A stretch of 64,000 nucleotides of DNA from Betaproteobacteria bacterium HGW-Betaproteobacteria-12. Its GTDB lineage: Bacteria > Pseudomonadota > Gammaproteobacteria > Burkholderiales > Rhodocyclaceae. The stretch is taken from contig PHCU01000001.1 in assembly GCA_002842345.1 (NCBI GenBank), positions 1-64,000 of the forward strand, read 5' to 3'. Numbering within the stretch: position 1 is the first letter of the stretch; each line of letters starts with the position of its first letter. Of the stretch, positions 1 to 64,000 are shown piece by piece. A program made the position numbers and the translations under genes. The notes beneath the pieces are model-generated. The model saw nothing but the letters and a program-made list of their open reading frames with translations, ran no database searches and was not told the DNA's origin.

Positions 1-360
1 CTGGTGTTGAGCTTGCGCTCGCAGTTTTTCCACAGACGGCGGCACTTCTCGATCCAGGCGAATGAGCGCTCAACCACCCAACGCTGGGGCATGACGGTAA
101 AGGTGTGCAACTCGCTACGTTTGGCGATTTGAACCTCGGCCCCGAGCAGTTCCTCGACGGCTTGGGCAAATGGCTGACCGACATATCCACCATCGGCCAA
201 GAGGCGCTGAACGGCTTGCAAATCAGTCGCGCAACGGCCGAGAGCCAGCAATGCCCCCTTGCGATCTGTTACGTCGGCCGTCGTGACGGCGATGGCGTGG
301 GGCAAGCCTTGGGTATCCACCGCAATGTGGCGTTTGATTCCCGATACTTTCTTGCCGGGA
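1..360 (-). pseudogene. IS5-family transposase fragment (C-terminal part)
   Basis: Minus-strand translation gives an uninterrupted DDE-transposase C-terminal portion: GKKVSGIKRHIAVDTQG, then LLADGGYVGQPF, then PQRWVVERSFAWIEK. The second Asp of the triad (ADGGY) and the Glu (ERSFAW) are present, as in the IS5 superfamily (IS427/IS1031-like groups). The N-terminal part is missing: homology stops near position 360, where an IS256-like end begins. The C-terminus runs off the window. It is not in the ORF track because it has no start codon. Family level is secure; subgroup is a guess. Confidence 0.8.
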
Positions 361-830
361 GCCTGTCAGAAATTTTGTGTGTGAGGCATAACATGTCGCC
401 AAGGAGCATGTATGCCAAGCAAGACGAGCAAGAAGAAACCGGCAGCGGCGCTGCCCAGCATTCCCAAGGAACTCATTGATCAGATGGTCAGTGGCCCGAT
501 GGACGCCGAGGCGGTGAACGCCGCCTCGATGGCGTTCAAGAAAGCGCTGATCGAACGCATCCTGGGGGCCGAACTCAGCCATCATCTGGGTTACCTGCCC
601 GGTGCCGAGAAACCCGGCGAGATCGGCAACCCCCGCAACGGCGCGACCAGCAAGACCGTGCTGACTGAAGACGGGCCGCTGCGCATCGACATCCCGCTGG
701 ACCGCCAGGGCAGCTTCGAACCCCTACTCATTCCCAAGCACGAGCGCCGCTTCACCGGTTTCGACGACAAGATCGTGGCCATGTACGCCAGGTGGCATCA
801 GCGAAGCTTGTCCTGCGGGGGCTGGCCGCT
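361..830. mobile_element. IS256-like insertion remnant inside the IS5 copy
   Basis: The sequence from 361 (gcctgtcagaaattttgtgtg) looks like the outer end of an IS256-family element and abuts the broken IS5 gene. The transposase starts about 50 bp inside. IS256 coding homology ends near 792, and about 40 bp later the AraC gene begins, so the right end is gone. The arrangement implies insertion of an IS256-type element into an IS5-type element, followed by deletion up to the AraC gene. No target duplication can be checked because the other end is missing. Confidence 0.6.
412..792 (+). pseudogene. IS256-family transposase, N-terminal fragment
   Basis: About 127 residues match the N-terminus of IS256-family (transposase_mut) enzymes: a Lys-rich start, LIERILGAELSHHLGY, GNPRNGATSKTVLT, and HERRFTGFDDKIVAMYAR. 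The family normally continues with an R-G-M-T-type segment and the DDE catalytic domain, giving about 400 residues. Here it changes abruptly to unrelated sequence after MYAR, and the ORF closes at 909 inside the AraC gene on the other strand. All catalytic residues are lost, so it is inactive. Confidence 0.85.
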
Positions 831-831
831 C

Positions 832-1755
832 TTAATGGCTGTGTCGGTCTCTTGTCCAGGTGGATTCCCGCATCCGCTTGATATCTCGATTCGGGGGTTC
901 ACCGAATAGTCGGCTGTACTCCCGGCTGAACTGGGATGCGCTCTCATACCCGACACGCGTCGCCGCACTCCCTGCGTCCAGATTCTCATTGAGCATCAAC
1001 TGCCGGGCATCCAGCAGGCGCAGGTTCTTCAGGTACTGCAAGGGGCTCACGCCGACTACGGCACGAAAATGCTGCCGGAAGCTTGACGGACTCATGTGGG
1101 CTTTGGCCGCAAGATCATCCATCAGCACGTTCTCCGTGTAGTGCTGTTTCAGCCATGTCACCACCTTGGCAATTTGCTGGTTCGGCGAGCCGATCGCAAC
1201 GAGGCGGCGCAGGTTGGGGCCATGTCCTCCATTCAGCAGGCGGATGACGATCTCCTGCTGGATCAGGGGCGCGAGGAGGGGTATCAGCGACGGTTCGGCC
1301 AGCAGCCGGAGCAACCGGGTCAGCGCATCCTGCAGGCCAGCGTCCAGCGCCATGAGGGATATTCCCTGCATCGTGGAAGCGTGGAGTGGCGTCGCGAACT
1401 CCATTTCCGCCGCCAGCTGGGCGATGAGTCGCGCATCGAGTTCCAGCCACATCCCGAGGAAAGGTTCTGCAGCGCTGGCGCAAGTGACGTAGGCCACCAC
1501 GGGCATGTCCACGGTCGTGATAAGCGACTGTCCAGCCCCGTAGTCGAAGATCTCGTCGCCCCGTGTGATCCGCTTGCGGCCTTGCACGATCAGCACAAGG
1601 CCCAGGCCATAGATGCAAGGCTTCGGATCGGTGGTGGAACTGCAACGACGGAGCTTCAGTGCAGGAATCGGGGTGTCGTAGTCTCCGTCAGTTTGTGCAA
1701 TCTTGTCGATCAGGCTGACAAGCTCTCCGATGTCGGATCTTGCTGTAGAGATCAT
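832..1755 (-). CDS. AraC-family transcriptional regulator
   Basis: A 307-residue regulator. Residues about 20-180 form the AraC_N-type (PF06719-like) sensor half (GLGLVLIVQGRKRITRG). Residues about 195-295 carry the two-HTH AraC DNA-binding domain (MDDLAAKAHMSPSSFRQHFRAVVG, then SQFSREYSRLFGEPP). Length and domain order are normal, so it is intact although it sits 40 bp from IS debris. It is divergent from the OYE-type reductase across a 217-bp gap and most likely controls that gene. The effector is unknown. Confidence 0.88.
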   Translation of the reverse strand: MISTARSDIGELVSLIDKIAQTDGDYDTPIPALKLRRCSSTTDPKPCIYGLGLVLIVQGRKRITRGDEIFDYGAGQSLITTVDMPVVAYVTCASAAEPFLGMWLELDARLIAQLAAEMEFATPLHASTMQGISLMALDAGLQDALTRLLRLLAEPSLIPLLAPLIQQEIVIRLLNGGHGPNLRRLVAIGSPNQQIAKVVTWLKQHYTENVLMDDLAAKAHMSPSSFRQHFRAVVGVSPLQYLKNLRLLDARQLMLNENLDAGSAATRVGYESASQFSREYSRLFGEPPNRDIKRMRESTWTRDRHSH

Positions 1756-1972
1756 TGAATACCCCCATTAAATTCGGTGTTTGCCTTCATTTTTCGTGCT
1801 TGAAGCTTAGCACTGGCGCAAGCGGATCAAACGGCTCGTTGATCGCGCCTTGTCATATCAGGCAAAAAACGCGACGGTTTTGGCAAACGACTCCAGTGCC
1901 TTCCGGGCCACACTGCGTGGCATCGGATCGCATCCGACCGGGCTCACTTTTCACCAACGGAGATTCAGTTCA

Positions 1973-3127
1973 ATGACCCAAACCAGTTCGAGGCTGTTTC
2001 AGCCCTTTGCATTCAAGAACGGCCTGACCTTGCGCAACCGCGCCGTGATGGCGCCGATGACGACGTGGTCGGCCAATCCGGATGGCAGCATTTCAGACCA
2101 GGAAGTGGCCTACTATCGCGCTCGCGTCCGTGGTGTCGGCATGGTGGTGACTGGCTGCACGCATGTGACGCCGGACGGCATCGGCTTCACCGACGAGTTT
2201 GCCAGCCATGACGATCGCTTCATTCCCAGCCTGCGTCGCCTTTCGGACGCGGCCAGGAGCGGCGGTGCGCCAGCCATCCTGCAGATTTTCCACGCCGGCA
2301 ACAAAGCCTTGCCACACCTCGTGCCGGATAGTCGTGTAGTCAGTGCCAGTGCGCTAAAGGTGCCGCCCAGCCCGTTCAATACTGCCGAAGTGACCAGTCA
2401 CGCCCTTACCGGGGTAGAAATTGAGGAGATCATCAAGGCTTTCGGCGAAGCCACTCGTCGCGCTATCGAGGCGGGCTTCGACGGTGTCGAGCTGCATGGC
2501 GCTCATGGCTTTCTCATCCAGAACTTCTTCTCGCCTCTGTTCAACCAGCGCGACGATGAATGGGGCGGCTCTCTCGAAAAGCGCATGCGCTTCCCGCTGG
2601 CCGTGGTGCGTGAAGCACAGCGGGTAATCGCCGAACACGCCAAGCGGCCTTTCCTGCTTGGCTACCGCATATCACCGGAAGAGTCTGACGAGGGGGCGCT
2701 GCGTATTGGTGATAGCTACGTGCTGATTGATCGGCTGATTGAAGCCGGCGTCGATTACCTTCATGCGTCGCTCTTTGACATTCCAAATGCCAGACCTGTG
2801 GGCTATAAGGGAGAGCGAACAACAGCTGAGTTGATCGTCGAGCACGTTTCCGACCGCGTCCCGCTGATTGCGGCGGGTCTTGTCAGGACGCCAGCAGGCT
2901 CCGAACAGGCCCTGCGCACCGGCCTGTCTCTGGTTGCAATCGGGCAGGGCCTGGTGATGAACCCGACATGGGTCGAACTCGCAGGCGAGGGCCGGGAAAC
3001 AGAGATTGCCACCGTACTCGATTCCGACCGCGTGCCGCAACTGGCGATCCCCGATAAGTTGTGGGGCGTAATTCAGGCGGCGAAGGGTTGGTTTCCACTC
3101 GTTGAGGCAACACCGCCTGCCGCTTGA
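1973..3127 (+). CDS. Old-yellow-enzyme family NADH:flavin oxidoreductase
   Basis: FMN-dependent TIM-barrel ene-reductase of 384 residues. Family marks are RNRAVMAPMTTW near the N-terminus, the substrate-site HGAHGFLIQNFFSPLFNQR, and DEWGGSLEKRMRFPL. The ATG at 1973 is chosen over the track start (1850) because GGAG lies just upstream and the family begins at SSRLFQPF; the 41 extra residues look non-coding. Such enzymes reduce activated C=C bonds of enones or enoyl compounds. It is transcribed alone, divergent from the AraC gene, and carries none of the 14-bp operator found later. Confidence 0.88.
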   Translation: MTQTSSRLFQPFAFKNGLTLRNRAVMAPMTTWSANPDGSISDQEVAYYRARVRGVGMVVTGCTHVTPDGIGFTDEFASHDDRFIPSLRRLSDAARSGGAPAILQIFHAGNKALPHLVPDSRVVSASALKVPPSPFNTAEVTSHALTGVEIEEIIKAFGEATRRAIEAGFDGVELHGAHGFLIQNFFSPLFNQRDDEWGGSLEKRMRFPLAVVREAQRVIAEHAKRPFLLGYRISPEESDEGALRIGDSYVLIDRLIEAGVDYLHASLFDIPNARPVGYKGERTTAELIVEHVSDRVPLIAAGLVRTPAGSEQALRTGLSLVAIGQGLVMNPTWVELAGEGRETEIATVLDSDRVPQLAIPDKLWGVIQAAKGWFPLVEATPPAA

Positions 3128-3150
3128 TGATTCCTGGATGCAACTGGACC

Positions 3151-3226
3151 CTCAGTCAGCCTACTTCCCACTACCTGTGGTCCATTTTTCAACGCCCGAC
3201 CTCGGTAGTTGGTCGGGCTGACTGAG
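3151..3226. terminator. Stem-loop terminator region between convergent genes
   Basis: Between the convergent OYE and enoyl-CoA hydratase genes, GCCCGACC (3194-3201) pairs with GGTCGGGC (3211-3218) around a 9-nt loop. A second 11-bp pair, CTCAGTCAGCC (3151-3161) with GGCTGACTGAG (3216-3226), overlaps the right arm, so two folds are mutually exclusive. There is no convincing U-run on either strand. The position fits a bidirectional terminator. Confidence 0.5.
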
Positions 3227-3336
3227 TTCTTCGGGTACCGTAATCGAGTGGGTCCGCCACGCAACAGTTAGATAAGCGGACGTTCAGGAACGTTTGAGCT
3301 TGGGGAGTTCAGTGCTCTCGGAACTGACCAGCTCGC

Positions 3337-4113
3337 TCATTGATTCTTGAATACAGGTGGACGTTTATTCAGAAACGCATTCATCCCCTCTTTATTGTCA
3401 TCAAGGGCGAAGATTGAATGAAAGCTACGTCGCTCAAACAGAATTCCCTCGTTGAGGCTGCTTTCAAACGACCTGTTAATCGACTCCTTGATCATCATCG
3501 CCACCGGCAATGAGAACTGCGCTATGGACTGCGCTGCCTTCAGCGTTTCACTAAGCAGTTCCGAAGCAGGATAGATACGAGCTACCAGGCCTGCACGCTC
3601 CGCTTCGTCAGCATCAATTAAGCGCCCGGAAAGGCACATGTCCATCGCCTTGGCTTTGCTGATGGCACGGGGCAGGCGTTGTGTTCCTCCCGCCCCTGGC
3701 ATCGTCCCCAGCTTGATTTCTGGCTGACCGAACTTTGCGGAATCTGCGGCAAATATCATGTCGCACATCATGGCAAGTTCGCAGCCTCCGCCGAGCGCAA
3801 AACCCGCGACGGCAGCAATCACGGGTTTGCGACACGTCTTGATCCGCTCCCAGTTTCGCGTGATGTAGTCCGCTTTGTAGGCATCCATGAAACCGAGGCC
3901 GCTCATGGCCCCAATATCGGCGCCCGCCGCAAACGCCTTGTCGGATCCGGTAATCACGATGCAACCAATACGCTCATCGCTCTCAAAACCGTCAAGCGCA
4001 CTGGATAACTCATCAACGAGCTGATCGTTCAGAGCATTGAGTTGTTTGGGACGATTCAATGTGATCAGCCCGACCCTGCCATGGGTTTCCGTAATGATGT
4101 TTTCAAAACTCAT
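3337..4113 (-). CDS. Enoyl-CoA hydratase (crotonase family)
   Basis: A 258-residue crotonase. The oxyanion-hole segment AGFALGGGCELAM and both catalytic glutamates (CEL and GQPEIKLGTMPGAGGTQRL) are present, so hydration of trans-2-enoyl-CoA is the expected reaction. It is the last gene of the minus-strand run that starts with the TRAP binding protein at 11745 and lies 12 bp after the thiolase. With that thiolase and the SDR it completes a beta-oxidation set for the acid imported by the TRAP system. Acyl specificity cannot be read from sequence. Confidence 0.92.
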   Translation of the reverse strand: MSFENIITETHGRVGLITLNRPKQLNALNDQLVDELSSALDGFESDERIGCIVITGSDKAFAAGADIGAMSGLGFMDAYKADYITRNWERIKTCRKPVIAAVAGFALGGGCELAMMCDMIFAADSAKFGQPEIKLGTMPGAGGTQRLPRAISKAKAMDMCLSGRLIDADEAERAGLVARIYPASELLSETLKAAQSIAQFSLPVAMMIKESINRSFESSLNEGILFERRSFHSIFALDDNKEGMNAFLNKRPPVFKNQ

Positions 4114-4125
4114 TGGAACCTCGAC

Positions 4126-5319
4126 TCAAAGCATTTCAAGTGCGAGCGCCGTGGCTTCGCCGCCACCGATGCACAGCGAGGCGACACCACGCTTCTTGCC
4201 ATACTTCTTCAGCGCGCCGAGCAGCGTGACGACGATGCGGGCGCCGGAGGCGCCAATCGGGTGGCCCAGCGCACAGGCACCACCGTGGATGTTGACCTTG
4301 GCCGGATCGAGCTTGAGGTCGTGCAGCGCCGCCATGGTGACCACGGCGAAGGCTTCGTTGATCTCGTACAGATCGACCGATTCCGCGCTCCAGCCGGTCT
4401 TGGCGAACAGCTTCTGCATGGCGCCGACCGGGGCCGACGGAAACAGCGCCGGCATGCCGGCATTGGTGGTGTGGCCGACGATGCGGGCGAGCGGCTGCAG
4501 GCCCAGCTTGTCGGCCTGCGAGGCGCGCATCAGCACCAGCGCGGCGGCGCCGTCGGAAATCGACGAGGAATTGGCGGCGGTGACGGAGCCATCCTTCTTG
4601 AAGGCCGGCTTTAGGGTCGGGATCTTGTCCACATTGACGGCGAACGGGCCTTCGTCCTTGTCGATGACGACATCGCCCTTCCTGCCGGCGACGGTGACGG
4701 GGGCGATTTCCCAGGCGAAGCTGCCATTGTTGCTCGCTTCGATGGCGCGGGTAGTCGAGCGGACGGCGAATTCGTCCTGGGCTTCACGGGTGAAGCCGTA
4801 GGAGGAAGCGCACTCTTCGGCAAAGGTCCCCATCAGGCGGCCACGGGTTTCCTTGCCGTAGGCGTCTTCCAGGCCGTCGAGGAACATGTGGTCGAGGATC
4901 TGACCATGGCCGAGGCGGTAGCCGCCACGGGCCTTGGGCAGCAGGTAGGGAGCGTTGGTCATCGACTCCATGCCGCCGACTACGGCGACGCCGTAGGAGC
5001 CGGCGAGGATGCCGTCGTGGCCGAGCATGGTGGCCTTCATCGCCGAACCGCAGACCTTGTGGATGGTCGCGCAGCCGGCGGTGATCGGCAGGCCGGCCTG
5101 CAGCGCGGCCTGGCGGGCCGGGGCCTGACCCTGACCGGCTTGCAGCACGCAGCCCAGCAGCACTTCGTCGACCAGATTGGCATCGATGGCGGCGCGCTCG
5201 ATGGCGGCCTTGATGGCGACGGCGCCGAGATTGGCGGCGGTCAGGCTGGAAAAGCCACCCTGGAACGAGCCCATGGCGGTGCGGGCGGCGGAAACGATAA
5301 CGATCGGGTCTTGGGACAT
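4126..5319 (-). CDS. Acetyl-CoA C-acyltransferase (thiolase II type)
   Basis: A 397-residue thiolase. The nucleophilic Cys is in TIHKVCGSAMKA, the His in NEAFAVV/GHPIGASG context, and the second Cys in SLCIGGGEATA. The start at 5319 is chosen because AGGAGA lies upstream and MSQDPIVIVSAARTAMG is the standard N-terminus; the 22 extra residues in the track overlap the neighbouring SDR gene. It cleaves 3-oxoacyl-CoA to acetyl-CoA plus a shortened acyl-CoA and is tightly packed with the SDR and hydratase genes. Confidence 0.93.
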   Translation of the reverse strand: MSQDPIVIVSAARTAMGSFQGGFSSLTAANLGAVAIKAAIERAAIDANLVDEVLLGCVLQAGQGQAPARQAALQAGLPITAGCATIHKVCGSAMKATMLGHDGILAGSYGVAVVGGMESMTNAPYLLPKARGGYRLGHGQILDHMFLDGLEDAYGKETRGRLMGTFAEECASSYGFTREAQDEFAVRSTTRAIEASNNGSFAWEIAPVTVAGRKGDVVIDKDEGPFAVNVDKIPTLKPAFKKDGSVTAANSSSISDGAAALVLMRASQADKLGLQPLARIVGHTTNAGMPALFPSAPVGAMQKLFAKTGWSAESVDLYEINEAFAVVTMAALHDLKLDPAKVNIHGGACALGHPIGASGARIVVTLLGALKKYGKKRGVASLCIGGGEATALALEML

Positions 5320-5335
5320 TTCTGTTCTCCTGAAA

Positions 5336-6100
5336 TTACTTGGCCGCCATGCGGATCGCGCCATCCATGCGGATGACTTCACCGTTGAGGTATTGATTAC
5401 TGAAAATGTGCTCGACCAGCGCGGCGTATTCGGCTGGCTTGCCCATGCGTGACGGGAAAGGAACCATCTTGCCGAGCGCCTCCTGAACTTCCGGCGGCAT
5501 GCCCATCAGCATCGGGGTTTCCATGATGCCGGGGGCGATGGTCATGACACGGATGCCGGTGCGGGCGAGTTCGCGGGCGATCGGCAGGGTCATGGCGACC
5601 ACGCCGCCCTTGGATGCGGCGTAGGCAGCCTGGCCGAGCTGGCCGTCGAAGGCTGCGACCGAGGCGGTGCTGACGATGACGCCGCGCTCGCCGGTATCGT
5701 CCGCTTCGCTGGCGCTCATGATTTCAGCGGCCAGACGGATCATGTTGAAGCTGCCGACGAGGTTGATGGTGATGGTGCGGGCGAAGCTTTCCAGTTTGTG
5801 AGCGCCTTCCTTGCCAACCACCTTTTCAGCCGGCGCAACGCCCGCGCAATTCACGAGGCCGCGCAACTGCCCCATCGACTGGGCGATGGCGAAGGCGTTG
5901 CGGGCACTGTCGTCACTGGTGACATCGGTCTGCACGAAGCGGGTATTAGCGCCCAACTCGGCCTCGATCCGGGCTCCGGCCTCGGGATTAACGTCGGCCA
6001 GCACGACTTTGCCACCCCGCTCGACGATCATCCTGGCGGTGCCGGCGCCCAGTCCGGAGGCGCCGCCAGTCACCACGAAAACGTTGTTTTCAATTTTCAT
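5336..6100 (-). CDS. SDR, 3-hydroxyacyl-CoA dehydrogenase type-2-like
   Basis: Short-chain dehydrogenase of 254 residues with TGGASGLG (NAD site), LVNCAGVAP, and the catalytic [11 protein letters not shown]...YAASKGG set. The acidic residue in VLADVN after the second strand favours NAD+. The sequence resembles the HSD17B10-like 3-hydroxyacyl-CoA dehydrogenases, which oxidise 3-hydroxyacyl-CoA, including branched substrates. Its position between acyl-CoA ligase and thiolase fits that role. An alcohol dehydrogenase on a free ring alcohol is an alternative. Confidence 0.88.
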
Positions 6101-6118
6101 AAATCGATCTCCACTTGA

Positions 6119-7771
6119 TCAAACCGCAAGCTTGGTAATGGCTTCCTGACTCCCGGCCATTGCACGCAAGCGGAATTTTTGGATCTTGCCGGTTGCTGTT
6201 TTGGGCAACTCGACAAACACCACGCGGCGCGGGCACTTGAAATGCGCCAGGCTTCGACGACAGAAAGCGATGACATCGTCCTCGGAAATATTTGACGCAT
6301 CTGCCTTCAACTCGACAAATGCGCAGGGGGTTTCACCCCATTTCTCGTCAGGTTGAGCAACAACGGCGGCGTACAGGACACCAGGCATGCGATAGATGAC
6401 TTCCTCGACCTCGACGGAGGAGATGTTCTCGCCACCGGAAATGATGACGTCCTTGGAGCGATCGGTAATCTGCATATAGCCATCGGGATGGACAATCGCG
6501 ACATCTCCCGTATGGAACCAGCCGCCTTCGAAAGCCTTGGCAGTGGACGCGGGGTTCTTCAGATAGCCCATCATGACCGTATTGCCCCGGATCAGAATCT
6601 CGCCGGATGATTGAGCGTCCCTCGGGGTTGGTTCAAGCGTCACCGTATCGCCAACCATGAGATGCTCCAAAGCCGCTGCCCGTACCCCTTGGCGCGCTTT
6701 CAAACGCCCTTGCTGTTCGGCCGGCAACGCATCCCACTCGTCGTGCCAGGCACAACTGACCGGGGTGCCGGAGATTTCCGTAATCCCGAATACATGATCG
6801 ACATCGAATCCCATGGCGCCAACCGCCTCAAGTACGGCTGCCGGCGGTGGGGAACCTGCCGTCAGGACCCGTACCCGGCGCGGCAACGGCCGGCGTTCCG
6901 AAGCCGGGGTACTGGCAATACCGGACAGGATGATGGGCGCCGCGCAGAAGTGATCAACGCCATGCTCGAAGATCGCCGAGAAAACATTGGCCGCAGTGAC
7001 CTTGCGCAGGCAAACGTGCGTTCCGGCCGCCGCCGTGATAGCCCAGGTAAAACACCAGCCGTTGGCGTGGAACATGGGAAGCGTCCACAAATAAATCGGC
7101 GCACGCGGGAGCGGCCAGTTCGTCATTTGCAGCAGGCTCATCAGGTAGGTACCCCGATGGCTGGGCACGACCCCCTTCGGGTCGCCGGTGGTCCCGGATG
7201 TGTAGTTCAGGGCAATCGGTGACCATTCATCGGTCGGCCAATGGCCGGGGAATTGTGGATCGCCACTCGCCAACAACGACTCGTAGTCGGCTTCACCGAT
7301 CGAAGGGCCATCCGGGGCTTCATGATCGTTGATGTCGATGACTCGCGGTGGATTGGGTACCGCCAGTAGTGCCTTCTGAATAAGCGGCGCAAATTCCCGG
7401 TCCACCAGCAAAAGCTTGCATTCCCCATGACGCAGGATGAAGGCCACGCCTTCAGCATCCAGGCGGCAATTGATGGCATTCAGGACGGCACCCGACAGCG
7501 GAATACCAAAGTGCGCCTCCAGCATGGCAGGGGTGTTGGGCGCGATGATCGAGACCGTGTCGCCCGGAAGGATGCCCAGCTTGGTCAGCGCCGAAGCCAG
7601 GCGATAACAACGATCCCGCGTTTCTGCCCAGGATTGCTTGAGGGAGCCGTGAACGACGGCGGTGCGGCGCGGATAGACCTCTGCCGCACGATCGAGAAAC
7701 CCCAGCGGGGTCATTGGCACGAAATTGGCCGGAGTCTTCTCCAGGCCTTGAGAATAAGCATTTGCGCTCAT
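6119..7771 (-). CDS. Acyl-CoA synthetase (ANL superfamily, fatty-acyl type)
   Basis: A 550-residue AMP-forming ligase. The P-loop is LNYTSGTTGDPKGV, the A5 motif VFGITEISG, the A7 motif GWFHTGDVAIVHPDGYMQITDRSKD, and the catalytic Lys is in PKTATGKIQK. MPMFHANGW-type sequence (LPMFHANGWCF) is typical of medium/short-chain or aromatic ligases close to DMSP/fatty-acid ligase groups. It would activate the carboxylic acid taken up by the TRAP system. It is 14 bp from the nitroreductase gene and 18 bp before the SDR, so clearly operonic. Confidence 0.92.
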   Translation of the reverse strand: MSANAYSQGLEKTPANFVPMTPLGFLDRAAEVYPRRTAVVHGSLKQSWAETRDRCYRLASALTKLGILPGDTVSIIAPNTPAMLEAHFGIPLSGAVLNAINCRLDAEGVAFILRHGECKLLLVDREFAPLIQKALLAVPNPPRVIDINDHEAPDGPSIGEADYESLLASGDPQFPGHWPTDEWSPIALNYTSGTTGDPKGVVPSHRGTYLMSLLQMTNWPLPRAPIYLWTLPMFHANGWCFTWAITAAAGTHVCLRKVTAANVFSAIFEHGVDHFCAAPIILSGIASTPASERRPLPRRVRVLTAGSPPPAAVLEAVGAMGFDVDHVFGITEISGTPVSCAWHDEWDALPAEQQGRLKARQGVRAAALEHLMVGDTVTLEPTPRDAQSSGEILIRGNTVMMGYLKNPASTAKAFEGGWFHTGDVAIVHPDGYMQITDRSKDVIISGGENISSVEVEEVIYRMPGVLYAAVVAQPDEKWGETPCAFVELKADASNISEDDVIAFCRRSLAHFKCPRRVVFVELPKTATGKIQKFRLRAMAGSQEAITKLAV

Positions 7772-7785
7772 GGTTTTGTCTCCTT

Positions 7786-8514
7786 TTATCGATCGTGATA
7801 GGTGGTGAAATCGACAACTGGAATGCGATCAGAGACCAGGCTGTTTTCGATACAGGTGTGATCGGCATACCCCAGGCTCATGCCGCAGACGAACATCTGG
7901 CTGTCGGGAATGGCGAGTTCGCGGGCAATGACCTTATGAAAGGCATTGAATGCAGCCTGGGGGCAGGTATCGAGTCCGCGACCACGGGCTGCGACCATGA
8001 TGCTTTGCAGGAACATGCCGTAATCAATCAGACTGCCTCGCCCCATGCCACGGTCGATGGTGAACATCAGGCCGACCGGCGCCCCGAAGAATGTGTAGTT
8101 CCTGCCGTGCTGGGCATGCATACGAACCTTGTCGGACTTTTCAATGCCCAGCAGGCTGTACAGATCCCAGCCCACTTTGCGCCGCCGGTCGATGAACGGG
8201 GAGACCCACTTTTGCGGGTAGTAGTCGTATGGCTCTTCCTGCTCAGCCATCAGGGACGGGTCGTTGAAGACGTGAAGAATGGCGTTGCTCAGCCTGTCTT
8301 TGGCCGCGCCGGTCACCACATGAACCTGCCAGGGCTGGGTATTCACGCCGGAGGCGCAGTAGCGCGCCACATTCAAAATCGCTTCGACTTCGCTCATGTC
8401 GACAGCGTTGGGGAGAAAGGCGCGTATTGAGCGACGCGAAGCCAGCGCCCAATCGACCGACTCTCGCAGCGCGTCAGTGGGGATATTTTCAGGAGGGGTA
8501 ACTCGTTTATTCAT
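7786..8514 (-). CDS. Nitroreductase-family flavoprotein
   Basis: A 242-residue member of the NfsA/FRP-like fold, with ASRRSIRAFLP (FMN phosphate site), CASGVNTQPWQVHVVTG, and a C-terminal GMSLGYAD segment. The track start (8532) is a TTG; the ATG six codons in (8514) gives the usual MNKRVTPP-type start and is preferred. The family reduces nitro groups, quinones or conjugated C=C bonds with NAD(P)H. Inside an acyl-CoA degradation operon, reduction of an unsaturated ring or enone intermediate is plausible but unproven. Confidence 0.85.
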   Translation of the reverse strand: MNKRVTPPENIPTDALRESVDWALASRRSIRAFLPNAVDMSEVEAILNVARYCASGVNTQPWQVHVVTGAAKDRLSNAILHVFNDPSLMAEQEEPYDYYPQKWVSPFIDRRRKVGWDLYSLLGIEKSDKVRMHAQHGRNYTFFGAPVGLMFTIDRGMGRGSLIDYGMFLQSIMVAARGRGLDTCPQAAFNAFHKVIARELAIPDSQMFVCGMSLGYADHTCIENSLVSDRIPVVDFTTYHDR

Positions 8515-8620
8515 TTGGCTAATCTCAAACAATGTCGCTGATTTACGGAGATGGCGAAGGGGTAAATCGTTCCCCTCGCCGCCCTGACTGGAGTGTCTGT
8601 AATGCGTTAGGAAAGACCGG

Positions 8621-10690
8621 TCACTGCATGTTGTTCGGCAGCCAGAGCACGATTTGCGGGAAGATCGCGATCAACAGCAGATTCAGCAGCAGGAGAATGA
8701 CAAAAGGCAGCGCCCCCATCACGATGTCCCGGAAGGGCACAGAGGCATTCAGGCCACGTAGGACGAACAGGATGATTCCCACCGGCGGCGTGATCAGGCC
8801 GATTTCCGCCACCATCATTAGGGCGATGCCAAACCAGATGGCGTCATAGCCGGCCAATGCAACTAGCGGGAAGGTGATGCTGACGGTCATCAGGATCATC
8901 GAAATCGGATCGATGAACATGCCCAGCACCACGTAGATTCCGACAATCCCGACCATTAGCAACCAGGGTGCCAAATCCAGGGCCTTGACGACCTCGACCA
9001 TCACTTGGGGAACGCGAGCGTAATCAACAACCCAGCCGAAAATGCCTGAACCAACGACGATAATGAGGACGGAGCTGGTCAGTACCGCGGTCTCGGCCAG
9101 GGACTCGGTGATCATCTTCCAGGTGAGTTGGCGGCGAAACGCCACAATCAGTGCCGAGATGGCCGCACCAACTGCTCCGGCCTCTGTCGGCGTGGCGATC
9201 CCGAGATAGAGGACGGAGAAAACGGACGTGATCAGAATCACGAAGGGCAACACCGGAATGAATGCGTCAAGCTTCTCTTTCCAGGTGTATCGGCGCGTTT
9301 CTCCAGCCGAACCCGGCACCAGAATCGACCATCCCAGGACCATGAGCATCATGCTGACCAACACGACCAGGCCGGGAATAATGCCCGCAGCAAACAGGAG
9401 GGTTACCGGTGCACCAACGGCTGCGCCGTAAATGATGAGAGGGATGCTCGGTGGAATCAGAATGCCCAGCGTGCCGCCGCCGGCAATAGCCCCCATGGTC
9501 ATACGTGGGCTGTAGCCGCGGGAAATCATTTCCTGTCCAGCGGTTTTCCCGATGGTCGCTGCCGTCGCGATGCTCGAGCCGGAGAATGCGGCAAAAATGC
9601 CACCGGCGCCGATGGTGGCGTGTGCCAGACCACCCGGCAAGCGTCCCATCCAGGCCGTCAATGCGTTAAAGAGACCAACGGTGATTCCTGAACGCATCAG
9701 GATGCTACCCATCAGGATAAACATCGGTACTGCTGAATACGTAAAGCTGTTTGCCCCATTCCAGAGGCGATCGGCAACCGCCGACAACTGCTGCAGGGGC
9801 AACAGGAAGGCCAGACCAAGAAGACCGGTCAGCCCCAAACCCAATGCCACTTCCATGCCCAAACCAAGAAAAACGATGAGGGCAACGAGTAACAGCAACC
9901 CGACCTCCAGGGAGCTGGCACCTGACGTTGCGGCATAGGCGAATGCCCCAACGGTCAGCGAAAGCGTTACGGAGAGAGCCATACGCCAGCCGTGATGAAG
10001 ACCTGCGCTAATGATGCATGCGCCGGCAATCACCACCAGACCTGAACTGACACGCGAACCAAGGAATTCGAAACTGTGATTGCCGATCAAGATGGCAAGC
10101 AGGCAACCCAAAATAACGGTCGAATGCGATATCCACTGCGCAGCCCGCCTTAACCCTGCCGAGTGGCGATCCATCCGGTTGAGCATCGCGATCAACAGAA
10201 CGGCCATGCCAAGGAGCACCATTGATTGCGGAATCCACAGCGGTACAGACAGCAAGCCCCAACTGCGAGAATCGATGGTGTACTCGGACCAAACGAAACG
10301 CACCAATTGCCAGACAGAGACTGCGACGAAAAAGACGCCCAGCCACTCGGCAAAATTCATCACCGGTTGCCTCAGTTTCGCGGGGAGCATATCCACTGCA
10401 AACTCAATGCGGATATGCTCCTTGCGCCGATAAGCCAGCCCCAGCGACAGGAAGACAATGCCGACTACCAGATAGGTCGAGAACTCGGTAACCCAATAGG
10501 TCGGTTCATTGAAAAAATACCGGGAAATCACCTCGTAGGCCACGATGACGAGCAGCAAGGCCACCATCAATGCTCCTATGCCGCCCGTCACCGAAGTAAG
10601 GTGTCGCACATCCAAGAGGTGCGGCCCAAATACCGGCCGCGACATGTCTGTCACCACCGGATTTTGCCGAGAATCAATGTATTCGGACAT
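8621..10690 (-). CDS. TRAP transporter fused permease (DctQ-DctM)
   Basis: A 689-residue polytopic protein. Residues about 30-185 form the four-helix DctQ-like small subunit (VISRYFFNEPTYWVTEFSTYLVVG). Extra hydrophobic helices join it to the DctM-like large subunit at about 270-689, with the family signature FAAFSGSSIATAATIG and SIPLIIYGAAVGAP. Small and large subunits are normally separate, but natural fusions are common. With the binding protein encoded just upstream it forms a sodium-dependent uptake system for an organic acid across the inner membrane. AGGAC precedes the ATG. Confidence 0.93.
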   Translation of the reverse strand: MSEYIDSRQNPVVTDMSRPVFGPHLLDVRHLTSVTGGIGALMVALLLVIVAYEVISRYFFNEPTYWVTEFSTYLVVGIVFLSLGLAYRRKEHIRIEFAVDMLPAKLRQPVMNFAEWLGVFFVAVSVWQLVRFVWSEYTIDSRSWGLLSVPLWIPQSMVLLGMAVLLIAMLNRMDRHSAGLRRAAQWISHSTVILGCLLAILIGNHSFEFLGSRVSSGLVVIAGACIISAGLHHGWRMALSVTLSLTVGAFAYAATSGASSLEVGLLLLVALIVFLGLGMEVALGLGLTGLLGLAFLLPLQQLSAVADRLWNGANSFTYSAVPMFILMGSILMRSGITVGLFNALTAWMGRLPGGLAHATIGAGGIFAAFSGSSIATAATIGKTAGQEMISRGYSPRMTMGAIAGGGTLGILIPPSIPLIIYGAAVGAPVTLLFAAGIIPGLVVLVSMMLMVLGWSILVPGSAGETRRYTWKEKLDAFIPVLPFVILITSVFSVLYLGIATPTEAGAVGAAISALIVAFRRQLTWKMITESLAETAVLTSSVLIIVVGSGIFGWVVDYARVPQVMVEVVKALDLAPWLLMVGIVGIYVVLGMFIDPISMILMTVSITFPLVALAGYDAIWFGIALMMVAEIGLITPPVGIILFVLRGLNASVPFRDIVMGALPFVILLLLNLLLIAIFPQIVLWLPNNMQ

Positions 10691-10719
10691 GTCCTGTCTC
10701 TCCGCTGGGGTTGAGGTAA

Positions 10720-11745
10720 TTACTGCTGCGCAGTACGGGACGTTTCGCGCACCCGCTTGAGGATTGCGCTACCGTCGAACCCCTTTTCGTTGGCGCGGCG
10801 TACCCAGGCTTCAGTTACCGGATTAACCGCGGCGGGAGTGAAGATCGTGGCACGCTGGGTTTTGTCTGCGGCCCAGACGTTCGACCCCTTTTTACGCATG
10901 CCTTCGATGCACTCGCCAGAATTGCTCGCGTAGTCCTTCCACATCTTCTGCTCGATTTCCTTGCCAACCCGCGTCAGCGTGTTCTGGGCAGCCGGTGAAA
11001 GGCTTTTCCATACATCCTGGTTGATCAGCACCGCCCAGCCCTGGATAGGACCAATTCCCCAGTCCTGAACATTTGTGGCACTTCTCCAAAGCTCTTGGTG
11101 ATAGGCGTAACAAGCAGGCGTAAACAATCCATCAATAACGCGACGCTCCAGACCGGCGGCAATTTCGGCAGCATCGAGGGGAGTAGGACGTGCGCCGAGG
11201 GCCGCAATAAATTGTGCCGTCTCGGCGTTATGGACACGGATCTTCATTCCCTGAAAATCCTGGAGGGATTTCACGGGCTTCGTCGTCAGCAACAGGTGCG
11301 GCGACCAGGCCCCCTCCGCCAGAGGGATGGCATTCCAGTTCTTTTGCCAGATCCGGCGCAGATCTTCGCGCCAGAAACCCTCCAGGGCAGCCTGATATTC
11401 CGCCTGCGTTTGAATCACACCGGGGAGGCTCTGCACCCCCATGAGCGGCTCCGACCCCGAGATATACGGATGCACGCCGAGTACCAGATCGACTCGTCCC
11501 TCTCGAATCGCCGGCGATAGTTGCGCACCTTTGAGCAACGAGTCGTTTACGACGATCGTCACCCCTTCCGCCTTCAGTGCCTCATTGGCTTTTTCGGCGA
11601 AGCGCTTGGTCACGATATCGGCCGTTGTTCCTGGCACCGTCATCGTACCGAGGGTCAATTGACGGGCTTCTGCATGCAGGCTGGTGAGCGTCATGAGCGC
11701 CGCCGCGGCAATCCCTGTCCAGCCAAATTTCAGATTCTTGGTCAT
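10720..11745 (-). CDS. TRAP transporter substrate-binding protein (DctP family)
   Basis: Periplasmic solute receptor of 341 residues, with an N-terminal signal peptide (FGWTGIAAAALMTLTSLHAEA) and the DctP core (MKIRVHNAETAQFIAALGARPTPLDAAEIAAGLERRVIDG). The conserved Arg of the ligand-carboxylate site is expected in the MKIRVHN segment. GGAGACAAGGAA lies directly before the ATG. It is first in the 11745-to-3337 operon, and TRAP receptor plus acyl-CoA ligase suggests an organic acid as inducer and substrate. Confidence 0.92.
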   Translation of the reverse strand: MTKNLKFGWTGIAAAALMTLTSLHAEARQLTLGTMTVPGTTADIVTKRFAEKANEALKAEGVTIVVNDSLLKGAQLSPAIREGRVDLVLGVHPYISGSEPLMGVQSLPGVIQTQAEYQAALEGFWREDLRRIWQKNWNAIPLAEGAWSPHLLLTTKPVKSLQDFQGMKIRVHNAETAQFIAALGARPTPLDAAEIAAGLERRVIDGLFTPACYAYHQELWRSATNVQDWGIGPIQGWAVLINQDVWKSLSPAAQNTLTRVGKEIEQKMWKDYASNSGECIEGMRKKGSNVWAADKTQRATIFTPAAVNPVTEAWVRRANEKGFDGSAILKRVRETSRTAQQ

Positions 11746-12145
11746 TTCCTTGTCTCCTAAATGTCGGTGAGAAGACCATCGGACCTGTGCCCGAAGATCT
11801 CGGGACTAAGTATTGCACGCAAAAACAGAAATGCGCAATAACGAAATTCACACTTATCGTTTGTGCACATTTGTGGGATTGCGATATGCTTGGAAGAAGC
11901 GGCGCGAGTAACGCAAACTGCGGCGCTCTTCATCGCGTCGCAAGGAGGAAGTAATCCGATTCGCCGAATGGATGCGACTAGCGCCTACTGCCTTCACCCA
12001 GCTGCTGCGCTTCGCATGTTTCGGAGCCACATTGAGATCGGCGAGCAGATATCACACAGTTGATTCAGTAAAATGCCCTTGAACCCGCCCTCATCAGGAC
12101 GGGGTGCTTGCACCACACTCACTGACCACACCGGAACATCAAGAA
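11746..12145. promoter_or_regulatory. Divergent intergenic region between TRAP operon and TetR-type regulator
   Basis: About 400 bp without a supported gene. It must hold promoters for the TRAP operon (leftward) and the regulator gene (rightward). AT-rich stretches lie near 11820-11880 (CACACTTATCGTTTGTGCAC contains a loose CACA/TGTG dyad), but no strong palindrome or clear sigma-70 pair stands out. The 14-bp operator of the main regulon is absent. Confidence 0.4.
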
Positions 12146-13021
12146 ATGCTGATGACAAAAGAAAACAGCCTTGCCGAAAATGCAAAAACCGAGGCGGTTG
12201 GCGGGCGCGTTAGCATCCATAGAAGGAAGAACAGTCGCTATTGGCAATGCCAATGCACTGTTAACGGCAAGACTCATCGTGTCAGTGCTCGAACCGGCGA
12301 TCTTGCTGAGGCGCAGCGCTTTGCAACGCTTTGGTACCTGCGCCTCTCGGAGGAACCGGGCGGCGAAACACAGGTCGTTCCAACAGAATCGGAAGCGCAA
12401 GCGAATGGCGGGCAATTGCCTCAAGGCATAGGCTCCACGAGCATTCATGGCAAAACGGACCGGATCATTTCGGCGGCGGTTGCCCTTATTTCGGATTTTG
12501 GGTTCCGCAATACCCAAATGAGCACCATCGCTGAGCATTCAGGGTTGGCACTCAGTACGCTTTACCGCCACTTTCATTCAAAGAACGATCTCATGGTGGC
12601 AGTCGTTGCCAAGGTATCTGGACACGAGGTTAACGTCGCAGCCGGTGCAGCGATGGCAGAGGGCTCTCCGCCCCACCGTCTTGAGATGGCGATCCGAACG
12701 TTTGCGCTTCGGGCAATTCGTGGCCGCAAGCGTGCCCACGCGTTGGTCGCTGAGCCTGTCGATGCCGAGATTGAAACAGAGCGTTTGCGTTACCGTCGCC
12801 GATTGATGCGTGTGTACGAAACGGTGATCCGTGAAGGTATTCAGGATGGGAGCATTAGAGAGCAAGACCCCGAGGTATCTGCTGGGTGTATTGTCGGGGC
12901 CATGTTTGAGGGCCTGGTTGGACCTCTAGCGCTACAAATCGAACTATCAGAAGACGAAAGAGTCAGCCGCGCGGAGCGAATCATTGCCTTCTGTATGCGA
13001 GGGGTGCTGGGGAGCAGTTGA
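12146..13021 (+). CDS. TetR-family regulator with integrase arm-like N-terminal domain
   Basis: A 291-residue protein. Residues about 20-67 (RVSIHRRKNSRYWQCQCTVN...RTGDLAEAQRFATLWYLRL) look like the arm-type DNA-binding domain at the N-terminus of tyrosine recombinases. A polar linker follows. Residues about 103-150 are a TetR helix-turn-helix (TDRIISAAVALISDFGFRNTQMSTIAEHSGLALSTLYRHFHSKNDLM), then a helical ligand domain. Ordinary TetR proteins are about 200 residues. The track start is a GTG at 12104; the ATG at 12146 (or 12152) is preferred. It is divergent from the TRAP operon and likely controls it and the following MaoC gene. Confidence 0.8.
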   Translation: MLMTKENSLAENAKTEAVGGRVSIHRRKNSRYWQCQCTVNGKTHRVSARTGDLAEAQRFATLWYLRLSEEPGGETQVVPTESEAQANGGQLPQGIGSTSIHGKTDRIISAAVALISDFGFRNTQMSTIAEHSGLALSTLYRHFHSKNDLMVAVVAKVSGHEVNVAAGAAMAEGSPPHRLEMAIRTFALRAIRGRKRAHALVAEPVDAEIETERLRYRRRLMRVYETVIREGIQDGSIREQDPEVSAGCIVGAMFEGLVGPLALQIELSEDERVSRAERIIAFCMRGVLGSS

Positions 13022-13055
13022 ATCGCTTCTCAAGGCAATGAATAGAGGTCGTCAA

Positions 13056-13517
13056 ATGAAGAAAAATCCAATGCTCTCTTGGGAGGACTTCAGTGTTGGG
13101 CGCGCCTGGAGTCATGGATTCCACACAGTGACCGAAGCTGAAATCATTGCCTTTGCCAAACAGCACGACCCCCTGGCAATGCACCTTGGCCCTGAGCTCG
13201 CTTGTGATACACCGCTAGGTATATTTTGCGCTAGCGGTATTCATACGTTGGCAATTGCGCAGCGCTCGCTCTGTGATGCGCTGCTCAAATACACGCACGT
13301 AGTGGCTGGCAGTGGGATAGATAAGGTCAGGATGCGTGCACCTGTGGTGCCTGAAGATAAGCTTCAGGTACGGATACAAGTTGCCCACACTTGGTTGCAT
13401 CCGCAAAATCCCGCATACGGCTGGATCACGCTGTTGGTGGAGGTTCTTCGAGACAGCGATTTTATTGTTATGGACTATCAGCTAACTATCCTGGTGCTCA
13501 GAGCCAAACTCTTGTAA
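13056..13517 (+). CDS. MaoC-like hotdog acyl-CoA dehydratase
   Basis: A 153-residue MaoC-family protein. The hydratase signature FAKQHDPLAMHLGPELA keeps the catalytic Asp and His spacing (FxxxxDPxxxH). The ATG at 13056 follows AGAGG and replaces the longer track start, which overlaps the regulator gene. It probably hydrates an enoyl-CoA or acts as a thioesterase-fold relative. It is co-directional with the TetR-type gene, 34 bp downstream, and divergent from the TRAP/beta-oxidation operon. Substrate unknown. Confidence 0.82.
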   Translation: MKKNPMLSWEDFSVGRAWSHGFHTVTEAEIIAFAKQHDPLAMHLGPELACDTPLGIFCASGIHTLAIAQRSLCDALLKYTHVVAGSGIDKVRMRAPVVPEDKLQVRIQVAHTWLHPQNPAYGWITLLVEVLRDSDFIVMDYQLTILVLRAKLL

Positions 13518-13584
13518 TAGTGGCAGCAAGTTTCACTTTGGCAGCAAGCTACGGCGGGAGGCGAGTGCCATCCCGCCAGCTGAA

Positions 13585-14457
13585 TCAGGGCTGGTAGTAG
13601 CCGACGCCGATCATGTAGTCGCCGACGCGCAGCAGGAAGGTCCGCTTGCTCTCGATCTTGCCGGTTACCGGGTTACGCCACTGATAGTCGAGCGAGCCCT
13701 CGCCCTTGCTGGTGACGATGTCGATCATCTGGCGGATGATCGGCTTGCCGTTGGCGTCGGCCAGGTCGGAGACGTTCCTGCCGACCAGCCGGGGCATGGC
13801 GCCGTGCGCATGCATGCGCATATCCTTGATACCGACGACAAAGACATAGGTATCGTCCTGGACGAAGCCGCCGTTGATGTCATTGAAGCGCGGGAAAACC
13901 TGCGGCCCCAGGCGTTTGACCTCGTCCGCGGCCCGCCAGAGGATGGACTTCGCCTGTTCCGGCGTACCCCGCGGCATGTAGTAGCCGACGGCGACGATGC
14001 GCTCGCCGACCGCCTGATAGAAGGCCACCTTGCGTTCCACCGTGCCCCGCTGAAGGTTCAGCCAGCGATACTCGAGGGTGCCGCTACCCTTGCTCTTGGC
14101 CCCTTCGAGCAGTTCCTGGAATAGCTTCTTCCCATCGGGATCCTTGTAATCCAGCATGTTGCGCCCGATGAAATTGAACGAGGCGCCACCGCTGGCCAAC
14201 AGAACTCCGTCGCTACCGACCACATAGACGTACTGCTCACCGTCGGTAAATTCGCCGGTCCGGCTGAAAGCCGCATAGGCACGCTCGCCATTTTCCTTCA
14301 GGTGGGCCACGGCCTTGGCGAGCAAGGCTTTGGCCCTGACCTGGTCATCCGCAGCGGCAGCCGGCGCGACCGTAGCCCCCGGAGCGGCCGCCTGGGCCAG
14401 CGGCACGGCGATGGCCAGTGCCGCGATGGACAACAGAATCCTGGCTTGCTTGATCAT
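13585..14457 (-). CDS. Periplasmic double cache-domain protein
   Basis: A 290-residue protein with a signal peptide (MIKQARILLSIAALAIAVPLAQAAA) and two tandem cache-like repeats. Each repeat has the pattern VGRN/IGRNM-D-x-x-x-x-G-K...G-x-G-x-x-x-Y-x-W...VGYY, at about residues 70-165 and 195-290. There is no membrane anchor or kinase/chemoreceptor output domain, so it is a free periplasmic ligand-binding protein. The ATG at 14457 is preferred over 14538 because the signal peptide begins there. It may be the last gene of the 22317-to-13585 minus-strand run or have its own promoter in the 128-bp gap. Confidence 0.8.
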   Translation of the reverse strand: MIKQARILLSIAALAIAVPLAQAAAPGATVAPAAAADDQVRAKALLAKAVAHLKENGERAYAAFSRTGEFTDGEQYVYVVGSDGVLLASGGASFNFIGRNMLDYKDPDGKKLFQELLEGAKSKGSGTLEYRWLNLQRGTVERKVAFYQAVGERIVAVGYYMPRGTPEQAKSILWRAADEVKRLGPQVFPRFNDINGGFVQDDTYVFVVGIKDMRMHAHGAMPRLVGRNVSDLADANGKPIIRQMIDIVTSKGEGSLDYQWRNPVTGKIESKRTFLLRVGDYMIGVGYYQP

Positions 14458-14585
14458 GGAAACCCCCAATTGGTAATGATACGTACAGTATACATCGATC
14501 CTGTTTTGCTGAAAGTTTCCATTCGCCAGCCGTCTCACTGCGCAAAATCAGGAAACCTTGCCCGCTGCCAGGAACCGCTTGGCAC

Positions 14586-15041
14586 TCAGGCAGTGCTTCG
14601 GCAGCGAATCATCCCGGTCGACTCGATCTCGGCAATCGACTGACCAAGCTGGTTGGTGATATCCCAATGCCAGTGCACCAGACCGACCTCCGGCCGGCTC
14701 TCGGAACGCCGCGCGCTGAGCACCAGGGCCCGAAGACTCAGCGAGTCGCCGGGACGCACGGGCTGCTTCCAGCGCACCTTGTCCACACCGGGCGAACCGA
14801 GGCCCGCCGTTTCCAGCATGAAACCATCGCAGACCAGGCGCATGGCCATGGCGCAGACATGCCACCCACTGGCGATCAACGAGCCGAAACGGGAATGCTT
14901 GGCGAGTTCGGCATCGATGTGAAAATCCTGGGGATCGAACTTCAGCGCGAAGTCGATGATTTCCTCTGCGCTCACCGTAACCGGACCGCAGAGCCGCTTG
15001 TCGCCGACGGGAAAGTCTTCCCAAAAATATTTCGCAGTCAC
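14586..15041 (-). CDS. MaoC-family dehydratase
   Basis: A 151-residue hotdog protein beginning MTAKYFWEDFPVGD, a very typical MaoC start. The catalytic segment FALKFDPQDFHIDAELAKHSRFGSLIASGWH contains the Asp-His pair. It would hydrate a 2-enoyl-CoA with (R)-stereochemistry, complementing the crotonase-type hydratase at 18866. It lies downstream of the acetoacetyl-CoA synthetase gene on the same strand. Confidence 0.88.
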   Translation of the reverse strand: MTAKYFWEDFPVGDKRLCGPVTVSAEEIIDFALKFDPQDFHIDAELAKHSRFGSLIASGWHVCAMAMRLVCDGFMLETAGLGSPGVDKVRWKQPVRPGDSLSLRALVLSARRSESRPEVGLVHWHWDITNQLGQSIAEIESTGMIRCRSTA

Positions 15042-15164
15042 GTTTTTCCCCTTTGAATTGTCGGATCAAGCCGGCAGGCCGAGGCCAGCAGCCATAGCAA
15101 CGAGCAGGATCAATGCGCCATGGCCGATCATCCGGCGCTGGAAGCTTGCGATCACCGCTCCCGC

Positions 15165-17155
15165 TCAGCTGGCCAATTCGGCACGGTTGCGGTACTGCTC
15201 CAGTGCCTCCGGATTGGCCAGGGCCTCGGTATTTTTGACCAACTCGCCATGGACGACCTGGCGCACGGCAATCTCGACGATCTTGCCGCTCTTGGTGCGC
15301 GGAATGTCGCCGACCTGGACGATCCGCGCCGGCACGTGCCGCGGCGTGGTGTTTTCCCGGATCGCCTGGCGGATACGGTCTTCGAGGGCCTTGTCGAGTT
15401 GCACTCCGTCGCGCAGCTTGACGAACAGCACGACCCGGACGTCGCCGGGGCAGTCGGCGGCCAGTTCTGACCGATGACGATGGACTCGACGACTTCGCCG
15501 ACACGATCGACCTGGCGATAGATCTCGGAGGTGCCGATACGTACCCCGCCGGGATTGAGCGTGGCATCCGAGCGCCCGTAGATTATGTAGCCGCCATGCG
15601 CGGTGATCTCGCAATAGTCGCCATGGCACCAGATGCCTTCGAAGCGCGCGAAATAGGCACTGTGGTACTTCTCGCCCTGCGGATCGTTCCAGAAATACAG
15701 CGGCTGGGTGGGGAACGGCCGCGTACACACCAGCTCCCCCTTCTGCTGGCGCACCGGCTGGCCACGGTCGTCAAGAACCTCAACCGCCATGCCCAGCAGC
15801 TTGCCCTGGATCTCGCCACGCCACAGCGGGGTCACCGGGTTGCCACCGACGAAGGAGCCGAGCAGATCGGTGCCGCCGGAGATGGAGGAGAGATGGACAT
15901 CCTTCTTGAAGCTGCCATAGACGTAGTCGTAGCCCTCAGCCAGCAAGGGGCTGCCCGTCGAATAGATGACTTCCACCGAGGCGAAGTCGTGGGTTGCGTT
16001 GGGTTTCATGCCGGCCTTCTCGCAGGCCTCGATAAACTTGGCCGAGGTGCCGAAATGGGTGAAACGCTCGGCCTGCATGTAGTCGAACAGGATGTTGTTG
16101 TTGGCAGCGAACGGGCTGCCGTCGTAAAGCATCAGCGCAGCGCCGGAAGCCAGCCCGGAGGTCAGCCAGTTCCACATCACCCAGCTGCAGGTGGCGAAGT
16201 AGAAGAGGCGGCTGCCCGGATTGATGCCGCCATGCAGTCGATGCTCCTTGAGATGCAGCAGCAGCGCGCCGCCCGCCCGGTGCACGATGCACTTGGGCAC
16301 GCCGGTGGTGCCGGAGGAGAAGACGATGTAGAGCGGATGATCGAAAGGCAGCTGGGCGAATTCGACCGTCGCGACATCGGCGAACGGTGCGACGAAATCG
16401 TCCAGCATCGAGGCTCCGCGAATACCGTCCAGATCCCAGCTCGATGCGATATAGGGACAAACCACCACCTGCTTGACCGACGGCAGCGCAGCAACGATCT
16501 CCCGCACCTTGGACAGTGATTCATGCTCCTTGCCGTTGTAGAAATAGCCATCGGCAACGAAGAGAACGACTGGCTCAATTTGCCCGAAGCGGTCGAGTAC
16601 GCCTTGAGGTCCGAAATCGGGTGACGCCGAACTGAAGATGGCGCCAATGCTGGACGCTGCCAGCATGGCGACGATCGTCTCCGGCATGTTGGGCATGTAG
16701 GCGGCGACACGGTCGCCCTCCTTGACACCGCTGGCACGGAGGGCTGCCGCCAGACGGGCGACCGCCAGGAACAGGTCATCGCGACTAAGGCGCCGTTTGA
16801 CGCGATCCTCGCCCCAGAACACGATGCCGTCTGCCGGACCACGCCGCCGCAGCAGGTTCTCGGCAAAGTTCAGGCGCGCATCGGGAAACCACTGCACCGC
16901 TTCCATGGTGCTGCCTTCGACCAGCACGCGCTCGCCACGCGAGGCCGCAACGACACCGCAGAAATCCCAGAGCGACGTCCAGAATTCGTCCAAATGCTCG
17001 ATCGACCACTGATGCATGTCGTCGAAGCTGGCGAATGAGCGCTGCCACTGTTTCTCGGCCGCCAGACAGAAGCGGGCCATGTTGCTGGCAGCGATGCCAT
17101 TCGCCGAGGGAACCCAGGTCGCTGTGGCTGAATCAAGATTGGTTGGGAGGGGCAT
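15165..17155 (-). pseudogene. Acetoacetyl-CoA synthetase, frameshifted near its C-terminus
   Basis: Residues 1 to about 560 are a normal acetoacetate-CoA ligase (HQWSIEHLDEFWTSLWDFCG start, IVFSSGTTGVPKCIVHRAGG P-loop, [30 protein letters not shown]). After [10 protein letters not shown] the frame turns to Ser/Arg-rich nonsense. The correct C-terminus ([16 protein letters not shown] ... [15 protein letters not shown], with the catalytic Lys) continues in the -1-offset ORF ending at 15165. One base is missing near 15467 (CAG-AACTGG where CAG-GAACTGG is expected). It is either a sequencing error or a recent inactivation. The function would be acetoacetate activation. Confidence 0.85.
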
Positions 17156-17268
17156 GGAACTACTCCACTGAATGGATTTGAAACAAAGACTGCGAAGTGC
17201 CTGGCCGGCTCAGGCATGGCTGCCTCACCGGAAAAGGGATACCGGATCGGTATCCCTTCCGCTAGAAA

Positions 17269-18819
17269 CTAGCTGCCATATTGCGAACGAATCGAGGTCT
17301 TCTTGATCTTGCCGGTCGGCGTCATCGGCAACTGGTCGGCAAAGATGATTTTCTTCGGCACCTTGTAGCGGGAGATCAGGGTCCGGCAATGCTCGAACAG
17401 TTCTTCCTCGGTCACGGTCTCACCGTTGGCCAGGACGACCACCGCCGTCACCCGCTCGCCCCATTGCTCGTCCGGCACGCCGAAGACAGCCGTCATGGCC
17501 ACCGCCGGATGCTTGACCAGCGCCTGTTCGACCTCGGTCGAATAGATGTTCTCGCCACCGGAAACAATCATGTCCTTGGCGCGATCGACGATATAGAACA
17601 GGCCCTCGGCATCCTTGTAGCCGACGTCGCCCGAGCGGTACCAGCCATCCTGCAAGGCGGCCTCGGTGGCCTCGGGCTGCTTCCAGTAGCCCTTGAACAG
17701 GGAAGGTGCGCGCACCAGGAATTCGCCGACGCCCCCCTGCGCTACCTCTTCGTCGAATTGGTCGACGATGCGGATCTCGATCAGCGGCAAGGCCGTACCG
17801 CAGGATTTCAGCTTCTGTTCATCCTCGATCACATGCTGCTCGGGACGCAGCAGGGTCAGCGCCCCACAGCTCTCGGTGGCGCCATAGAACTGCATGAACT
17901 TGCACTTCATCTCGAGGATCGCCCGCTTGAGCACTTGCGAGGTAATCGACGAACCGGCGTACCAGACCATGCGCAGGGAGGAAAAATCGGTGTTTTTTGC
18001 CTCCGGATGATCGAGCAGCATCTGGATCGCCGTCGGCACCAGGCAACAAATGCTCGGCCGGTCCTCGGCGATGGTGCGCAGGACTTCCGGCACGACCAGC
18101 GCCGGCAGGATGGTAATGGTGACGCCGTTGTACAGCGCCTGGACCGTCAGGCCGGTGCCAACCAGATGGAAGTTCGGCATGACGAACATCATCACGTCCT
18201 CGGCTTCCCACTGATAGGCGGGTTCCAGATGCTCGCACAGGCGCATGTAGTTGAGTCCGCCCTGGGACATCTGCACGCCCTTGGGCTTGCCCGTGGTCCC
18301 CGAGGTATACATCAGCAGCGCCGTGTCCTCGGGATGAATCTCGATCTTCGGATCGCCATCCGGCACGCTGGCCAGCAGTTCCCGGAGCGGCGAGGCATCC
18401 GCCGAGGTCGAATCAAAGGGGATCACCGTGAAGCGTGTCGAGACTCGCGACTGTATGTCTTCCAGTAGGCCGGCATATTCCTTGTCGACGAAGACCAACG
18501 GCGTATTGGCGTCGTCAATGACAGCCGCCAGCTCGGCCGCCGAGGCACGCCAGTTCAGCGGCAGCATGGCGCAACCGGCCTTGTTGGCCCCGAACAGCAC
18601 TTCGAGGTATTCGATCGAGTTCTTGCCGAGGAAGGACACGTGCGACAGCCGGGGAATCCCCGTTTTGACGATGGCGTGGGCAACCCGATTGGTCGAGGCG
18701 TCGAGCTCCTGGAAAGTCAGGCTGCGACCATTTCCCTTGAGCGCCGTCTTGGTCGGCGACTTCTTCGCGTGGTAGCGGGGAATGTCAGCCAGCGACTTGA
18801 TGTCTGCATGTAGCCACAT
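17269..18819 (-). CDS. Acyl-CoA synthetase (FadD-like, ANL superfamily)
   Basis: A 516-residue AMP-forming ligase with LMYTSGTTGKPKGVQMS, FYGATESCG, GWYRSGDVGYKDAEGLFYIVDRAKDMIVSGGENIYSTEVE, and catalytic Lys in PMTPTGKIKK. All core motifs are intact. The length fits FadD3/FadD17-type or medium-chain ligases used for ring-derived acids. It sits between the enoyl-CoA hydratase and acetoacetyl-CoA synthetase genes, in the unit preceded by the 22399 operator. It likely activates a hydrophobic carboxylic acid. Confidence 0.92.
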   Translation of the reverse strand: MWLHADIKSLADIPRYHAKKSPTKTALKGNGRSLTFQELDASTNRVAHAIVKTGIPRLSHVSFLGKNSIEYLEVLFGANKAGCAMLPLNWRASAAELAAVIDDANTPLVFVDKEYAGLLEDIQSRVSTRFTVIPFDSTSADASPLRELLASVPDGDPKIEIHPEDTALLMYTSGTTGKPKGVQMSQGGLNYMRLCEHLEPAYQWEAEDVMMFVMPNFHLVGTGLTVQALYNGVTITILPALVVPEVLRTIAEDRPSICCLVPTAIQMLLDHPEAKNTDFSSLRMVWYAGSSITSQVLKRAILEMKCKFMQFYGATESCGALTLLRPEQHVIEDEQKLKSCGTALPLIEIRIVDQFDEEVAQGGVGEFLVRAPSLFKGYWKQPEATEAALQDGWYRSGDVGYKDAEGLFYIVDRAKDMIVSGGENIYSTEVEQALVKHPAVAMTAVFGVPDEQWGERVTAVVVLANGETVTEEELFEHCRTLISRYKVPKKIIFADQLPMTPTGKIKKTSIRSQYGS

Positions 18820-18865
18820 AGCTCAAGCTCCTATATTCGATGGTGTGGTGGGGCGGTGTGGGGTT

Positions 18866-19654
18866 TTATTTGCCGCGGAAAACCGGCTTGCGCTTTTCGA
18901 CAAAGGACATGATTCCCTCGCGGGCATCGGCCGTACCGCCCATTCGGGCAAGGGATTGGGCCTCGTCCTCGAGTTGCGCCTCGAAGGGGCGGGCCATTGC
19001 ATTCCCGAACAGCTTGCGGATTTCACCATAGGCGCGGGTTGGCCCCTGGGCGAGCCGCCGGGCCATTTTTTCCGCTTCGGCCAGCAATGTCTCGTCATCG
19101 ACGACGAAATCGACCAGCCCGACCGCAGCAGCCTCCTCGGCCTTGAGCATCTCGGCGCACAGCACGAACCGCCGGGCGCGCGCCAAGCCCATACGGGACG
19201 AAAGAGTGAACGAGGAACCGGCATCGACGCTGTAGCCGATGCTCGAATAGGCCGACCCGAACGAGGCACTGCGTGCCGCATAGACCAAGTCACAGCCGGC
19301 AACCATGCCGACGGCGCCGCCCATCGCGGTCGCATGCACGGCGGCGACAATCGGCGCATCGAGGCGGGCGAAACGGGCCACCCCCATGTGCAACCCGACC
19401 GTCCATTGCTTGATCCTGGCCGGCAGGACATCCAGGTTGCGGGCGAACATCGCGATGTCGCCGCCGACGCTGAAAAATTTCCCCTTGCCCGAGATCAGCA
19501 CCGCACGAACATCGTTGCGGTCGGAAAGCTCGTTGGCGACTTCCGCCCATTCCCGGCAGAAGGCCTCGTTGAAGGGATTGCCGAGATCCGGCTGGTTGAG
19601 CACTACCCGGGCAAGGCCATCTTCGACTTGCAGTTCAATCGATTCGTAACTCAT
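18866..19654 (-). CDS. Enoyl-CoA hydratase/isomerase family protein
   Basis: Crotonase-fold protein of 262 residues. It has the oxyanion-hole motif HATAMGGAVGMVAGCDLVYA but lacks the usual Glu pair: CDLV and SAYSSIGYSVDAGSS replace CEL and PEIxxG. That pattern is seen in isomerase- or hydrolase-type crotonases, so simple hydration is uncertain. The ATG at 19654 (MSYESIELQVEDGLARVVLNQP) is used; the 58 extra track residues are not family-like. It is upstream of the ligase gene in the same run. Confidence 0.85.
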   Translation of the reverse strand: MSYESIELQVEDGLARVVLNQPDLGNPFNEAFCREWAEVANELSDRNDVRAVLISGKGKFFSVGGDIAMFARNLDVLPARIKQWTVGLHMGVARFARLDAPIVAAVHATAMGGAVGMVAGCDLVYAARSASFGSAYSSIGYSVDAGSSFTLSSRMGLARARRFVLCAEMLKAEEAAAVGLVDFVVDDETLLAEAEKMARRLAQGPTRAYGEIRKLFGNAMARPFEAQLEDEAQSLARMGGTADAREGIMSFVEKRKPVFRGK

Positions 19655-19745
19655 GCGGCGTTTCCTGAAACACTGGTTTGGCACCCGGACGCCTGAGTGC
19701 GGCGCCCCGGGATCTGATTTCGGCCTAAAGGGCCGAACCGTACAT

Positions 19746-20690
19746 TCAAGCAGCGGCCTTTTCGGACAGGTAATCGATATAGGACTTCGGCCAGGACATT
19801 TCCACATGACCGACACCCTTGACACCATCGATCTCGATGCTCATCGAGCCCTCGTTGAGCGTGGCCAGGGGGCTGACCTTGAACTCGAACATGGCGTAGG
19901 TCTTCCCGGTCACCGTGGTCGTCCGCCCGGCGCTGTCAGTGACCACCATCCGGATGCTCTGGTGGAGCAAGCGCGGATCGTGCTCGTAAGAGGTATCGAC
20001 GGCGGTCACTTCGGCAATTTTGCCATCGCGCTGGACATAACCGTGCACCGTGTTCTTGCCCAGGGCGCTGCATTCGAAGACATGGACAGCGACGTCCGGC
20101 GCCGCCTGGGCCTCGAGCCACTTCCAGTGCTGGGCGATGCCCCAGTCGCGGGTACCCCAGGAATGATCGCGATGGCCAAAGGTATCGAAGGGAATTTCGC
20201 GGCCGGCAAAGCGCAGGACACCGCGCACGCGCCCGCTCTGCTCAAAGCGGTCGTTGGCAAACCACTGCGGGCAACCGCCGGCATTCGAGCCATAGTTATA
20301 GGCCGGATGCATGGCCTCGAAGTGGTATTCCAGGCTGCCGCCCTGGCCGATATAGGAGACATCGGCGACCTGCAGCGGCCCACCGTGCCGGACATGCACG
20401 CCGCCGACCCGCCAGTCGTCGAAGCCCTGCTCGCGGGGCACCGGAATGCCATCGACGACTTCGAAAATGGCCTGTTCGCCCACCGCCGGGCCATAAATGC
20501 AGAATGCCGCGCCGGCCTTGCTGTCACCGCTGACCCAGGTATAGACGAAAGCAGCGACGTCGTGCTCGGGCAACTGCAGCATGAACACCAGCGACTCGCG
20601 CGCATTCGGCTTGTCGCTCAGGGAGTGGCGGCGATCGTTGAGCGGATCGAGGAAAAAGGGTTTTGTTGCCGGGTTTGCAGTGTTGCTCAT
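19746..20690 (-). CDS. CrtC/AttH-like lipocalin-fold protein (DUF7064-type)
   Basis: A 314-residue soluble protein without signal peptide or membrane segments. The motif IPFDTFGHRDHSWGTRDWG and the alternating beta-rich composition match the CrtC/AttH (hydroxyneurosporene-synthase-like) superfamily, where the His-Asp-His-x-Trp-Gly patch is the best conserved feature. CrtC hydrates isolated C=C bonds of carotenoids, so hydration or dehydration of an isoprenoid-like double bond is a possibility here. No direct functional evidence exists. It sits between acyl-CoA dehydrogenase and crotonase genes. Confidence 0.65.
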   Translation of the reverse strand: MSNTANPATKPFFLDPLNDRRHSLSDKPNARESLVFMLQLPEHDVAAFVYTWVSGDSKAGAAFCIYGPAVGEQAIFEVVDGIPVPREQGFDDWRVGGVHVRHGGPLQVADVSYIGQGGSLEYHFEAMHPAYNYGSNAGGCPQWFANDRFEQSGRVRGVLRFAGREIPFDTFGHRDHSWGTRDWGIAQHWKWLEAQAAPDVAVHVFECSALGKNTVHGYVQRDGKIAEVTAVDTSYEHDPRLLHQSIRMVVTDSAGRTTTVTGKTYAMFEFKVSPLATLNEGSMSIEIDGVKGVGHVEMSWPKSYIDYLSEKAAA

Positions 20691-20734
20691 ACATCCTCTC
20701 TATCTGATGGGGCTCCGCAGCTACTGGCGGTTCG

Positions 20735-21019
20735 TCATACACCGACTTCATGCTGCGAATGACTCGGAAAAACACGATGCTCGGCAGTGCTGCCATTCCT
20801 GCCGGGCACCGGACGGAAAGGCGCCTCCCATTGCAGACTCTGGCGAGAACGATCGACGGGCGCCATACGCCAGCTGGGCAAGGAACGGGATTTAATCGCC
20901 GTGGAGCGCTCCGCCAGCCGGCCGGCCAGCAGCCACATGAGGGCGCCGATCAGCCAGCCACCGACGGCAAACAGGGCCGATGAAACAAGAGAAGAACCGG
21001 ACAGGAAGAGTTCAGGCAT
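20735..21019 (-). CDS. Possible small membrane protein
   Basis: A 94-residue ORF with one strong hydrophobic segment (SSLVSSALFAVGGWLIGALMWLLAG) followed by a basic, low-structure tail. GAGGTGG precedes the ATG at good spacing. Directly upstream a 27-codon ORF (21031-21114, MDLQTQWHTVILP...) also has GGAGAAGG before its ATG. The pair sits in the 450-bp gap between the acyl-CoA dehydrogenase and CrtC-like genes. I recognise no family, and only the hydrophobic half looks protein-like. The remainder of the gap shows nothing else. Confidence 0.3.
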   Translation of the reverse strand: MPELFLSGSSLVSSALFAVGGWLIGALMWLLAGRLAERSTAIKSRSLPSWRMAPVDRSRQSLQWEAPFRPVPGRNGSTAEHRVFPSHSQHEVGV

Positions 21020-21141
21020 ACCGCACCACCTCAGACGCTACAGGCGACGAGCCATGAACCGGCCTTACCGCTCATCGGCAAAATCACCGTATGCCATTGC
21101 GTTTGCAGATCCATGAGGCCTTCTCCTATCGCTCCACCCAA

Positions 21142-22317
21142 CTAGTACGCGGCGATCTTTTTGGTTTTCTTCTTGCCCTCGAACAAGCTACGGCCAATCA
21201 GGTATTTCATGATCTCGATCGAGCCGCCGGCAATCTTGACGATGCGTGCATCGGCATAGGCACGGGCGATCGGATATTCCCACATGTAGCCCCAGCCGCC
21301 GAACAACTGCAAACACTCATCGACGACCTTGCAGTGCAGGTTGGATAGCCACATCTTGGCCATGGCGGCATCCAGCGCATCCAGCTTGTTGTTCATGAAC
21401 AGCTCGATGCAGTGATCGGTAAACACCCGCCCGATGACCGCCTCGGTCTTTAGCTCGGCCAGCTTGAACTGGGTGTTCTGGAAATCGGAAATGGTCTTGC
21501 CGAAGGCTTCGCGCTCGGCGGTGTAATCCACCGTGTAGGCAATCACCTCCTCGGCCACGGCAGCGGAGCGGATGGCCTGGGCCAGGCGCTCCTGGGCCAG
21601 CTTGGTCATCATGATGGCGAAACCCTGCCCCTCCTTGCCGAGCATGCTGCTGGCCGGCACGCGCAGATCCTCGAAGAACAGTTCGGAGGTGTCCTGAGCC
21701 TTCAAGCCGAGCTTGTCCAGGTTCTTGCCGCGCTTGAAGCCCGGCAGGCTGGCATCGACCAGGAACAGGGTGATGCCCTTGGCCCCCGCCGCACTGTCGG
21801 TCTTGGTCGCCAGGACCAGCACATCGCACATCTGGCCATTGGAGATGAAGACCTTCTGGCCGTTGATGACGAAATCGTCGCCATCGCGCACGGCACGGGT
21901 ACGAATGTTCTTCAGATCGGAACCGGCATGCGGCTCGGTCATGCCGAGGGCGCCAATCGCCTCGCCGGAGACCATGCGCGGCAACCACTGACGTTTCTGC
22001 TCTTCGGTACCGAAGGACTTGATATAGGTCGCCACCAGATCGGTGTGGATGAGAAAGCCGGGACCGGTAAAGCCGCTCTTGGCCATTTCCTCGAAGACCA
22101 CCACGTCGAAGAGATATTCGAGACCGAGACCGCCGTATTCTTCGTCGATCGTGCAGCAGAGCAGCCCGGCCTCGCCGGCCTTGTGCCACAGATCGCGCGG
22201 CACGATCCCCTGCTCCTCCCACTGGTAGTGGTATGGCCGGATTTCCCGATCGATGAACTTCTTCACCGTATCGCGGAACATTTCATGTTCCTGTCCAAAC
22301 AATTTTCGTTCGATCAT
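21142..22317 (-). CDS. Acyl-CoA dehydrogenase
   Basis: A 391-residue flavoenzyme. Domains in order are helical N-terminal (DTVKKFIDREIRPYHYQWEEQG), middle beta (GALGMTEPHAGSDLKNIRT, INGQKVFISNGQM), and C-terminal helical (TERE-FGKTISDFQNTQFKLAEL, CLQLFGGWGYMWEYPIARAYADARI). The catalytic-base region near AGGSIEIMKYLIGRSL has Gly-Gly-Ser-Ile-Glu, consistent with the usual Glu. It introduces the 2,3-double bond and passes electrons to ETF. It is 64% or so similar in layout to the enzyme at 55692 by eye, not measured. First gene of its run, with an operator-covered promoter 80 bp upstream. Confidence 0.92.
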   Translation of the reverse strand: MIERKLFGQEHEMFRDTVKKFIDREIRPYHYQWEEQGIVPRDLWHKAGEAGLLCCTIDEEYGGLGLEYLFDVVVFEEMAKSGFTGPGFLIHTDLVATYIKSFGTEEQKRQWLPRMVSGEAIGALGMTEPHAGSDLKNIRTRAVRDGDDFVINGQKVFISNGQMCDVLVLATKTDSAAGAKGITLFLVDASLPGFKRGKNLDKLGLKAQDTSELFFEDLRVPASSMLGKEGQGFAIMMTKLAQERLAQAIRSAAVAEEVIAYTVDYTAEREAFGKTISDFQNTQFKLAELKTEAVIGRVFTDHCIELFMNNKLDALDAAMAKMWLSNLHCKVVDECLQLFGGWGYMWEYPIARAYADARIVKIAGGSIEIMKYLIGRSLFEGKKKTKKIAAY

Positions 22318-22650
22318 TGACGGTCTCTCAGTCAGGGTTGGTCATGCGAAAAGTCCGCACCGCGCTACGGCACGGGCCCGAACCACAATTCGTTGATCGT
22401 ATGGTAGCGGACTTTATTCTAGTTTGCAATCGACTCGACGCACCTGACCTGCCGGCAAAATTCTTCCAAAAACAGAACGTAATTTATTGTTTACAAGATA
22501 ATTTCGATAGACAAAGCGCTGCGAACAAGCATGACCAATGGCAACGCCTCGCAACTTATTTGCAACGGAAACATAAAATAAGCATCCATCACTACCGTTG
22601 CGCTTACGCGCGGAGAACGAAGCAACGAAACCTTCGGGCGCCCTAATGCT
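22318..22650. other. Intergenic region with operator-covered promoter
   Basis: A 333-bp gene-free gap between the DUF1329 gene end and the acyl-CoA dehydrogenase start. Its only readable features are the promoter/operator at 22399-22429. The remainder is AT-richer than the surrounding genes and shows no ORF with a ribosome-binding site. A plus-strand ORF across it (22317-22646) has no coding character. Confidence 0.5.
22399..22429 (-). promoter_or_regulatory. Promoter overlapped by 14-bp operator, site 1
   Basis: Operator GTATGGTAGCGGAC at 22399-22412. On the minus strand a sigma-70-like promoter reads TTGCAA (22424-22429), 17-bp spacer, TACCAT (22401-22406); the -10 lies inside the operator. 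It is positioned about 80 bp upstream of the acyl-CoA dehydrogenase start. The geometry suggests repression. Confidence 0.65.
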
Positions 22651-23976
22651 TCAGCGCCCCATGCGGCGCAGGGCATCTGGCTGGAAATCGCTCATCCGCC
22701 CCTGGATGCCGAAACGCCAGGGCTGCTTGTAGCGATTGTCCAGACCGGTGGTCACGTAGGCGCCATTGCTCAGGTCGTGCCAGATTTCCAGGCGGTACCA
22801 GGGGACGCCGGCATCGTAGTACTGCACCAGGGCATGGACGCCGGTGCGCCACAGCATGCCCCGCGAATCGTAGGCATCGCTGAGCAGCACCGACCAGCTG
22901 TCCTCGTCGAGATAAAACACGCGCCGGGCGTAGACATGCGACTGGCCAGGCTTGAGCCGGGCCTCGACGACCCATACCCGGTGCAGTTCGTAACGCATCA
23001 GCTCGGGATTGACGGAACCCTTGTGGATGATCTGCTCGACCTCCAGTTTCTTGTCGCCGATGCGATAGCCGTTGTAGGCGACATACATCTCCTTCTTGCC
23101 GAGCAGGGTCCAGTCGTAGCGGTCGGGTGCTCCGTTGTAGCCGTCGTACTGATCGACGACGGCCAGACCGTCCGAGCCGTTCTGCACATTGTCGTAGGCC
23201 AGGTCGGGGGCGCGCCGGACCCGGCGCTGGCCGGCGTTGTAAATCCAGGCCTTGCGCGACTCGGCAACCTGGTCGACCGGTTCATGCACGAGATAGATGG
23301 TGCCGACGAAATCCGGTGGCGAGGTGAAGTAGCCGAGATAGGAAAACAGCCGGTTCGGCATCGACTCGTCGAAATTGGCGTCGTAGATGCGCCGGTCGTG
23401 AAAGCCGATGCGCATGTAGTCGCCATTGTGGCGCACCGAAAAGGCATCGAACGACCGCTCGACGCCACCGCCGAGGTAACGCAACAGGTGATTCCAGATT
23501 GCCTCCAGACCGTTCTTCGGCTGGGGAAAGGGAATGCTGGAGCCGCCGAGATTCTGCACCGCAGAACCGGCCAGCGTGACCTTGCCGGCCTGCGCCCGGC
23601 TGCGCTCGATGACTTCGTCGGGATAGGCGGCGCTGCGCCGTGTCGGGTACACCGGCAGGCGAAAATCGGGATATTTGGCGAGCAGGGCCTGCAGCCCTGG
23701 CGACAGGCGCTCCCGATACTTCTCGGCATTGGCCGCGGTGATGACGAACAGCGGGACATCGTCCGGGAAGGGATCGACATGCGGCATGCCGGCAGCCCAC
23801 CCTTTCGGGGGAGCAGACAACCCGCCCAGCCAGGGCGGGATCGTCCCTTCGGCATTGCCGGCCCGCTCGCCCCCCACCGGCGTCAGTTCGCCCATCTTGC
23901 CGCCGCCATCCGCAAAGGCGGCTGGCGAGAGCATCAAGGCCCAGCAGAGGAGCAGCGACTGCACCAGGCGGCGCAT
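22651..23976 (-). CDS. DUF1329 periplasmic protein (copy 2)
   Basis: A 441-residue secreted protein with signal peptide (SLLLCWALMLSPAAFA) and the DUF1329 hallmarks: LTPVGGERAGNAEGTIPPWLGGL, GQRRVRRAPDLAYDNVQ, KKEMYVAYNGYRI, and LMRYELHRVWVVEARLKPG. DUF1329 is related to the LolA/LolB lipid-chaperone fold and usually accompanies DUF1302 barrels. It is the last gene of the 30783-to-22651 module, 11 bp after the MMPL transporter gene. Carrying a hydrophobic molecule through the periplasm is inferred. GGGAGG precedes the ATG. Confidence 0.88.
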   Translation of the reverse strand: MRRLVQSLLLCWALMLSPAAFADGGGKMGELTPVGGERAGNAEGTIPPWLGGLSAPPKGWAAGMPHVDPFPDDVPLFVITAANAEKYRERLSPGLQALLAKYPDFRLPVYPTRRSAAYPDEVIERSRAQAGKVTLAGSAVQNLGGSSIPFPQPKNGLEAIWNHLLRYLGGGVERSFDAFSVRHNGDYMRIGFHDRRIYDANFDESMPNRLFSYLGYFTSPPDFVGTIYLVHEPVDQVAESRKAWIYNAGQRRVRRAPDLAYDNVQNGSDGLAVVDQYDGYNGAPDRYDWTLLGKKEMYVAYNGYRIGDKKLEVEQIIHKGSVNPELMRYELHRVWVVEARLKPGQSHVYARRVFYLDEDSWSVLLSDAYDSRGMLWRTGVHALVQYYDAGVPWYRLEIWHDLSNGAYVTTGLDNRYKQPWRFGIQGRMSDFQPDALRRMGR

Positions 23977-23987
23977 GGGTCGCCTCC

Positions 23988-26414
23988 CTACTTCTTTTCG
24001 CCGCTGCTGCCGGCGCGGAAGCGATCGCCGACGATGAAGGCGGCGAAGGCCGGCAGCAACAGGATGGCGCCGAAGACATTGACCAGGAACATGAAGGCCA
24101 GCAGGATGCCCATGTCAGCCTGGAACTTCAGGGTCGAGAACACCCAGGTCATCACCGACACCGTCATGGTCACCGCGGTAAAGAGCGAGGCGGTCCCACG
24201 CTGCTTCAACGCTTCGACGAAGGCTTCGCTGAGCGAATGATTGCGCTCCTTGATCTCGTGCGACATGCGTTCGAACAGGTAGATGCCGTAATCGACGCCG
24301 ACGCCGACACCAAGCGCGATGACCGGCAGCGTATTCACTTTCACGCCGATGCCGAGCCAGGCCATGATCGCGTTGCACAGCAACGTCACCAGCGCCAGCG
24401 GCAGGATGATGCACAGCGTGATGCGCAGCGAGCGGAAGGTCACCAGGCAGAGCAGGCCGACGGCAGCGAACAGGGTCACGTTGACCCACTTGTCGGACGA
24501 CTCCACCACCTCGTTGGTCGCCGCCATGACACCGACGTTGCCGGAGGCCAGGCGGAACTGCACCTTGTCATTGTCGTTCTCGGCCTTGAAGGCCTTTATC
24601 TGGCCGACGATATGGTTGATCGTCGTCGCTTGGTGGTCGGCCGTGTAGATGGAAATCGGGATCGCCGTGCACTTCGAGTTGCGATACTCGTTGCCCAGGC
24701 GGGTGGCAAAGCCAACCCCTTGGGCGATCTGCTCGACCGTTTCCGGCAACATCCGCCACTTGACCCAGCCTTCGGCGAAGTCCTGCGTCACGGCACTGAC
24801 GAAGCTGGCCAGGCTGCGCACGCTGGTCACCCCGTCGGTCTGGCGCATGGTGAAGTCGAACTTCTCGACCAGTTCCTCGATATCGCGCTGGACGCAGGGG
24901 GAGTCATCCCCCTTGGCCTCGGCGATGACCTGGATCACATCGACACCGATGGCGAAGTTGCTGGTCACCATGTCGACGTCCTGGTTGTAACGCGAACTGG
25001 CGTGCAGTTCCGGAACCCCCCGGCCGAGATCGCCGATCTTCAGATCGCGTGCCTGCCAGACGCCGACGGCGGTCAGGGTCGCAGCGATAGCCAGCGGCAA
25101 CAGCGCGCCGCGCTTGGTCGCCAGCGCGCCCATGCGTTCCCACAGGGCATAGCCGGCGGTTTCGTTACCGCGAAACTTGCTGGCCTCGGCGGAGGTGAAG
25201 CGCATGTAGGACAGCAGGATCGGCAGCAGCACCTTGTTGGTCAGGATCATGACGGTGACGCCGATGGTCGCCGTGATCGCCAGTTCGCGGACGATTTCGA
25301 TCTCGACCAGGCCGATCACCATGAAACCCAGGGCATTGGCCAGCAGGGCCGTGGCGCCGGGGATGAACAACTTGAGGAAACAGTTCCGCGAGGCGGTGAC
25401 GCCGTCGGCGCCGGCCAGGGTCTCCAGCTTCCAGGCATTGGTCATCTGCACCGCATGCGACACGCCGATGGCAAAGATGAGGAATGGCACCAGGATGGAC
25501 ATCGGATCGAGGCCCAGCCCGAACAGGGGCAGCAGGCCGAGCAGCCAGACCACCGGAATGATCGAGGCGACCAGCGCACACGCCGTCAGCATGAACGATC
25601 CCGAGTACCAGAGCAGCAGCGCAGCGGTGATCACGAAGGCCACCAGGAAGAAAATCACGACGCTGGATGCGCCCTTGGCGATATCCGAAGTCGACTTGGC
25701 AAAGCCGATGATGTGCACCGTCACCAGGCCGTTCTCGTACTTGTTGCGGATTTCTTCCAACTTGCCGCCGACGACACGCAGGTCGAGCCGCTCGCCGGCA
25801 TTGCTGCCGCTGTTCTGCAGCGTCGCCACGACCATCGTTGCGGTCATGTCGGCAGAGACGATGCGCCCCACCCAGTCAGACTTCAGAATGTTCAGGCGGA
25901 CCAGTTCCATTTCCTCCGGCTTGCCGGAGAAATCGGCCGGCACGAGATTGCCACTCTTGAAGCCCTCCTCGACCACCTCGTTGTAGCGCACATTGGGCGT
26001 AAACAGCGAAGTCAGCGAACTGCGCTCGACACCATCAACATAGAAGACGTCTTCGGTCACCTGCTTGACGACATCCATCACTTCCTTCTGGAAGATATCG
26101 CCCTTCTTGACCTTGATCGCCACCAGGACCTTGTCGGCCCCACCGAAATCCTCCTGATAGTCGAGGAAGGTCTTCATGTATTCGTGGTTCAGCGGGATCA
26201 TTTTGGTGAACCCGGCGGTGACCTGCAGTTGCATGGCGAAATAGCCAAGAACGACGGTCAGCAGGATGCCGCCGATCAGCAAGGCACGGCGCCAATGGAA
26301 TATCGCGTAGGCCACCTGTCCGATAAGGCCCCGGAACTCGTCGGGGCGAAACTCTCCGTGGATTTCCTGGTGTCCTGCGTCGGCCTTCCCGGCCTGGTTT
26401 TTATCTCGGGTCAA
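23988..26414 (-). CDS. MMPL/RND-superfamily inner-membrane transporter
   Basis: An 808-residue transporter with two MMPL repeats: helix about 40-60 (ALLIGGILLTVVLGYFAMQ), a large periplasmic loop, a helix bundle (VVIFFLVAFVITAALLL...), then a second loop and bundle (VGVGVDYGIYLFERMSHEI). No HAE-type membrane-fusion partner or TolC is encoded nearby. The start is an unusual TTG at 26414 with GGAAGGA upstream; no in-frame ATG precedes the first membrane helix. Related MMPL proteins move lipids, sterols or hopanoids. Direction here is unknown; uptake or extraction of a hydrophobic substrate is the contextual guess. Confidence 0.9.
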   Translation of the reverse strand: MTRDKNQAGKADAGHQEIHGEFRPDEFRGLIGQVAYAIFHWRRALLIGGILLTVVLGYFAMQLQVTAGFTKMIPLNHEYMKTFLDYQEDFGGADKVLVAIKVKKGDIFQKEVMDVVKQVTEDVFYVDGVERSSLTSLFTPNVRYNEVVEEGFKSGNLVPADFSGKPEEMELVRLNILKSDWVGRIVSADMTATMVVATLQNSGSNAGERLDLRVVGGKLEEIRNKYENGLVTVHIIGFAKSTSDIAKGASSVVIFFLVAFVITAALLLWYSGSFMLTACALVASIIPVVWLLGLLPLFGLGLDPMSILVPFLIFAIGVSHAVQMTNAWKLETLAGADGVTASRNCFLKLFIPGATALLANALGFMVIGLVEIEIVRELAITATIGVTVMILTNKVLLPILLSYMRFTSAEASKFRGNETAGYALWERMGALATKRGALLPLAIAATLTAVGVWQARDLKIGDLGRGVPELHASSRYNQDVDMVTSNFAIGVDVIQVIAEAKGDDSPCVQRDIEELVEKFDFTMRQTDGVTSVRSLASFVSAVTQDFAEGWVKWRMLPETVEQIAQGVGFATRLGNEYRNSKCTAIPISIYTADHQATTINHIVGQIKAFKAENDNDKVQFRLASGNVGVMAATNEVVESSDKWVNVTLFAAVGLLCLVTFRSLRITLCIILPLALVTLLCNAIMAWLGIGVKVNTLPVIALGVGVGVDYGIYLFERMSHEIKERNHSLSEAFVEALKQRGTASLFTAVTMTVSVMTWVFSTLKFQADMGILLAFMFLVNVFGAILLLPAFAAFIVGDRFRAGSSGEKK

Positions 26415-26473
26415 AGTCTTGATCCTTCCTGATACTCAGAGCGTAGCCGGACACGAATATCCGCTGTCGCCGT

Positions 26474-27424
26474 TCATTTTTCCTGCATCCGCAGGGTGCC
26501 GGTAGAGAGATAGCCCACGTACAGCACGCCACCGTCCTTGGTCAGGCGGCCGCGCGCCAGGGGCAAGCCTTCCGGCGCCTTGCCCAGGGTGAAGCTCTGG
26601 CCGTGATCCTTGCTGATGGCAATCAGGCCGTTGTTGCCGACGAGCACAACCCGCCCTGTCGGATCGACCCAGCCGCCATTGATGGCACTGGTCGAGGGAA
26701 TGACTACGCTCGTCCAGCTGGCTCCGCCATCCGTCGAACGAAAGATCTTGCCGCGCATGCCGAAAACCAGCAGCGAGCCGTCAGGTGGTGCCACGGCGCC
26801 AAAATACGAACCTTCGTAAGGCGAGGAAAGCTCACTCCATGTAGTCCCTTCATCAGAAGACATGGCCAGGGTTCCTGTTTCGCCGACGAGGAGCAATTTG
26901 TCGCCGAATTCGATGACCTGGGAAATATGGCGGTCGAAGTCCTCACGGATGACCGGCGTCTTCTGCCAGGTCTTGCCCGCATCGGAGGATTCCAGATACA
27001 TACCGAAGGCCCCCCAGGCGATGAGCTTGCCATTCTTGCGGGCCAGCAGGCCGAGGATGGCATCCGTACCGATTTCCGGTACCGGTACCATTTGCCAGGT
27101 CTGTCCGGCATCCTCGCTGCGCATCACTGTCCCGCCATGGCCGACGGCAACCGCCACGCTGGCCGAGTGGAAGGCCACCGAGGTCAGGGTGCGATTCGAC
27201 GGCGTACGCACCGCCGACCAACTTTGCCCTTCGTCGGAAGAATGCATGACAACGCCGCGCTCGCCGACCGCCACCATCTTGCCGCCCGCTTCGACAACAT
27301 CGAACAAGGCCGTCTTCTGCGCCTTGATCTGCAATGCGGTTTTGGCCGGCGTTGCCGCCAGGGAGGGCATGGCGGCGGAGGCAAATGAGATTGCCAGTGC
27401 CCCAAGCAGGGATTTGATCATCAT
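26474..27424 (-). CDS. YCF48/HCF136-like beta-propeller protein
   Basis: A 316-residue exported protein with signal peptide (MMIKSLLGALAISFASAAMPSLAA) followed by repeated BNR-type blades (SSDEGQSW, SEDAGQTW, SSDAGKTW, SSDEGTTW, STDGGASW, SKDHGQSF). This is the photosystem-II-assembly-factor-like fold, here in a non-photosynthetic setting where it accompanies MMPL/DUF1329 genes. It probably acts as a periplasmic scaffold for the transporter. The start at 27424 is chosen for the signal peptide; the track start adds a charged 22-residue extension. Confidence 0.85.
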   Translation of the reverse strand: MMIKSLLGALAISFASAAMPSLAATPAKTALQIKAQKTALFDVVEAGGKMVAVGERGVVMHSSDEGQSWSAVRTPSNRTLTSVAFHSASVAVAVGHGGTVMRSEDAGQTWQMVPVPEIGTDAILGLLARKNGKLIAWGAFGMYLESSDAGKTWQKTPVIREDFDRHISQVIEFGDKLLLVGETGTLAMSSDEGTTWSELSSPYEGSYFGAVAPPDGSLLVFGMRGKIFRSTDGGASWTSVVIPSTSAINGGWVDPTGRVVLVGNNGLIAISKDHGQSFTLGKAPEGLPLARGRLTKDGGVLYVGYLSTGTLRMQEK

Positions 27425-27512
27425 GGACAGTCCGTGTGGAAGAGCGGATGGAAGCAGGAACTGCCTCCATTCTCGCAAAAGCTTATGCATTGGCTGAACG
27501 GGCGTGATTTAG

Positions 27513-27543
27513 CTGATCCCGCGATCTAATACCGCGGGATCAG
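27513..27543 (-). promoter_or_regulatory. Intercistronic 11-bp perfect hairpin
   Basis: CTGATCCCGCG (27513-27523) pairs perfectly with CGCGGGATCAG (27533-27543) around a 9-nt loop. It lies in the gap between DUF1329 copy 1 and the YCF48-like gene. There is no U-run after it on the minus strand, so it may attenuate or protect mRNA rather than fully terminate. Confidence 0.5.
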
Positions 27544-27549
27544 CAGTGA

Positions 27550-28905
27550 TCAGCGCTGACCCCGGCGGCGGATGGCGTCCACCTGGAAATCAGCCTGCTT
27601 GCCCTTCTGGTTCCACTGATAGACCGGCGTCTTCCGTTCGTTGGAGACTGAGGTCACGATGAAGTTGCCGTTGACCAGATCGGTATTGATGAACGGCGCC
27701 TGGAACATCACGCCCGCATCATAGGCCTGGACCAGATGGTAGGCATACGAACGCCACAGGTTGCCACGGCCATCGTAGCCATCGGCCAGGGCAACTGTGT
27801 TGCTGTCCTCGTCGATGTAGAAGGTGCGCTTGGCCAGGACATGGGACATACCCGGCTTCAGCGTGGCCTCCACCACCCAGACCCGGTGCAGCTCATAGCG
27901 CTGCAGCTCCGACTTTACCGAGCCCTTGTCCAGCATATCTGCATACTTCAGCTTCGGATCCTGCAGCTTGTAGGCGTTGTAGGGAATGTAGATTTCCTTC
28001 TTGCCCAGCAGCTTCCAGTCATAACGGTCCTTGGCGCCCTGGAAACCCCAGTAGTCGTCGGTGGTCCGCATGCCTTCAGTGCCATCATCGACGTTGTCGT
28101 AGGCCAGGTCCGGCGCACGACGCACGCGGCGCTGGCCGGCGTTGTAGATGTGGGCGACGCGATTGGCGATGGTGTAGTCGACCGGATCCTTCACCAAGTA
28201 GATGGTACCGACCAGCGTCGCCGGCGCATCGTAGAGACCGAAGAAGGTGAACACGTTGTTCGGTTCACGCGGCTCCATGTTCTGCCCTTGCACCATGTCC
28301 TCGCAGAAGCCGACGCGATAGTAGTCGCCGTTGGCCCGGGTCGGCAGCCAGTCACGGCAGGCCTTGTAGCCGCCGAAGTATTTCGTGGTGTGGTTGTACA
28401 TGGCCTCGGCGCCTGTCTTCGGGTTCGGGAAGGGCACGCCGGGAACGTCGTAGTTCTTGATGCTCAGGCCTTCGAGCTTGGCCTTGCCGGCCTGCGCCTT
28501 GGTCGCATCATAGACAGCCTGCGGGTTGGCGAAGGTGCGGTGTGTCGGGTAGACATTGACGGAGAAGGTCGGAAACTTCTTGATCATCGCCACCGTGCCG
28601 GCGGAGAGCTTGTCCTTGTGCTGCTCGACGTTCTGGGCATTGATGGTGAGGATCGGCTTTTCATCCTTGAACGGATTGATGTAGCCCATTTCCGGCTTCC
28701 AGCCGGCTGGCGGCTGGGTCAGCCCGCCGGTCCAGGCCGGAATGGTGCCCTCCTTATTGCCAGCCTTCTCGGCACCCGACGGGGTCAGATCCTTGCCGAG
28801 ACGATCGAGTTCGGCCGCGGACATTTCCGCAATTGCCGGTGCGATGCCGGCGACCATGAATGCCATCGACGTAGCGGCGGCGAGTAACTTAAATCGTTTG
28901 TTCAT
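27550..28905 (-). CDS. DUF1329 periplasmic protein (copy 1)
   Basis: A 451-residue secreted protein, signal peptide KLLAAATSMAFMVAGIAPAIA, with LTPSGAEKAGNKEGTIPAWTGGL, GQRRVRRAPDLAYDNVDDGTEGM, KKEIYIPYNAYKL, and LQRYELHRVWVVEATLKPGMSH. It is a clear paralogue of the 22651 gene, but immediately downstream of the DUF1302 barrel, as in the common DUF1302-DUF1329 pairing. It is probably a lipid-chaperone-like carrier working with the barrel. The gap to the barrel gene is 24 bp. Confidence 0.9.
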   Translation of the reverse strand: MNKRFKLLAAATSMAFMVAGIAPAIAEMSAAELDRLGKDLTPSGAEKAGNKEGTIPAWTGGLTQPPAGWKPEMGYINPFKDEKPILTINAQNVEQHKDKLSAGTVAMIKKFPTFSVNVYPTHRTFANPQAVYDATKAQAGKAKLEGLSIKNYDVPGVPFPNPKTGAEAMYNHTTKYFGGYKACRDWLPTRANGDYYRVGFCEDMVQGQNMEPREPNNVFTFFGLYDAPATLVGTIYLVKDPVDYTIANRVAHIYNAGQRRVRRAPDLAYDNVDDGTEGMRTTDDYWGFQGAKDRYDWKLLGKKEIYIPYNAYKLQDPKLKYADMLDKGSVKSELQRYELHRVWVVEATLKPGMSHVLAKRTFYIDEDSNTVALADGYDGRGNLWRSYAYHLVQAYDAGVMFQAPFINTDLVNGNFIVTSVSNERKTPVYQWNQKGKQADFQVDAIRRRGQR

Positions 28906-28929
28906 GTTTGTCTCCTTTATGGTGTTGTG

Positions 28930-30783
28930 TCAGAACGCGGCATTCAGGGTCACGTAATAGAAGCCACGGTCGCGCAGCGGATCGTATTTGGCATCCTTAT
29001 TGAAGAAGGTTGCCCCGACGTCCACCGTATATTTCTTCTGGTAGCTGAATTTCGCGCCCAGGCCGAGCGCCATGCGGTCCTCGAGGAACTGGCTGTCGGC
29101 CGAGTTGCCCTTGACGTCATGCGACCAGAAAACGCTCGGGGTCACCGAAACACCGGAGAACACGTCGTTGTAGGTCACATCCAGCTTGGCCCGGTAACCC
29201 CAGGCGAAGTTGGTCACGTAACCATCCGTATCGCAGCCTGCCGCAGTAGTGTTCAGGCCCGAGGTGCAGGTATTGCCGCCGTAGCGTGCATCGCTGCCGG
29301 GTCCGAAGATGAAGGCACGGTTGTAGCGCAAGTCATTGGCACCGCCGATAGACAGGTTGTTCCACTGAAAACCGGCTTCGGCGATAAAGATGAACTGATC
29401 ACCACCGAGCAACCTGTTGCCGGCCTTGACGGCATTGACCTGCAACTGGTGAATGTTGGCGCGCTCATAACCCGGCAGGTAGCCATTGCCGCCATTAAGG
29501 CCTGCCGAGCTGACGGCACCGTTACCGTAGGGGCCGAACGGAATGGAAACCCCCGGAGCAATGGCCCCGGCTGCACCCAGACCTGAGAGGAGAAGATCGT
29601 TGCCGTCAATTTGCACCGCCACATCGCGGCGGGTGCTCACCTCACCGGCAACGGACCAGCCCAGAATATTGGTCGATGCACTCACACCAAAGGCCTTGAT
29701 CGCCTCCGGATATTCCCACATCACATCGAACGGCATGCCATTTTGTGCCCTGCCATTGGCCAGATTGACGATCGAGACATTGGGGGTACGCGCGTGGTAA
29801 CGCATGCCGTAGATGCCGAACTCGGTATCCAGCGCATCGACGTTAAAGCGGTAGGCCAGACCGAATTGCCCGGAGTTACTCGGATCCTTGGCATCGATGG
29901 TATGAACGTAGGCGCCCAGCGGCGTGGCGACGTTCTGGCTTTGCCCGGGAACCAGGGTGATGGCGTTGTCGCAGGCGCCCGGATCGCGAGAAATATTGCC
30001 GACCGCGACGGACCAGTAACTGCCACAACCCAGATCGAGCGGCGAGTTTTCATACTTGAGCTGGTAGAAGAACTCCAGGCTGCCGGCGTCGCCCAGGCTC
30101 TGGTTGGCGTAGGCAATCGGCACCGGCAGGAAGACTTCCTTCAACTGCGCGCCCGGTTTGTGGAAGGACGGGACGTCGATCGGGTTGATCTGGTTCAGGC
30201 CCTGGACGAAGAGGCTCTCGCCCCAGTTCACCACCTGGTTGCCAAGACGGACCTGCAACGGCTTGCCGGCAATATCCCAGGTGTTATAGACATAGGCATC
30301 GAGGAGTGCGACGCCATCGTAGCGGGAGAGATTCTCAAAACCGCGGTCGGACAGCGGGGCGTTGCGGTAACCGTTGTTCTGGTTGCCATAATGTACGTCC
30401 TGGTGATTCAGGGTGTAGTCATACCAGGCCTTGGCACGGATCAGCGCCCCCATGCTCCCCTTCTGCACCTGGAGTTCGGTGAACCACTTGACCTGGGTGG
30501 TGAACTGATCGCCCTTCTTGTAGTTCACATTGCCTTCATCGACGGTATTCGGCGCCCGACCACCCGACAAACCGGCATGGGCGCCGCTGGCAGCTGAATA
30601 AAGATCCTTGTCCGGATTATTGGCGCGCCAGGCAGTACCCAGCGAAACCGAGTTTTGCCAACTCCCTGTCCAACCATCGCCAAACTCGAAATCCACCGCA
30701 TTTGCCTGGCCAGAAAAGGCCGCGGCCAATGCGGCAGCGACGCCACTGACCACCAGCCCCGTGCTACGTTTTTGAATATTCAT
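28930..30783 (-). CDS. DUF1302 outer-membrane beta-barrel protein
   Basis: A 617-residue protein with signal peptide (VVSGVAAALAAAFSGQANA) and mature start VDFEFGDGWTGSWQNSVSLGTAWR, a DUF1302 signature. Many amphipathic beta strands and a terminal aromatic residue (FYYVTLNAAF) indicate an outer-membrane barrel. The ATG at 30783 follows AGAGGAGAC; the track start adds 31 non-signal residues. It is the first gene of the envelope module, with the operator 78 bp upstream. A porin role for a hydrophobic catabolic substrate is inferred. Confidence 0.88.
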   Translation of the reverse strand: MNIQKRSTGLVVSGVAAALAAAFSGQANAVDFEFGDGWTGSWQNSVSLGTAWRANNPDKDLYSAASGAHAGLSGGRAPNTVDEGNVNYKKGDQFTTQVKWFTELQVQKGSMGALIRAKAWYDYTLNHQDVHYGNQNNGYRNAPLSDRGFENLSRYDGVALLDAYVYNTWDIAGKPLQVRLGNQVVNWGESLFVQGLNQINPIDVPSFHKPGAQLKEVFLPVPIAYANQSLGDAGSLEFFYQLKYENSPLDLGCGSYWSVAVGNISRDPGACDNAITLVPGQSQNVATPLGAYVHTIDAKDPSNSGQFGLAYRFNVDALDTEFGIYGMRYHARTPNVSIVNLANGRAQNGMPFDVMWEYPEAIKAFGVSASTNILGWSVAGEVSTRRDVAVQIDGNDLLLSGLGAAGAIAPGVSIPFGPYGNGAVSSAGLNGGNGYLPGYERANIHQLQVNAVKAGNRLLGGDQFIFIAEAGFQWNNLSIGGANDLRYNRAFIFGPGSDARYGGNTCTSGLNTTAAGCDTDGYVTNFAWGYRAKLDVTYNDVFSGVSVTPSVFWSHDVKGNSADSQFLEDRMALGLGAKFSYQKKYTVDVGATFFNKDAKYDPLRDRGFYYVTLNAAF

Positions 30784-30860
30784 GTAACGTCTCCTCTCAG
30801 AATCATCTGTCAAGGCCGTGCCTGCTGGCGCAACCCCGCCCGAACCTCGGTGCAAAATAA

Positions 30861-30874
30861 GTATGCCTGCACAC
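30861..30874 (-). promoter_or_regulatory. 14-bp operator, site 2
   Basis: GTATGCCTGCACAC, with two differences from the family core, in the 164-bp gap upstream of the DUF1302 gene. An AT-rich stretch (TTATT elements) flanks it, but no confident -35/-10 pair is assigned. Its presence implies that the envelope module is a separate transcription unit from the acyl-CoA dehydrogenase gene upstream. Confidence 0.5.
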
Positions 30875-30947
30875 AATAAACATTGCTACCAATTTCTTGT
30901 TATTTCCCATCGAACAAGCGGCGGGGTGTGTTGCGTTTGCTGCGACT

Positions 30948-32114
30948 TCAATATGACTTGGGCAGATCGAGCACCTTCTCGGCGATAAAGCACATGATCA
31001 GTTGTTCGGTGATCGGCGCCAGGCGGGTCACGGTGACTTCGCGCAGCAGGCGTTCGACGTGGTATTCCTTGGCATAGCCGAACCCGCCGTGGGTCATCAC
31101 CGCCTGTAGCGCCGAGTCGTAGCCGGCCCGAGCACCGAGGAACTTGGCCGTATTGGCTTCCGCACCGCAAGGCTTGTCGTTGTCGTACAGCCAGGCGGCC
31201 TTCATCGCCATCAGCCAGGCGGCTTCTAGCGCCATCCAGCGTTCGGCCAGCGGATGCTGGATACCCTGGTTCTGGCCGATGGGCCTGTCGAAAACGGTCC
31301 GTTCCTTGGCATAGCGGGTCGCGCGGCGCAGGGCGTCCTGGCCGATGCCGATGGCTTCCACGGCGATCAGGATGCGCTCCGGGTTGAGGCTGTGCAGGAC
31401 ATACTTGAAGCCCTTGCCTTCCTCACCGACACGGTCGGACTCGGGAATGAACAGGTCATCGATGAAAATGGCGTTGGAGTCGACGGCCTTGCGTCCCATT
31501 TTCGGGATCTTCTTGACCTCGATCTTCGAACGATCCAGGTCGGTATAGAAAATGGTGATGCCGTCGGTCGGGCGCGCGCAATCCTCAAGCTTGGTCGTCC
31601 GGGTCAGCAACATGATCTTGTTGGCAACCTGGGCGGTCGAGGTCCAGACTTTCTGCCCACGTACGATGTAGCCGCCGGGAACACGCTCGGCAAAGGTCTT
31701 GATGGCGGTGGTGTTGAGGCCGGCATCCGGCTCGGTAAAGCCGAAGCAGCACTGGTCCTCGCCGCTGATCAGGCGCGGAATCCAGCGCTGCTTCTGCTCC
31801 GGCGTACCGAAGACAACGATCGGGTGCGGCCCGAACAGGTTGATGTGCACCGTCGAGGTAGCGGCCATGCCGCCGCCATGCGAAGCCACCTCGTGCATCA
31901 TCACCGCCGCCTCGGTCACCCCGAGGCCGGCGCCGCCATACTCGACCGGCATGGTGATGCCGAGCCAGCCGGCATCCGCCATGGCGCGATGGAACTCGCG
32001 GGGAAACTCCCCGTCTTCGTCGCGCTGCAGCCAGTAGTCGTCGCCAAAACTGCGCATGACTGCCGCCACGCCGTCGCGAATGGCTTCATGATCCGAATTG
32101 CTAGAAAAATCCAT
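30948..32114 (-). CDS. Acyl-CoA dehydrogenase
   Basis: A 388-residue flavoenzyme: MDFSSNSDHEAIRDGVAAVMRSF start, CCFGFTEPDAGLNTTAIKTFAER, VRGQKVWTSTAQVANKI, RTVFDRPIGQNQGIQHPLAERWM, THGGFGYAKEYHVERLLREVTVTRLAPITEQLI. The PITEQ segment replaces the more usual GTxE, a variation seen in the FadE-like group close to the CaiA/short-branched class. It is third in the MaoC, CitE, dehydrogenase unit and is a candidate for a branched or dicarboxylic acyl-CoA. Confidence 0.9.
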   Translation of the reverse strand: MDFSSNSDHEAIRDGVAAVMRSFGDDYWLQRDEDGEFPREFHRAMADAGWLGITMPVEYGGAGLGVTEAAVMMHEVASHGGGMAATSTVHINLFGPHPIVVFGTPEQKQRWIPRLISGEDQCCFGFTEPDAGLNTTAIKTFAERVPGGYIVRGQKVWTSTAQVANKIMLLTRTTKLEDCARPTDGITIFYTDLDRSKIEVKKIPKMGRKAVDSNAIFIDDLFIPESDRVGEEGKGFKYVLHSLNPERILIAVEAIGIGQDALRRATRYAKERTVFDRPIGQNQGIQHPLAERWMALEAAWLMAMKAAWLYDNDKPCGAEANTAKFLGARAGYDSALQAVMTHGGFGYAKEYHVERLLREVTVTRLAPITEQLIMCFIAEKVLDLPKSY

Positions 32115-32157
32115 GGTCTCTATTCCCTGCTTAGGTTTTGTCTGGGGCCACCAGCAC

Positions 32158-33033
32158 TCATGAAAGGCCGGCCTGGGCCAGGGTTTTCATCGCCTGCACC
32201 AGATGCGGACGGTCGTACATTTTTCCGTTGAGCCCCACCACGCCGGTTCCCGGCGCCTCGGCGAAGGCGGCGACGATTGCACGCGCGACGCCGATATCCT
32301 CTTCGCTCGGGGTGTAACAGCGATTGATGACATCGACCTGGTCGGGATGGATGGCAATGCGCCCGAGAAAGCCGCGCCGCCGGGACAGCAGGCAATCGCG
32401 CTCGAGGCCGGCGGCATCGCGGAAATCGCCGTACAGCGTATCGACCGCCTGGGCCTCGGCCGCGGCCGCGGCATACAGCGCACCGGAGCGCGCCTGCACG
32501 TAGGCGGCCGACAGTTCGCCGTCTTCCTCGCGGTTGCTGATCGAGCCGAGCGCCGCCGCCAGATCCTCGGCGCCCCAGGTTATCCCCACCAGGCGCGGTG
32601 GCTTGCTGGCATAGCTGTGCAGATTAAGCATGCCGGCGGCCGTTTCGGTGGCCACGACAACCACCTTGATCGACTGCGGCGACAGACCTGCCCGCACTTC
32701 CAGAACATCCAGGTAGTGGCTCAGGCGAAGCACGTCGGCGGCACCATCGGCCTTCGGCAGGACGATGCCGTCGAGGCCCTCGCCGACCACCTGCGCCAGA
32801 TCCGGCAAGGCATCGGCGGTGCTCAGCGGGTTGATCCGGACGAAGCCCTTCCAGCTCCGCTGCCCGCAGGTCGCCGCCAGATGCTCGGCGGCCATCCGGC
32901 GCGCCAGCGGACGACGGCTTTCGGCCACCGAGTCTTCAAGATCGAGGATCAGCGCATCGGCTGACGAGGCGACGGATTTCTGCAGCTTCTTCTCGCTGTC
33001 CGCCGGCACGAAAAGCATCGAACGTAGCTTCAT
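32158..33033 (-). CDS. CitE-like beta-hydroxyacyl-CoA lyase (HpcH/HpaI family)
   Basis: A 291-residue TIM-barrel lyase: RSMLFVPADSEKKLQKS, DALILDLEDSV (acidic metal/substrate site), RINPLSTADALPDL, GIVLPKADG, ATETAAGMLNLH, LVGITWGAEDLAAALG, GRIAIHPDQVDVIN. These are all hallmarks of malyl/citramalyl-CoA lyases and stand-alone CitE proteins, which split 3-hydroxyacyl-CoA diacid thioesters, for example to acetyl-CoA plus a 2-oxoacid. The ATG at 33033 overlaps the upstream MaoC stop (ATGA), so translation is coupled. Together with that MaoC it resembles the RipB-RipC pair of itaconate degradation. Confidence 0.85.
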   Translation of the reverse strand: MKLRSMLFVPADSEKKLQKSVASSADALILDLEDSVAESRRPLARRMAAEHLAATCGQRSWKGFVRINPLSTADALPDLAQVVGEGLDGIVLPKADGAADVLRLSHYLDVLEVRAGLSPQSIKVVVVATETAAGMLNLHSYASKPPRLVGITWGAEDLAAALGSISNREEDGELSAAYVQARSGALYAAAAAEAQAVDTLYGDFRDAAGLERDCLLSRRRGFLGRIAIHPDQVDVINRCYTPSEEDIGVARAIVAAFAEAPGTGVVGLNGKMYDRPHLVQAMKTLAQAGLS

Positions 33034-33494
33034 GCCAGCGGCTTCCGCAGCATCAGCGCCTGACGAACACAGATGCACACCACTTCGTTGTGCTGGTTGA
33101 GCCCCTGGTGCCGGAAAGTGACAATCCCCTGCTCCGGGCGCGAGCGACTGTCGCGCTTGTCGACGACGGTCGTCACCGAGCGGATCGTGTCGCCGGCGAA
33201 CACCGGCTTGGGAAACAGCACTTCGCTCATGCCCAGATTCGCCACCGTCGTCCCCAGGGTCGTATCCTGAACCGTCAGCCCGATGACCAAACCAAGCGTG
33301 AAGATGCTGTTGAACAACGGACGACCGAACTCGGTCTGCTTGCAGTACTCCGCATCGATATGAATTTGCGCGGGGTTGTAGGTAGCGCCGCAGAACCAGA
33401 TGTTCTCCGCCTCAACCAGCGTGCGCCGGATCTCGTGCTCGAAGACTTGCCCTGCTTCCAACTGATCGTAAAATTTGCCAGCCATGCTTTGCAT
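33030..33494 (-). CDS. MaoC-family hydratase (itaconyl/mesaconyl-CoA hydratase-like)
   Basis: A 154-residue MaoC protein with ATYNPAQIHIDAEYCKQTEFGRPLFNSIFTLGLV and TVANLGMSEVLFPKPVFAGDTIRSVTTV. NPxxIHxDxxY and FPKPVFxGDT are typical of MaoC hydratases paired with CitE lyases. Those act on itaconyl-, mesaconyl- or related enoyl-CoA diacids. It is the first gene of its unit, with an operator-covered promoter 33 bp upstream, and its stop overlaps the CitE start. Confidence 0.87.
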   Translation of the reverse strand: MQSMAGKFYDQLEAGQVFEHEIRRTLVEAENIWFCGATYNPAQIHIDAEYCKQTEFGRPLFNSIFTLGLVIGLTVQDTTLGTTVANLGMSEVLFPKPVFAGDTIRSVTTVVDKRDSRSRPEQGIVTFRHQGLNQHNEVVCICVRQALMLRKPLA

Positions 33495-33526
33495 CCCGTA
33501 GTTGTCAAAAACAATCCGCTTGTTGA

Positions 33527-33554
33527 TTGTATGCTAGCAAACCGAATTGTTAAT
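33527..33554 (-). promoter_or_regulatory. Promoter overlapped by 14-bp operator, site 3
   Basis: Operator GTATGCTAGCAAAC at 33530-33543. The minus strand reads TTAACA (33549-33554), 16-bp spacer, TACAAT (33527-33532), so the operator fills the spacer and part of the -10. It lies 33 bp before the MaoC start. Confidence 0.65.
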
Positions 33555-33661
33555 TGCAACCGCTGCAACGATAATTAACAAACCGACCGTTCCGTCTGTT
33601 TCTGATAGTAAACACTCGGCTCGCGCCCTGTCAATCGTGCTGCGGATTTTTCCTTGCCAGC

Positions 33662-34822
33662 TCAGCGCAGGATCCGGCCCTGGCTGTTCAGGATAGTGAT
33701 ATCGACGAACTGCGACCCTTGCCGAACGCCGGGCCGGTAAGCGACAAAGTAGCCGCCCAGATCGATCGGCGCCTGTTCCAGGGCCGTCACCAGATCGTCG
33801 GGCGCCGGATTCGCCCCTGAACGACGCAGCGCTTCGATGGTGATCCGCGCCGCAATGTAGCCCTCCAGACCGTAGTACGAAGGCTGCGCCTCGGGATTGA
33901 GCGCCTTTATCGCGCGCAGGTAGTCACCGGTAACCTTGACCGTGTCGTTCCACGGATAGGGCGTGACCTGGGAAATGATGACGCCCTTGGCCGCAGCGGC
34001 ACCGAGTTCAGCGACAAGGAGATCGGCGCCGACCAGGGAGACAGTGGCAAACTGCATTGCCGCATTGATCTTCTTCAGGGCGCGGATGGCTGCGGCGGCA
34101 GGCTTGTGCGTGGCGAGCACCAGCACGAGTTGCGGTGCCGCATCGGCAACCTGTTTGATGATGTCGGGCGTAACGCCCTTGGCCGGATCGAAGCCGACGC
34201 TCGCCACCGCTGAAAGCCGGTGCCGCTTCATGGCCTCGACAAATCCGTCCAGCCCGGCCCGACCAAACGAATCGTCCTGATAGACGACCCCGATCTTCGT
34301 CACCGCCAGCGGCACCGCGTGGTCGATGATGACCGCCACCTCCTTCTCCACCGAGGCGCGGGTACTGAAGGCGTAGCGCCCCGGTTGCAGATGAAGGGAA
34401 CTGGTGCCGGTAGACAGGCCGATCAGGGGGATGCCGGCCGTGCGGAGCGCTTGCATCGCCTCGACGGTACCGGGCGAACCGAAGAATCCGACCAGCGAGA
34501 GGACTTTCTCCTCATTGATCAGCCGGCGCGTATTGGCCAGCATGCGCTCGGTTTCGTAGCCATCGTCGAGGCTGACGACTTCGATTTTTCGGCCATGGAT
34601 ACCGCCTTCGGCATTGACCCGGGCAAAGCAGGCCAGGGCGCCTTCGCGCAAGGCCTTGCCGTAGGCCGCCACCGGCCCGCTCAACGGCAAGGACATACCC
34701 AGCCGGATCGCTGCGCTCCCGTCGCTGCCCGGCGCGGCATTGGCCCGCTCGGGATAGCTGCCGAGACCAATCGTCATCGCGACGAAAACGACGAACACCA
34801 GCTCACCCACCAATCTTCTCAT
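33662..34822 (-). CDS. ABC-transporter substrate-binding protein (LivK-like)
   Basis: A 386-residue periplasmic binding protein of the branched-chain amino-acid family: signal segment (LVFVVFVAMTIGLGSYPERANA), IRLGMSLPLSGPVAAYGKALREGALACFARVNAEGGIHGRKIEVVSLDDGYE, and later VGVVYQDDSFGRAGLDGF. LivK-like proteins in catabolic clusters often bind aromatic or aliphatic acids. No permease or ATPase genes are adjacent, so it either uses a system encoded elsewhere or serves as a sensor. It is last in the unit starting with the OYE gene at 39966. Confidence 0.88.
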   Translation of the reverse strand: MRRLVGELVFVVFVAMTIGLGSYPERANAAPGSDGSAAIRLGMSLPLSGPVAAYGKALREGALACFARVNAEGGIHGRKIEVVSLDDGYETERMLANTRRLINEEKVLSLVGFFGSPGTVEAMQALRTAGIPLIGLSTGTSSLHLQPGRYAFSTRASVEKEVAVIIDHAVPLAVTKIGVVYQDDSFGRAGLDGFVEAMKRHRLSAVASVGFDPAKGVTPDIIKQVADAAPQLVLVLATHKPAAAAIRALKKINAAMQFATVSLVGADLLVAELGAAAAKGVIISQVTPYPWNDTVKVTGDYLRAIKALNPEAQPSYYGLEGYIAARITIEALRRSGANPAPDDLVTALEQAPIDLGGYFVAYRPGVRQGSQFVDITILNSQGRILR

Positions 34823-34905
34823 TTTGACTCTCGTTGTTTACCCCGACCCTGGCCGGCCCGGAGCTTGTCCTGAGCGGGCCGCAAGCAGCCTTTCGTCAAC
34901 CGCTT

Positions 34906-36159
34906 TTACAGGCCGGCCGCGATGCCCGCCCACTCGGCAGCAAGCCCTTCCCGGAACGGCGGGTCAGCCAGTTCGATCAGCTTCTCGGCACGCTGGTGCA
35001 ACGACAGTTTCGCCAGCTCGGCGCTGCCGTGCTCGGTGACCACGCGATCGAGCATGTAACGCGCCGCCCCGACCGCGCTGCCGGTGCCGAGTCGGGGAAC
35101 AATGCGGCTGATCGTCCCCTTGCCGGCCGTTGACGACAGGCAGAAGATTGCCCGCCCGCCGGGCGCCAGCCGCGCCCCGGTAACGAAGGGCGGCATGCCG
35201 CCGACGCCGGCGAGCAGCCGACCATCGAGGCAATCGCAATTGACCTGGCCGAAAAGATCGATCTCGACGGCGGCATTGATCGAAACGAAATTCGGAATCC
35301 GCGCGATGCTGCAGATATCGTGGGTTTCCCCGACGCTGCGGAAGGCGAAGGCATCGTCTTCGGCCAGTCGCCGATAGAAGCTTTCGTCGCCAAGCGCCAC
35401 GCCGGCGACGATCGAGCCGACACCCTGAATCGCCCCGGATTCGCGCAGGCCGAGAATCTCTTCGGTCACCATGCCGGAATGCAGGCGCAACTGGCGATGC
35501 TCGCGCAAGGAACGAACCACTGCACTCTGCATCTTGCCGATCCCCAGTTGCAGGGTATCGCCATCACGGACCATGGCGGCGACGTGGCGGCCGATGGCCA
35601 GCAGTTCCGGCCCCGGATCACCGCTCAGTTGCGTCACCAGCGGCGCGTCGATCTCACAGACGACATCGCAGTCGGCACGCGCGATGCTGAAGCTGCTTTG
35701 GGTACGCGGCATGCGCGGATTGACATGGGCCACGCGGATGGCCGCCCGCGCCCAGACTGCCGGCAGAAAGTCATGACAGACCCCGAGGCTCATTCGCCCC
35801 GCGGCATCCGGTGGACTGACCTGGGCCAGCGCCAGATCGATAGGCAAGGACTGCAGGTCCTGCCACACCCCGGTGTAATCGAGGGGTAGCAGGTCCACGC
35901 GCCCCTGGCGCATCGGCTCCCGCAAATTGGGCTGAATGAAGTAGGCGCGTTGCCGAGCCTGCGGATGCAGGCCGGGATAATCGCCGAAATTGATGCCGGG
36001 AAAATGCACGCCGACGAAGCGTACCCCGGCCGCCTTGTCGGGATGGCGACAGAGGGCCTCGAAAAAAGCCAGCGATTCGCCGGAAGTGCCGGGGATGAAG
36101 ACATTCATCCCCGGCCGCAGCATGGCGACAACCTGATCCAGGCACGCTTGCTTGTTCAT
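34906..36159 (-). CDS. CoA-transferase of the acetyl-CoA hydrolase/4-hydroxybutyrate CoA-transferase family
   Basis: A 417-residue class-I-type CoA transferase (Cat1/4HB-CoA transferase family): start MLRPGMNVFIPGTSGES, LPLDYTGVW, QLGIGKMQSAVVRSLREHRQLRLHSGMVTEEIL, and the active-site region containing SVGETHDICSIARIPNFVSINAAVEIDLFGQVN with the catalytic Glu. In itaconate degraders the RipA protein belongs to this family. Here the matching MaoC and CitE genes are just downstream in the next unit, so activation of a dicarboxylic acid by CoA transfer is the leading guess. Acetyl-CoA hydrolase activity is the alternative. Confidence 0.82.
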   Translation of the reverse strand: MNKQACLDQVVAMLRPGMNVFIPGTSGESLAFFEALCRHPDKAAGVRFVGVHFPGINFGDYPGLHPQARQRAYFIQPNLREPMRQGRVDLLPLDYTGVWQDLQSLPIDLALAQVSPPDAAGRMSLGVCHDFLPAVWARAAIRVAHVNPRMPRTQSSFSIARADCDVVCEIDAPLVTQLSGDPGPELLAIGRHVAAMVRDGDTLQLGIGKMQSAVVRSLREHRQLRLHSGMVTEEILGLRESGAIQGVGSIVAGVALGDESFYRRLAEDDAFAFRSVGETHDICSIARIPNFVSINAAVEIDLFGQVNCDCLDGRLLAGVGGMPPFVTGARLAPGGRAIFCLSSTAGKGTISRIVPRLGTGSAVGAARYMLDRVVTEHGSAELAKLSLHQRAEKLIELADPPFREGLAAEWAGIAAGL

Positions 36160-36198
36160 TCGGCAGATCTCCGTGGCATCGCTAGCTGATTCCGTGCC

Positions 36199-37401
36199 TC
36201 AGGCGCCGAGGCGGCCGATGATGGAGATGGCGCAGACATTCTGGTGCGGATGGCCGCCCAGATTCTGCGTCAGCCCGAGGTCGGCCTTGGCCAGCTGGCG
36301 TTCGCCGGCCCGGCCGAGCAACTGGAGGTAAACCTCGTAGACCATGCGCAGCCCCGAAGCGCCGATCGGATGGCCGAAGCACTTGAGCCCGCCGTCGATC
36401 TGGCAGGGAATGGCCCCGTCACGGTCGTAGCGGCCTTCGAGAATGTCGTAGGCGGCGCGGCCGGGACGGCTCAACTGCAGGCCCTCCATCAGCACCAGCT
36501 CGGTGATCGAAAAGCAGTCGTGCACTTCGATCAGGTCCAGCGCTGCCGTCGGGTCGGCAATGCCGGCTTCCTGGTAGGCACGGGCAGCGGCGACCTCGGC
36601 GGTACGGATCGAGGCACCGTCCCAGGTGCTGAACTGCGCCTCTTCGCCGTTGGACACCGACAACTGCAGCGACTTCACGGTGATCACATCCTTCTTGCCG
36701 AGCTTTTTGGCGATTTCCGGCGTCGTCACGATGGCGCAAGCCGCCCCGTCGCTGACCCCGGAGCAATCGAAGAGGCCGAGCGGCTCGGCGATGATCTTCG
36801 CCTTGAGCACGTCTTCCTCGGTGATCCGGTTACGCAGATGCGCCTTGGGATTCAGTACGGCGTTGTCGTGGCTTTTGACCGAGACGTGCGCCATCGCCCG
36901 TTTCAACTCCTCGGGCGGGATCCCGTACTTGCTCTGGTAAGCCGTTGCCAGCTGGGCAAAGGCGCCGGGGGCCGAACCGTTGGGCAGCCACAGGTCGGTG
37001 ACCGTGCCGCGGGTGCGGTGCGGCAGGCCGCCATAGCCGGTGTCCTTGAGCTTTTCGACGCCGAGGGCGAGCACGATGTCGTAAGCGCCGGAGGCGACTG
37101 CATAGACGGCGCCGCGCAAGGCCTCGGTCCCCGTCGCACAGGCATTCTCGACCCGGGTCACGGCGATGTTCTGCAGGCGCAGGGCCTGGGCCAGCGGCCC
37201 CGCCGTCTTGCCGACGTTGTTTTCTTCGAGGCAGACGCCCAGCCAGGCCGCTTCGATCTGCTTGCGCTCGATGCCGGCATCGGCGATGGCCTCGGTAAAG
37301 GCCTCGAGCATCAGATCCTCGGCATTGTCCGACCAGCGCTCGCCAAACTTCGAGCAGCCCATACCTACGATCGCGACGCGATCACGAATTCCGCTAGCCA
37401 T
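36199..37401 (-). CDS. SCP-x-type thiolase (lipid-transfer thiolase family)
   Basis: A 400-residue thiolase-superfamily protein with catalytic Cys88 in VENACATGTEAL, HDCFSITELVLMEG (His), and GGLKCFGHPIGASGLR. This non-degradative SCP-x/Ltp class needs an OB-fold (DUF35) partner in several characterised systems (archaeal acetoacetyl-CoA thiolase; steroid side-chain aldolase). The partner domain is fused to the HMG-CoA-synthase-like gene immediately upstream: this ATG (37401) is one base away from that gene's last codon. The reaction is probably C-C cleavage of a branched or tertiary 3-oxo/3-hydroxyacyl-CoA. Confidence 0.88.
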   Translation of the reverse strand: MASGIRDRVAIVGMGCSKFGERWSDNAEDLMLEAFTEAIADAGIERKQIEAAWLGVCLEENNVGKTAGPLAQALRLQNIAVTRVENACATGTEALRGAVYAVASGAYDIVLALGVEKLKDTGYGGLPHRTRGTVTDLWLPNGSAPGAFAQLATAYQSKYGIPPEELKRAMAHVSVKSHDNAVLNPKAHLRNRITEEDVLKAKIIAEPLGLFDCSGVSDGAACAIVTTPEIAKKLGKKDVITVKSLQLSVSNGEEAQFSTWDGASIRTAEVAAARAYQEAGIADPTAALDLIEVHDCFSITELVLMEGLQLSRPGRAAYDILEGRYDRDGAIPCQIDGGLKCFGHPIGASGLRMVYEVYLQLLGRAGERQLAKADLGLTQNLGGHPHQNVCAISIIGRLGA

Positions 37402-37402
37402 T

Positions 37403-38854
37403 TCAGTTTTCCTTGTCCTGGGGCAGTACGGTCGCTTTCCAGAAGTACCGTTTGAAGCCCCGCTGAGAGTCCGCATCCTTGATCCGGAAGACCATGCGCA
37501 ACGGCACGCCGACCGCCAGTTCGTCCGGTTCGCAATCGGTGAATTCCATCATTACCCGCGCCCCGCTGGCGAATTCGACATGGCCGAAAAGGAAGGGCGG
37601 ACAGGGTTTGTACGACAGCCAGTCGCAGGTAAAGGAGCGCACCTTGGCCGCTTCGTCGAGCAGCACATGCGACTGCTGCGTATCGACGGCCGTGCATTCC
37701 GGGTTGACGCAGACCCGCGATTTCGGGAACTGCACCGTGCCGCAGGCCGAGCACTTGCCGCCGGCGAAGCGATTGACCATCTCCTCGCCGCGCCAGGCGG
37801 CGGAAAGCGCCGTCTTGTTATCCATTTCGGCGCGCATGCCCCACTCGAGCGCCAGCTGGTTGGTGAAGGAGAGATACTTGAAGTAGTTGCTTTCGACCCG
37901 GCCCGGCGTCAGCCACGGCGCCGGCGTTGCGGCCCGGCCCTGCCCGACCGTTTCCAGGACGATGACGTCGCAGCCGCTGCCGAACTGGACGAGCACGATC
38001 TTGCGCCCGGCCGGCGCGCTTTCCAGTTCGCGGGCCAGCATCAGCAGCGGATGGGCGGCGCCGGTATCGCCACAGGTTTCGAACAGCGTGTCGGCAACCG
38101 CCTCCGGCCGGATGCCGGCCTTCTTCGCCACCACCTGATTGACCTTCATCAGTGCTGCCGGCATCAGGAAGGCGTCGACCTGATCGGCCTGCAGCCCGGC
38201 TTCGGCGAGCGCGCGGCGAATCACCGGCGGCACCAGCTTCAGGAAGCCCTCTTCGCGGACCCAACGCTCTTCCCAGCCGTAATCGCCGTCACGCCCGGAG
38301 GCCCGGAAGTGATCGACAAAATCGATGGTTTCGCTGGCCGAGCCGCGCAGCACGGCAAGCGGCTCCCCGTGACCGACGGCGATGGCTGCCGCGCCATCAC
38401 CGGCCAGCAGTTCGCCAGTACTGGCCGGCGTCGGGATGCGGCGCTCGCTGGCGACGATCAGCGACGTCGCCCCGCTATCGCCACGCAGGGCGCGCAGCAG
38501 TGCGCTCGAGCCACAACGCAGGCTGCCAGCGGCATCCATGGACGACAGCTGCGCGTCCAGGCCAAGGGCGGCGGCGAGCACCGAAGCATTGAGCCGGTCG
38601 GCGAAGGGCAGCGTCGTCGAGGCCAGGGTCAGGTTGCCGACGCTGCCGACCGGGAAGCGACCGAGCACGCTGCGCCCGGCCTCGACCGCCATGGTCAGGA
38701 CATCCTCGTCCCAGTTGATCATCGACCGCGTGCCCTTGGCATTAGATTTCAGGCCCGGGGCCATCCAGCGGTGGGCCGCCGCAACGGCCGCCCGATCCAG
38801 GCGCAGGCGGGGCAGATAGCCCCCGACGCCAATGATTCCAAATCCTTGTTCCAT
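37403..38854 (-). CDS. HMG-CoA-synthase-like protein fused to OB-fold/zinc-ribbon (DUF35) domain
   Basis: A 483-residue fusion. Residues 1 to about 340 have the thiolase fold of archaeal-type HMG-CoA synthase (GIIGVGGYLPRLRLDRAAV). Cys114 (SLRCGSSALL) is kept, but the synthase Glu position (SES in archaeal enzymes) reads S-T-T (Thr80) and the FHQP His position reads F-L-M-P. Residues about 360-483 form a DUF35 domain with zinc ribbon CSAC...CVNPEC (Cys368, 371, 382, 387). Start at 38854. Ordinary HMG-CoA synthesis is doubtful. A structural or lyase partner of the neighbouring SCP-x thiolase is more likely. Confidence 0.8.
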   Translation of the reverse strand: MEQGFGIIGVGGYLPRLRLDRAAVAAAHRWMAPGLKSNAKGTRSMINWDEDVLTMAVEAGRSVLGRFPVGSVGNLTLASTTLPFADRLNASVLAAALGLDAQLSSMDAAGSLRCGSSALLRALRGDSGATSLIVASERRIPTPASTGELLAGDGAAAIAVGHGEPLAVLRGSASETIDFVDHFRASGRDGDYGWEERWVREEGFLKLVPPVIRRALAEAGLQADQVDAFLMPAALMKVNQVVAKKAGIRPEAVADTLFETCGDTGAAHPLLMLARELESAPAGRKIVLVQFGSGCDVIVLETVGQGRAATPAPWLTPGRVESNYFKYLSFTNQLALEWGMRAEMDNKTALSAAWRGEEMVNRFAGGKCSACGTVQFPKSRVCVNPECTAVDTQQSHVLLDEAAKVRSFTCDWLSYKPCPPFLFGHVEFASGARVMMEFTDCEPDELAVGVPLRMVFRIKDADSQRGFKRYFWKATVLPQDKEN

Positions 38855-38862
38855 ATATGTAG

Positions 38863-39966
38863 TCACTTCCCTAACGAAACGGATGGCCCCGACCAGTACT
38901 GCGGACTGCACAGCATGTACTGACTGGGGAAAGGCAGGTTGACGCCGAGCTGCCGGGCCGCCTTCAAGGCCCAGCGCGGGTCGTAGAGCATGGCGCGACC
39001 GATGGCCACGCCGTCGACATGGCCGGCGGCGACAGCTGCCTCGGCCATAACCGGGTCATCGAGCAAGCCGACAACCCGGGTAAGCAGACCGGTCTGCGCC
39101 CTGACTTGAGCGGCAAACTCGACGAGATATCCCGGTGCCGCCGGAATCCTGACCCCTTCGGCAATGGCACCGGCCGAGATGCAGACGAAATCAACGCCGG
39201 CGGCTTTCAGTGCCGCGCAGACAGCCAGCGTGTCGGCGAACTCGAGGCCGCCCTCATGCCAGTCGCGGCAATTTAGACGCACGCCCAGCGGCTTGTTCTC
39301 CGGCCAGGCAGCCCGCACCCGGGCGACGACTTCGAGCGGGAAACGCATCCGCTTGGCCAGCGAGCCGCCGAATTCATCGCTGCGCCGGTTGCTGACCGGC
39401 GACAGGAAGCTGTGCAGCAGATAGCCATGCGCCATGTGCAACTCAACATAGTCGAGGCCGGCGTGCCCCGCCCGCCGGGCGGCACTGGCGAAGGCCGCGG
39501 CAATGCGTTCCATGCCGGCGGTGTCGAGTTCCTGCGGCATTGCGCGGTTCTTGCCGAAAGCGATCGGCGACGGCCCGACGATATCCCAGCCGCCCGCATC
39601 ACTCGCCAGACCTTCGCCGCCGCGCCACGGCTCGTGACAGGAAGCCTTGCGGCCGCCGTGATTGAGTTGCAGACCGATCCTGATCGGACTCAGTCGCCGC
39701 AGATAGCCGACCATTACCGCCAAGGCCACCGTCTGCTCGTCGTCATACAGCCCCAGGCAACCGCGGGTGATACGCCCTTCCGGCAGGACTGCCGTCGACT
39801 CGATGGTGATCGCCCCGGCACCGCCGATCGCCAGCGCACCGAGATGCTGCCAGTGCCAATCACCGACCTTGCCGTCCACGCCGCTGTACTGGCACATCGG
39901 CGCGACGAAGACGCGATTGCTCAAATGCATTGACTTGATCTGCAGGGGAGAAAACAGCGTGCTCAT
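38863..39966 (-). CDS. NADH:flavin oxidoreductase (YqjM/OYE family)
   Basis: A 367-residue ene-reductase beginning STLFSPLQIKSMHLSNRVFVAPMCQYS, the YqjM-class Cys-containing FMN site. The substrate segment is DYVELHMAHGYLLHSFLSPVSNRRSDEFGGSLAKRMRFPLEV. The class includes 2,4-dienoyl-CoA reductase-like and cyclic-enone reductases. It is the first gene of the OYE, HMGS-like, thiolase, CoA-transferase, binding-protein unit, downstream of a strong promoter with operator site 4. It plausibly reduces a ring C=C before cleavage. Confidence 0.9.
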   Translation of the reverse strand: MSTLFSPLQIKSMHLSNRVFVAPMCQYSGVDGKVGDWHWQHLGALAIGGAGAITIESTAVLPEGRITRGCLGLYDDEQTVALAVMVGYLRRLSPIRIGLQLNHGGRKASCHEPWRGGEGLASDAGGWDIVGPSPIAFGKNRAMPQELDTAGMERIAAAFASAARRAGHAGLDYVELHMAHGYLLHSFLSPVSNRRSDEFGGSLAKRMRFPLEVVARVRAAWPENKPLGVRLNCRDWHEGGLEFADTLAVCAALKAAGVDFVCISAGAIAEGVRIPAAPGYLVEFAAQVRAQTGLLTRVVGLLDDPVMAEAAVAAGHVDGVAIGRAMLYDPRWALKAARQLGVNLPFPSQYMLCSPQYWSGPSVSLGK

Positions 39967-40026
39967 GCGAATCCGTTATCGAGGTTTCTCACGTTGATCG
40001 GCATCCCGGACCAATCCGGTTAATTT

Positions 40027-40067
40027 GTATGCTTGCGTACGATACGTTAACGCCGTAACATAGTCAA
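40027..40067 (-). promoter_or_regulatory. Promoter with 14-bp operator, site 4 (divergent region)
   Basis: Operator GTATGCTTGCGTAC (40027-40040), the most palindromic copy. The minus strand reads TTGACT (40062-40067), 17-bp spacer, TATCGT (40039-40044), with the operator starting in the -10 and covering the likely transcription start of the OYE gene. The same region also serves the plus-strand SDR gene, whose promoter is not clear. Confidence 0.7.
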
Positions 40068-40207
40068 CGTAATTTACCGCCGCTATCAGGTTGTATCCCT
40101 TGATCTACCTGGATACCGCCAACTGGCACCGGCCAGATGGGGCACATTCGCATTCACCAATTCATATTGGCGCATATCAATAGGCGCATCAACGAGAGGA
40201 AGACTCC

Positions 40208-41137
40208 ATGAGCACACAAGGCAAATCGCAACTTCTCGCCGGCAAGGTCGCCCTGGTGACCGGCGCCGGTCGCGGCGTCGGTCGCGGCATCGCGCTGGAA
40301 CTGGCAGCCGCCGGTGCCCGGGTCGTCGTCAACGACGTCGGCACCTCGCCGACTGGCGAAGGCAGCGATCTCTCGCCGGCCAATGAGGTGGTCGCCGAAA
40401 TCCGGCGCAATGGCGGCGAGGCGGTGGCCGACTCGAACTCGGTCGCCGACTGGGATCAGGCCCATGCGATGGTGCAGAAGGCGATCGATGCCTTCGGCCG
40501 CATCGATATCGTCATCAACAACGCCGGCATCCTGCGCGACACGATCTTCCATCGCATGACCAAGGAAGACTTCGACTCCGTCATCAACGTCAATCTGGCC
40601 GGCGTCTTCTATGTCAGCCGGGCCGCGGCACCGCACTTCAAGGCCCAGAACAGCGGCTGCTTCGTGCATATCACCTCGAGTTCGGGACTGGTCGGCAATT
40701 TCGGGCAGGCCAACTACTGCGCCGCCAAGCTCGGCGTCGTCGCCTTGTCCAAGGCCATCGCCATGGACATGCAGCGCTTCAACATCCGATCCAACGCCGT
40801 CGCTCCCTGGGCCTGGACCCGCATGGTGAGCACCATCCCGGCCGAGACCGAGGCCGAGAAAAAGCGTGTCGAAGGCCTGCAGAAACTGGTCCCGGAAAAA
40901 ATCGCCCCGTTCATCGCCGCCCTCGCCAGCGACCAGGCCGCCGAGGTCAACGGCCAGGTATTCGGCGTGCGCAATAACGAGATCTACCTGTTCTCGCAGT
41001 CCCGCCCGATCCGCACCGCCCACACCGCCGATGGCTGGACGCCGGAAACGGTCATCGAACGGGTCTTCCCGATGTTCAAGAACGATTTCTATCCCCTGCA
41101 TCGCTCCGGCGATGTGTTCACCTGGGATCCGGTATAA
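40208..41137 (+). CDS. SDR of the HSD17B4 / multifunctional-enzyme-2 type
   Basis: A 309-residue SDR: KVALVTGAGRGVGRGIALELAAAGARVVVNDVG, NNAGILRDTIFHRMTKEDFDSVINVNLAGVF, and SSSGLVGNFGQANYCAAKLG with catalytic Ser, Tyr and Lys. The RGVGR/NNAGILRD pattern is that of the D-3-hydroxyacyl-CoA dehydrogenase domain of MFE-2/HSD17B4. It oxidises (3R)-hydroxyacyl-CoA, matching the R-specific MaoC hydratases in the window. GAGGAAG precedes the ATG. First gene of the plus-strand unit ending with FadL. Confidence 0.9.
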   Translation: MSTQGKSQLLAGKVALVTGAGRGVGRGIALELAAAGARVVVNDVGTSPTGEGSDLSPANEVVAEIRRNGGEAVADSNSVADWDQAHAMVQKAIDAFGRIDIVINNAGILRDTIFHRMTKEDFDSVINVNLAGVFYVSRAAAPHFKAQNSGCFVHITSSSGLVGNFGQANYCAAKLGVVALSKAIAMDMQRFNIRSNAVAPWAWTRMVSTIPAETEAEKKRVEGLQKLVPEKIAPFIAALASDQAAEVNGQVFGVRNNEIYLFSQSRPIRTAHTADGWTPETVIERVFPMFKNDFYPLHRSGDVFTWDPV

Positions 41138-41154
41138 GTCCGGAGGCCGATCCC

Positions 41155-41943
41155 ATGTCCGCCACCACGCCGCTGCTGCAGGGTGCGCCGAACTTTCGCG
41201 ACTTTGGCGGCTACCGGGGAAGCGACGGCCGCCTAGTGCGTGGCGGCCGCCTGTTTCGTTCCGAGGCCCTGGCCCGGTTGACCGATGCCGACCTGCAGCA
41301 GCTGGCCGGCCTGGATATCCGCTTGCTCTACGACCTGCGCGCCGCCGACGAGCGGACACGCGACCCGAATCGCTGGCCAGCCTCCCTGATCACCGAGGCC
41401 GTGGCTGGCCTCGAGTCGGATGAACTGGCGGCGGTGCGCTTCTCCGGCTGGCGCCAACGCCTCGGCGACCCGAGCTTCGATGCCGCCGCCGCCCGCCAGT
41501 GGATCCTGCATGCCTATGGCGAAATGCCGGCGCTGTTTGCCGGCCTCATCGCCACGCTGTTGCTCCGCCTCGGCGCGCCTGCCGCCCCGGCCACCCTGAT
41601 CCATTGCACGGCTGGCAAGGATCGCACGGGTTTTGTCTGCGCCCTGCTGCTGGCTGCCCTCGGCGTCCATCGCGACGACATCTTCGCCAACTACCTGCTG
41701 ACGCGCCAGCGCCGTCCACCGGAGGACTTGCTGAAGGTGTTGCTCGGTGACGAGCTGGCTCACCAATCAGCCGCGACCCGCGCCGCCCTGATGGTCATGG
41801 CCGACGTCCGTGAAGACTATCTGGGCACGGCGCTGTCACGTATCGATGGGGATTTCGGCGGCATCGAACGCTACCTCGCCAAGGCCTGCCAGCTGGACGA
41901 CCAACGGCGCGACCAACTTTTCGCCGCCCTGCTTGCCGGCTGA
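41155..41943 (+). CDS. Tyrosine-phosphatase-like protein (Y_phosphatase3 family)
   Basis: A 262-residue protein with the P-loop HCTAGKDRTGF (nucleophile Cys151) and N-terminal NFRDFGGYRGSDGRLVRGGRLFRSEAL, diagnostic of bacterial PTP/dual-specificity phosphatases such as LipA. The substrate could be phosphotyrosine, phosphoinositide or another phosphoester. The gene begins 17 bp after the SDR gene and is clearly operonic with it. Its link to degradation is unclear; such phosphatases recur beside kinase-like APH proteins, one of which lies at 47205. Confidence 0.88.
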   Translation: MSATTPLLQGAPNFRDFGGYRGSDGRLVRGGRLFRSEALARLTDADLQQLAGLDIRLLYDLRAADERTRDPNRWPASLITEAVAGLESDELAAVRFSGWRQRLGDPSFDAAAARQWILHAYGEMPALFAGLIATLLLRLGAPAAPATLIHCTAGKDRTGFVCALLLAALGVHRDDIFANYLLTRQRRPPEDLLKVLLGDELAHQSAATRAALMVMADVREDYLGTALSRIDGDFGGIERYLAKACQLDDQRRDQLFAALLAG

Positions 41944-41989
41944 GCCGACGACGGCGCCACAACCTGCATCCCGACACGGAGAAGCAACG

Positions 41990-42700
41990 ATGAATGGCAA
42001 GAAAAAACCGCTGCCCCCGGGGCAGTTCGTCTATCCCAGCTTCGAGCGCTTCGGGCTGGGCTTGTTCGCCAAGCGCTTCCCGAACCAAACGGAGCGCATC
42101 GAGCTGAGCATCGGCGGCGATGTCGAGTCGACGCTGACCGTCGCCGGTGAGCTGAGCAGCTTGCCGCGCGTCGAGCAGGTTTCCGACTTCCACTGCGTCA
42201 CGACCTGGTCCTGCCTGGATGTCCGCTGGAGCGGCGTACGCTTCTCGGATTTCTACGAGCAGATCGTCGCGCCGCGCGTCAAGCCGCGGGATGACGCGAC
42301 CTTCGTCGTCTTTCGCGGCCAGGACGGCTACGCCTGCAGCATGCAGCTGGCCGACCTGCTGGCGCCGGACGTGTTGCTTGCCGACACCGTCGACGGCCAC
42401 GACCTGGGCATCGAGCACGGCGCCCCGTTGCGTCTGGTCGCCCCGGCCCACTATGGCTACAAGAACGTCAAGCACATCGCCGCGATCGAGTTCTGGCGCG
42501 ACCGCCGCGCCTACCGCTTCCCTTTTCCCTATCCGCAACTGATGGATCATCCGCGCGGCCGGGTGGCCTTCGAGGAACGCGCCCGCTATCTGCCGATATG
42601 GCTGGTCCGCCTGGTTTATCGCGCGCTGATGCCGGGCGCCCGCAGCAAGATGCGCAAGGCCCTGCTGGCCTATCGCAGCCGAGGCGGCAGCCGGGCCTGA
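41990..42700 (+). CDS. Molybdopterin-binding (sulfite-oxidase-fold) protein
   Basis: A 236-residue protein of the oxidoreductase-molybdopterin domain family, with the expected core VSDFHCVTTWSCLDVRWSGVRFSDF. Cys69 in HCVTTW is the probable Mo ligand. There is no Tat or Sec signal and no heme domain, so it is cytoplasmic, unlike periplasmic MsrP/YedY or SorA. A C-terminal hydrophobic patch (LPIWLVRLVYRALM) may touch the membrane. The ATG at 41990 follows GGAGAAG; the track start lies in the upstream gene. Substrate unknown; hydroxylation of a hydrophobic intermediate is one possibility. Confidence 0.75.
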   Translation: MNGKKKPLPPGQFVYPSFERFGLGLFAKRFPNQTERIELSIGGDVESTLTVAGELSSLPRVEQVSDFHCVTTWSCLDVRWSGVRFSDFYEQIVAPRVKPRDDATFVVFRGQDGYACSMQLADLLAPDVLLADTVDGHDLGIEHGAPLRLVAPAHYGYKNVKHIAAIEFWRDRRAYRFPFPYPQLMDHPRGRVAFEERARYLPIWLVRLVYRALMPGARSKMRKALLAYRSRGGSRA

Positions 42701-42746
42701 GCCGGCCGTTCGCGCCACTCCCTTCTCTGAAAAACAAAGGCACATC

Positions 42747-43997
42747 ATGCGCACTGCCGCACTGACCAAGGCAATCCTGCTCCCGGCAATCCTCGCCCCG
42801 GGGCTGGCGCTGGCCACCAACGGCTACTTCTCCCATGGCTTTGGCGTCAAATCGCAGGGCATGGCCGGAGCCGGCATCGCCCTCCCCCAGGACGGGCTTG
42901 CGGCGGCGATCAATCCGGCGGGAACGGCTTTCGTCGGTAACCGGGTCGACTTGGGGATGGTTCTGGTTCGGCCGCAACGCAGCGCTGAAATCAGCGGCAA
43001 TCTGGCCGGCATGAACGGCGACTACGCCGGCAACGACACGCGGAATTTCCTGGTTCCGGAGATCGGCTACGTCGAACAACTGAGCCCACGGCTGGCCGCC
43101 GGGGTCGCCGTCTATGGCAATGGCGGCCTCAACACCGATTATGGGAACAATCCGTTCCGCGCCCTCGGGGCGACCGGCGCCGCCGGCGTCAATCTCGAAC
43201 AACTGTTCATTTCGCCCTCGCTGGCCTGGAAGCTGGCCGACGAGCACGCCGTCGGTCTGGCGCTCAATATCGCCTACCAGCGCTTCGAGGTGGAGGGCAT
43301 CGCCCCCTTTGCCGCCGCCTCGTCCTCACCGGGCAACTTCACCAATCGCGGGGTCGATAGCGCCCTCGGCTGGGGCATCCGCCTCGGCTATACCGGCAAA
43401 CTGAGCGACGACCTGACCCTGGGCCTGACCTGGGCCTCGAAGACGCGTAGTGGTGAACTGGACAAATACAAGGGCCTGTTCGCCGAACACGGCGGCTTCG
43501 ATATCCCGGCCAATTACGGCCTCGGCCTGTCCTGGGCGGCGACCCCGGCGCTGACGCTGGTTGCCGACGTCAAGCGCATCGAATACGGCGACGTCAAGGC
43601 GCTCGCCAACCCGATCGGCAACCTGTTCGCCGGCCATGCCTTCGGCAGCGCGAACGGCCCGGGGATGGGGTGGCGGGACATTACGGCGGTCAAGCTGGGC
43701 ATCCAGTATCGGCTCGCCGAGTGGACTCTGCGTGCCGGCTACAGCCACTCCTCGCAGCCGGTTCCGTCCGACCAAACCTTGCTCAACATCCTGACGCCCA
43801 GCGTCGTCAAGGACCATGTCAGCGTGGGCGCCACCTGGCAGTCGAGCCGGAGCGGCGAGTTGAGTCTGGCCTACACCTATGCCCTGAAGAACACCGTGCA
43901 CGGCCGCAATTCCATTCCCGGCGCCTTCGGCGGCGGCGAGGCCGATCTCACCCTGAAAGGCGACATCATCGGCATCGCCTACGGCTGGAAGTTCTGA
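42747..43997 (+). CDS. FadL/OmpP1/TodX-family outer-membrane transporter
   Basis: A 416-residue barrel with signal peptide ([15 protein letters not shown]) and mature N-terminus [36 protein letters not shown], the FadL hatch signature. The C-terminus ends in an aromatic (GIAYGWKF), as for BAM substrates. It lets long-chain fatty acids or hydrophobic hydrocarbons cross the outer membrane by lateral diffusion. Last of the plus-strand unit, it complements the DUF1302 barrel. Confidence 0.92.
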
Positions 43998-44001
43998 CTA
44001 C

Positions 44002-44019
44002 CGGCCTCCGGGGCCGGCC
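44002..44019. terminator. GC-rich hairpin between convergent FadL and etfA genes
   Basis: The 54-bp gap between the convergent fadL-like and etfA stops contains CCGGCC and GGCCGG arms separated by about 5 nt. There is no U-run, so termination efficiency is uncertain. Confidence 0.35.
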
Positions 44020-44051
44020 GCAGCCCGCCCCGGAACCAGACAAACACCTCT

Positions 44052-44984
44052 TCAACCCAAGGTGTTCAGCAACTCCGGAACCGCCTCGAACAGATCGGCG
44101 ACCAGGCCATAGTCGGCGACCTGGAAGATCGGGGCGTCCGGATCCTTGTTGATGGCGACGATGACCTTCGACTCCTTCATGCCGGCCAGGTGCTGGATCG
44201 CCCCCGAGATACCAACCGCGATGTACAACTGCGGCGCGACGATCTTGCCGGTCTGGCCGACCTGGTAATCGTTCGGCACGAAGCCGGCATCGACGGCGGC
44301 ACGGGATGCGCCCATGGCGGCACCGAGCTTGTCGGCGAGCGGGTCGAGCACCCGGTGATAGTTCTCGCCACTGCCCAGGCCGCGACCACCGGAAACGATG
44401 ACCTTGGCCGCCCCCAGTTCCGGGCGGGCGCTCTTGGTCAGCTCGCGGCCGACAAAGGCTGACTTGCCGCTGGCCGCCGCGGCCTCGATGGTCAGCACCG
44501 GCGCATTGCCGGTGCAGCCGACCGCATCGAAGCCGGTCGTGCGAATGCTGATCACCTTGATCGGGTCCGCCGACTTGACGGTGGCCAGGGCATTGCCGGC
44601 GTAGATCGGACGGACGAAGGTATCGGGCGCCTCGACGGCGACGATCTCGGAGATCTGGGCGACATCGAGCAGCGCCGCGACGCGCGGCAGAAAGTTCTTG
44701 CCGAAGGTCGTCGCCGGAGCAAGGATGTGACTGTAGTCACCGGCAATCGAGACGACCAGGGCGGCAACATCCTCCGCCAGTTGTTCCTTGAGGTGCTCGG
44801 CGTCGGCATGGCGGACGGCAGTGACGCCGTCGATGCGGGCGGCCGCTTCGGCAACGCTGCGGCAGGCGCTGCCGGCGACGAGGACATGAATCTCGCCCCC
44901 CACCTTGCTGGCGGCAGCGACGGTGTTGAGCGTGGCGCTCTTGAGCGCGGTGTTGTCGTGTTCGGCGATGACAAGCAGGGTCAT
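44052..44984 (-). CDS. etfA: Electron transfer flavoprotein alpha subunit
   Basis: A 310-residue Etf[39 protein letters not shown] start and the C-terminal FAD domain with [43 protein letters not shown] and [25 protein letters not shown]. It accepts electrons from the acyl-CoA dehydrogenases in the window and passes them to ETF:quinone oxidoreductase. The track start is a TTG; the ATG at 44984, nine bases after AAGGAGC, is preferred. It follows etfB by 14 bp. Confidence 0.95.
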
Positions 44985-44998
44985 GGCGTAATGCTCCT

Positions 44999-45748
44999 TC
45001 AAATGACTTTGGCTTCGTTCTTGAGCTTGGCGACCAGTTGCTGCACGTCGGCCACCATCACCCCGGCCTTGCGCGTCGCCGGTTCGACGACCCGCAGGGT
45101 GGTCAGGCGCGGCGTCACATCGACGGCCAGATCGGCCGGCTTGAGCGTATCGAGCGGCTTCTTCTTGGCTTTCATGATGTTCGGCAAGGTCGCGTAGCGC
45201 GGCTCGTTCAGGCGCAGGTCGGTGGTCACCACGGCCGGCAGCGCCAGCGACAGGGTTTCCAGGCCGCCATCGATTTCGCGCGTGACGTTGACGCGATCAC
45301 CGGCGACAGCCACCTTCGAGGCGAAAGTCGCCTGCCCCCAGCCGGCCAGCGCGGCCAGCATCTGGCCGGTCTGGTTGGCGTCGTCGTCGATCGCCTGCTT
45401 GCCGCAGATGACCAGCTGCGGCGCTTCCTTGTCACAGATCGCCTTGAGCAGCTTGGCAACGGCCAGCGGCTGCAACTCGACATCCGTCTCGACCAGGATG
45501 GCGCGGTCGGCACCGATGGCCAGCGCCGCACGCAGGGTTTCCTGGCAGGCGGCAACGCCGCAGGAGACGGCGATGACCTCGGTGGCGACACCGGCTTCCT
45601 TGAGGCGAACTGCTTCCTCGACCGCGATTTCGTCGAAGGGATTCATCGACATCTTGACGTTGGCGAGGTCCACGCCGGAACCATCCGCCTTGACGCGTGC
45701 CTTGACGTTGTAGTCGATGACACGCTTGACCGGTACGACGATTTTCAT
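44999..45748 (-). CDS. etfB: Electron transfer flavoprotein beta subunit
   Basis: A 249-residue Etf[72 protein letters not shown], and [30 protein letters not shown], including the recognition-loop Leu region. The track extends far upstream (46528), but that part antisenses the thiolase gene; the ATG at 45748 is the family start. It forms the ETF heterodimer with EtfA and lies in one unit with the upstream thiolase. Confidence 0.95.
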
Positions 45749-45801
45749 TGCTCTTGCTCCATCATCTGGGTTGCCTGATTGGCGAAACGGCCTGCTGCGG
45801 C

Positions 45802-46986
45802 CTAGACGCGCTCGAAAATGGCGGCGATGCCCTGACCGCCCCCGATACACATGGTGACCAGCGCGTAGCGGCCGCCGGTCCGATGCAGTTCGTAGATCGC
45901 CTTGGTCGTGATGATCGCGCCGGTGGCGCCGACCGGATGACCGAGGGAAATCCCCGAACCATTGGGATTGACCTTGGCCGGATCGAAACCGAGCTCCTGG
46001 GCGACGGCACAGGCCTGGGCGGCAAAGGCTTCGTTCGACTCGATGACGTCGATGTCCTGGATCCGCAGGCCGGTCCGCTCCAGCACCCGGCGACAGGCGG
46101 GAATCGGGCCGATGCCCATGTATTCCGGTTCGACCCCGGCGTGAGCGTAGTCGACCAGGCGGGCCATCGGCTTCAGGCCGTGCCGCTGTACGGCGCCGGC
46201 GCCGGCGAGGACAACTGCGGCCGCCCCGTCGTTGAGGCCCGAGGCGTTGCCCGCTGTCACCACGCCGTCCTTCTTGAACACTGCCTTCATCTTGGCCAGC
46301 TGCTCGAGCGTGACATCGGCGCGCACATGCTCGTCGACAGCAAACTGGATCGTTCCCTTGCGCGACGGCACTTCGACCGGAACGATCTGCTCGGCGAAGC
46401 GCCCCTCGGCGATGGCCCGGGCCGCACGCTGCTGGCTTTCCAGCGCCAGGGCGTCCTGCATTTCGCGCGTGATGCCGTAGCGCGCCGCAACATTCTCGGC
46501 AGTAATGCCCATGTGGATCTTCTGCCACGGGTCATGCAGGATCCCGTTCATGTAATCGACGACGGCGGTATCACCCATGCGTGCGCCCCAGCGGGCGGCG
46601 GGCATGATGTACGGCCCGCGGCTCATCGACTCGGCACCGCCGCCAATGGCAATATCGGCATCACCGAGCATGATGGTCTGGGCCGCCGAAATAATCGCCT
46701 GCAAACCCGAACCACACAGGCGATTGACGTTGAATGCCGGAACCTCCTTGGGAACGCCGGCATCCATCGCCGCGACCCGACTCAGGTAGGCATCGCGCGG
46801 CTCGGTCGGGATGACGTTACCCATGACGACATGCCCGATCAGCTCCGGCGCGACGCGGCTACGCTCAAGCGCAGCCTTGACCGCGATGGTCGCCAGCTGG
46901 GTCATCAGGGTGTCCTTCAGGGTGCCACCATAAGTACCAATGGCCGTGCGCGCGGCACCGACAACAAAAATCTCGTTCGCAGTCAT
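45802..46986 (-). CDS. Acetyl-CoA acetyltransferase / beta-ketothiolase (BktB-like)
   Basis: A 394-residue thiolase: [18 protein letters not shown], nucleophile in [30 protein letters not shown] and [17 protein letters not shown]. It is typical of betaproteobacterial biosynthetic/degradative thiolases near PhaA/BktB. It heads the thiolase-etfB-etfA unit, with operator site 5 only 27 bp upstream of its ATG. It is a probable terminal thiolase for the degraded chain. Confidence 0.92.
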
Positions 46987-47012
46987 TGCAGGTCCTCATC
47001 GAAAATGTGATG

Positions 47013-47026
47013 GTACGATACCATAC
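47013..47026 (-). promoter_or_regulatory. 14-bp operator, site 5
   Basis: Minus-strand GTATGGTATCGTAC, centred in an overlapping perfect dyad ATGGTA-CGA-TACCAT (47010-47024). It lies 27 bp before the thiolase ATG, a location fitting repression of the thiolase-etf unit. TTGCTT-like -35 material lies just upstream, but the -10 is ambiguous. Confidence 0.6.
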
Positions 47027-47204
47027 GATATTGCAAAGCAAAAGCATTGGTGGAAAATCGGCCCAGCCTTGCAACCGCTATAAATCGCCAAGTAAAGAAA
47101 CAGAGCAGCCTGGCGACGCTCAGAACATCTGCGCCAATGCATGAATATTTTACGCTTCAATACTATATACTCTTAGTACTACAAGCACCGATAAGGAGAC
47201 AAGG

Positions 47205-48404
47205 ATGCAAGGTATCGACAAGGATCGACCGTCCGCTGAATGGATCGCTTCGCTGCGCCAGCGTTTCGTCACGGAAAAGGAAATCGATCACATACTGACC
47301 CGCAAGCTGGCGCGCCGCGCCGGCCCCGGCTACTCACCGATTCCCCTGGAAAAGCTGGTCGCCGGCGTCAAGGCGCTGCTCCTCGCCGAAATCGGCGACA
47401 GCTTCGAGATCAAGGATGCACGCTGGCTCTCCGGCGGTGCTTCGAAGCTGCAGATGGCCTTTGCCCTCGAATGGCATCGCCCTGGTGTCGGTTTCGAGAA
47501 GACGGCGATGGTCCTGCGTATGGAGCCTTCGGAATCGATCGTCGAGACCAGCCGGCTGCGTGAATTCCAACTGATCAAAGCATTTGATGGAATCGTGCCG
47601 GTGCCGCCAGTGTTCTGGTGCGACGCCGACGGCAAATACCTGCCCTACCCGGCCCTGATCTACGGTTTCGCCCCCGGCGTGACCAAGCCGAGCGACGCCA
47701 GCAGTGGCGTCTCCGGCCTCGGCACCAAGCTGCCGCAGGCTGTCCGCGAACGTTTGGCCCCCCAATTCGTCGAGCATCTGGCGGCCATTCATCGGCGCGA
47801 TATCGGCAATGCCGGACTTACCGCCTTCGATGTCCCTGAAACCGGAACGACCCAGTGCGCCGAATGGGGCGTGAACTGGTGGGATCGCGTCTGGGAGGAA
47901 GATAGCGACGAGGATGTGCCGATGATTCGCGCTACCTCCGCCTGGCTGCACCGCAATCTGCCGGTGCTCGATCAGCCGTCGATCGTGCATTCCGATTACC
48001 GTACCGGCAATTTTCTGTACACCGAACACGATCTGCAAATATCCGCATGGCTGGACTGGGAGCTCGGCCGTATCGGTGACCGCCACCAGGATCTGGCCTG
48101 GACGACCAGCAGTGCCTTCGGCTCTTACGCCGAGGATGGCAAGACCTTGCTCGTCTGCGGCCTGATCCCGGAAGCGGAGTTTCTCGCCGCCTACGAGAAG
48201 GCATCGGGCCTCAAGGTCGATGCCCAGACCATGCACTGGTACAAGGTGTACAACAACTACAGCATCGCCGTGCTGATTCTCGCCACCGGCTACCGGGCAG
48301 CACGCAACGGAAAAACGCACCAGGACGTACTGGTAACCTGGCTGATCGGGATCGGCTACATGCTCCTCGACGAAATCCGCGGCTTGATCGAGAAAGGAAA
48401 CTGA
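47205..48404 (+). CDS. APH-family phosphotransferase (ACAD10/11 N-terminal type)
   Basis: A 399-residue kinase-fold protein with IVHSDYRTGNFLY (Brenner-type HxDxxxxN catalytic loop) and AWLDWELGRIGDRHQDLAW (metal-binding Asp). This matches the APH domain that precedes the acyl-CoA dehydrogenase in ACAD10/ACAD11, where it phosphorylates 4-hydroxyacyl-CoA. Stand-alone versions are common in steroid and terpenoid degradation loci. A 4-hydroxyacyl-CoA or tertiary-alcohol kinase role is therefore a reasonable guess. Ribosome-binding site AAGGAGACAAGG. A TATACT -10-like hexamer lies at 47166-47171. Confidence 0.85.
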   Translation: MQGIDKDRPSAEWIASLRQRFVTEKEIDHILTRKLARRAGPGYSPIPLEKLVAGVKALLLAEIGDSFEIKDARWLSGGASKLQMAFALEWHRPGVGFEKTAMVLRMEPSESIVETSRLREFQLIKAFDGIVPVPPVFWCDADGKYLPYPALIYGFAPGVTKPSDASSGVSGLGTKLPQAVRERLAPQFVEHLAAIHRRDIGNAGLTAFDVPETGTTQCAEWGVNWWDRVWEEDSDEDVPMIRATSAWLHRNLPVLDQPSIVHSDYRTGNFLYTEHDLQISAWLDWELGRIGDRHQDLAWTTSSAFGSYAEDGKTLLVCGLIPEAEFLAAYEKASGLKVDAQTMHWYKVYNNYSIAVLILATGYRAARNGKTHQDVLVTWLIGIGYMLLDEIRGLIEKGN

Positions 48405-48405
48405 C

Positions 48406-48957
48406 ATGCAGATGCGCCCCGAAATCCAGATCACCAGCGTGATCAAGGCCGTCAAGGATGTGCTGATCCCGGCCATCGACCCGAACAACAAGCTGGCCGT
48501 CGAACAGGCACAACTGGTCGTCGGTCTGCTCAGCCTGCTGGCCAGCCAGTTGCCCGTGCAGTTCCGCTTCGACCGCGATGAACTGGCACGCCTGCTGGCA
48601 ACCGCCGAATCGCTCACCGCGATCCCGGCCGACGACACCAACCTGGCGACCGCCATCGGCGAACTTGCCGCCAGCCGGACAGCCGGCGCCAGCATCCTCG
48701 AGCATTGCCGGGTCGATCCTGCCATCCTGGTCAACAGCGTGCGCGAACTGCGCCAAAAAGTCGGCGCCGTGGTATCCGCAGCGGCGGGCACCAGCGATGT
48801 TGCGACGCAGTTGCGGATCGAGAAAATCATTCTCGACCTGTCGAAGGAGCAACTCCTGCGCGACCGCTCACTGATGAAACCGCAGGGCTGGGAACCTGAT
48901 CCAGCGGCCCTTCCTGCCATCGCGGAACTGCTCGCCGGGACACCTCGGGGAGCCTGA
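48406..48957 (+). CDS. Conserved hypothetical partner of the APH protein
   Basis: A 183-residue, mostly alpha-helical, Leu/Ala-rich soluble protein with no signal or catalytic motif (ITSVIKAVKDVLIPAIDPNNKLAVEQAQLVVGLLSLLASQLP). Its start is one base after the APH stop, so the two are almost certainly co-translated. I recognise it only as the small ORF that often follows APH-type kinases in such loci. It may be a subunit or regulator of the kinase. Confidence 0.75.
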   Translation: MQMRPEIQITSVIKAVKDVLIPAIDPNNKLAVEQAQLVVGLLSLLASQLPVQFRFDRDELARLLATAESLTAIPADDTNLATAIGELAASRTAGASILEHCRVDPAILVNSVRELRQKVGAVVSAAAGTSDVATQLRIEKIILDLSKEQLLRDRSLMKPQGWEPDPAALPAIAELLAGTPRGA

Positions 48958-48967
48958 TACGGCATGC

Positions 48968-49000
48968 GGCCGGAAAGCCCCTGCGGGGAGCGATCCGGCC
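48968..49000. terminator. Compound stem-loop between convergent units
   Basis: GGCCGGA (48968-48974) pairs with TCCGGCC (48994-49000), enclosing a nested CCCC-TGC-GGGG stem (48978-48988). It lies in the 193-bp gap between the APH-partner gene and the COX IV-like gene, which converge. There is no U-run. Confidence 0.45.
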
Positions 49001-49150
49001 CGCTGAATCGAAACGCCGAAGCGGCGATCAGTCGTCGCATGCCTCCAGCACCGAGGCCTCGACATTGGAATTCCGGCGCTTTCCCTGCAGTCCGGTCTGG
49101 TATAGCGCCTTGCGGAATCCAGACCCGGCCCCGGCGGGATCAGTTGGCAC

Positions 49151-49423
49151 TCAGAGTTTGCCGATATCGGAAAAATAGATCGCCAATAACACGCTCGTCA
49201 GGAGCACCAGCCATCCTTCCAGCAGCCGCCGCCAGACTGGCGGCGCATGGCGCATCTCCATGAAGTCGAGGACCACCAGTCGCCCCTTGATGTAACCGAT
49301 CACCAGCGTCAGGGCGCCTGCGTACAGACCGAAACCATGCTGGCCGCTGATACTGAAGGCGGCCACGGTAGCCACCAGCAGAATCCAGGCGCTGCGGTCG
49401 AACGCGTTCTTCAGAATATTCAT
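49151..49423 (-). CDS. Cytochrome c oxidase subunit IV-like small membrane protein
   Basis: A 90-residue protein with three predicted helices (ILLVATVAAFSISG, LYAGALTLVIGYIKGRLVVLDFMEMRHAPPVWR, LLEGWLVLLTSVLLAIYF). The KGRLVVLDFMEMRHAP segment is characteristic of COX4_pro/NorF-like proteins. The ATG at 49423 replaces the longer track start. It follows the subunit III-like gene by 7 bp. Catalytic subunits I and II are absent, so it may assist an oxidase encoded elsewhere, or NO reductase (NorF role). Confidence 0.8.
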   Translation of the reverse strand: MNILKNAFDRSAWILLVATVAAFSISGQHGFGLYAGALTLVIGYIKGRLVVLDFMEMRHAPPVWRRLLEGWLVLLTSVLLAIYFSDIGKL

Positions 49424-49430
49424 CGCAGGT

Positions 49431-50021
49431 TTACCGCAGCAGATAAAACAGGGGAAACAGGAAGATCCAGAGCAGATCGACCATGTGCCAGAAGGAGGCC
49501 CCCGTCTCCAGGCCACGCAGGTTGCCGGCATGGTATTTACCCGCCCGGGCATTGCGCAGCAGCACGCTCAAAATGACCGTGCCACCGACCACGTGCGCCA
49601 GATGAATCATCGTCAGGCAAAAGTAGAACATGTAGAAATCGTTGCTGGTCAGCGTGATGCCGACAGCGAACTTGGCCGCATACTCGAAGTACTTGACCAC
49701 CATGAAGGCCAGGGCCAGGCCAATGGCGACACCGAGGTAGCTGACGATCTGCCTGCGGCGATTCGTCCGCGCCGCCGCAATGGCACGGACGACGCCCCAG
49801 GAGCTCAGGATCAGCAACAGCGTGTTGAGCACGCCGAGATTGCGATCCAGTGTCGCTTGGCCGCGGTTGAACAATTCGACATCGCCATTGCGGTAAAACA
49901 TGTAGGCGATGAAGAAGGCACTGAACGTCATCAACTCGGCCATGATGAAGATCCACACATCACGGTCGCCGGGCAAATGGCGACTGGCAGCTACAGGGAC
50001 GGTCAGGGAAACAGTGGCCAT
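49431..50021 (-). CDS. Cytochrome c oxidase subunit III / NorE-like protein
   Basis: A 196-residue five-helix membrane protein: DVWIFIMAELMTFSAFFIAYMFYR, YMFYFCLTMIHLAHVVGGTVILS and GLETGASFWHMVDLLWIFLFPLFYLL, diagnostic of heme-copper oxidase subunit III/NorE. The start at 50021 is chosen because MATVSLTVPVAASRHLPGDRDVWIF is the family start. With the COX IV-like gene it forms a NorE-NorF-style pair, but with no norCB or coxAB beside it. The role in this catabolic locus is unknown. Confidence 0.85.
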   Translation of the reverse strand: MATVSLTVPVAASRHLPGDRDVWIFIMAELMTFSAFFIAYMFYRNGDVELFNRGQATLDRNLGVLNTLLLILSSWGVVRAIAAARTNRRRQIVSYLGVAIGLALAFMVVKYFEYAAKFAVGITLTSNDFYMFYFCLTMIHLAHVVGGTVILSVLLRNARAGKYHAGNLRGLETGASFWHMVDLLWIFLFPLFYLLR

Positions 50022-50046
50022 GATCGGTTCGAATGCCGCCGGGCGC

Positions 50047-50778
50047 TCACGCCGGACACAAGGCTCCGGCTTCCACTTCCCGCATTCGCCGGCGAATGGC
50101 CTTGACCATATACAGCGAAGTAACCAGGCACCAGACCAGCCATGCGGCATATGGGATATAGAAGCTCAGCAAGCCGTTCCACGCAAACGGCCCAGTCTTC
50201 AGATACAGGGTCAGGCTGGCCGGCGCGAAACTCAGCCCGCACCAGATGCTCAGGAAGCAGACCCAGCGGGGAAAGAGCGGCGTCTCCCGCTTGTCGGCAA
50301 GGCCGATCAGCGCCATGGCCACCATCTGTACGGTAGTGATGCACCACTGCAGTTCCAGCGATTCCCAGCCAATATCGTGCAGGGTCTGGATAATCGCCGC
50401 ATCGCGCTCCGGACGGAAACAGGCGACCGCCCAGCACAGCATGCCGAAGCTGACGACAAACACGGTCAACGCCCCGGCGATCAATTGCAGATAGGTCATC
50501 AGGCGCGAGTGCTTCTCGATCTGCCGCATGTGTTCGCTGATCTGGGCAGACCAAGGCAGGTAGAGAGAGATGAAGATCAGACTGACCACCCAGCCGAGAC
50601 GCAAGTCGGATAGGTTTTCCCGATAGTAGGCCGCAATTTCCTCGGCCCCGAATGCAGGGGAAATCGGTCTCGGCAGGTTGTGCCCGTAGATACCGAATGT
50701 CACCAGGAAAATCAACACGAACAGCGGCCCGCACCAGGCGCTGATCAATTGATAGTTAAGATTGCTCCGCTCGTCCAT
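50047..50778 (-). CDS. Polytopic membrane protein of unknown function
   Basis: A 243-residue protein with about six to seven hydrophobic helices (PLFVLIFLVTFGIYGHNLP, LRLGWVVSLIFISLYLPW, LIAGALTVFVVSFGMLCWAVACF, VSFYIPYAAWLVWCLVTSLYMV). No cofactor motif is obvious. It is the first gene of the membrane trio and lies 25 bp before the subunit III-like gene, so function is presumably linked to that respiratory pair. I do not recognise the family. Confidence 0.7.
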   Translation of the reverse strand: MDERSNLNYQLISAWCGPLFVLIFLVTFGIYGHNLPRPISPAFGAEEIAAYYRENLSDLRLGWVVSLIFISLYLPWSAQISEHMRQIEKHSRLMTYLQLIAGALTVFVVSFGMLCWAVACFRPERDAAIIQTLHDIGWESLELQWCITTVQMVAMALIGLADKRETPLFPRWVCFLSIWCGLSFAPASLTLYLKTGPFAWNGLLSFYIPYAAWLVWCLVTSLYMVKAIRRRMREVEAGALCPA

Positions 50779-50832
50779 CGCTAGTTCTCCTGTGATTTGC
50801 TTACGTGTTCGGGTACTGCTTGGGGTAATGGG

Positions 50833-51360
50833 CTATTCGTGCCCCGGCAACGGAAAATTGCCTTTATCCAGGGAAAGAATCGCTTTCTGCATCAGCCTCC
50901 CCAGACTCTCGAACTCCTCCGGGGTCAAGCCGGCAAAAGCCTGCTGCAACGGCCCCATCATCTTCGGCACGGTCGCACAGGCGACCTGCCGGCCATGCGG
51001 GGTGATCCGTATGACCAGACGCCGCGCGTCCATCGCATCGGCGGCTCGTGAAACCAGTTCTTCTCCGACCAATTGATCAAGGATCCGGGTCATGTTGGCC
51101 TTGCTGGTGCCGACCAGCCCGGTCAGTTCCCCGGGCGAAGCCTCGCCGTTCTCTGCCGCCATGAGCAGGCAGAGAACGTGAAAGATGTTTTCGCTCAAAC
51201 CGGCCTTGCGGAACACTGGCTCGAAATAGCCGGTCAGGTTGGCAGCGAGGATGCGTATCAGACGAACCATCACCGTTGGCGGCATAGGCAAATCCGGAAG
51301 CGCTTCCGCCATGGAAGGCGTGCTGCGGCTCACTGAAGCAAGTTTTTGGGCACCGATCAT
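50833..51360 (-). CDS. MarR-family transcriptional regulator
   Basis: A 175-residue MarR protein with winged helix: GEASPGELTGLVGTSKANMTRILDQLVGEELVSRAADAMDARRLVIRITPHGRQV. The wing DARRxxxxxT is intact. It lies upstream of and co-directional with the membrane trio, with a 54-bp gap. A near-perfect dyad just outside its ATG suggests autoregulation and control of the trio. The ligand may be a phenolic or acyl compound, unknown. Confidence 0.9.
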   Translation of the reverse strand: MIGAQKLASVSRSTPSMAEALPDLPMPPTVMVRLIRILAANLTGYFEPVFRKAGLSENIFHVLCLLMAAENGEASPGELTGLVGTSKANMTRILDQLVGEELVSRAADAMDARRLVIRITPHGRQVACATVPKMMGPLQQAFAGLTPEEFESLGRLMQKAILSLDKGNFPLPGHE

Positions 51361-51371
51361 AATATGTTCAC

Positions 51372-51395
51372 ATATGGTTTATATGTAAACTATAT
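51372..51395 (-). promoter_or_regulatory. Inverted repeat, probable MarR operator
   Basis: ATATGGTTTA-tatg-TAAACTATAT: 9 of 10 arm bases match, 12 bp upstream of the MarR start codon. It is very AT-rich compared with its surroundings, so it likely overlaps the promoter. Confidence 0.6.
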
Positions 51396-51614
51396 GCCTT
51401 GATCCAAAAATGCAAGAAAAAAGTGGGAATGTATTGACCTGCCAATACAGACAGTTGCCTTGCCGAGGCTGTCAATGCTGTACACGCGATCGTCGTCAGC
51501 TCACCGACTTCCGTGCTCTAATTCCGTATGCCAACAAATCGCACACCCGTAGGCAGCGCAGCCACCCCCCACCCTGGCACGTGCTCCCTGTCTGCTACGA
51601 CCTTGCCCTGTGAC

Positions 51615-52163
51615 ATGCCAGACGCGGCTGTAAAGGATTTCACCGAAACCTGCCTGGAGGGGGAAGAGCTTTTCCGGGGCCGGCTACTGTCGCTACATCG
51701 AGACCGCGTACGACTACCGGATGGCGGTGAGGCAGTACGCGAATACGTGGTCCATCGCGATGCAGCAGTGGTCATCCCACTGCTGGACGAGCGGACGGTG
51801 CTGATGGTGCGCCAGTACCGCTACGCTGCCGGCAAACACACCCTGGAGTTTCCTGCGGGCAAGATCGACGACGGCGAAACGCCCGAGCAGGCGGCTCGTC
51901 GCGAACTGCTCGAGGAAACCGGCTACCGGTGCGACGGACTCAAGCAGCAATTCGCGTTGCGCTTGCCCGTCGCCTACGCCTCCGCCAGTGCCACGATCTT
52001 CCTGGCTACCGGCCTGCATTTCGCCGGCCACCCTGGCGAACCGGGGGAGTTCATTGAACCAATCCCGCTAGCCATAACCGACGCCCTGGAGAAGATTGCC
52101 ACCGGCGAGATCTGCGACATGAAGGACGTCATCGCTCTCTACGCCCTGACCTTCCGGCGCTAA
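51615..52163 (+). CDS. NUDIX hydrolase (ADP-ribose pyrophosphatase-like)
   Basis: A 182-residue protein with a complete Nudix box GKIDDGETPEQAARRELLEETGY, preceded by MVRQYRYAAGKHTLEFPAG as in NudF-type ADP-ribose diphosphatases. It presumably cleaves ADP-ribose or a similar nucleotide sugar. The ATG at 51615 is preferred; the track start (51528) adds a Pro/Thr-rich extension without family match. It is a housekeeping-type gene isolated between divergent catabolic units. Confidence 0.85.
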   Translation: MPDAAVKDFTETCLEGEELFRGRLLSLHRDRVRLPDGGEAVREYVVHRDAAVVIPLLDERTVLMVRQYRYAAGKHTLEFPAGKIDDGETPEQAARRELLEETGYRCDGLKQQFALRLPVAYASASATIFLATGLHFAGHPGEPGEFIEPIPLAITDALEKIATGEICDMKDVIALYALTFRR

Positions 52164-52206
52164 GGCCGGAAGCTATGGCGGCAACGGGGCCAGGCATACC
52201 CCGGCA

Positions 52207-52377
52207 TCACCAACGCCAGAAGTTTCGGTCGCTCAGAACGACGACAAATGACCGCGCTGCCTCGCTATGCGCAGAGACCGACTGGCGATTGTGGTCTCCA
52301 CCGTCAGTGGTCAAGGAAATCTTCTCGGGTAGCAAGATCAACGTACCCAACAGCACCAGACAGGTTTTGATCATCAT
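52207..52377 (-). CDS. Possible small exported peptide (56 aa)
   Basis: Too short for the track. AAGGAG lies seven bases before ATGATGATC. The N-terminus MMIKTCLVLLGTLILLP is signal-like, followed by a polar tail ending RNFWRW and a TGA. It lies downstream of and co-directional with the PECR-like SDR, 103 bp away, and is the only coding candidate in the 317-bp gap between the NUDIX and SDR genes. It could be a relic of a longer secreted protein, since the start resembles the YCF48-like protein's MMIKSLL. No family recognised. Confidence 0.35.
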   Translation of the reverse strand: MMIKTCLVLLGTLILLPEKISLTTDGGDHNRQSVSAHSEAARSFVVVLSDRNFWRW

Positions 52378-52480
52378 CGCAATCTCCTTTGGCGGATGTG
52401 ATGCCTCGGTTGTCTCTGAACTACGAACGGCATTCTTGAGTGCCGTTATTGTTTTACCTTCGTTCCCGTACCCTGTTCGT

Positions 52481-53362
52481 TCAGGCTTGCTTCGGACCTT
52501 CGGTCAGCAGCTTCGGCGGGCTATCCAGGTGGAAGCCGTTGAACGCCCGGGCTTTCTGGTGCGGCTTCAGTTCGATCCAGCAACTGCGGGCATTCGGCGC
52601 CCCGCCATCGACCCGGATGCAGGAGCCGGTAATGAACGACGCTCCCGGCGACAGCAGGAAGACAATCGCCGCCGAAACTTCGGAGACGGTGCCGTAGCGC
52701 TGCATCGGGATGGTCGGTGGAAACTTCAGGATTTCGCGCTGAGCTTCCGGTGTGTAGGTGTCGAATCCGCTGCTGGCGACGCCGCCGACAGCGACGGCAT
52801 TGATCCGGACGCCGGCCGGTGCCCATTCCGAGGCGGCGCTTTCGGTCAGATTCAGCATGCCGCCGCGCGAGGCGCCGGAATGCGCGTAGTTGGGCCAACC
52901 GTTCCAGATGTCGGCGGTAATGTTGACGATGTTGCCGCCATGCGCCTCCATCCAGCGGTTGTAGGTTTCGCGCATGAAGATGAAGCCGCCGGTCAGGTTG
53001 TTGCGCACCACCGCTTCGAATCCCTTGGTACTGATGTCCTTCAGGGCCTTGCGGTACTGCCCGCCAGCGTTGTTGACCAGCCCGTCGATCCGGCCATGGA
53101 CGGCTAGGACCGCATCAATGGTTGCGCAGACCTGCTCCTCCTCGCGGATATCACAGACATGGGTGCTGACCTTGCCGCCTTCGGCCTCGATCTCGCCCTT
53201 GACGGTAGCCAGCTTGTCCGGGTCGCGTCCGACGATGGCGACTGTGGCTCCAAGCGCCGACAGTTCGTGCGCCGTGCAACGGCCGATGCCGCTGCCGCCG
53301 CCGGTGATGATGACAACCTGGCCGGCGAACAGGCCATCCTTGAATACCGAGTTATAGGGCAC
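52481..53362 (-). CDS. SDR of the peroxisomal trans-2-enoyl-CoA reductase / 2,4-dienoyl-CoA reductase type
   Basis: A 293-residue SDR: VVIITGGGSGIGRCTAHELSALGATVAIVGRD, LVNNAGGQYRKALKDISTKGFEAVVRNNLTGGF, RVDGGAPNARSCW. The usual YxxxK is replaced by HSGASRGG, closely like the GAARAG motif of PECR-type enzymes, so it likely reduces or isomerises enoyl-CoA using NADPH. The start is judged to be GTG at 53362, seven bases after GGAG; the 30 extra track residues (MQRHMIWLRYY...) are not family-like. Confidence 0.82.
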   Translation of the reverse strand: MPYNSVFKDGLFAGQVVIITGGGSGIGRCTAHELSALGATVAIVGRDPDKLATVKGEIEAEGGKVSTHVCDIREEEQVCATIDAVLAVHGRIDGLVNNAGGQYRKALKDISTKGFEAVVRNNLTGGFIFMRETYNRWMEAHGGNIVNITADIWNGWPNYAHSGASRGGMLNLTESAASEWAPAGVRINAVAVGGVASSGFDTYTPEAQREILKFPPTIPMQRYGTVSEVSAAIVFLLSPGASFITGSCIRVDGGAPNARSCWIELKPHQKARAFNGFHLDSPPKLLTEGPKQA

Positions 53363-53575
53363 TGTCGTCTCCGTTGAATTATTGGTGCCGCTGCCTGGTA
53401 AATCACTGGGGTGGCACATATAGTATCTTAACCATATCATATGCCTTTGCATCTATCCAGTGCATCAGTAAGTCACCGGAACAAAAGGTTCAATCCGGAT
53501 CGCGCAAAAGGCGTCAGGAGCGCTTGTTGCAGTGGTCTATACTCAAATCAAGTGCAGCTTCAGCCTGGAAAACCC

Positions 53576-55525
53576 ATGACTCCTCCTCGAGACAAGCGGG
53601 AAGATGACACCGACAGCCCCCCGTCGAGCGACGAGGAGGGGAGCCGGTCGCACTGTCTGATGCGCGCCCTGAGAACCCTGAGTGCCGGAAACCGGATGCT
53701 GTTGCGGGCAGCGGACGAACAGGAACTGCTTCGCGGCATGTGTCGGGTGATCGTTGATGAGGGCGGTTATTGCTCTTCCGCTGTCGGCTATGCCCGACAC
53801 GATGCGTCGAAATCCATGCCGGTGGTCGCCTATGCCCTGCCGAATGAGCACCATGAGGGGGAAGAGGCGTTTTTCGAGACGCTACAACTGACCTGGGCGG
53901 ATACCGCGCTCGGCCACAGCGCCATGGCGATCGCCATCCGCACCGGCCAGCCCTGCATCGGCCGCAACCTGCTGACTGACCCCGACCACGCGCCCTGGCG
54001 CGAAGACGCCTTGCGTTTCGGTTACGCCTCGCACACCGCCTTCCCGCTCCGCGTCGAAGACGAGGTGATCGGTGCGCTCGGCATCGCCGCGACGGAACCG
54101 GATGCCTTCGACGAAGCGGAAGTCAGGCTGTTGGGCGAGCTGGCCGACGACCTGGCCTACGGCATCGCCAACCTGCGGACGCGAATCAAGCATCGCGAGG
54201 CGGCGGCGACGGTCCAGCGCATGGCCTATTTCGATACGCTGACCGGCCTGGCCAATCGCAGCCTGCTGCGCGAGCAGATCCAGGCGGCGATCGCCGGCGC
54301 CCGCCAGCGGCAACATCCGTTGGGCTTGCTGGCCCTTTCCGTCAGCCATGTCCAGGAAATCAACGACACGCTGGGCTATCAGCAAGGCGACCAGCTGTTG
54401 CAGGCCTTCGGGGAACGCCTGCGCCTGGCGGTCAGCGAGTCCGAAACGGTGGCCCGGGTCGGTGACACCGAGTTTGCCGTGCTGTTGCCCAAAGGCGATG
54501 CCAACCACGCGATGCAAACGGCAAAGCGGCTGATCGCCGCACTCTACGAGCCGATCGAAGTTTCCGGATTACGCATTTACGCCCGCAGCACCATCGGTAT
54601 CAGCTTGTTTCCGGGACACGGCAGCGACGCCGATTCGCTGCTCCGCCGCGCCCGGGTGGCGATGGCCAATGCCAAACAGGGCGGGCACGCCTTCGGTGTG
54701 TTCACCGCCAGCCTGGACCAGGAATGCAGCCACCGCCTGGCGATGATGGGCGACCTGCGCGGGGCGATCGAACACAACGAACTGGTGCTGCATTACCAAC
54801 CCAAGGTCCATATCGCCTCCGCCCACCTCTGCGGCGCGGAAGCCTTGGTCCGCTGGCAGCACCCCGCCCAGGGCATGGTATCCACCAACGAATTCGTCAA
54901 GCTCGCCGAATCGTCCGGTCTGATCACCCCGCTCACCTACTGGGTACTCGAGACCGCCTTCCGGCAGCGCTACATCTGGCACGAAGCGGGACTGGAGCGC
55001 CCCTTGGCGGTCAATCTGTCGGCGCACGATCTGAAGGACCGCAAGCTGATCGGCAAGATCAAGGGGTTGTTCGACACCTGGGGAGCCCAGCCGGAGTGGA
55101 TCCAGTTCGAACTCACCGAAAGCGCGCTGATGGATGACCCCGTCGGTGCCCTGGAGATGCTCAAGCGCCTGAAAGAGCTGGGCGTCGCACTGTCCATCGA
55201 TGATTTCGGGACCGGCTATTCGAGCCTGAGTTACCTGCAGAAGTTGCCCGTCGATACGATCAAGATCGACCAGTCCTTCGTCAGCAGTATGGTGGACAGT
55301 GCCGATTCGGCGGTGATCGTGCGGTCGACCGTGGAATTGGGGCATAACCTGAATCTCGAAGTGGTCGCCGAAGGCGTCGATAGCCAGGCGGTGTGGGATC
55401 GTCTGGCGGACCTGGGTTGCGATATCGTCCAGGGTTATTACGTGGGCATGCCGATGTCGGCCGAGCAGTTCACCGAATGGCAGGGCAACTCGCCCTGGAC
55501 ATCCGGAATGACGACACCGCATTGA
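53576..55525 (+). CDS. GAF-GGDEF-EAL protein (probable c-di-GMP phosphodiesterase)
   Basis: A 649-residue signalling protein. Residues about 30-190 are a GAF sensor, about 200-355 a GGDEF domain with the active-site loop changed to VGDTEF, and about 370-640 an EAL domain with CGAEALVRWQHP, ELTESAL, DDFGTGYSSLSYLQ, KIDQSFV and EVVAEGVD. The broken GGDEF loop predicts loss of cyclase activity; the EAL residues predict c-di-GMP hydrolysis. The ATG at 53576 is preferred over 53441. It is between divergent catabolic units and may tune surface growth on a poorly soluble substrate. Confidence 0.88.
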   Translation: MTPPRDKREDDTDSPPSSDEEGSRSHCLMRALRTLSAGNRMLLRAADEQELLRGMCRVIVDEGGYCSSAVGYARHDASKSMPVVAYALPNEHHEGEEAFFETLQLTWADTALGHSAMAIAIRTGQPCIGRNLLTDPDHAPWREDALRFGYASHTAFPLRVEDEVIGALGIAATEPDAFDEAEVRLLGELADDLAYGIANLRTRIKHREAAATVQRMAYFDTLTGLANRSLLREQIQAAIAGARQRQHPLGLLALSVSHVQEINDTLGYQQGDQLLQAFGERLRLAVSESETVARVGDTEFAVLLPKGDANHAMQTAKRLIAALYEPIEVSGLRIYARSTIGISLFPGHGSDADSLLRRARVAMANAKQGGHAFGVFTASLDQECSHRLAMMGDLRGAIEHNELVLHYQPKVHIASAHLCGAEALVRWQHPAQGMVSTNEFVKLAESSGLITPLTYWVLETAFRQRYIWHEAGLERPLAVNLSAHDLKDRKLIGKIKGLFDTWGAQPEWIQFELTESALMDDPVGALEMLKRLKELGVALSIDDFGTGYSSLSYLQKLPVDTIKIDQSFVSSMVDSADSAVIVRSTVELGHNLNLEVVAEGVDSQAVWDRLADLGCDIVQGYYVGMPMSAEQFTEWQGNSPWTSGMTTPH

Positions 55526-55551
55526 GCCGTTTTACCGGCAAGTCCGGCAGC

Positions 55552-55580
55552 TAGACAAAATACGTCCGCTAGCGTATTAA
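55552..55580 (+). promoter_or_regulatory. Promoter overlapped by 14-bp operator, site 6
   Basis: TAGACA (55552-55557), 17-bp spacer, TATTAA (55575-55580). The operator (plus strand GTCCGCTAGCGTAT, 55564-55577) fills the spacer and -10. An additional AATACG...CGTATT dyad brackets it. It lies 112 bp before the acyl-CoA dehydrogenase ATG. Confidence 0.65.
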
Positions 55581-55691
55581 TGTTGCCGGATCATAGCCGC
55601 GCCGCCGGGCTTTGCCCGGTCGGAGCAGCCCGCCCCCCGACCACGACAAACGGGAAGCATGGACTTCCCGCCTCCCAAAAATGGAGACTCA

Positions 55692-56837
55692 ATGCTGCCC
55701 CACCGCCCAATCTACGACCCGGAACACGCACTTTTTCGCGATACCGTGCGCCGCTTTGCGGCTGACGAAATTGCCCCCCATTTCCAACGCTGGGAGGCGG
55801 ATGGCATCGTCGACCGCAGCTACTGGGCCAAGGGCGGCGCCACCGGCCTGCTCTGCCCTCTCGTTCCCGAGGCCTACGGCGGCATCGGCGCCGACTTCCG
55901 CTTTAATGCCGTGATCCTGGAAGAGCTCTGGTACGCCGGCTTTGCCGGCCCGGCCGCCGACTTTTCGGTGCATAGCGACGTCTGTTGCGGTTATCTGCTG
56001 TCCTACGGCAGCGAGGAACAAAAGCAGAAATGGCTGCCGCGCATGGTTTCCGGCGAGACCATCTGCGCCATCGCCATGACCGAACCGGGTACTGGCAGCG
56101 ACCTGCGCGGCATCCGTACCAAGGCTTTGCGTGATGGCGACGAGTACGTCATCAACGGCCAGAAGACCTTCATCTCCAATGGCCAGATGTGCGACCTGGT
56201 CATCGTCGTCACCCGCACCGCCCGCGAGGAAGGCTCGCAAAGCTTTAGCCTGATTCTGGTCGAAACCGACCGCCCCGGCTTCCGCCGCGGCCGCAACCTC
56301 GACAAGCTGGGCCACCACTCGGCCGATACGTCGGAGATGTTTTTCGACGATGTACGCGTGCCGGTCGGCAATTTGCTCGGCACGGAAGGCCGGGCCATGG
56401 CCCAACTGATGAGCGAACTGTCGCAGGAACGGCTGACCATCGCCATCCAGTCGCTCGCCTCGGCGCAAAAGGCCTTCGACATTACCTGCGATTACGTCAA
56501 GGAACGCACGGCTTTCGGCAAGCCGATCGGCGACATGCAGAACACCCGCTTCAAGTTGGCCGACCTCAAGGCTGATCTGGCCGTCGGCTGGTCCTTCATC
56601 GACCAGTGCCTGGCCAAACACGTCGAAGGCAAGCTGGACAGCACCGATGCCTCGATCGCCAAACTGTGGATTACCGAGATGCATGGCCGCCTGGTCGACC
56701 AGTGCCTGCAGTTCTTCGGTGGCTACGGTTTCATGCGCGAGTACGAAATCTGTCGCCTCTTTGCCGACGCCCGGGTGCTGCGCATCTACGGCGGCACTTC
56801 GGAAATCATGCGCGAACTCGTCTCGCGCAGCCTCTGA
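55692..56837 (+). CDS. Acyl-CoA dehydrogenase
   Basis: A 381-residue flavoenzyme: HALFRDTVRRFAADEIAPHFQRWE, CAIAMTEPGTGSDLRGIRTKA, INGQKTFISNGQMCDLVIVVTR, ERTAFGKPIGDMQNTRFKLADLKADLA, CLQFFGGYGFMREYEICRLFADARVLRIYGGTSEIMRELVSRSL. GGTSE contains the usual catalytic Glu. The sequence is strongly similar to the 21142 enzyme, suggesting paralogues for successive rounds or substrates. The ATG at 55692 follows TGGAGA. It is a single-gene unit under operator site 6. Confidence 0.93.
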   Translation: MLPHRPIYDPEHALFRDTVRRFAADEIAPHFQRWEADGIVDRSYWAKGGATGLLCPLVPEAYGGIGADFRFNAVILEELWYAGFAGPAADFSVHSDVCCGYLLSYGSEEQKQKWLPRMVSGETICAIAMTEPGTGSDLRGIRTKALRDGDEYVINGQKTFISNGQMCDLVIVVTRTAREEGSQSFSLILVETDRPGFRRGRNLDKLGHHSADTSEMFFDDVRVPVGNLLGTEGRAMAQLMSELSQERLTIAIQSLASAQKAFDITCDYVKERTAFGKPIGDMQNTRFKLADLKADLAVGWSFIDQCLAKHVEGKLDSTDASIAKLWITEMHGRLVDQCLQFFGGYGFMREYEICRLFADARVLRIYGGTSEIMRELVSRSL

Positions 56838-56855
56838 AGCCGGGCCTCTACCGGG

Positions 56856-57416
56856 CTAATCCTGCTGCTGGAAACGTTGCGGATTGCTGCGCACGATCTC
56901 GCCATCGCTGCGCAGCGCGTGGCAACCGTCGACCGGCGACGGAGTCTTCAGGCTGGCGGCAAAGCGGCCATCCCTGCCCTTGGCCAGGGGATCGCCCCAC
57001 AGTGCCTGATAGGCCGTGGTAGCAATCGGAGACAGCAATTCGGTCAGGTGCGAACAACCGGCAACGCCGCGGAACAGCGACTTGACGTGACGCACGAAGC
57101 CGCGGCCGATCTGCAGGCCAATCAGCTGCCGGTAGCTGTCGCCGATGGCGCCGCAGATGCCGTACGGCGCATGCATCGTCCGGGCGCGCACATCCCGGAT
57201 CGTCAGGCCGCGATCGACCGTCAGGCACAGGAGCATTTCATGGATCGCCGCGCCGGGCGCCAGCGCCCCACGCTCCGACAACTCCAGCGGAAACGGCTTG
57301 CTATCGACCAGATGGCCTTCGATATCGAGCAGGCCGTCCGCACGTTCATAGGCGGTGCAACTGATGTGGCGCGTATGCACCAGGCGCCGGTTGCCAACGG
57401 GCAGGCCGGCGTTCAT
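56856..57416 (-). CDS. DUF2889 protein
   Basis: A 186-residue DUF2889 member: RRLVHTRHISCTAYERADGLLDIEGHLVDSKPFP, MLLCLTVDRGLTIRDVRARTMHAPYGICG, and GCSHLTELLSPIATTAYQ. There is no signal peptide. DUF2889 proteins recur in hydrophobic-substrate catabolic loci, but no reaction is established. The ATG at 57416 overlaps the stop of a 23-codon upstream ORF (ATGA), and has no ribosome site of its own, so its translation is probably coupled. The track start (57461) is a TTG without a ribosome site. Confidence 0.75.
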   Translation of the reverse strand: MNAGLPVGNRRLVHTRHISCTAYERADGLLDIEGHLVDSKPFPLELSERGALAPGAAIHEMLLCLTVDRGLTIRDVRARTMHAPYGICGAIGDSYRQLIGLQIGRGFVRHVKSLFRGVAGCSHLTELLSPIATTAYQALWGDPLAKGRDGRFAASLKTPSPVDGCHALRSDGEIVRSNPQRFQQQD

Positions 57417-57484
57417 GGCAAAACCGGAAAGCGGCGCCCCGATTCGGCCGCGATACGGCAAGCGAGCAGTGCGTTATGGATCAT
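57413..57484 (-). CDS. 23-aa leader ORF coupled to the DUF2889 gene
   Basis: ATG at 57484 is preceded by GCAGGAGATAC, the best ribosome site in the region. It opens MIHNALLACRIAAESGRRFPVLP and ends in TGA, which overlaps the DUF2889 ATG. A frameshift that split an originally longer DUF2889 N-terminus is an alternative, but the DUF2889 homology already begins downstream of the overlap. Confidence 0.5.
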   Translation of the reverse strand: MIHNALLACRIAAESGRRFPVLP

Positions 57485-57571
57485 TACAGTATCTCCTGCC
57501 TGATGGGTGTCGGTTAAGCCGGACAGGAGCTTCGTGACCCCGAGGCGCCGGGACGGCAAACACGACATTCC

Positions 57572-57585
57572 GTATGCTAGCACAC
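57572..57585 (-). promoter_or_regulatory. 14-bp operator, site 7
   Basis: GTATGCTAGCACAC, 88 bp upstream of the leader ORF of the DUF2889 gene and 21 bp beyond the end of the LuxR gene. The core GTATGCTAGC is identical to site 3. The promoter elements are not clear. Confidence 0.55.
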
Positions 57586-57605
57586 CACAAACAGCCGGCA
57601 TCCGT

Positions 57606-60356
57606 TCAGGGCAACAGGTTCAGCACCCGCGCCCTGGCCAGTGCCGCCGAACGGCTCGACACCCCCAGCTTGGCGTAGAGCTTCTGCAAATGCCCCTTGA
57701 CGGTAGTTAGCGTGACATTGATGCGGTCGGCCAGCTGCTGGTTGGTCAAGCCTGCGGCGAGCAAGCCGAGCAGCTCCATTTGCCGCGCGGTCAGCGTTTC
57801 GAGCAATTGCGAGTCCATGTTCAGAGCGACCAGTTTTTCTTGCAGCTGCGGATTGCTAATCGGCAGCTCGCGGCAGATGCTGGCGAAAAATTTTCGCTCG
57901 ACCTCCAGGGCAAACCCCCAGGCCGACGGCTTGGTGTCCTCGACCAGGTCGGCAATCGCCCCGGCACGGTCGCGGAACGGGCGGACGATGCCGCGGCGTG
58001 CGGCAAGGTTCACGGCCCGGGTCAGATGGCGATTGGCGGCCGCTACGTTGTGCGCCTGACCGGCAATCACCGCTTCGCTCAGCGCCAGTTCGACCAGCCG
58101 TGCGGCACGGCCGTCGGCCTTGGCCAGCCGGGTTTCCTGGGCGATCAGTTGGTCGGCGCGCTTGTGCCGTCCGAGAGCAATGCACAACTCGATTTCGGTG
58201 GCCGCAAACAGATCGCGACAGCGGGCAACGTCGGCCCATTCGGGCAGGCTTCCCAGCCGCTCCAGCTCGTCGGCACTCAATCCGAGGCGCGCCGCCTCCA
58301 TCTCCGCCTCGTCGAGCCGGCCAAGCCGGATCAGGCGCTGGACCAGATAGCAGTTGAGCATGAACGACAGGCGGGGCGGGTAGCAGGCGGCGAAATCTCG
58401 CAACTCGCGCAGGGAAATCGCATCGCCATCCTGCCCGTTCCACAGCTTGATCGCGGCATCGAGGCCGCAGGCTGCCGCATCGACGAAACCGTGAAACTTG
58501 GATAGGCGCAATGCGGGCACCAGCAGCCGCTCGGCTTCCTGATCAAGCCCCATGTCGACGGCGGCAGCGGCGGCGATCAGGGCGATGGTTCCGCCAATAC
58601 CGGCGTTCTCACCCAAGGCCTGGCGGGCCGCGGCCTGGGCCGTCATCAGTTCCTGATAGACGCTGGCCGAGTCCCCCTCAAGCAACGTAATCAGTCCATT
58701 GAGTGCGGCAATCCAGCCATCGGTATAGGCCCCCTTGATCTGGAAGGCCGCTCCCTGGGCCCCTTGCAGGGCCAGCCGGGCATCGCGCAACTGGTAAGCA
58801 CTGATATGGTAAATGCCCTTGGTACAGTCTGCCGCCGTGGCATTGAACGGGTCATCCGCGCCGCCGCAGGCCAGCCAGTGGCTGGCATTGCGGAAGGCCT
58901 CTTCAAGGTGATCGGTAAAGATGCCGACGCAGGCACTGATAATGTCCACCCGGCGCTGAAAGTCCTCGATCCGCGCCGGATCTTCCTTGCCTCGACCCAA
59001 GCGGACCCATTCCGCCAGCCGCTCGTTCTGCTGCCGGCCCTGCTCGTAACGGCGGTTGAGCACCAGCGCCCAGGTGTACCAGTACTCCGCCTCCCAATCG
59101 AGATGCAGTCCGCGGGCATGCAGCGCCTCGACCCAGTCGATGTACTGCATCAGGTCGCCGCGGTCGCCGACGAAGGTCTGCGCCGTGTGTTCGAGAATCT
59201 TCGCCGCCGTCGCGATGTCACCGGAAGCGATGGCGTAATCGATGGCATCGCGCCAATAGCCACCTTGTTCGCACCACGCCGCGGCCCGTTGCAGGACCGC
59301 TTGCTGGCGGGCGGGATCGAGCGAAAACCGGGATTCGCCGAGCAGAAACTCGCGAAATAGACCATGCAGGCGATACCAGGTCCGATTGCGATCGAGCGGA
59401 ATGATGAACACGTTGCGGCGCAGCAGCAGGCCCAGATACTGTTCCGCCTCGGCATTGCCGGTCGCATGACGGCAAAGCTCGCTGCTGAAGGTACGCAGAT
59501 GGGCGATGCTCAGCAGGAATTGCCGGATCTCGTAGGGAAAACCGGACAGCACCTGCTGATTGAGCAGCGCCGCGATATCCTCGTCCGATCCGGAGAAGCG
59601 CTCCAGCGCCTCGAGCGGCCGGTCAGTCGCCGAGAGGATGATCTGGGCCATGCGCACCGCCGCCGGCCAGCCTTCGGTCTGCCGCTGCACTGACTCGATG
59701 CCGGCAGTACCGATGGCGGCAGACAGGTCGGCGCCGAGCATTTCGCCGACTTCGCCGACATCGAGGCTCAGTTCGCGGTAGCCGACCTGGCGAACCAGCC
59801 CGGCCAGCTTGGCGCGCGCCAGACTGAACGGCAACTCCGCCATGCTGGAAAAAACGAAGCGAGCCGTCAGCGGCGTCTTGAAGACCAGGGCTTCCAGGAA
59901 TTCGCCAACAGCTGGGTCGGTACAGTAATTCAGGTTGTCGATGAAGACCGTGAAGGGCGCACCGAAATCCACCGCCGCCTTGATCAGGGCCTCGATCCGG
60001 CCATAGACGGGCTGGTCGCCGCGCAACAGGGCCTGCGTCGGATGCAGGCCGACACTCGGCCCGTAGGCCATTTCCTCAAGCAGGCCAAGCAGGCGCTCGA
60101 GACTGCTGTCGCGTTCGTCCAGGGCGGCCCAGAAACATTGCTCGCCGCCGGCCTGCAGTTGAGCGCACAGGCTGGCCATCAGCACGGTCTTGCCATAGCC
60201 GACCGGCGCGACAACGCTGACCAGTTTGTGGCGGATGCCTCCCCCGCCGAGCAGGTCATCCAGCACCGGCGTCCGCACTGGCTGGAACATGAATTCCGGC
60301 GGATCGGTGTTGCGGACGCTGCGCTGCTGAATCTTGGCGGCCGGCATGGCCATCAT
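57606..60356 (-). CDS. MalT/AlkS-type LuxR-family transcriptional activator
   Basis: A 916-residue LAL-type regulator. Walker A (APVGYGKT) is at residues about 50-57, a STAND-type ATPase core (FTVFIDNLNYCTD Walker B) follows, then a long helical TPR-like sensor. The C-terminal LuxR HTH is LLGLLAAGLTNQQLADRINVTLTTVKGHLQKLYAKLGV. Length matches MalT/AlkS/AcoK. The ATG at 60356 is preferred to the track's TTG at 60395, though the ribosome site is weak. It is divergent from the P450 operon and is its likely activator, responding to substrate or an early metabolite. Confidence 0.85.
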   Translation of the reverse strand: MMAMPAAKIQQRSVRNTDPPEFMFQPVRTPVLDDLLGGGGIRHKLVSVVAPVGYGKTVLMASLCAQLQAGGEQCFWAALDERDSSLERLLGLLEEMAYGPSVGLHPTQALLRGDQPVYGRIEALIKAAVDFGAPFTVFIDNLNYCTDPAVGEFLEALVFKTPLTARFVFSSMAELPFSLARAKLAGLVRQVGYRELSLDVGEVGEMLGADLSAAIGTAGIESVQRQTEGWPAAVRMAQIILSATDRPLEALERFSGSDEDIAALLNQQVLSGFPYEIRQFLLSIAHLRTFSSELCRHATGNAEAEQYLGLLLRRNVFIIPLDRNRTWYRLHGLFREFLLGESRFSLDPARQQAVLQRAAAWCEQGGYWRDAIDYAIASGDIATAAKILEHTAQTFVGDRGDLMQYIDWVEALHARGLHLDWEAEYWYTWALVLNRRYEQGRQQNERLAEWVRLGRGKEDPARIEDFQRRVDIISACVGIFTDHLEEAFRNASHWLACGGADDPFNATAADCTKGIYHISAYQLRDARLALQGAQGAAFQIKGAYTDGWIAALNGLITLLEGDSASVYQELMTAQAAARQALGENAGIGGTIALIAAAAAVDMGLDQEAERLLVPALRLSKFHGFVDAAACGLDAAIKLWNGQDGDAISLRELRDFAACYPPRLSFMLNCYLVQRLIRLGRLDEAEMEAARLGLSADELERLGSLPEWADVARCRDLFAATEIELCIALGRHKRADQLIAQETRLAKADGRAARLVELALSEAVIAGQAHNVAAANRHLTRAVNLAARRGIVRPFRDRAGAIADLVEDTKPSAWGFALEVERKFFASICRELPISNPQLQEKLVALNMDSQLLETLTARQMELLGLLAAGLTNQQLADRINVTLTTVKGHLQKLYAKLGVSSRSAALARARVLNLLP

Positions 60357-60667
60357 TGCGTAGTTCACCAGCCGCCCCCGTGCCTGTCGTAACAACCCGA
60401 AACGCTCAGCAACTCTGCTCCTTCAAATGACCCACGGCTTGCAACCGCAACAACTGCGAGCCTGCCGAGGGCAAACGGAACAAGCCATCGGCACTAGCTG
60501 CAGCGGCCTGTCAGATTGCCGCAAAACAGTACTTTAGTACTACTTAATGGCAAATGCAGCTACCTATACTCGATTCCCAGAGAGTCGACGGCATCCGCCT
60601 GTCGCTTTCGCCAGCCTCACCTGAAGGCCGGACTGGCGCATAGACCATTATTAAAAGGAGACGTTTC
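60357..60667. other. Divergent LuxR-P450 intergenic region
   Basis: A 311-bp gap without genes. It holds the P450 promoter elements at 60528-60570 and a 97-bp untranslated stretch down to the P450 ATG. The ATG itself follows AAAAGGAGACG. The LuxR-proximal half (60400-60520) is GC-rich with no clear motif. The 14-bp operator is absent, so this unit is controlled differently from the main regulon. Confidence 0.5.
60528..60570 (+). promoter_or_regulatory. P450 promoter with AGTACT dyad
   Basis: AGTACT-TT-AGTACT (60528-60541) precedes a good -10 TATACT (60565-60570) with no matching -35. The dyad centre is about 42 bp before the start expected 6-7 bases after the -10, the classic place for an activator overlapping -35. 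The MalT-type protein is the natural candidate, though MalT itself uses direct repeats. Confidence 0.5.
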
Positions 60668-61951
60668 ATGAGTGATCTCAAAATCCCCACAGAGCTGGTT
60701 GCCCCCATCTTCAATCCTGCCAGCTACGCCGATCGCCAGCGGATGGAGAAAATGCTCGCCAACCTGCGCCACAACTACCCCCTGTCGCAGGCGGAAGTCC
60801 CCGGCTACGACCCGCACTGGATCGTCACCAAGTACAAGGATGTCCGCGAAATCACCCGCCAGGACAACATCTTCCACAGCGGCGATCGCTCCAAGACGCC
60901 GGCCTCCCTGATCGCCGAGCAGATGATGCGCGACTACAGCGGCGGCAAACCCCACATCTTCCGCACCCTGGTGCACATGGACCCGCCGGACCATACGGCG
61001 CACCGCGACCTGGTCAAGGATGCCTTCATGCCGCAGAACATCGCGGCACTCGAGACCTCGATCCGCGAGATGGCCCGCCGCTATGTCGACCAGATGGCCG
61101 GCATGGACTCCACCTGCGATTTCGCCGGCGACATCGCCATGAACTACCCCCTGGAAGTGGTATGCACGCTGATTGGCCTACCCAAGGAAGACCACGCGAT
61201 CATGCTGCGCCTGACCCAGTGGTTCCTCAGCTACGCCGACCCCGATCTGTGCCGCCCCGGCTCGGTGCTGAGCGACCCCGAGGAACAGATCAAGACCTGG
61301 CAGATCGTCTATGACGAGTTCAAGAGCTACTACAGCTCGGTGATCAAGGATCGCCAGGCCTGTCCGCGCCACGACCTGGCCAGCACCATCTCCAACGGCA
61401 AGGTCAACGGCTGCCCGATGGACGAACGCTCGATGATTTCCTATTTCGTCATCGCCTCCACCGCCGGTCACGACACGACTGCCGCCACCATCGCCAACTC
61501 GATGTGGACGCTGGCCACCAAGCCCGAACTGCTGGCCCGCCTCAAGGCCGAACCGGCGCTGATTCCCAATTTCGTCGAGGAAGCCATCCGGTGGACGACG
61601 CCGGCCATGTGCTTCATCCGCTCCGCCGCCGAGGATTACGAGTTGTCCGGCCGTCAGATCAAGAAGGGTGACCTGCTCTACATCTCCTATCTCTCGGCCA
61701 ACCGTGATGAGGAAATGTTCGAGGACCCCTATGAGTTCCGGCTCGACCGCACGCCGAACCGCCACATCGGCTTCGGCTATGGCGCTCATATCTGTGTCGG
61801 CCAGCATCTTGCCCGCCTCGAAATGCGCCTGCTCTGGGAGGAACTGATCCCCCGCCTCGAATCGGTCGAGATGGCCGGTGAAGGCAAATGGCAAGAGTCC
61901 GAGTTCGTCTGCGGGCCGAAGTACGTGCCCATCCGCTTCAAGATGAAGTGA
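60668..61951 (+). CDS. Cytochrome P450, CYP108 (P450terp)-like
   Basis: A 427-residue class I bacterial P450. The I-helix is STAGHDTTAATIANS, the ExxR motif EEAIRW, and the heme loop FGYGAHICVGQHLARLEMRL with Cys376. The C-terminal run (WEELIPRLESVEMAG...GPKYVPIRF) is very close to what I recall of P450terp (CYP108A1), the alpha-terpineol hydroxylase, and unlike CYP153 or CYP125. Likely reaction is hydroxylation of a terpenoid or alkyl-alicyclic/alkylbenzene carbon. It is first in an operon with rubredoxin, reductase and ferredoxin. Confidence 0.88.
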   Translation: MSDLKIPTELVAPIFNPASYADRQRMEKMLANLRHNYPLSQAEVPGYDPHWIVTKYKDVREITRQDNIFHSGDRSKTPASLIAEQMMRDYSGGKPHIFRTLVHMDPPDHTAHRDLVKDAFMPQNIAALETSIREMARRYVDQMAGMDSTCDFAGDIAMNYPLEVVCTLIGLPKEDHAIMLRLTQWFLSYADPDLCRPGSVLSDPEEQIKTWQIVYDEFKSYYSSVIKDRQACPRHDLASTISNGKVNGCPMDERSMISYFVIASTAGHDTTAATIANSMWTLATKPELLARLKAEPALIPNFVEEAIRWTTPAMCFIRSAAEDYELSGRQIKKGDLLYISYLSANRDEEMFEDPYEFRLDRTPNRHIGFGYGAHICVGQHLARLEMRLLWEELIPRLESVEMAGEGKWQESEFVCGPKYVPIRFKMK

Positions 61952-61964
61952 AGAGGAAATTCAT

Positions 61965-62144
61965 ATGAGCACAACCCCCTACCGCAAGTGGCAATGCCTG
62001 GCCTGTGGCGACATCTACGACGAGGCCCTGGGCAGTCCGCCGGACGGCATCCCGGCCGGCACCCGCTTCGAGGCGTTGCCGGATGACTGGCTGTGTCCCA
62101 ACTGCGGCGCCCTGAAGGCCTCCTTCGTACCGATGGATGACTGA
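61965..62144 (+). CDS. Rubredoxin (AlkG-type)
   Basis: A 59-residue rubredoxin, too short for the track. CLACG (Cys11, Cys14) and LCPNCG (Cys44, Cys47) bind one iron, with FEALPDDW between, as in alkane-hydroxylase rubredoxins. AGAGGAAAT precedes the ATG. It is 13 bp after the P450 gene and 85 bp before the reductase. A rubredoxin beside a P450 that also has its own [2Fe-2S] ferredoxin is unusual. It could be an alternative electron carrier or serve a separate hydroxylase. Confidence 0.92.
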   Translation: MSTTPYRKWQCLACGDIYDEALGSPPDGIPAGTRFEALPDDWLCPNCGALKASFVPMDD

Positions 62145-62229
62145 CCGCCAGGCGACGACGGCACGAGCGACAGCCTTTTCGCCAGCCCGCACCGTCATCG
62201 CCAATCTACCCCCCGGAGAACAACACCCC

Positions 62230-63459
62230 ATGAATCAACAGAACCGCGAACACGTGGTCGTCATCGGCGCCGGTCACGGCGGCGGCCTGACCGTCGCCTT
62301 CCTGCGCCAATACGGCTTTGCCGGCGACATCACCCTGATCGGCGATGAAACCGTCCTGCCCTACCAGCGACCGCCGCTATCGAAGGCCTGGCTGAAGGGC
62401 GAGGTCACTCAGGAAAGCCTGGCCCTGCGCCCCCCTGCCTTCTACCTTGAACAGAATATTGACCTGCATCTCGGCGTCCGCGCCGAACGCATCGATGTCG
62501 ATGCCGGTCACGTCGTCCTCGCCAGCGGTCAGGAAATTCCCTACGACCATCTGGTCCTGGCCACCGGTGCGCACGCCCGCACCCTGCCCATCCCTGGCGT
62601 GCACTTCACCAACGTGATGACGCTGCGTACCCTGGTCGATGCAGAACACATCCGTGGCGCCCTCGGACCGAGCAAGAAACTGGTCATCATCGGCGGCGGC
62701 TACGTCGGCCTCGAATGCGCCGCCACGGCACGCGCCCTGGGCGCCGAAGTCACCGTGCTCGAACGCGCACCGCGACTGCTCGAACGCGTCGCCAGCGCCC
62801 CGGTTTCCGCCTTTCTGCAGCGCTTTCACGAAAGCCAGGGCGTTGCCTTCCGGCTCAACGCCGGCATCGAGGCCATTCTCGGCAACACCCACGCCGAGTC
62901 GGTGCTGCTCAACGATGGCACCGAGTTGTCATGCGATGCGGTACTGGTCGGCGTCGGCGCCATGCCGACCGCCTCGATGGCCCAGGCGATCGGCCTGCGC
63001 TGCGACGACGGCATTCTGGTCGATGCCGATTGCCGCAGCTCCGATCCGCACATCTTCGCCATCGGCGACGTCGCCAAGCGGCCTCATCCGCTGTACGACC
63101 GCGTGCTGCGCCTGGAAAGCGTGCCGAGTTGCATGGAACAGGCCAAGCGGGTGGCCGCTTGCATTACCGGGCGCGAACCGGCGGCGGCCGAAGTGCCGTG
63201 GTTCTGGTCGGACCAGTACGATCTCAAGCTGCAGATCGCCGGACTACCCTTCGCGGTCGACGAAACCGTCGTGCGCGGCAACCCGGATGAAGCCAAGTTC
63301 GCCGTTTTCCACCTAAGCGCCGGCAGGGTCGTCACCGTCGAGGCGATCAACGCCCCGCCCGAGTTCTTTGCCGGCAAAAAGCTGATCGCCTCCGGAAAGC
63401 CGGTCCCGCGCGAAAAGCTCGCCGATACGGCCATTCCCCTCAACGAGCTGGCGGCATAG
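62230..63459 (+). CDS. FAD-dependent ferredoxin/rubredoxin reductase (putidaredoxin-reductase type)
   Basis: A 409-residue pyridine-nucleotide-disulfide-fold reductase: FAD site HVVVIGAGHGGGLTVAFLR, NAD site VIIGGGYVGLECAATARALGAEVTVLER, and second FAD segment DPHIFAIGDVAKR. It passes electrons from NADH to the [2Fe-2S] ferredoxin and possibly rubredoxin. The ATG at 62230 (MNQQNREHV) follows GGAG; the track start lies in the rubredoxin gene. Length equals terpredoxin/putidaredoxin reductases. Confidence 0.92.
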   Translation: MNQQNREHVVVIGAGHGGGLTVAFLRQYGFAGDITLIGDETVLPYQRPPLSKAWLKGEVTQESLALRPPAFYLEQNIDLHLGVRAERIDVDAGHVVLASGQEIPYDHLVLATGAHARTLPIPGVHFTNVMTLRTLVDAEHIRGALGPSKKLVIIGGGYVGLECAATARALGAEVTVLERAPRLLERVASAPVSAFLQRFHESQGVAFRLNAGIEAILGNTHAESVLLNDGTELSCDAVLVGVGAMPTASMAQAIGLRCDDGILVDADCRSSDPHIFAIGDVAKRPHPLYDRVLRLESVPSCMEQAKRVAACITGREPAAAEVPWFWSDQYDLKLQIAGLPFAVDETVVRGNPDEAKFAVFHLSAGRVVTVEAINAPPEFFAGKKLIASGKPVPREKLADTAIPLNELAA

Positions 63460-63487
63460 GCCAGCCATTCACCCCACCGAGGCTCTC

Positions 63488-63808
63488 ATGATCAAGATCA
63501 CCTTCATCGAACATGGCGGCACGCCCCACACCATCGACATTCCGGAAGGGATGTCGCTGATGCAGGCGGCGGTCAATCACAACATTCCGGGCATCGATGC
63601 CGACTGCGGCGGCTCCATGACCTGCGGCACCTGCCGCGTCTGCATTCCGCCCGACGCCCAGGGAATAGCCGGGGAACAGTCCTCACTGGAACAGCAGATG
63701 CTGGAATTTTCCGGGCTGGGCGGGGGTGGCATCCGGTTGAGCTGCCAACTCATTGCCAAAGCGGAATTCAACGGTCTGCAACTGCAAATTCCGGAAGCGC
63801 AGCTTTAA
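63488..63808 (+). CDS. [2Fe-2S] ferredoxin, putidaredoxin/terpredoxin-like
   Basis: A 106-residue adrenodoxin-type ferredoxin. The cluster ligands Cys40, Cys46, Cys49 (DCGGSMTCGTCRVC) and Cys86 (RLSCQL) match putidaredoxin spacing (CX5CX2C...C). The C-terminus is QIPEAQL. It is the direct electron donor expected for the P450. It begins 28 bp after the reductase, completing a class I P450 system. A fifth Cys (Cys52) follows the cluster loop. Confidence 0.93.
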   Translation: MIKITFIEHGGTPHTIDIPEGMSLMQAAVNHNIPGIDADCGGSMTCGTCRVCIPPDAQGIAGEQSSLEQQMLEFSGLGGGGIRLSCQLIAKAEFNGLQLQIPEAQL

Positions 63809-63903
63809 CGTCCACGAATATTCAACGATCACATAGCCTTGCCATTTAAATCGTCTGCATCAATAATATATTCGTTACGAACGATTACGGAATTGATTGA
63901 TCA

Positions 63904-64000
63904 ATGTACAAACATATTCTTGTCCCTACCGATGGATCCAGTCGCTCGGAGCGTGCCACCAAGGCCGGCGTAGAACTTGCCAAGGCTTTGGGAGCCCGGA
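63904..64000 (+). CDS. Universal stress protein (UspA family), truncated by the window edge
   Basis: The first 32 residues, MYKHILVPTDGSSRSERATKAGVELAKALGAR, are a textbook UspA N-terminus. The gene continues beyond the window. It starts 95 bp after the ferredoxin gene and follows an AT-rich stretch with TACGAACGATTACG, so probably has its own promoter. Confidence 0.85.
   Translation, partial: MYKHILVPTDGSSRSERATKAGVELAKALGAR

Follow-up and report, generated by a model that had tools for sequence, protein, structure and literature searches.

A predicted fusion of an integrase arm-type domain to a TetR-family regulator opposite a TRAP-transporter operon

Results

Gene content of the locus

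We analysed a window of 64,000 nucleotides, the whole stretch at positions 1 to 64,000 of contig PHCU01000001.1 from Betaproteobacteria bacterium HGW-Betaproteobacteria-12. An uninterrupted open reading frame at 12146-13021 on the forward strand is predicted to encode a regulator of 291 amino acids in which an arm domain precedes a TetR core. Its orthologue, 79% identical, lies at L001:6001-6897 in a Zoogloeaceae MAG (G866) from another genus of the same family, and the fusion was found in these two genera of one family and in two genomes only. The regulator stands opposite an operon of the TRAP-transporter/CoA-ligase/beta-oxidation type, which is encoded on the reverse strand. The first gene of this operon codes for the TRAP transporter solute-binding protein DctP (10720-11745, PF03480, 89% identical in L001), and beyond it lie a fused DctQ-DctM permease (8621-10690, PF04290 and PF06808), a nitroreductase-family protein (7786-8532, PF00881), an AMP-binding CoA ligase (6119-7771, PF00501), a short-chain dehydrogenase or SDR (5336-6100, PF00106), a thiolase (4126-5382, PF00108) and an enoyl-CoA hydratase (3337-4113, PF00378). 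A gene for a MaoC-like dehydratase (13056-13517, forward strand, PF01575) begins 34 bp downstream of the regulator, with which it is probably co-transcribed. Both genomes share DctP, DctQM, the nitroreductase and the CoA ligase on one side of the regulator (81-91% identity) and the MaoC-like gene downstream of it on the other (42%).

Two further observations concern this side of the locus. A second MaoC-like dehydratase gene (14586-15041, reverse strand) lies about 1 kb from the first on the opposite strand, with an open reading frame at 13585-14538 (reverse strand) between them, and the first of the pair is far less conserved in L001 than its neighbours. Next to them, an acetoacetyl-CoA-synthetase-like gene (15152-17155 and 15165-15728, both reverse strand) has an apparent frameshift at about 15440-15460, which leaves its C-terminal part in another frame and appears to be either an assembly error or the mark of a pseudogene.

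The TetR core

Residues 100-291 (12443-13018, forward strand) form the TetR core. Its helix-turn-helix (HTH), for which a first-pass annotation had given residues 103-150, is confirmed and placed by PF00440 at residues 107-153 (12464-12604, forward strand), with 50.9 bits against a cut-off of 24 (E=1.3e-13). It is followed by an all-helical C-terminal ligand/dimer domain that scores 29.9 bits against 26.4 for PF17932 (TetR_C_24), a result with which the structural model and Foldseek agree, and the presence of both parts assigns the protein to the TetR/AcrR family. The Foldseek matches of the full-length model are TetR regulators, including FadR, KstR and FasR, and these three rank high among the neighbours of the core, both by structure and by profile; none of the NCBIfam equivalog cut-offs was reached (46.4 against 200 bits for NF053878, FadR of Bacillus). 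Neither the catalytic domain (PF00589) nor the SAM-like core-binding domain (PF14659) of integrases matched anywhere in the 291-residue protein, and the fusion protein is therefore not a recombinase.

The N-terminal domain resembles the arm of tyrosine integrases

The N-terminal segment had been proposed to be the arm-type domain of a tyrosine recombinase, with boundaries at residues 20-67. Our comparisons bear out the identification and the location, and extend the domain slightly, to residues 16-70 or so (12191-12355, forward strand). A tblastn search of plasmids with residues 19-73 (55 aa) returned a Rhizobium plasmid integrase with 49% identity over 49 aa (E=3e-7), together with two further plasmid-borne integrases (39%, E=7e-5, and 39%, E=2e-4). 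The matched proteins are full-length integrases: the PHROG profile phrog_1 covers the two that were tested from residues 11-13 through the catalytic region, and several members of this close integrase group have SAM-like and/or catalytic domains by Pfam. The same profile, named 'integrase', also matches the N-terminus of the fusion (E=0.0015, profile positions 106-154 of 611). Residues 1-93 had no match among Pfam or NCBIfam models, the curated Pfam domains of the arm class included, and the close integrases likewise have no Pfam match in that region; searched against PDB sequences, the arm profile found a chance match only.

A six-row arm profile gives the window segment E=3e-30, and its other matches are integrases; because one of its rows is the window sequence, independent support comes from the pairwise tblastn result. 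When arm profiles were searched against nearly 400 phylum, 400 order, 300 family and 370 class genomes, in sets that overlap, almost only integrases were recovered. Over all the loci collected, 72 arm-matching frames carry an integrase catalytic region and 7 carry TetR, the latter reducing to 2 genes only, that of the window and that of L001 (also collected as L075). Another 15 frames have neither by the same test, and most are truncated or cut-off pieces of integrases; one of them (L133) is an integrase by Pfam and another (L118) is a cytochrome b. A Shinella match (H15, covering residues 31-186) was considered as a second fusion and rejected as an ordinary TetR protein. The positions common to the arm alignments are G, R-R, W-x-C, G, R and A-x3-A. 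The fusion retains the invariant or near-invariant R27, W33, C35, G41 and R45, and in the nearly invariant column T48 the fusions have A or S. Judged from the tblastn matches and these alignments, residues 16-70 are clearly homologous to the N-terminal arm domain of one group of tyrosine integrases, joined here to a complete TetR regulator.

AlphaFold gave the same fold for the arm whether residues 1-95 or the full protein were modelled, with strands at 22-26, 33-39 and 42-47 and a helix at 53-68/69 (pLDDT ~88-96). This three-stranded sheet followed by a helix is what is expected of an arm-type domain; for the 95-residue model Foldseek returned no match at E<=0.001. Its best two PDB matches are AP2 domains of Plasmodium, statistically weak at E=0.13 and 0.23, and among the viral matches, also weak (E 0.07-0.3), are models of AP2/ERF, HNH-endonuclease and integrase type. 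Lambda integrase contacts distal DNA through its N-terminal domain, which has been described as an AP2 domain (PMC3537659). The matches of AP2 and integrase type are consistent with the assignment and are support for it, not proof. In the full-length model most of the TetR core exceeds pLDDT 90, and residues 72-97 are below 50. The latter fall in a linker of residues 71-99 (12356-12442, forward strand) that is predicted to be disordered.

Conservation of the two modules and the translation start

Between the window gene and its L001 orthologue the arm is 89% identical (dN 0.07, dS 1.36) and the TetR core 85% (dN 0.10, dS >1.3), the dS values being near saturation and rough, whereas identity in the linker falls to 33% (residues 71-103, dN 0.68). 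By this measure the arm is as constrained as the TetR core and the linker is not. Such values across two genera imply that the arm has long been retained under selection, and the substitution pattern shows both modules as kept under purifying selection in the two. The in-frame ATG, GTG and TTG starts common to both genes are at residues 1, 3 and 125 only, the last of them inside the HTH, so that a start after residue 95, which would have removed the arm from the protein, is not credible and the arm should be translated.

A conserved palindrome before the operon

The divergent region between the regulator and dctP is 400 bp long. It contains, at 11811-11840, a candidate operator, TATTGCAC-N14-GCGCAATA, with the 30-bp palindromic consensus TATTGCRC-N14-GYGCAATA. 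L001 has a perfect 8+8 palindrome in the same place (L001:5547-5576) with a different spacer, and when the columns of the aligned block were shuffled 400 times, 1 shuffle yielded one as good. Even with up to 2 mismatches allowed, the 4.5-Mb genome has no other match to the window palindrome. This palindrome lies 66-95 bp from the start of DctP and just over 300 bp from that of the regulator. Its half-site centres are 22 bp apart, a spacing wider than is usual for a single TetR dimer, which would fit two dimers, or one dimer with flanking contacts by the arms. Two further half-site-like elements occur near 11862-11884 and are partly, and less well, conserved in the aligned block of L001. On sequence grounds, then, both the position of the regulator opposite the operon and the conserved palindrome before that operon are established.

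The palindrome could instead be a promoter element or be bound by another factor. In a survey of Streptomyces, TetR regulators more than 200 bp from a divergent gene were often not its controller, with known exceptions at 280-898 bp (PMC3511530); the spacing of 400 bp found here is beyond that rule.

TetR-only relatives

Proteins with a TetR core 47-52% identical to that of the fusion occur on Cupriavidus and Paraburkholderia megaplasmids (L071-L074). They are about 215 aa long, start about 20 residues before the HTH and have no arm. Beside them are homologues of the thiolase (62-69% identical to that of the window operon) and the SDR (59-69%), and in 3 of the 4 loci also of the nitroreductase (45-71%). 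Since these TetR-only proteins adjoin homologous catabolic genes, the arm was most likely added later to a pre-existing regulator of the pathway. The TetR-only loci differ from the window in having other transporters, and neither the palindrome nor any operator shared with the fusion gene was found upstream of these genes. Elsewhere in the order, relatives of the nitroreductase were not within such an operon in the 14 regions examined and so do not help in tracing the regulator.

As to the source of the arm, the window's own genome has no integrase with a close arm, and a donor is therefore not visible there. The domain capture from a mobile element that had been suggested stands as far as an integrase is the source, and not for an insertion sequence. 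The remnants at the left edge of the window, to which the first-pass annotation had pointed, come down to an N-terminal fragment at 412-909 (forward strand) that looks, from its sequence, like an IS256-type transposase; it lies about 11 kb away and provides no evidence on the fusion.

Discussion

Both modules of this protein are already known, and it is their combination that is new. Its TetR core resembles the fatty-acid and acyl-CoA regulators FadR (Bacillus), KstR and FasR in its HTH, its all-helical ligand/dimer core and its adjoining CoA-pathway genes, but those regulators have no N-terminal arm domain. Its arm resembles those of the tyrosine integrases of Rhizobium pMK-3, Asticcacaulis pASEM-1 and Novosphingobium pSA1 (33-44% identical over ~55 residues), where it is likewise N-terminal; these proteins, unlike the fusion, continue into SAM-like core-binding and catalytic domains. 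Mobile-element DNA-binding domains have seeded transcription factors in eukaryotes. The plant ALOG domain, derived from DIRS1-type recombinases, and AP2 domains are such cases of recruitment (PMC3537659). The arm-TetR protein is alike in reusing a recombinase-derived DNA-binding domain in a regulator; ALOG, however, is a different (helical) recombinase domain, is eukaryotic and is not joined to a complete bacterial regulator. No published report of an integrase-arm/TetR fusion was found in the literature searched, a body that leaves most subscription journals outside it. Because both parts have been kept by selection in two genera, the sequences point to a real and as yet rare instance in which a regulator has captured the DNA-binding domain of an integrase. 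The fusion is testable, and together with its unfused relatives at comparable operons it makes a compact natural experiment on the gain of a second DNA-binding module and on the effect of that module on the operator.

We think it probable that the protein is a pathway-specific TetR-family regulator that has acquired the arm of a tyrosine integrase and acts as a two-module, local regulator of the divergent operon. The TetR dimer would sense an acyl-CoA or a related intermediate of the pathway and would control the TRAP/CoA-ligase/beta-oxidation-type operon, probably by repression. With less certainty, the flexibly tethered arm of each subunit might make further sequence-specific contacts within the operator or immediately next to it; these could raise affinity and specificity, and the arms would not bridge remote sites.

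An arm that no longer binds DNA sequence-specifically, and that serves instead in, for example, protein contact, oligomerisation or protein stabilisation, seems unlikely. The linker would allow the arm to act independently, and the change of T48 is in keeping with such a role, but the other near-invariant positions are retained and the constraint on the arm equals that on the TetR core.

Slightly less probable again is that the arm bridges two distant DNA sites in a loop, with the TetR dimer on one and the arms on the other, as the first-pass annotation had envisaged. Lambda integrase offers the precedent, its N-terminal AP2-type domain contacting distantly located DNA segments (PMC3537659), and the partly conserved elements near 11862-11884 might be a second site. 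Against this, the disordered tether is only about 26-30 residues long, the sole well-supported site is the one conserved 30-bp palindrome, the intergenic region of the window has no direct repeats, and no pair of distant, conserved sites came to light. We are equally doubtful of the fuller version, in which one regulator follows lambda-type integrase logic, its dimeric core on the operator and its tethered arms on separate arm-type sites, in a higher-order complex that spans the 400 bp of divergent promoter DNA.

It is very improbable that an element once inserted near the beginning of a TetR gene and left the N-terminal segment behind without a function: similar 5' joins do exist, as in the arm-like domains on the cytochrome b genes described below, one version of which has many stops, but the conservation of the arm across two genera, which implies long retention under selection, largely refutes it. 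A chance resemblance to integrase arms, or a true start after residue 95, is scarcely conceivable, for even if Pfam and NCBIfam call no domain there, the tblastn and profile results, the shared start codons and the conservation of the arm together refute this reading.

Returning to the acquired arm, one plausible route to the TetR fusion is that an arm stayed behind at the 5' end of the gene or was captured there, and arm-like domains at other genes are relevant here. In one genome (G1387, contig C5) an integrase-arm-like domain (E=1.2e-9) is in frame on the N-terminus of a cytochrome b (L118:1495-3078, forward strand), directly downstream of the Rieske gene. This fusion is present in four genomes (L118 and L145-L147) of one small-genome gammaproteobacterial genus; over their first 130 residues the four proteins share 88-99% identity. 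In most relatives cytochrome b has no arm, and the version in G1469 contains numerous stops. This suggests that an integrative element, or what remains of one, sits at the 5' end of the cytochrome b gene, and in turn that integrase arms may stay behind at the 5' ends of unrelated genes or be captured there. Finally, short proteins consisting only of the arm and part of the SAM-like domain were found at L025:3980-4417, on a Bradyrhizobium ottawaense plasmid, and at L028:1339-1860; they could be truncated integrases or stand-alone DNA-binding proteins, and the L025 kind recurs in five Bradyrhizobium plasmid records.

Follow-up and report, generated by a model that had tools for sequence, protein, structure and literature searches.

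A gene pair in the genome of Betaproteobacteria bacterium HGW-Betaproteobacteria-12 raises the question of which of two adjoining proteins does the chemistry: a fusion of an HMG-CoA-synthase-like domain to a DUF35 module, or the thiolase encoded beside it. The original prediction, made on the window (the whole 64,000-nucleotide stretch analysed, PHCU01000001.1:1-64000), held that the fusion keeps a nucleophile and may be a new C-C lyase for branched or tertiary-alcohol acyl-CoAs. Here, we set out a reading to which we give a probability of about 0.7, namely that the two genes encode one enzyme in which the thiolase does the chemistry and the fusion serves as its scaffold and pocket partner, thiolysing a branched beta-ketoacyl-CoA in monoterpene breakdown.

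A conserved two-gene unit

Both genes are present where they were first placed, on the minus strand (a detail previously left unstated), with 1 base between them:

37403..38854, minus strand: HMG-CoA-synthase-like/DUF35 fusion protein, 483 aa (open reading frame, Pfam, predicted fold)
37949..38854, minus strand: pseudo-HMG-CoA-synthase domain of the fusion, aa 1-302, as judged from the best folds and from scores below cut-off in HMG-CoA synthase models
37676..37765, minus strand: DUF35 zinc ribbon, about aa 364-393 (Pfam zf-ChsH2)
37427..37675, minus strand: DUF35 OB-fold, about aa 394-476 (Pfam OB_ChsH2_C; predicted strands)
36199..37401, minus strand: SCP2-type/archaeal-type thiolase of the PRK06157 family, 400 aa (658 bits; best fold 6esq_A)

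The fusion matches ACP_syn_III_C, zf-ChsH2 and OB_ChsH2_C above the Pfam cut-offs, and these domains agree with the predicted fold in bearing out the early description of an HMG-CoA-synthase fold joined to an OB-fold/zinc-ribbon. All three modules of the thiolase/HMG-CoA-synthase-like/DUF35 multicomponent systems are encoded together. The candidate ligands of its Cys4 zinc ribbon (C368, C371, C382 and C387) are all invariant in 45 sequences. The genome holds one copy, a search of it for a second fusion having found none, and no paper on the fusion as such was found in the open-access literature, a search that leaves most subscription journals outside.

Among 86 loci retrieved by means of the fusion itself, which are mutually related and hence not independent observations, the thiolase stands beside the fusion in 80, almost without exception immediately downstream and on the same strand; the other six are loci in which the match to the fusion is close to where the contig ends. 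A thiolase above the PRK06157 cut-off occurs in eight of 150 genomes sampled from the family, which are precisely the eight that have the fusion (G068 with a fragment only, at a contig start), and in seven of 299 sampled from the phylum, again the same seven that carry the fusion. The chance of such identical presence would be about 2e-13 and 3e-14, respectively, if genomes were independent, which they are not, and the figures are therefore indications only. Two genomes (G296 and G433) have both genes though unlinked, and more distant fusion/thiolase pairs are found in Rhodococcus, Mycobacterium and haloarchaea. This co-occurrence supports the view that fusion and thiolase form a stable physical complex.

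A synthase half that has lost its catalytic residues

Residues were mapped by hhalign of a 103-sequence profile (the fusion and its relatives) against the archaeal HMG-CoA synthase, 6ESQ chain I, and against the genome's own FabH:

38615..38617, minus strand: Thr80, at the position of general-base Glu82 of archaeal HMG-CoA synthase (Thr in 101 of 103)
38519..38521, minus strand: Leu112, at the nucleophile Cys position in both alignments (Cys in 0 of 103)
38513..38515, minus strand: Cys114, off the nucleophile position and unconserved (Cys in 6 of 103 relatives)
38159..38161, minus strand: Pro232, in place of the catalytic His (90 of 103 sequences have Pro, one has His)

In the profile alignment, E82, C114 and H238 of 6ESQ fall on T80, L112 and P232 of the fusion, and the nucleophile Cys of FabH likewise falls on Leu112, a position occupied across the 103 sequences by Gln, Leu, Ala and a few other residues. 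The first account of this active site was right about the general-base Glu, where SES has become STT, and about the loss of the His, although the gapless alignment sets the latter on P232 and not on L230 of the FLMP motif; its retained nucleophile does not hold. Cys114, considered as a surviving nucleophile, lies two residues past Leu112 and is ruled out by the profile alignment and by family conservation, and the number 114 that it shares with the 6ESQ cysteine is a coincidence. An intact Glu-Cys-His triad was also looked for elsewhere in the fusion protein and none was found, as the original prediction required.

Because Glu, Cys and His are all lost family-wide, the synthase half is best regarded, on these alignments, as a pseudo-synthase so far as known chemistry goes. 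The fusion scores under both HMG-CoA synthase cut-offs (TIGR00748, 124 versus 244 bits; PRK04262, 75 versus 353 bits), and the genome contains no match above cut-off to a true HMG-CoA synthase. The half is clearly constrained, with further invariant residues in the 45-sequence set in addition to WEERW(I/V)R(D/E)EG; by analogy this conservation may reflect interfaces or CoA binding, and it could mirror catalysis instead of scaffolding. The motif itself (aa 194-203; 38246-38275, minus strand) is diagnostic of the family, stands where archaeal HMG-CoA synthase has HGGRFTGEPAY, and is possibly an interface.

A thiolase that keeps its own

The neighbouring protein shows Thiolase_N/Thiolase_C_1 in Pfam, passes the curated PRK06157 cut-off (NF004810; 658 versus 403 bits) and has the HDCF motif and nucleophile Cys of an SCP2-type thiolase, its catalytic residues being present in all of 93 sequences:

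37138..37140, minus strand: nucleophile Cys88 (93 of 93)
36511..36522, minus strand: HDCF motif, aa 294-297 (93 of 93)
36370..36372, minus strand: His344 of the GHP motif (93 of 93)

Its earlier description as an SCP-x thiolase stands for the SCP2-type thiolase part only, as the C-terminal SCP2 domain of SCP-x is absent from this protein of 400 aa, in which Pfam shows thiolase-superfamily domains only.

Predicted folds and their multicomponent relatives

AlphaFold predictions were made for single chains, from an input alignment without the rows that apparently came from annotated plasmid records. The fusion model (pLDDT 88, pTM 0.90) has the HMG-CoA synthase fold in its synthase half, which is closest to 6et9_I and 6esq_I (Z 41; for 6et9_I, Z 41.5 and rmsd 2.1 over 329 residues), followed by PhlA (Z 40-41) and MucABC (Z 39), so that the predicted structure is best matched, among solved ones, by synthase-like subunits from three-component systems. 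Confidence is lower for the thiolase model (pLDDT 81, with loop 121-139 below 50), whose best fold, 6esq_A (Z 51), is the thiolase subunit of the archaeal complex; as a group, 6esq_A, 7yvy_A and SCP2-thiolase score Z 49-51.

The archaeal thiolase/HMG-CoA-synthase/DUF35 complex thus has the same three modules and provides the top fold for the fusion (Z 41) and for the thiolase (Z 51), but here the synthase half is fused to DUF35 and has no counterparts of Glu82, Cys114 and His238, and the context is catabolic where that of the archaeal complex is the mevalonate pathway. The proposal that the locus is a bacterial, catabolic relative of this complex, in which a single polypeptide combines the synthase half with DUF35, is upheld, the closest predicted folds being subunits of the archaeal complex and of PhlABC. 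In PhlABC (PDB 5M3K, 9SKH), an HMG-synthase-like subunit without the key Cys and Glu (PhlA) and a DUF35 subunit accompany a thiolase-like subunit with Cys88 (PhlC), which alone is catalytic, and the working enzyme needs all three (PMC6392133). By analogy, this makes PhlABC the closest working model for the fusion/thiolase pair, from which it differs in that A and B are here one polypeptide, that its partner is a thiolase with the canonical HDCF motif and that the setting is acyl-CoA catabolism in place of phloroglucinol acylation. Benzoylsuccinyl-CoA thiolase BbsAB (PDB 7PXP; fold Z 49) likewise combines a thiolase with a DUF35 partner in acyl-CoA catabolism, but has no HMG-synthase-like part.

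The monoterpene setting of the locus

The locus is part of an island for monoterpene degradation. In Castellaniella defragrans DSM 12141 (locus L040), a 1023-base DUF7064 gene is followed by the fusion, thiolase, CoA-transferase and ETF genes, an order that matches CDM25297 to CDM25301 in the monoterpene island of strain 65Phen, a correspondence drawn from gene order and from an exact match to the CDM25297 length rather than from accession sequences. CDM25298 and CDM25299 are apparent orthologues of our pair, judged from where the genes beside them lie in DSM 12141 and how large these are (fusion 64% and thiolase 86% identical), but are annotated as 'hypothetical protein' and 'acetyl-CoA acetyltransferase' without an assigned role, and the published work concerns 65Phen. 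There, both proteins were seen only in alpha-phellandrene-grown cells, a CoA-transferase lies downstream as it does here, and cells with an insertion in CDM25297 could grow on neither limonene nor myrcene (PMC4109377). A polar effect of this insertion is possible, because in DSM 12141 that gene extends into the beginning of the one for the fusion. In the window, 19746-20690 (minus strand) encodes a DUF7064/DUF7065 protein with the same domains as the Castellaniella gene of CDM25297 length (L040:6956-7978).

Another contig of the genome, C209, carries an mrcE orthologue 90% identical to the copy in Azoarcus KH32C, with relatives of mrcD, mrcF, mrcG and mrcH beside it; positions 31450-36400 of this contig (locus L136) form an apparent monoterpene ring-cleavage cluster, with apparent alcohol and aldehyde dehydrogenases nearby. 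A cytochrome P450 in the window (60668-61951, plus strand), followed by a ferredoxin-reductase-like protein (62137-63459, plus strand), has as its best solved relative P450terp, the alpha-terpineol hydroxylase (E 1.6e-114), which points to growth on terpineol or some related monoterpene. Near the pair, a BadI-like ring hydrolase is found in 26 of 80 loci.

Genes around the pair include the following:

38863..39966, minus strand: NADH:flavin oxidoreductase of the OYE family, immediately upstream of the gene for the fusion (Pfam)
40208..41137, plus strand: SDR dehydrogenase, a probable 3-hydroxyacyl-CoA dehydrogenase (83% identity with the copy in Azoarcus KH32C; relatives neighbour the pair in 39 of 86 loci)
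34906..36159, minus strand: CoA-transferase of the acetyl-CoA hydrolase/transferase family (Pfam AcetylCoA_hyd_C; a neighbour of the pair in 22 of 86 loci)
33030..33494, minus strand: MaoC-type hydratase, RipB-like, below cut-off (Pfam and family-model scores)
32158..33033, minus strand: CitE/RipC-like C-C lyase, below cut-off (Pfam and family-model scores)
30948..32114, minus strand: acyl-CoA dehydrogenase (Pfam)

The MaoC and CitE-like proteins both fail the RipB and RipC cut-offs (132 versus 340 and 155 versus 375 bits), and their genes are found near the pair in only six of 86 loci. On a plasmid of Sphingobium sp. TomTYG64 (L140, 8908-14063), fusion, thiolase, MaoC, a CitE-like CoA ester lyase and acyl-CoA dehydrogenase genes run consecutively. 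A bona fide HMG-CoA lyase is encoded on another contig of the genome.

Further from the pair, a row of DUF1329, MMPL transporter, YCF48-like, DUF1329 and DUF1302 genes (window 22651-30783, minus strand) suggests the export or uptake of hydrophobic compounds, and Azoarcus sp. KH32C has a similar set close to its own pair (L031). An acetoacetyl-CoA-synthetase-like gene (15152-17155 and 14548-15567, minus strand), in which similarity to the Azoarcus KH32C protein ends at 86% of its length, looks frameshifted near 15446, as a pseudogene or through an assembly error.

A proposed mechanism and its alternatives

In the limonene pathway, ring cleavage and one round of beta-oxidation lead to a glutaryl-CoA with an isopropenyl branch at C3, and the step at the tertiary carbon was assigned to LrcC, an HMG-synthase-superfamily protein encoded next to the thiolase LrcD in the ring-cleavage operon (PMC12583861). 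By the logic of the pathway, cleavage at the branched carbon requires hydration to a tertiary alcohol and then a retro-aldol step. LrcC/LrcD and our pair are alike in placing such a protein beside a thiolase in a terpene setting, a homology read from the published description and gene order, and the need for this step, together with the conservation of the synthase half, would favour a fusion that itself performs the lyase reaction as proposed for LrcC. We nevertheless think this unlikely, given the loss of all three HMG-CoA synthase catalytic residues, the occurrence of the pair far beyond terpene degradation and the presence nearby of a MaoC/CitE-like pair that could perform the step. An HMG-CoA synthase run in reverse would, moreover, have to make a thioester from a free carboxylate without ATP. 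It is very unlikely that the synthase half has been re-purposed, with T80, S79, the WEERW motif and R184, which the family conserves, making up a new active site for cleaving tertiary 3-hydroxy-3-alkylglutaryl-CoAs and passing the product straight to the thiolase. The new C-C lyase first placed in the synthase half is thus probably not there, its Glu, Cys and His being gone while the thiolase residues are all kept and no aldolase Tyr is found; what survives of that idea is a plausible link to tertiary-alcohol acyl-CoAs at the level of the pathway, through the monoterpene island, for which the MaoC and CitE-like proteins are the better candidates.

The other readings give the chemistry to the thiolase but change its kind. 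Ltp2-ChsH2 and Sal-Shy are retro-aldolases that also combine a thiolase-fold protein with a DUF35 partner, and the pair could on that pattern act on a 3-hydroxyacyl-CoA and not a 3-ketoacyl-CoA; neither system has an HMG-synthase-like part, and the thiolase model matches the folds of Ltp2 and Sal (Z 43.4 and 42.6) at scores below those for the thiolases listed above. The aldolases carry the Tyr of YDHF/YDCY at the position of thiolase His294, and CtSal has Gly in place of the Cys of SCP2-thiolases (PMC12329534); our protein has no such Tyr, His294 of HDCF and Cys88 being kept in 93 of 93 sequences, which leaves this reading quite unlikely. Least probable of all is a CoA-independent, PhlABC-like acyltransferase working between non-CoA substrates: the synthase half does resemble PhlA in sequence (best E-values) as in fold, but for the thiolase PhlC gives a much weaker match (E 1e-23 to 1e-19) than 7yvy, 6esq_A and SCP2-thiolases do (E 1e-59 to 1e-41), and the genes that surround the pair are those of acyl-CoA beta-oxidation.

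We therefore return to a thiolase served by the fusion. In this enzyme, Cys88 would take the acyl group, Cys296 of HDCF and His344 would act as acid/base, and CoA would release the product; the fusion, without synthase chemistry, would hold the complex together and complete the CoA/acyl-CoA pocket, as PhlA and PhlB do for PhlC. Pathway logic would make the likeliest substrates 4-methyl-3-oxopent-4-enoyl-CoA, cleaved to methacrylyl-CoA and acetyl-CoA, or, earlier in the pathway, 3-oxo-5-isopropenylpimeloyl-CoA. The MaoC and CitE-like proteins would carry out the retro-aldol cleavage of the tertiary alcohol 3-hydroxy-3-isopropenylglutaryl-CoA, and the CoA-transferase would re-activate the keto acid for the thiolase. 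We infer the complex, its activity and substrates, and the roles of these three neighbours. In the itaconate pathway, a RipB/RipC-type pair forms and then cleaves a tertiary alcohol acyl-CoA, and we give the lyase step to the MaoC/CitE-like proteins because of this precedent, because the fusion is without catalytic residues and because the RipB/RipC-like pair lies a few genes downstream; the genome's HMG-CoA lyase is a second candidate. Since the pair is found in many settings without MaoC/CitE genes, a general thiolase fits it better than a dedicated tertiary-alcohol lyase.

Implications

A widespread protein that carries generic database names would gain a role, as the obligate non-catalytic partner of a thiolase, and would probably illustrate how an enzyme can be demoted to a scaffold. 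The reading speaks against the published view that LrcC, an HMG-synthase-superfamily enzyme, carries out tertiary-carbon cleavage in limonene breakdown, and offers the MaoC and CitE-like proteins as testable candidates for that step. It would also mean that the thiolase/HMG-synthase-like/DUF35 architecture reaches into bacterial terpene and alicyclic catabolism, with two of its parts fused.
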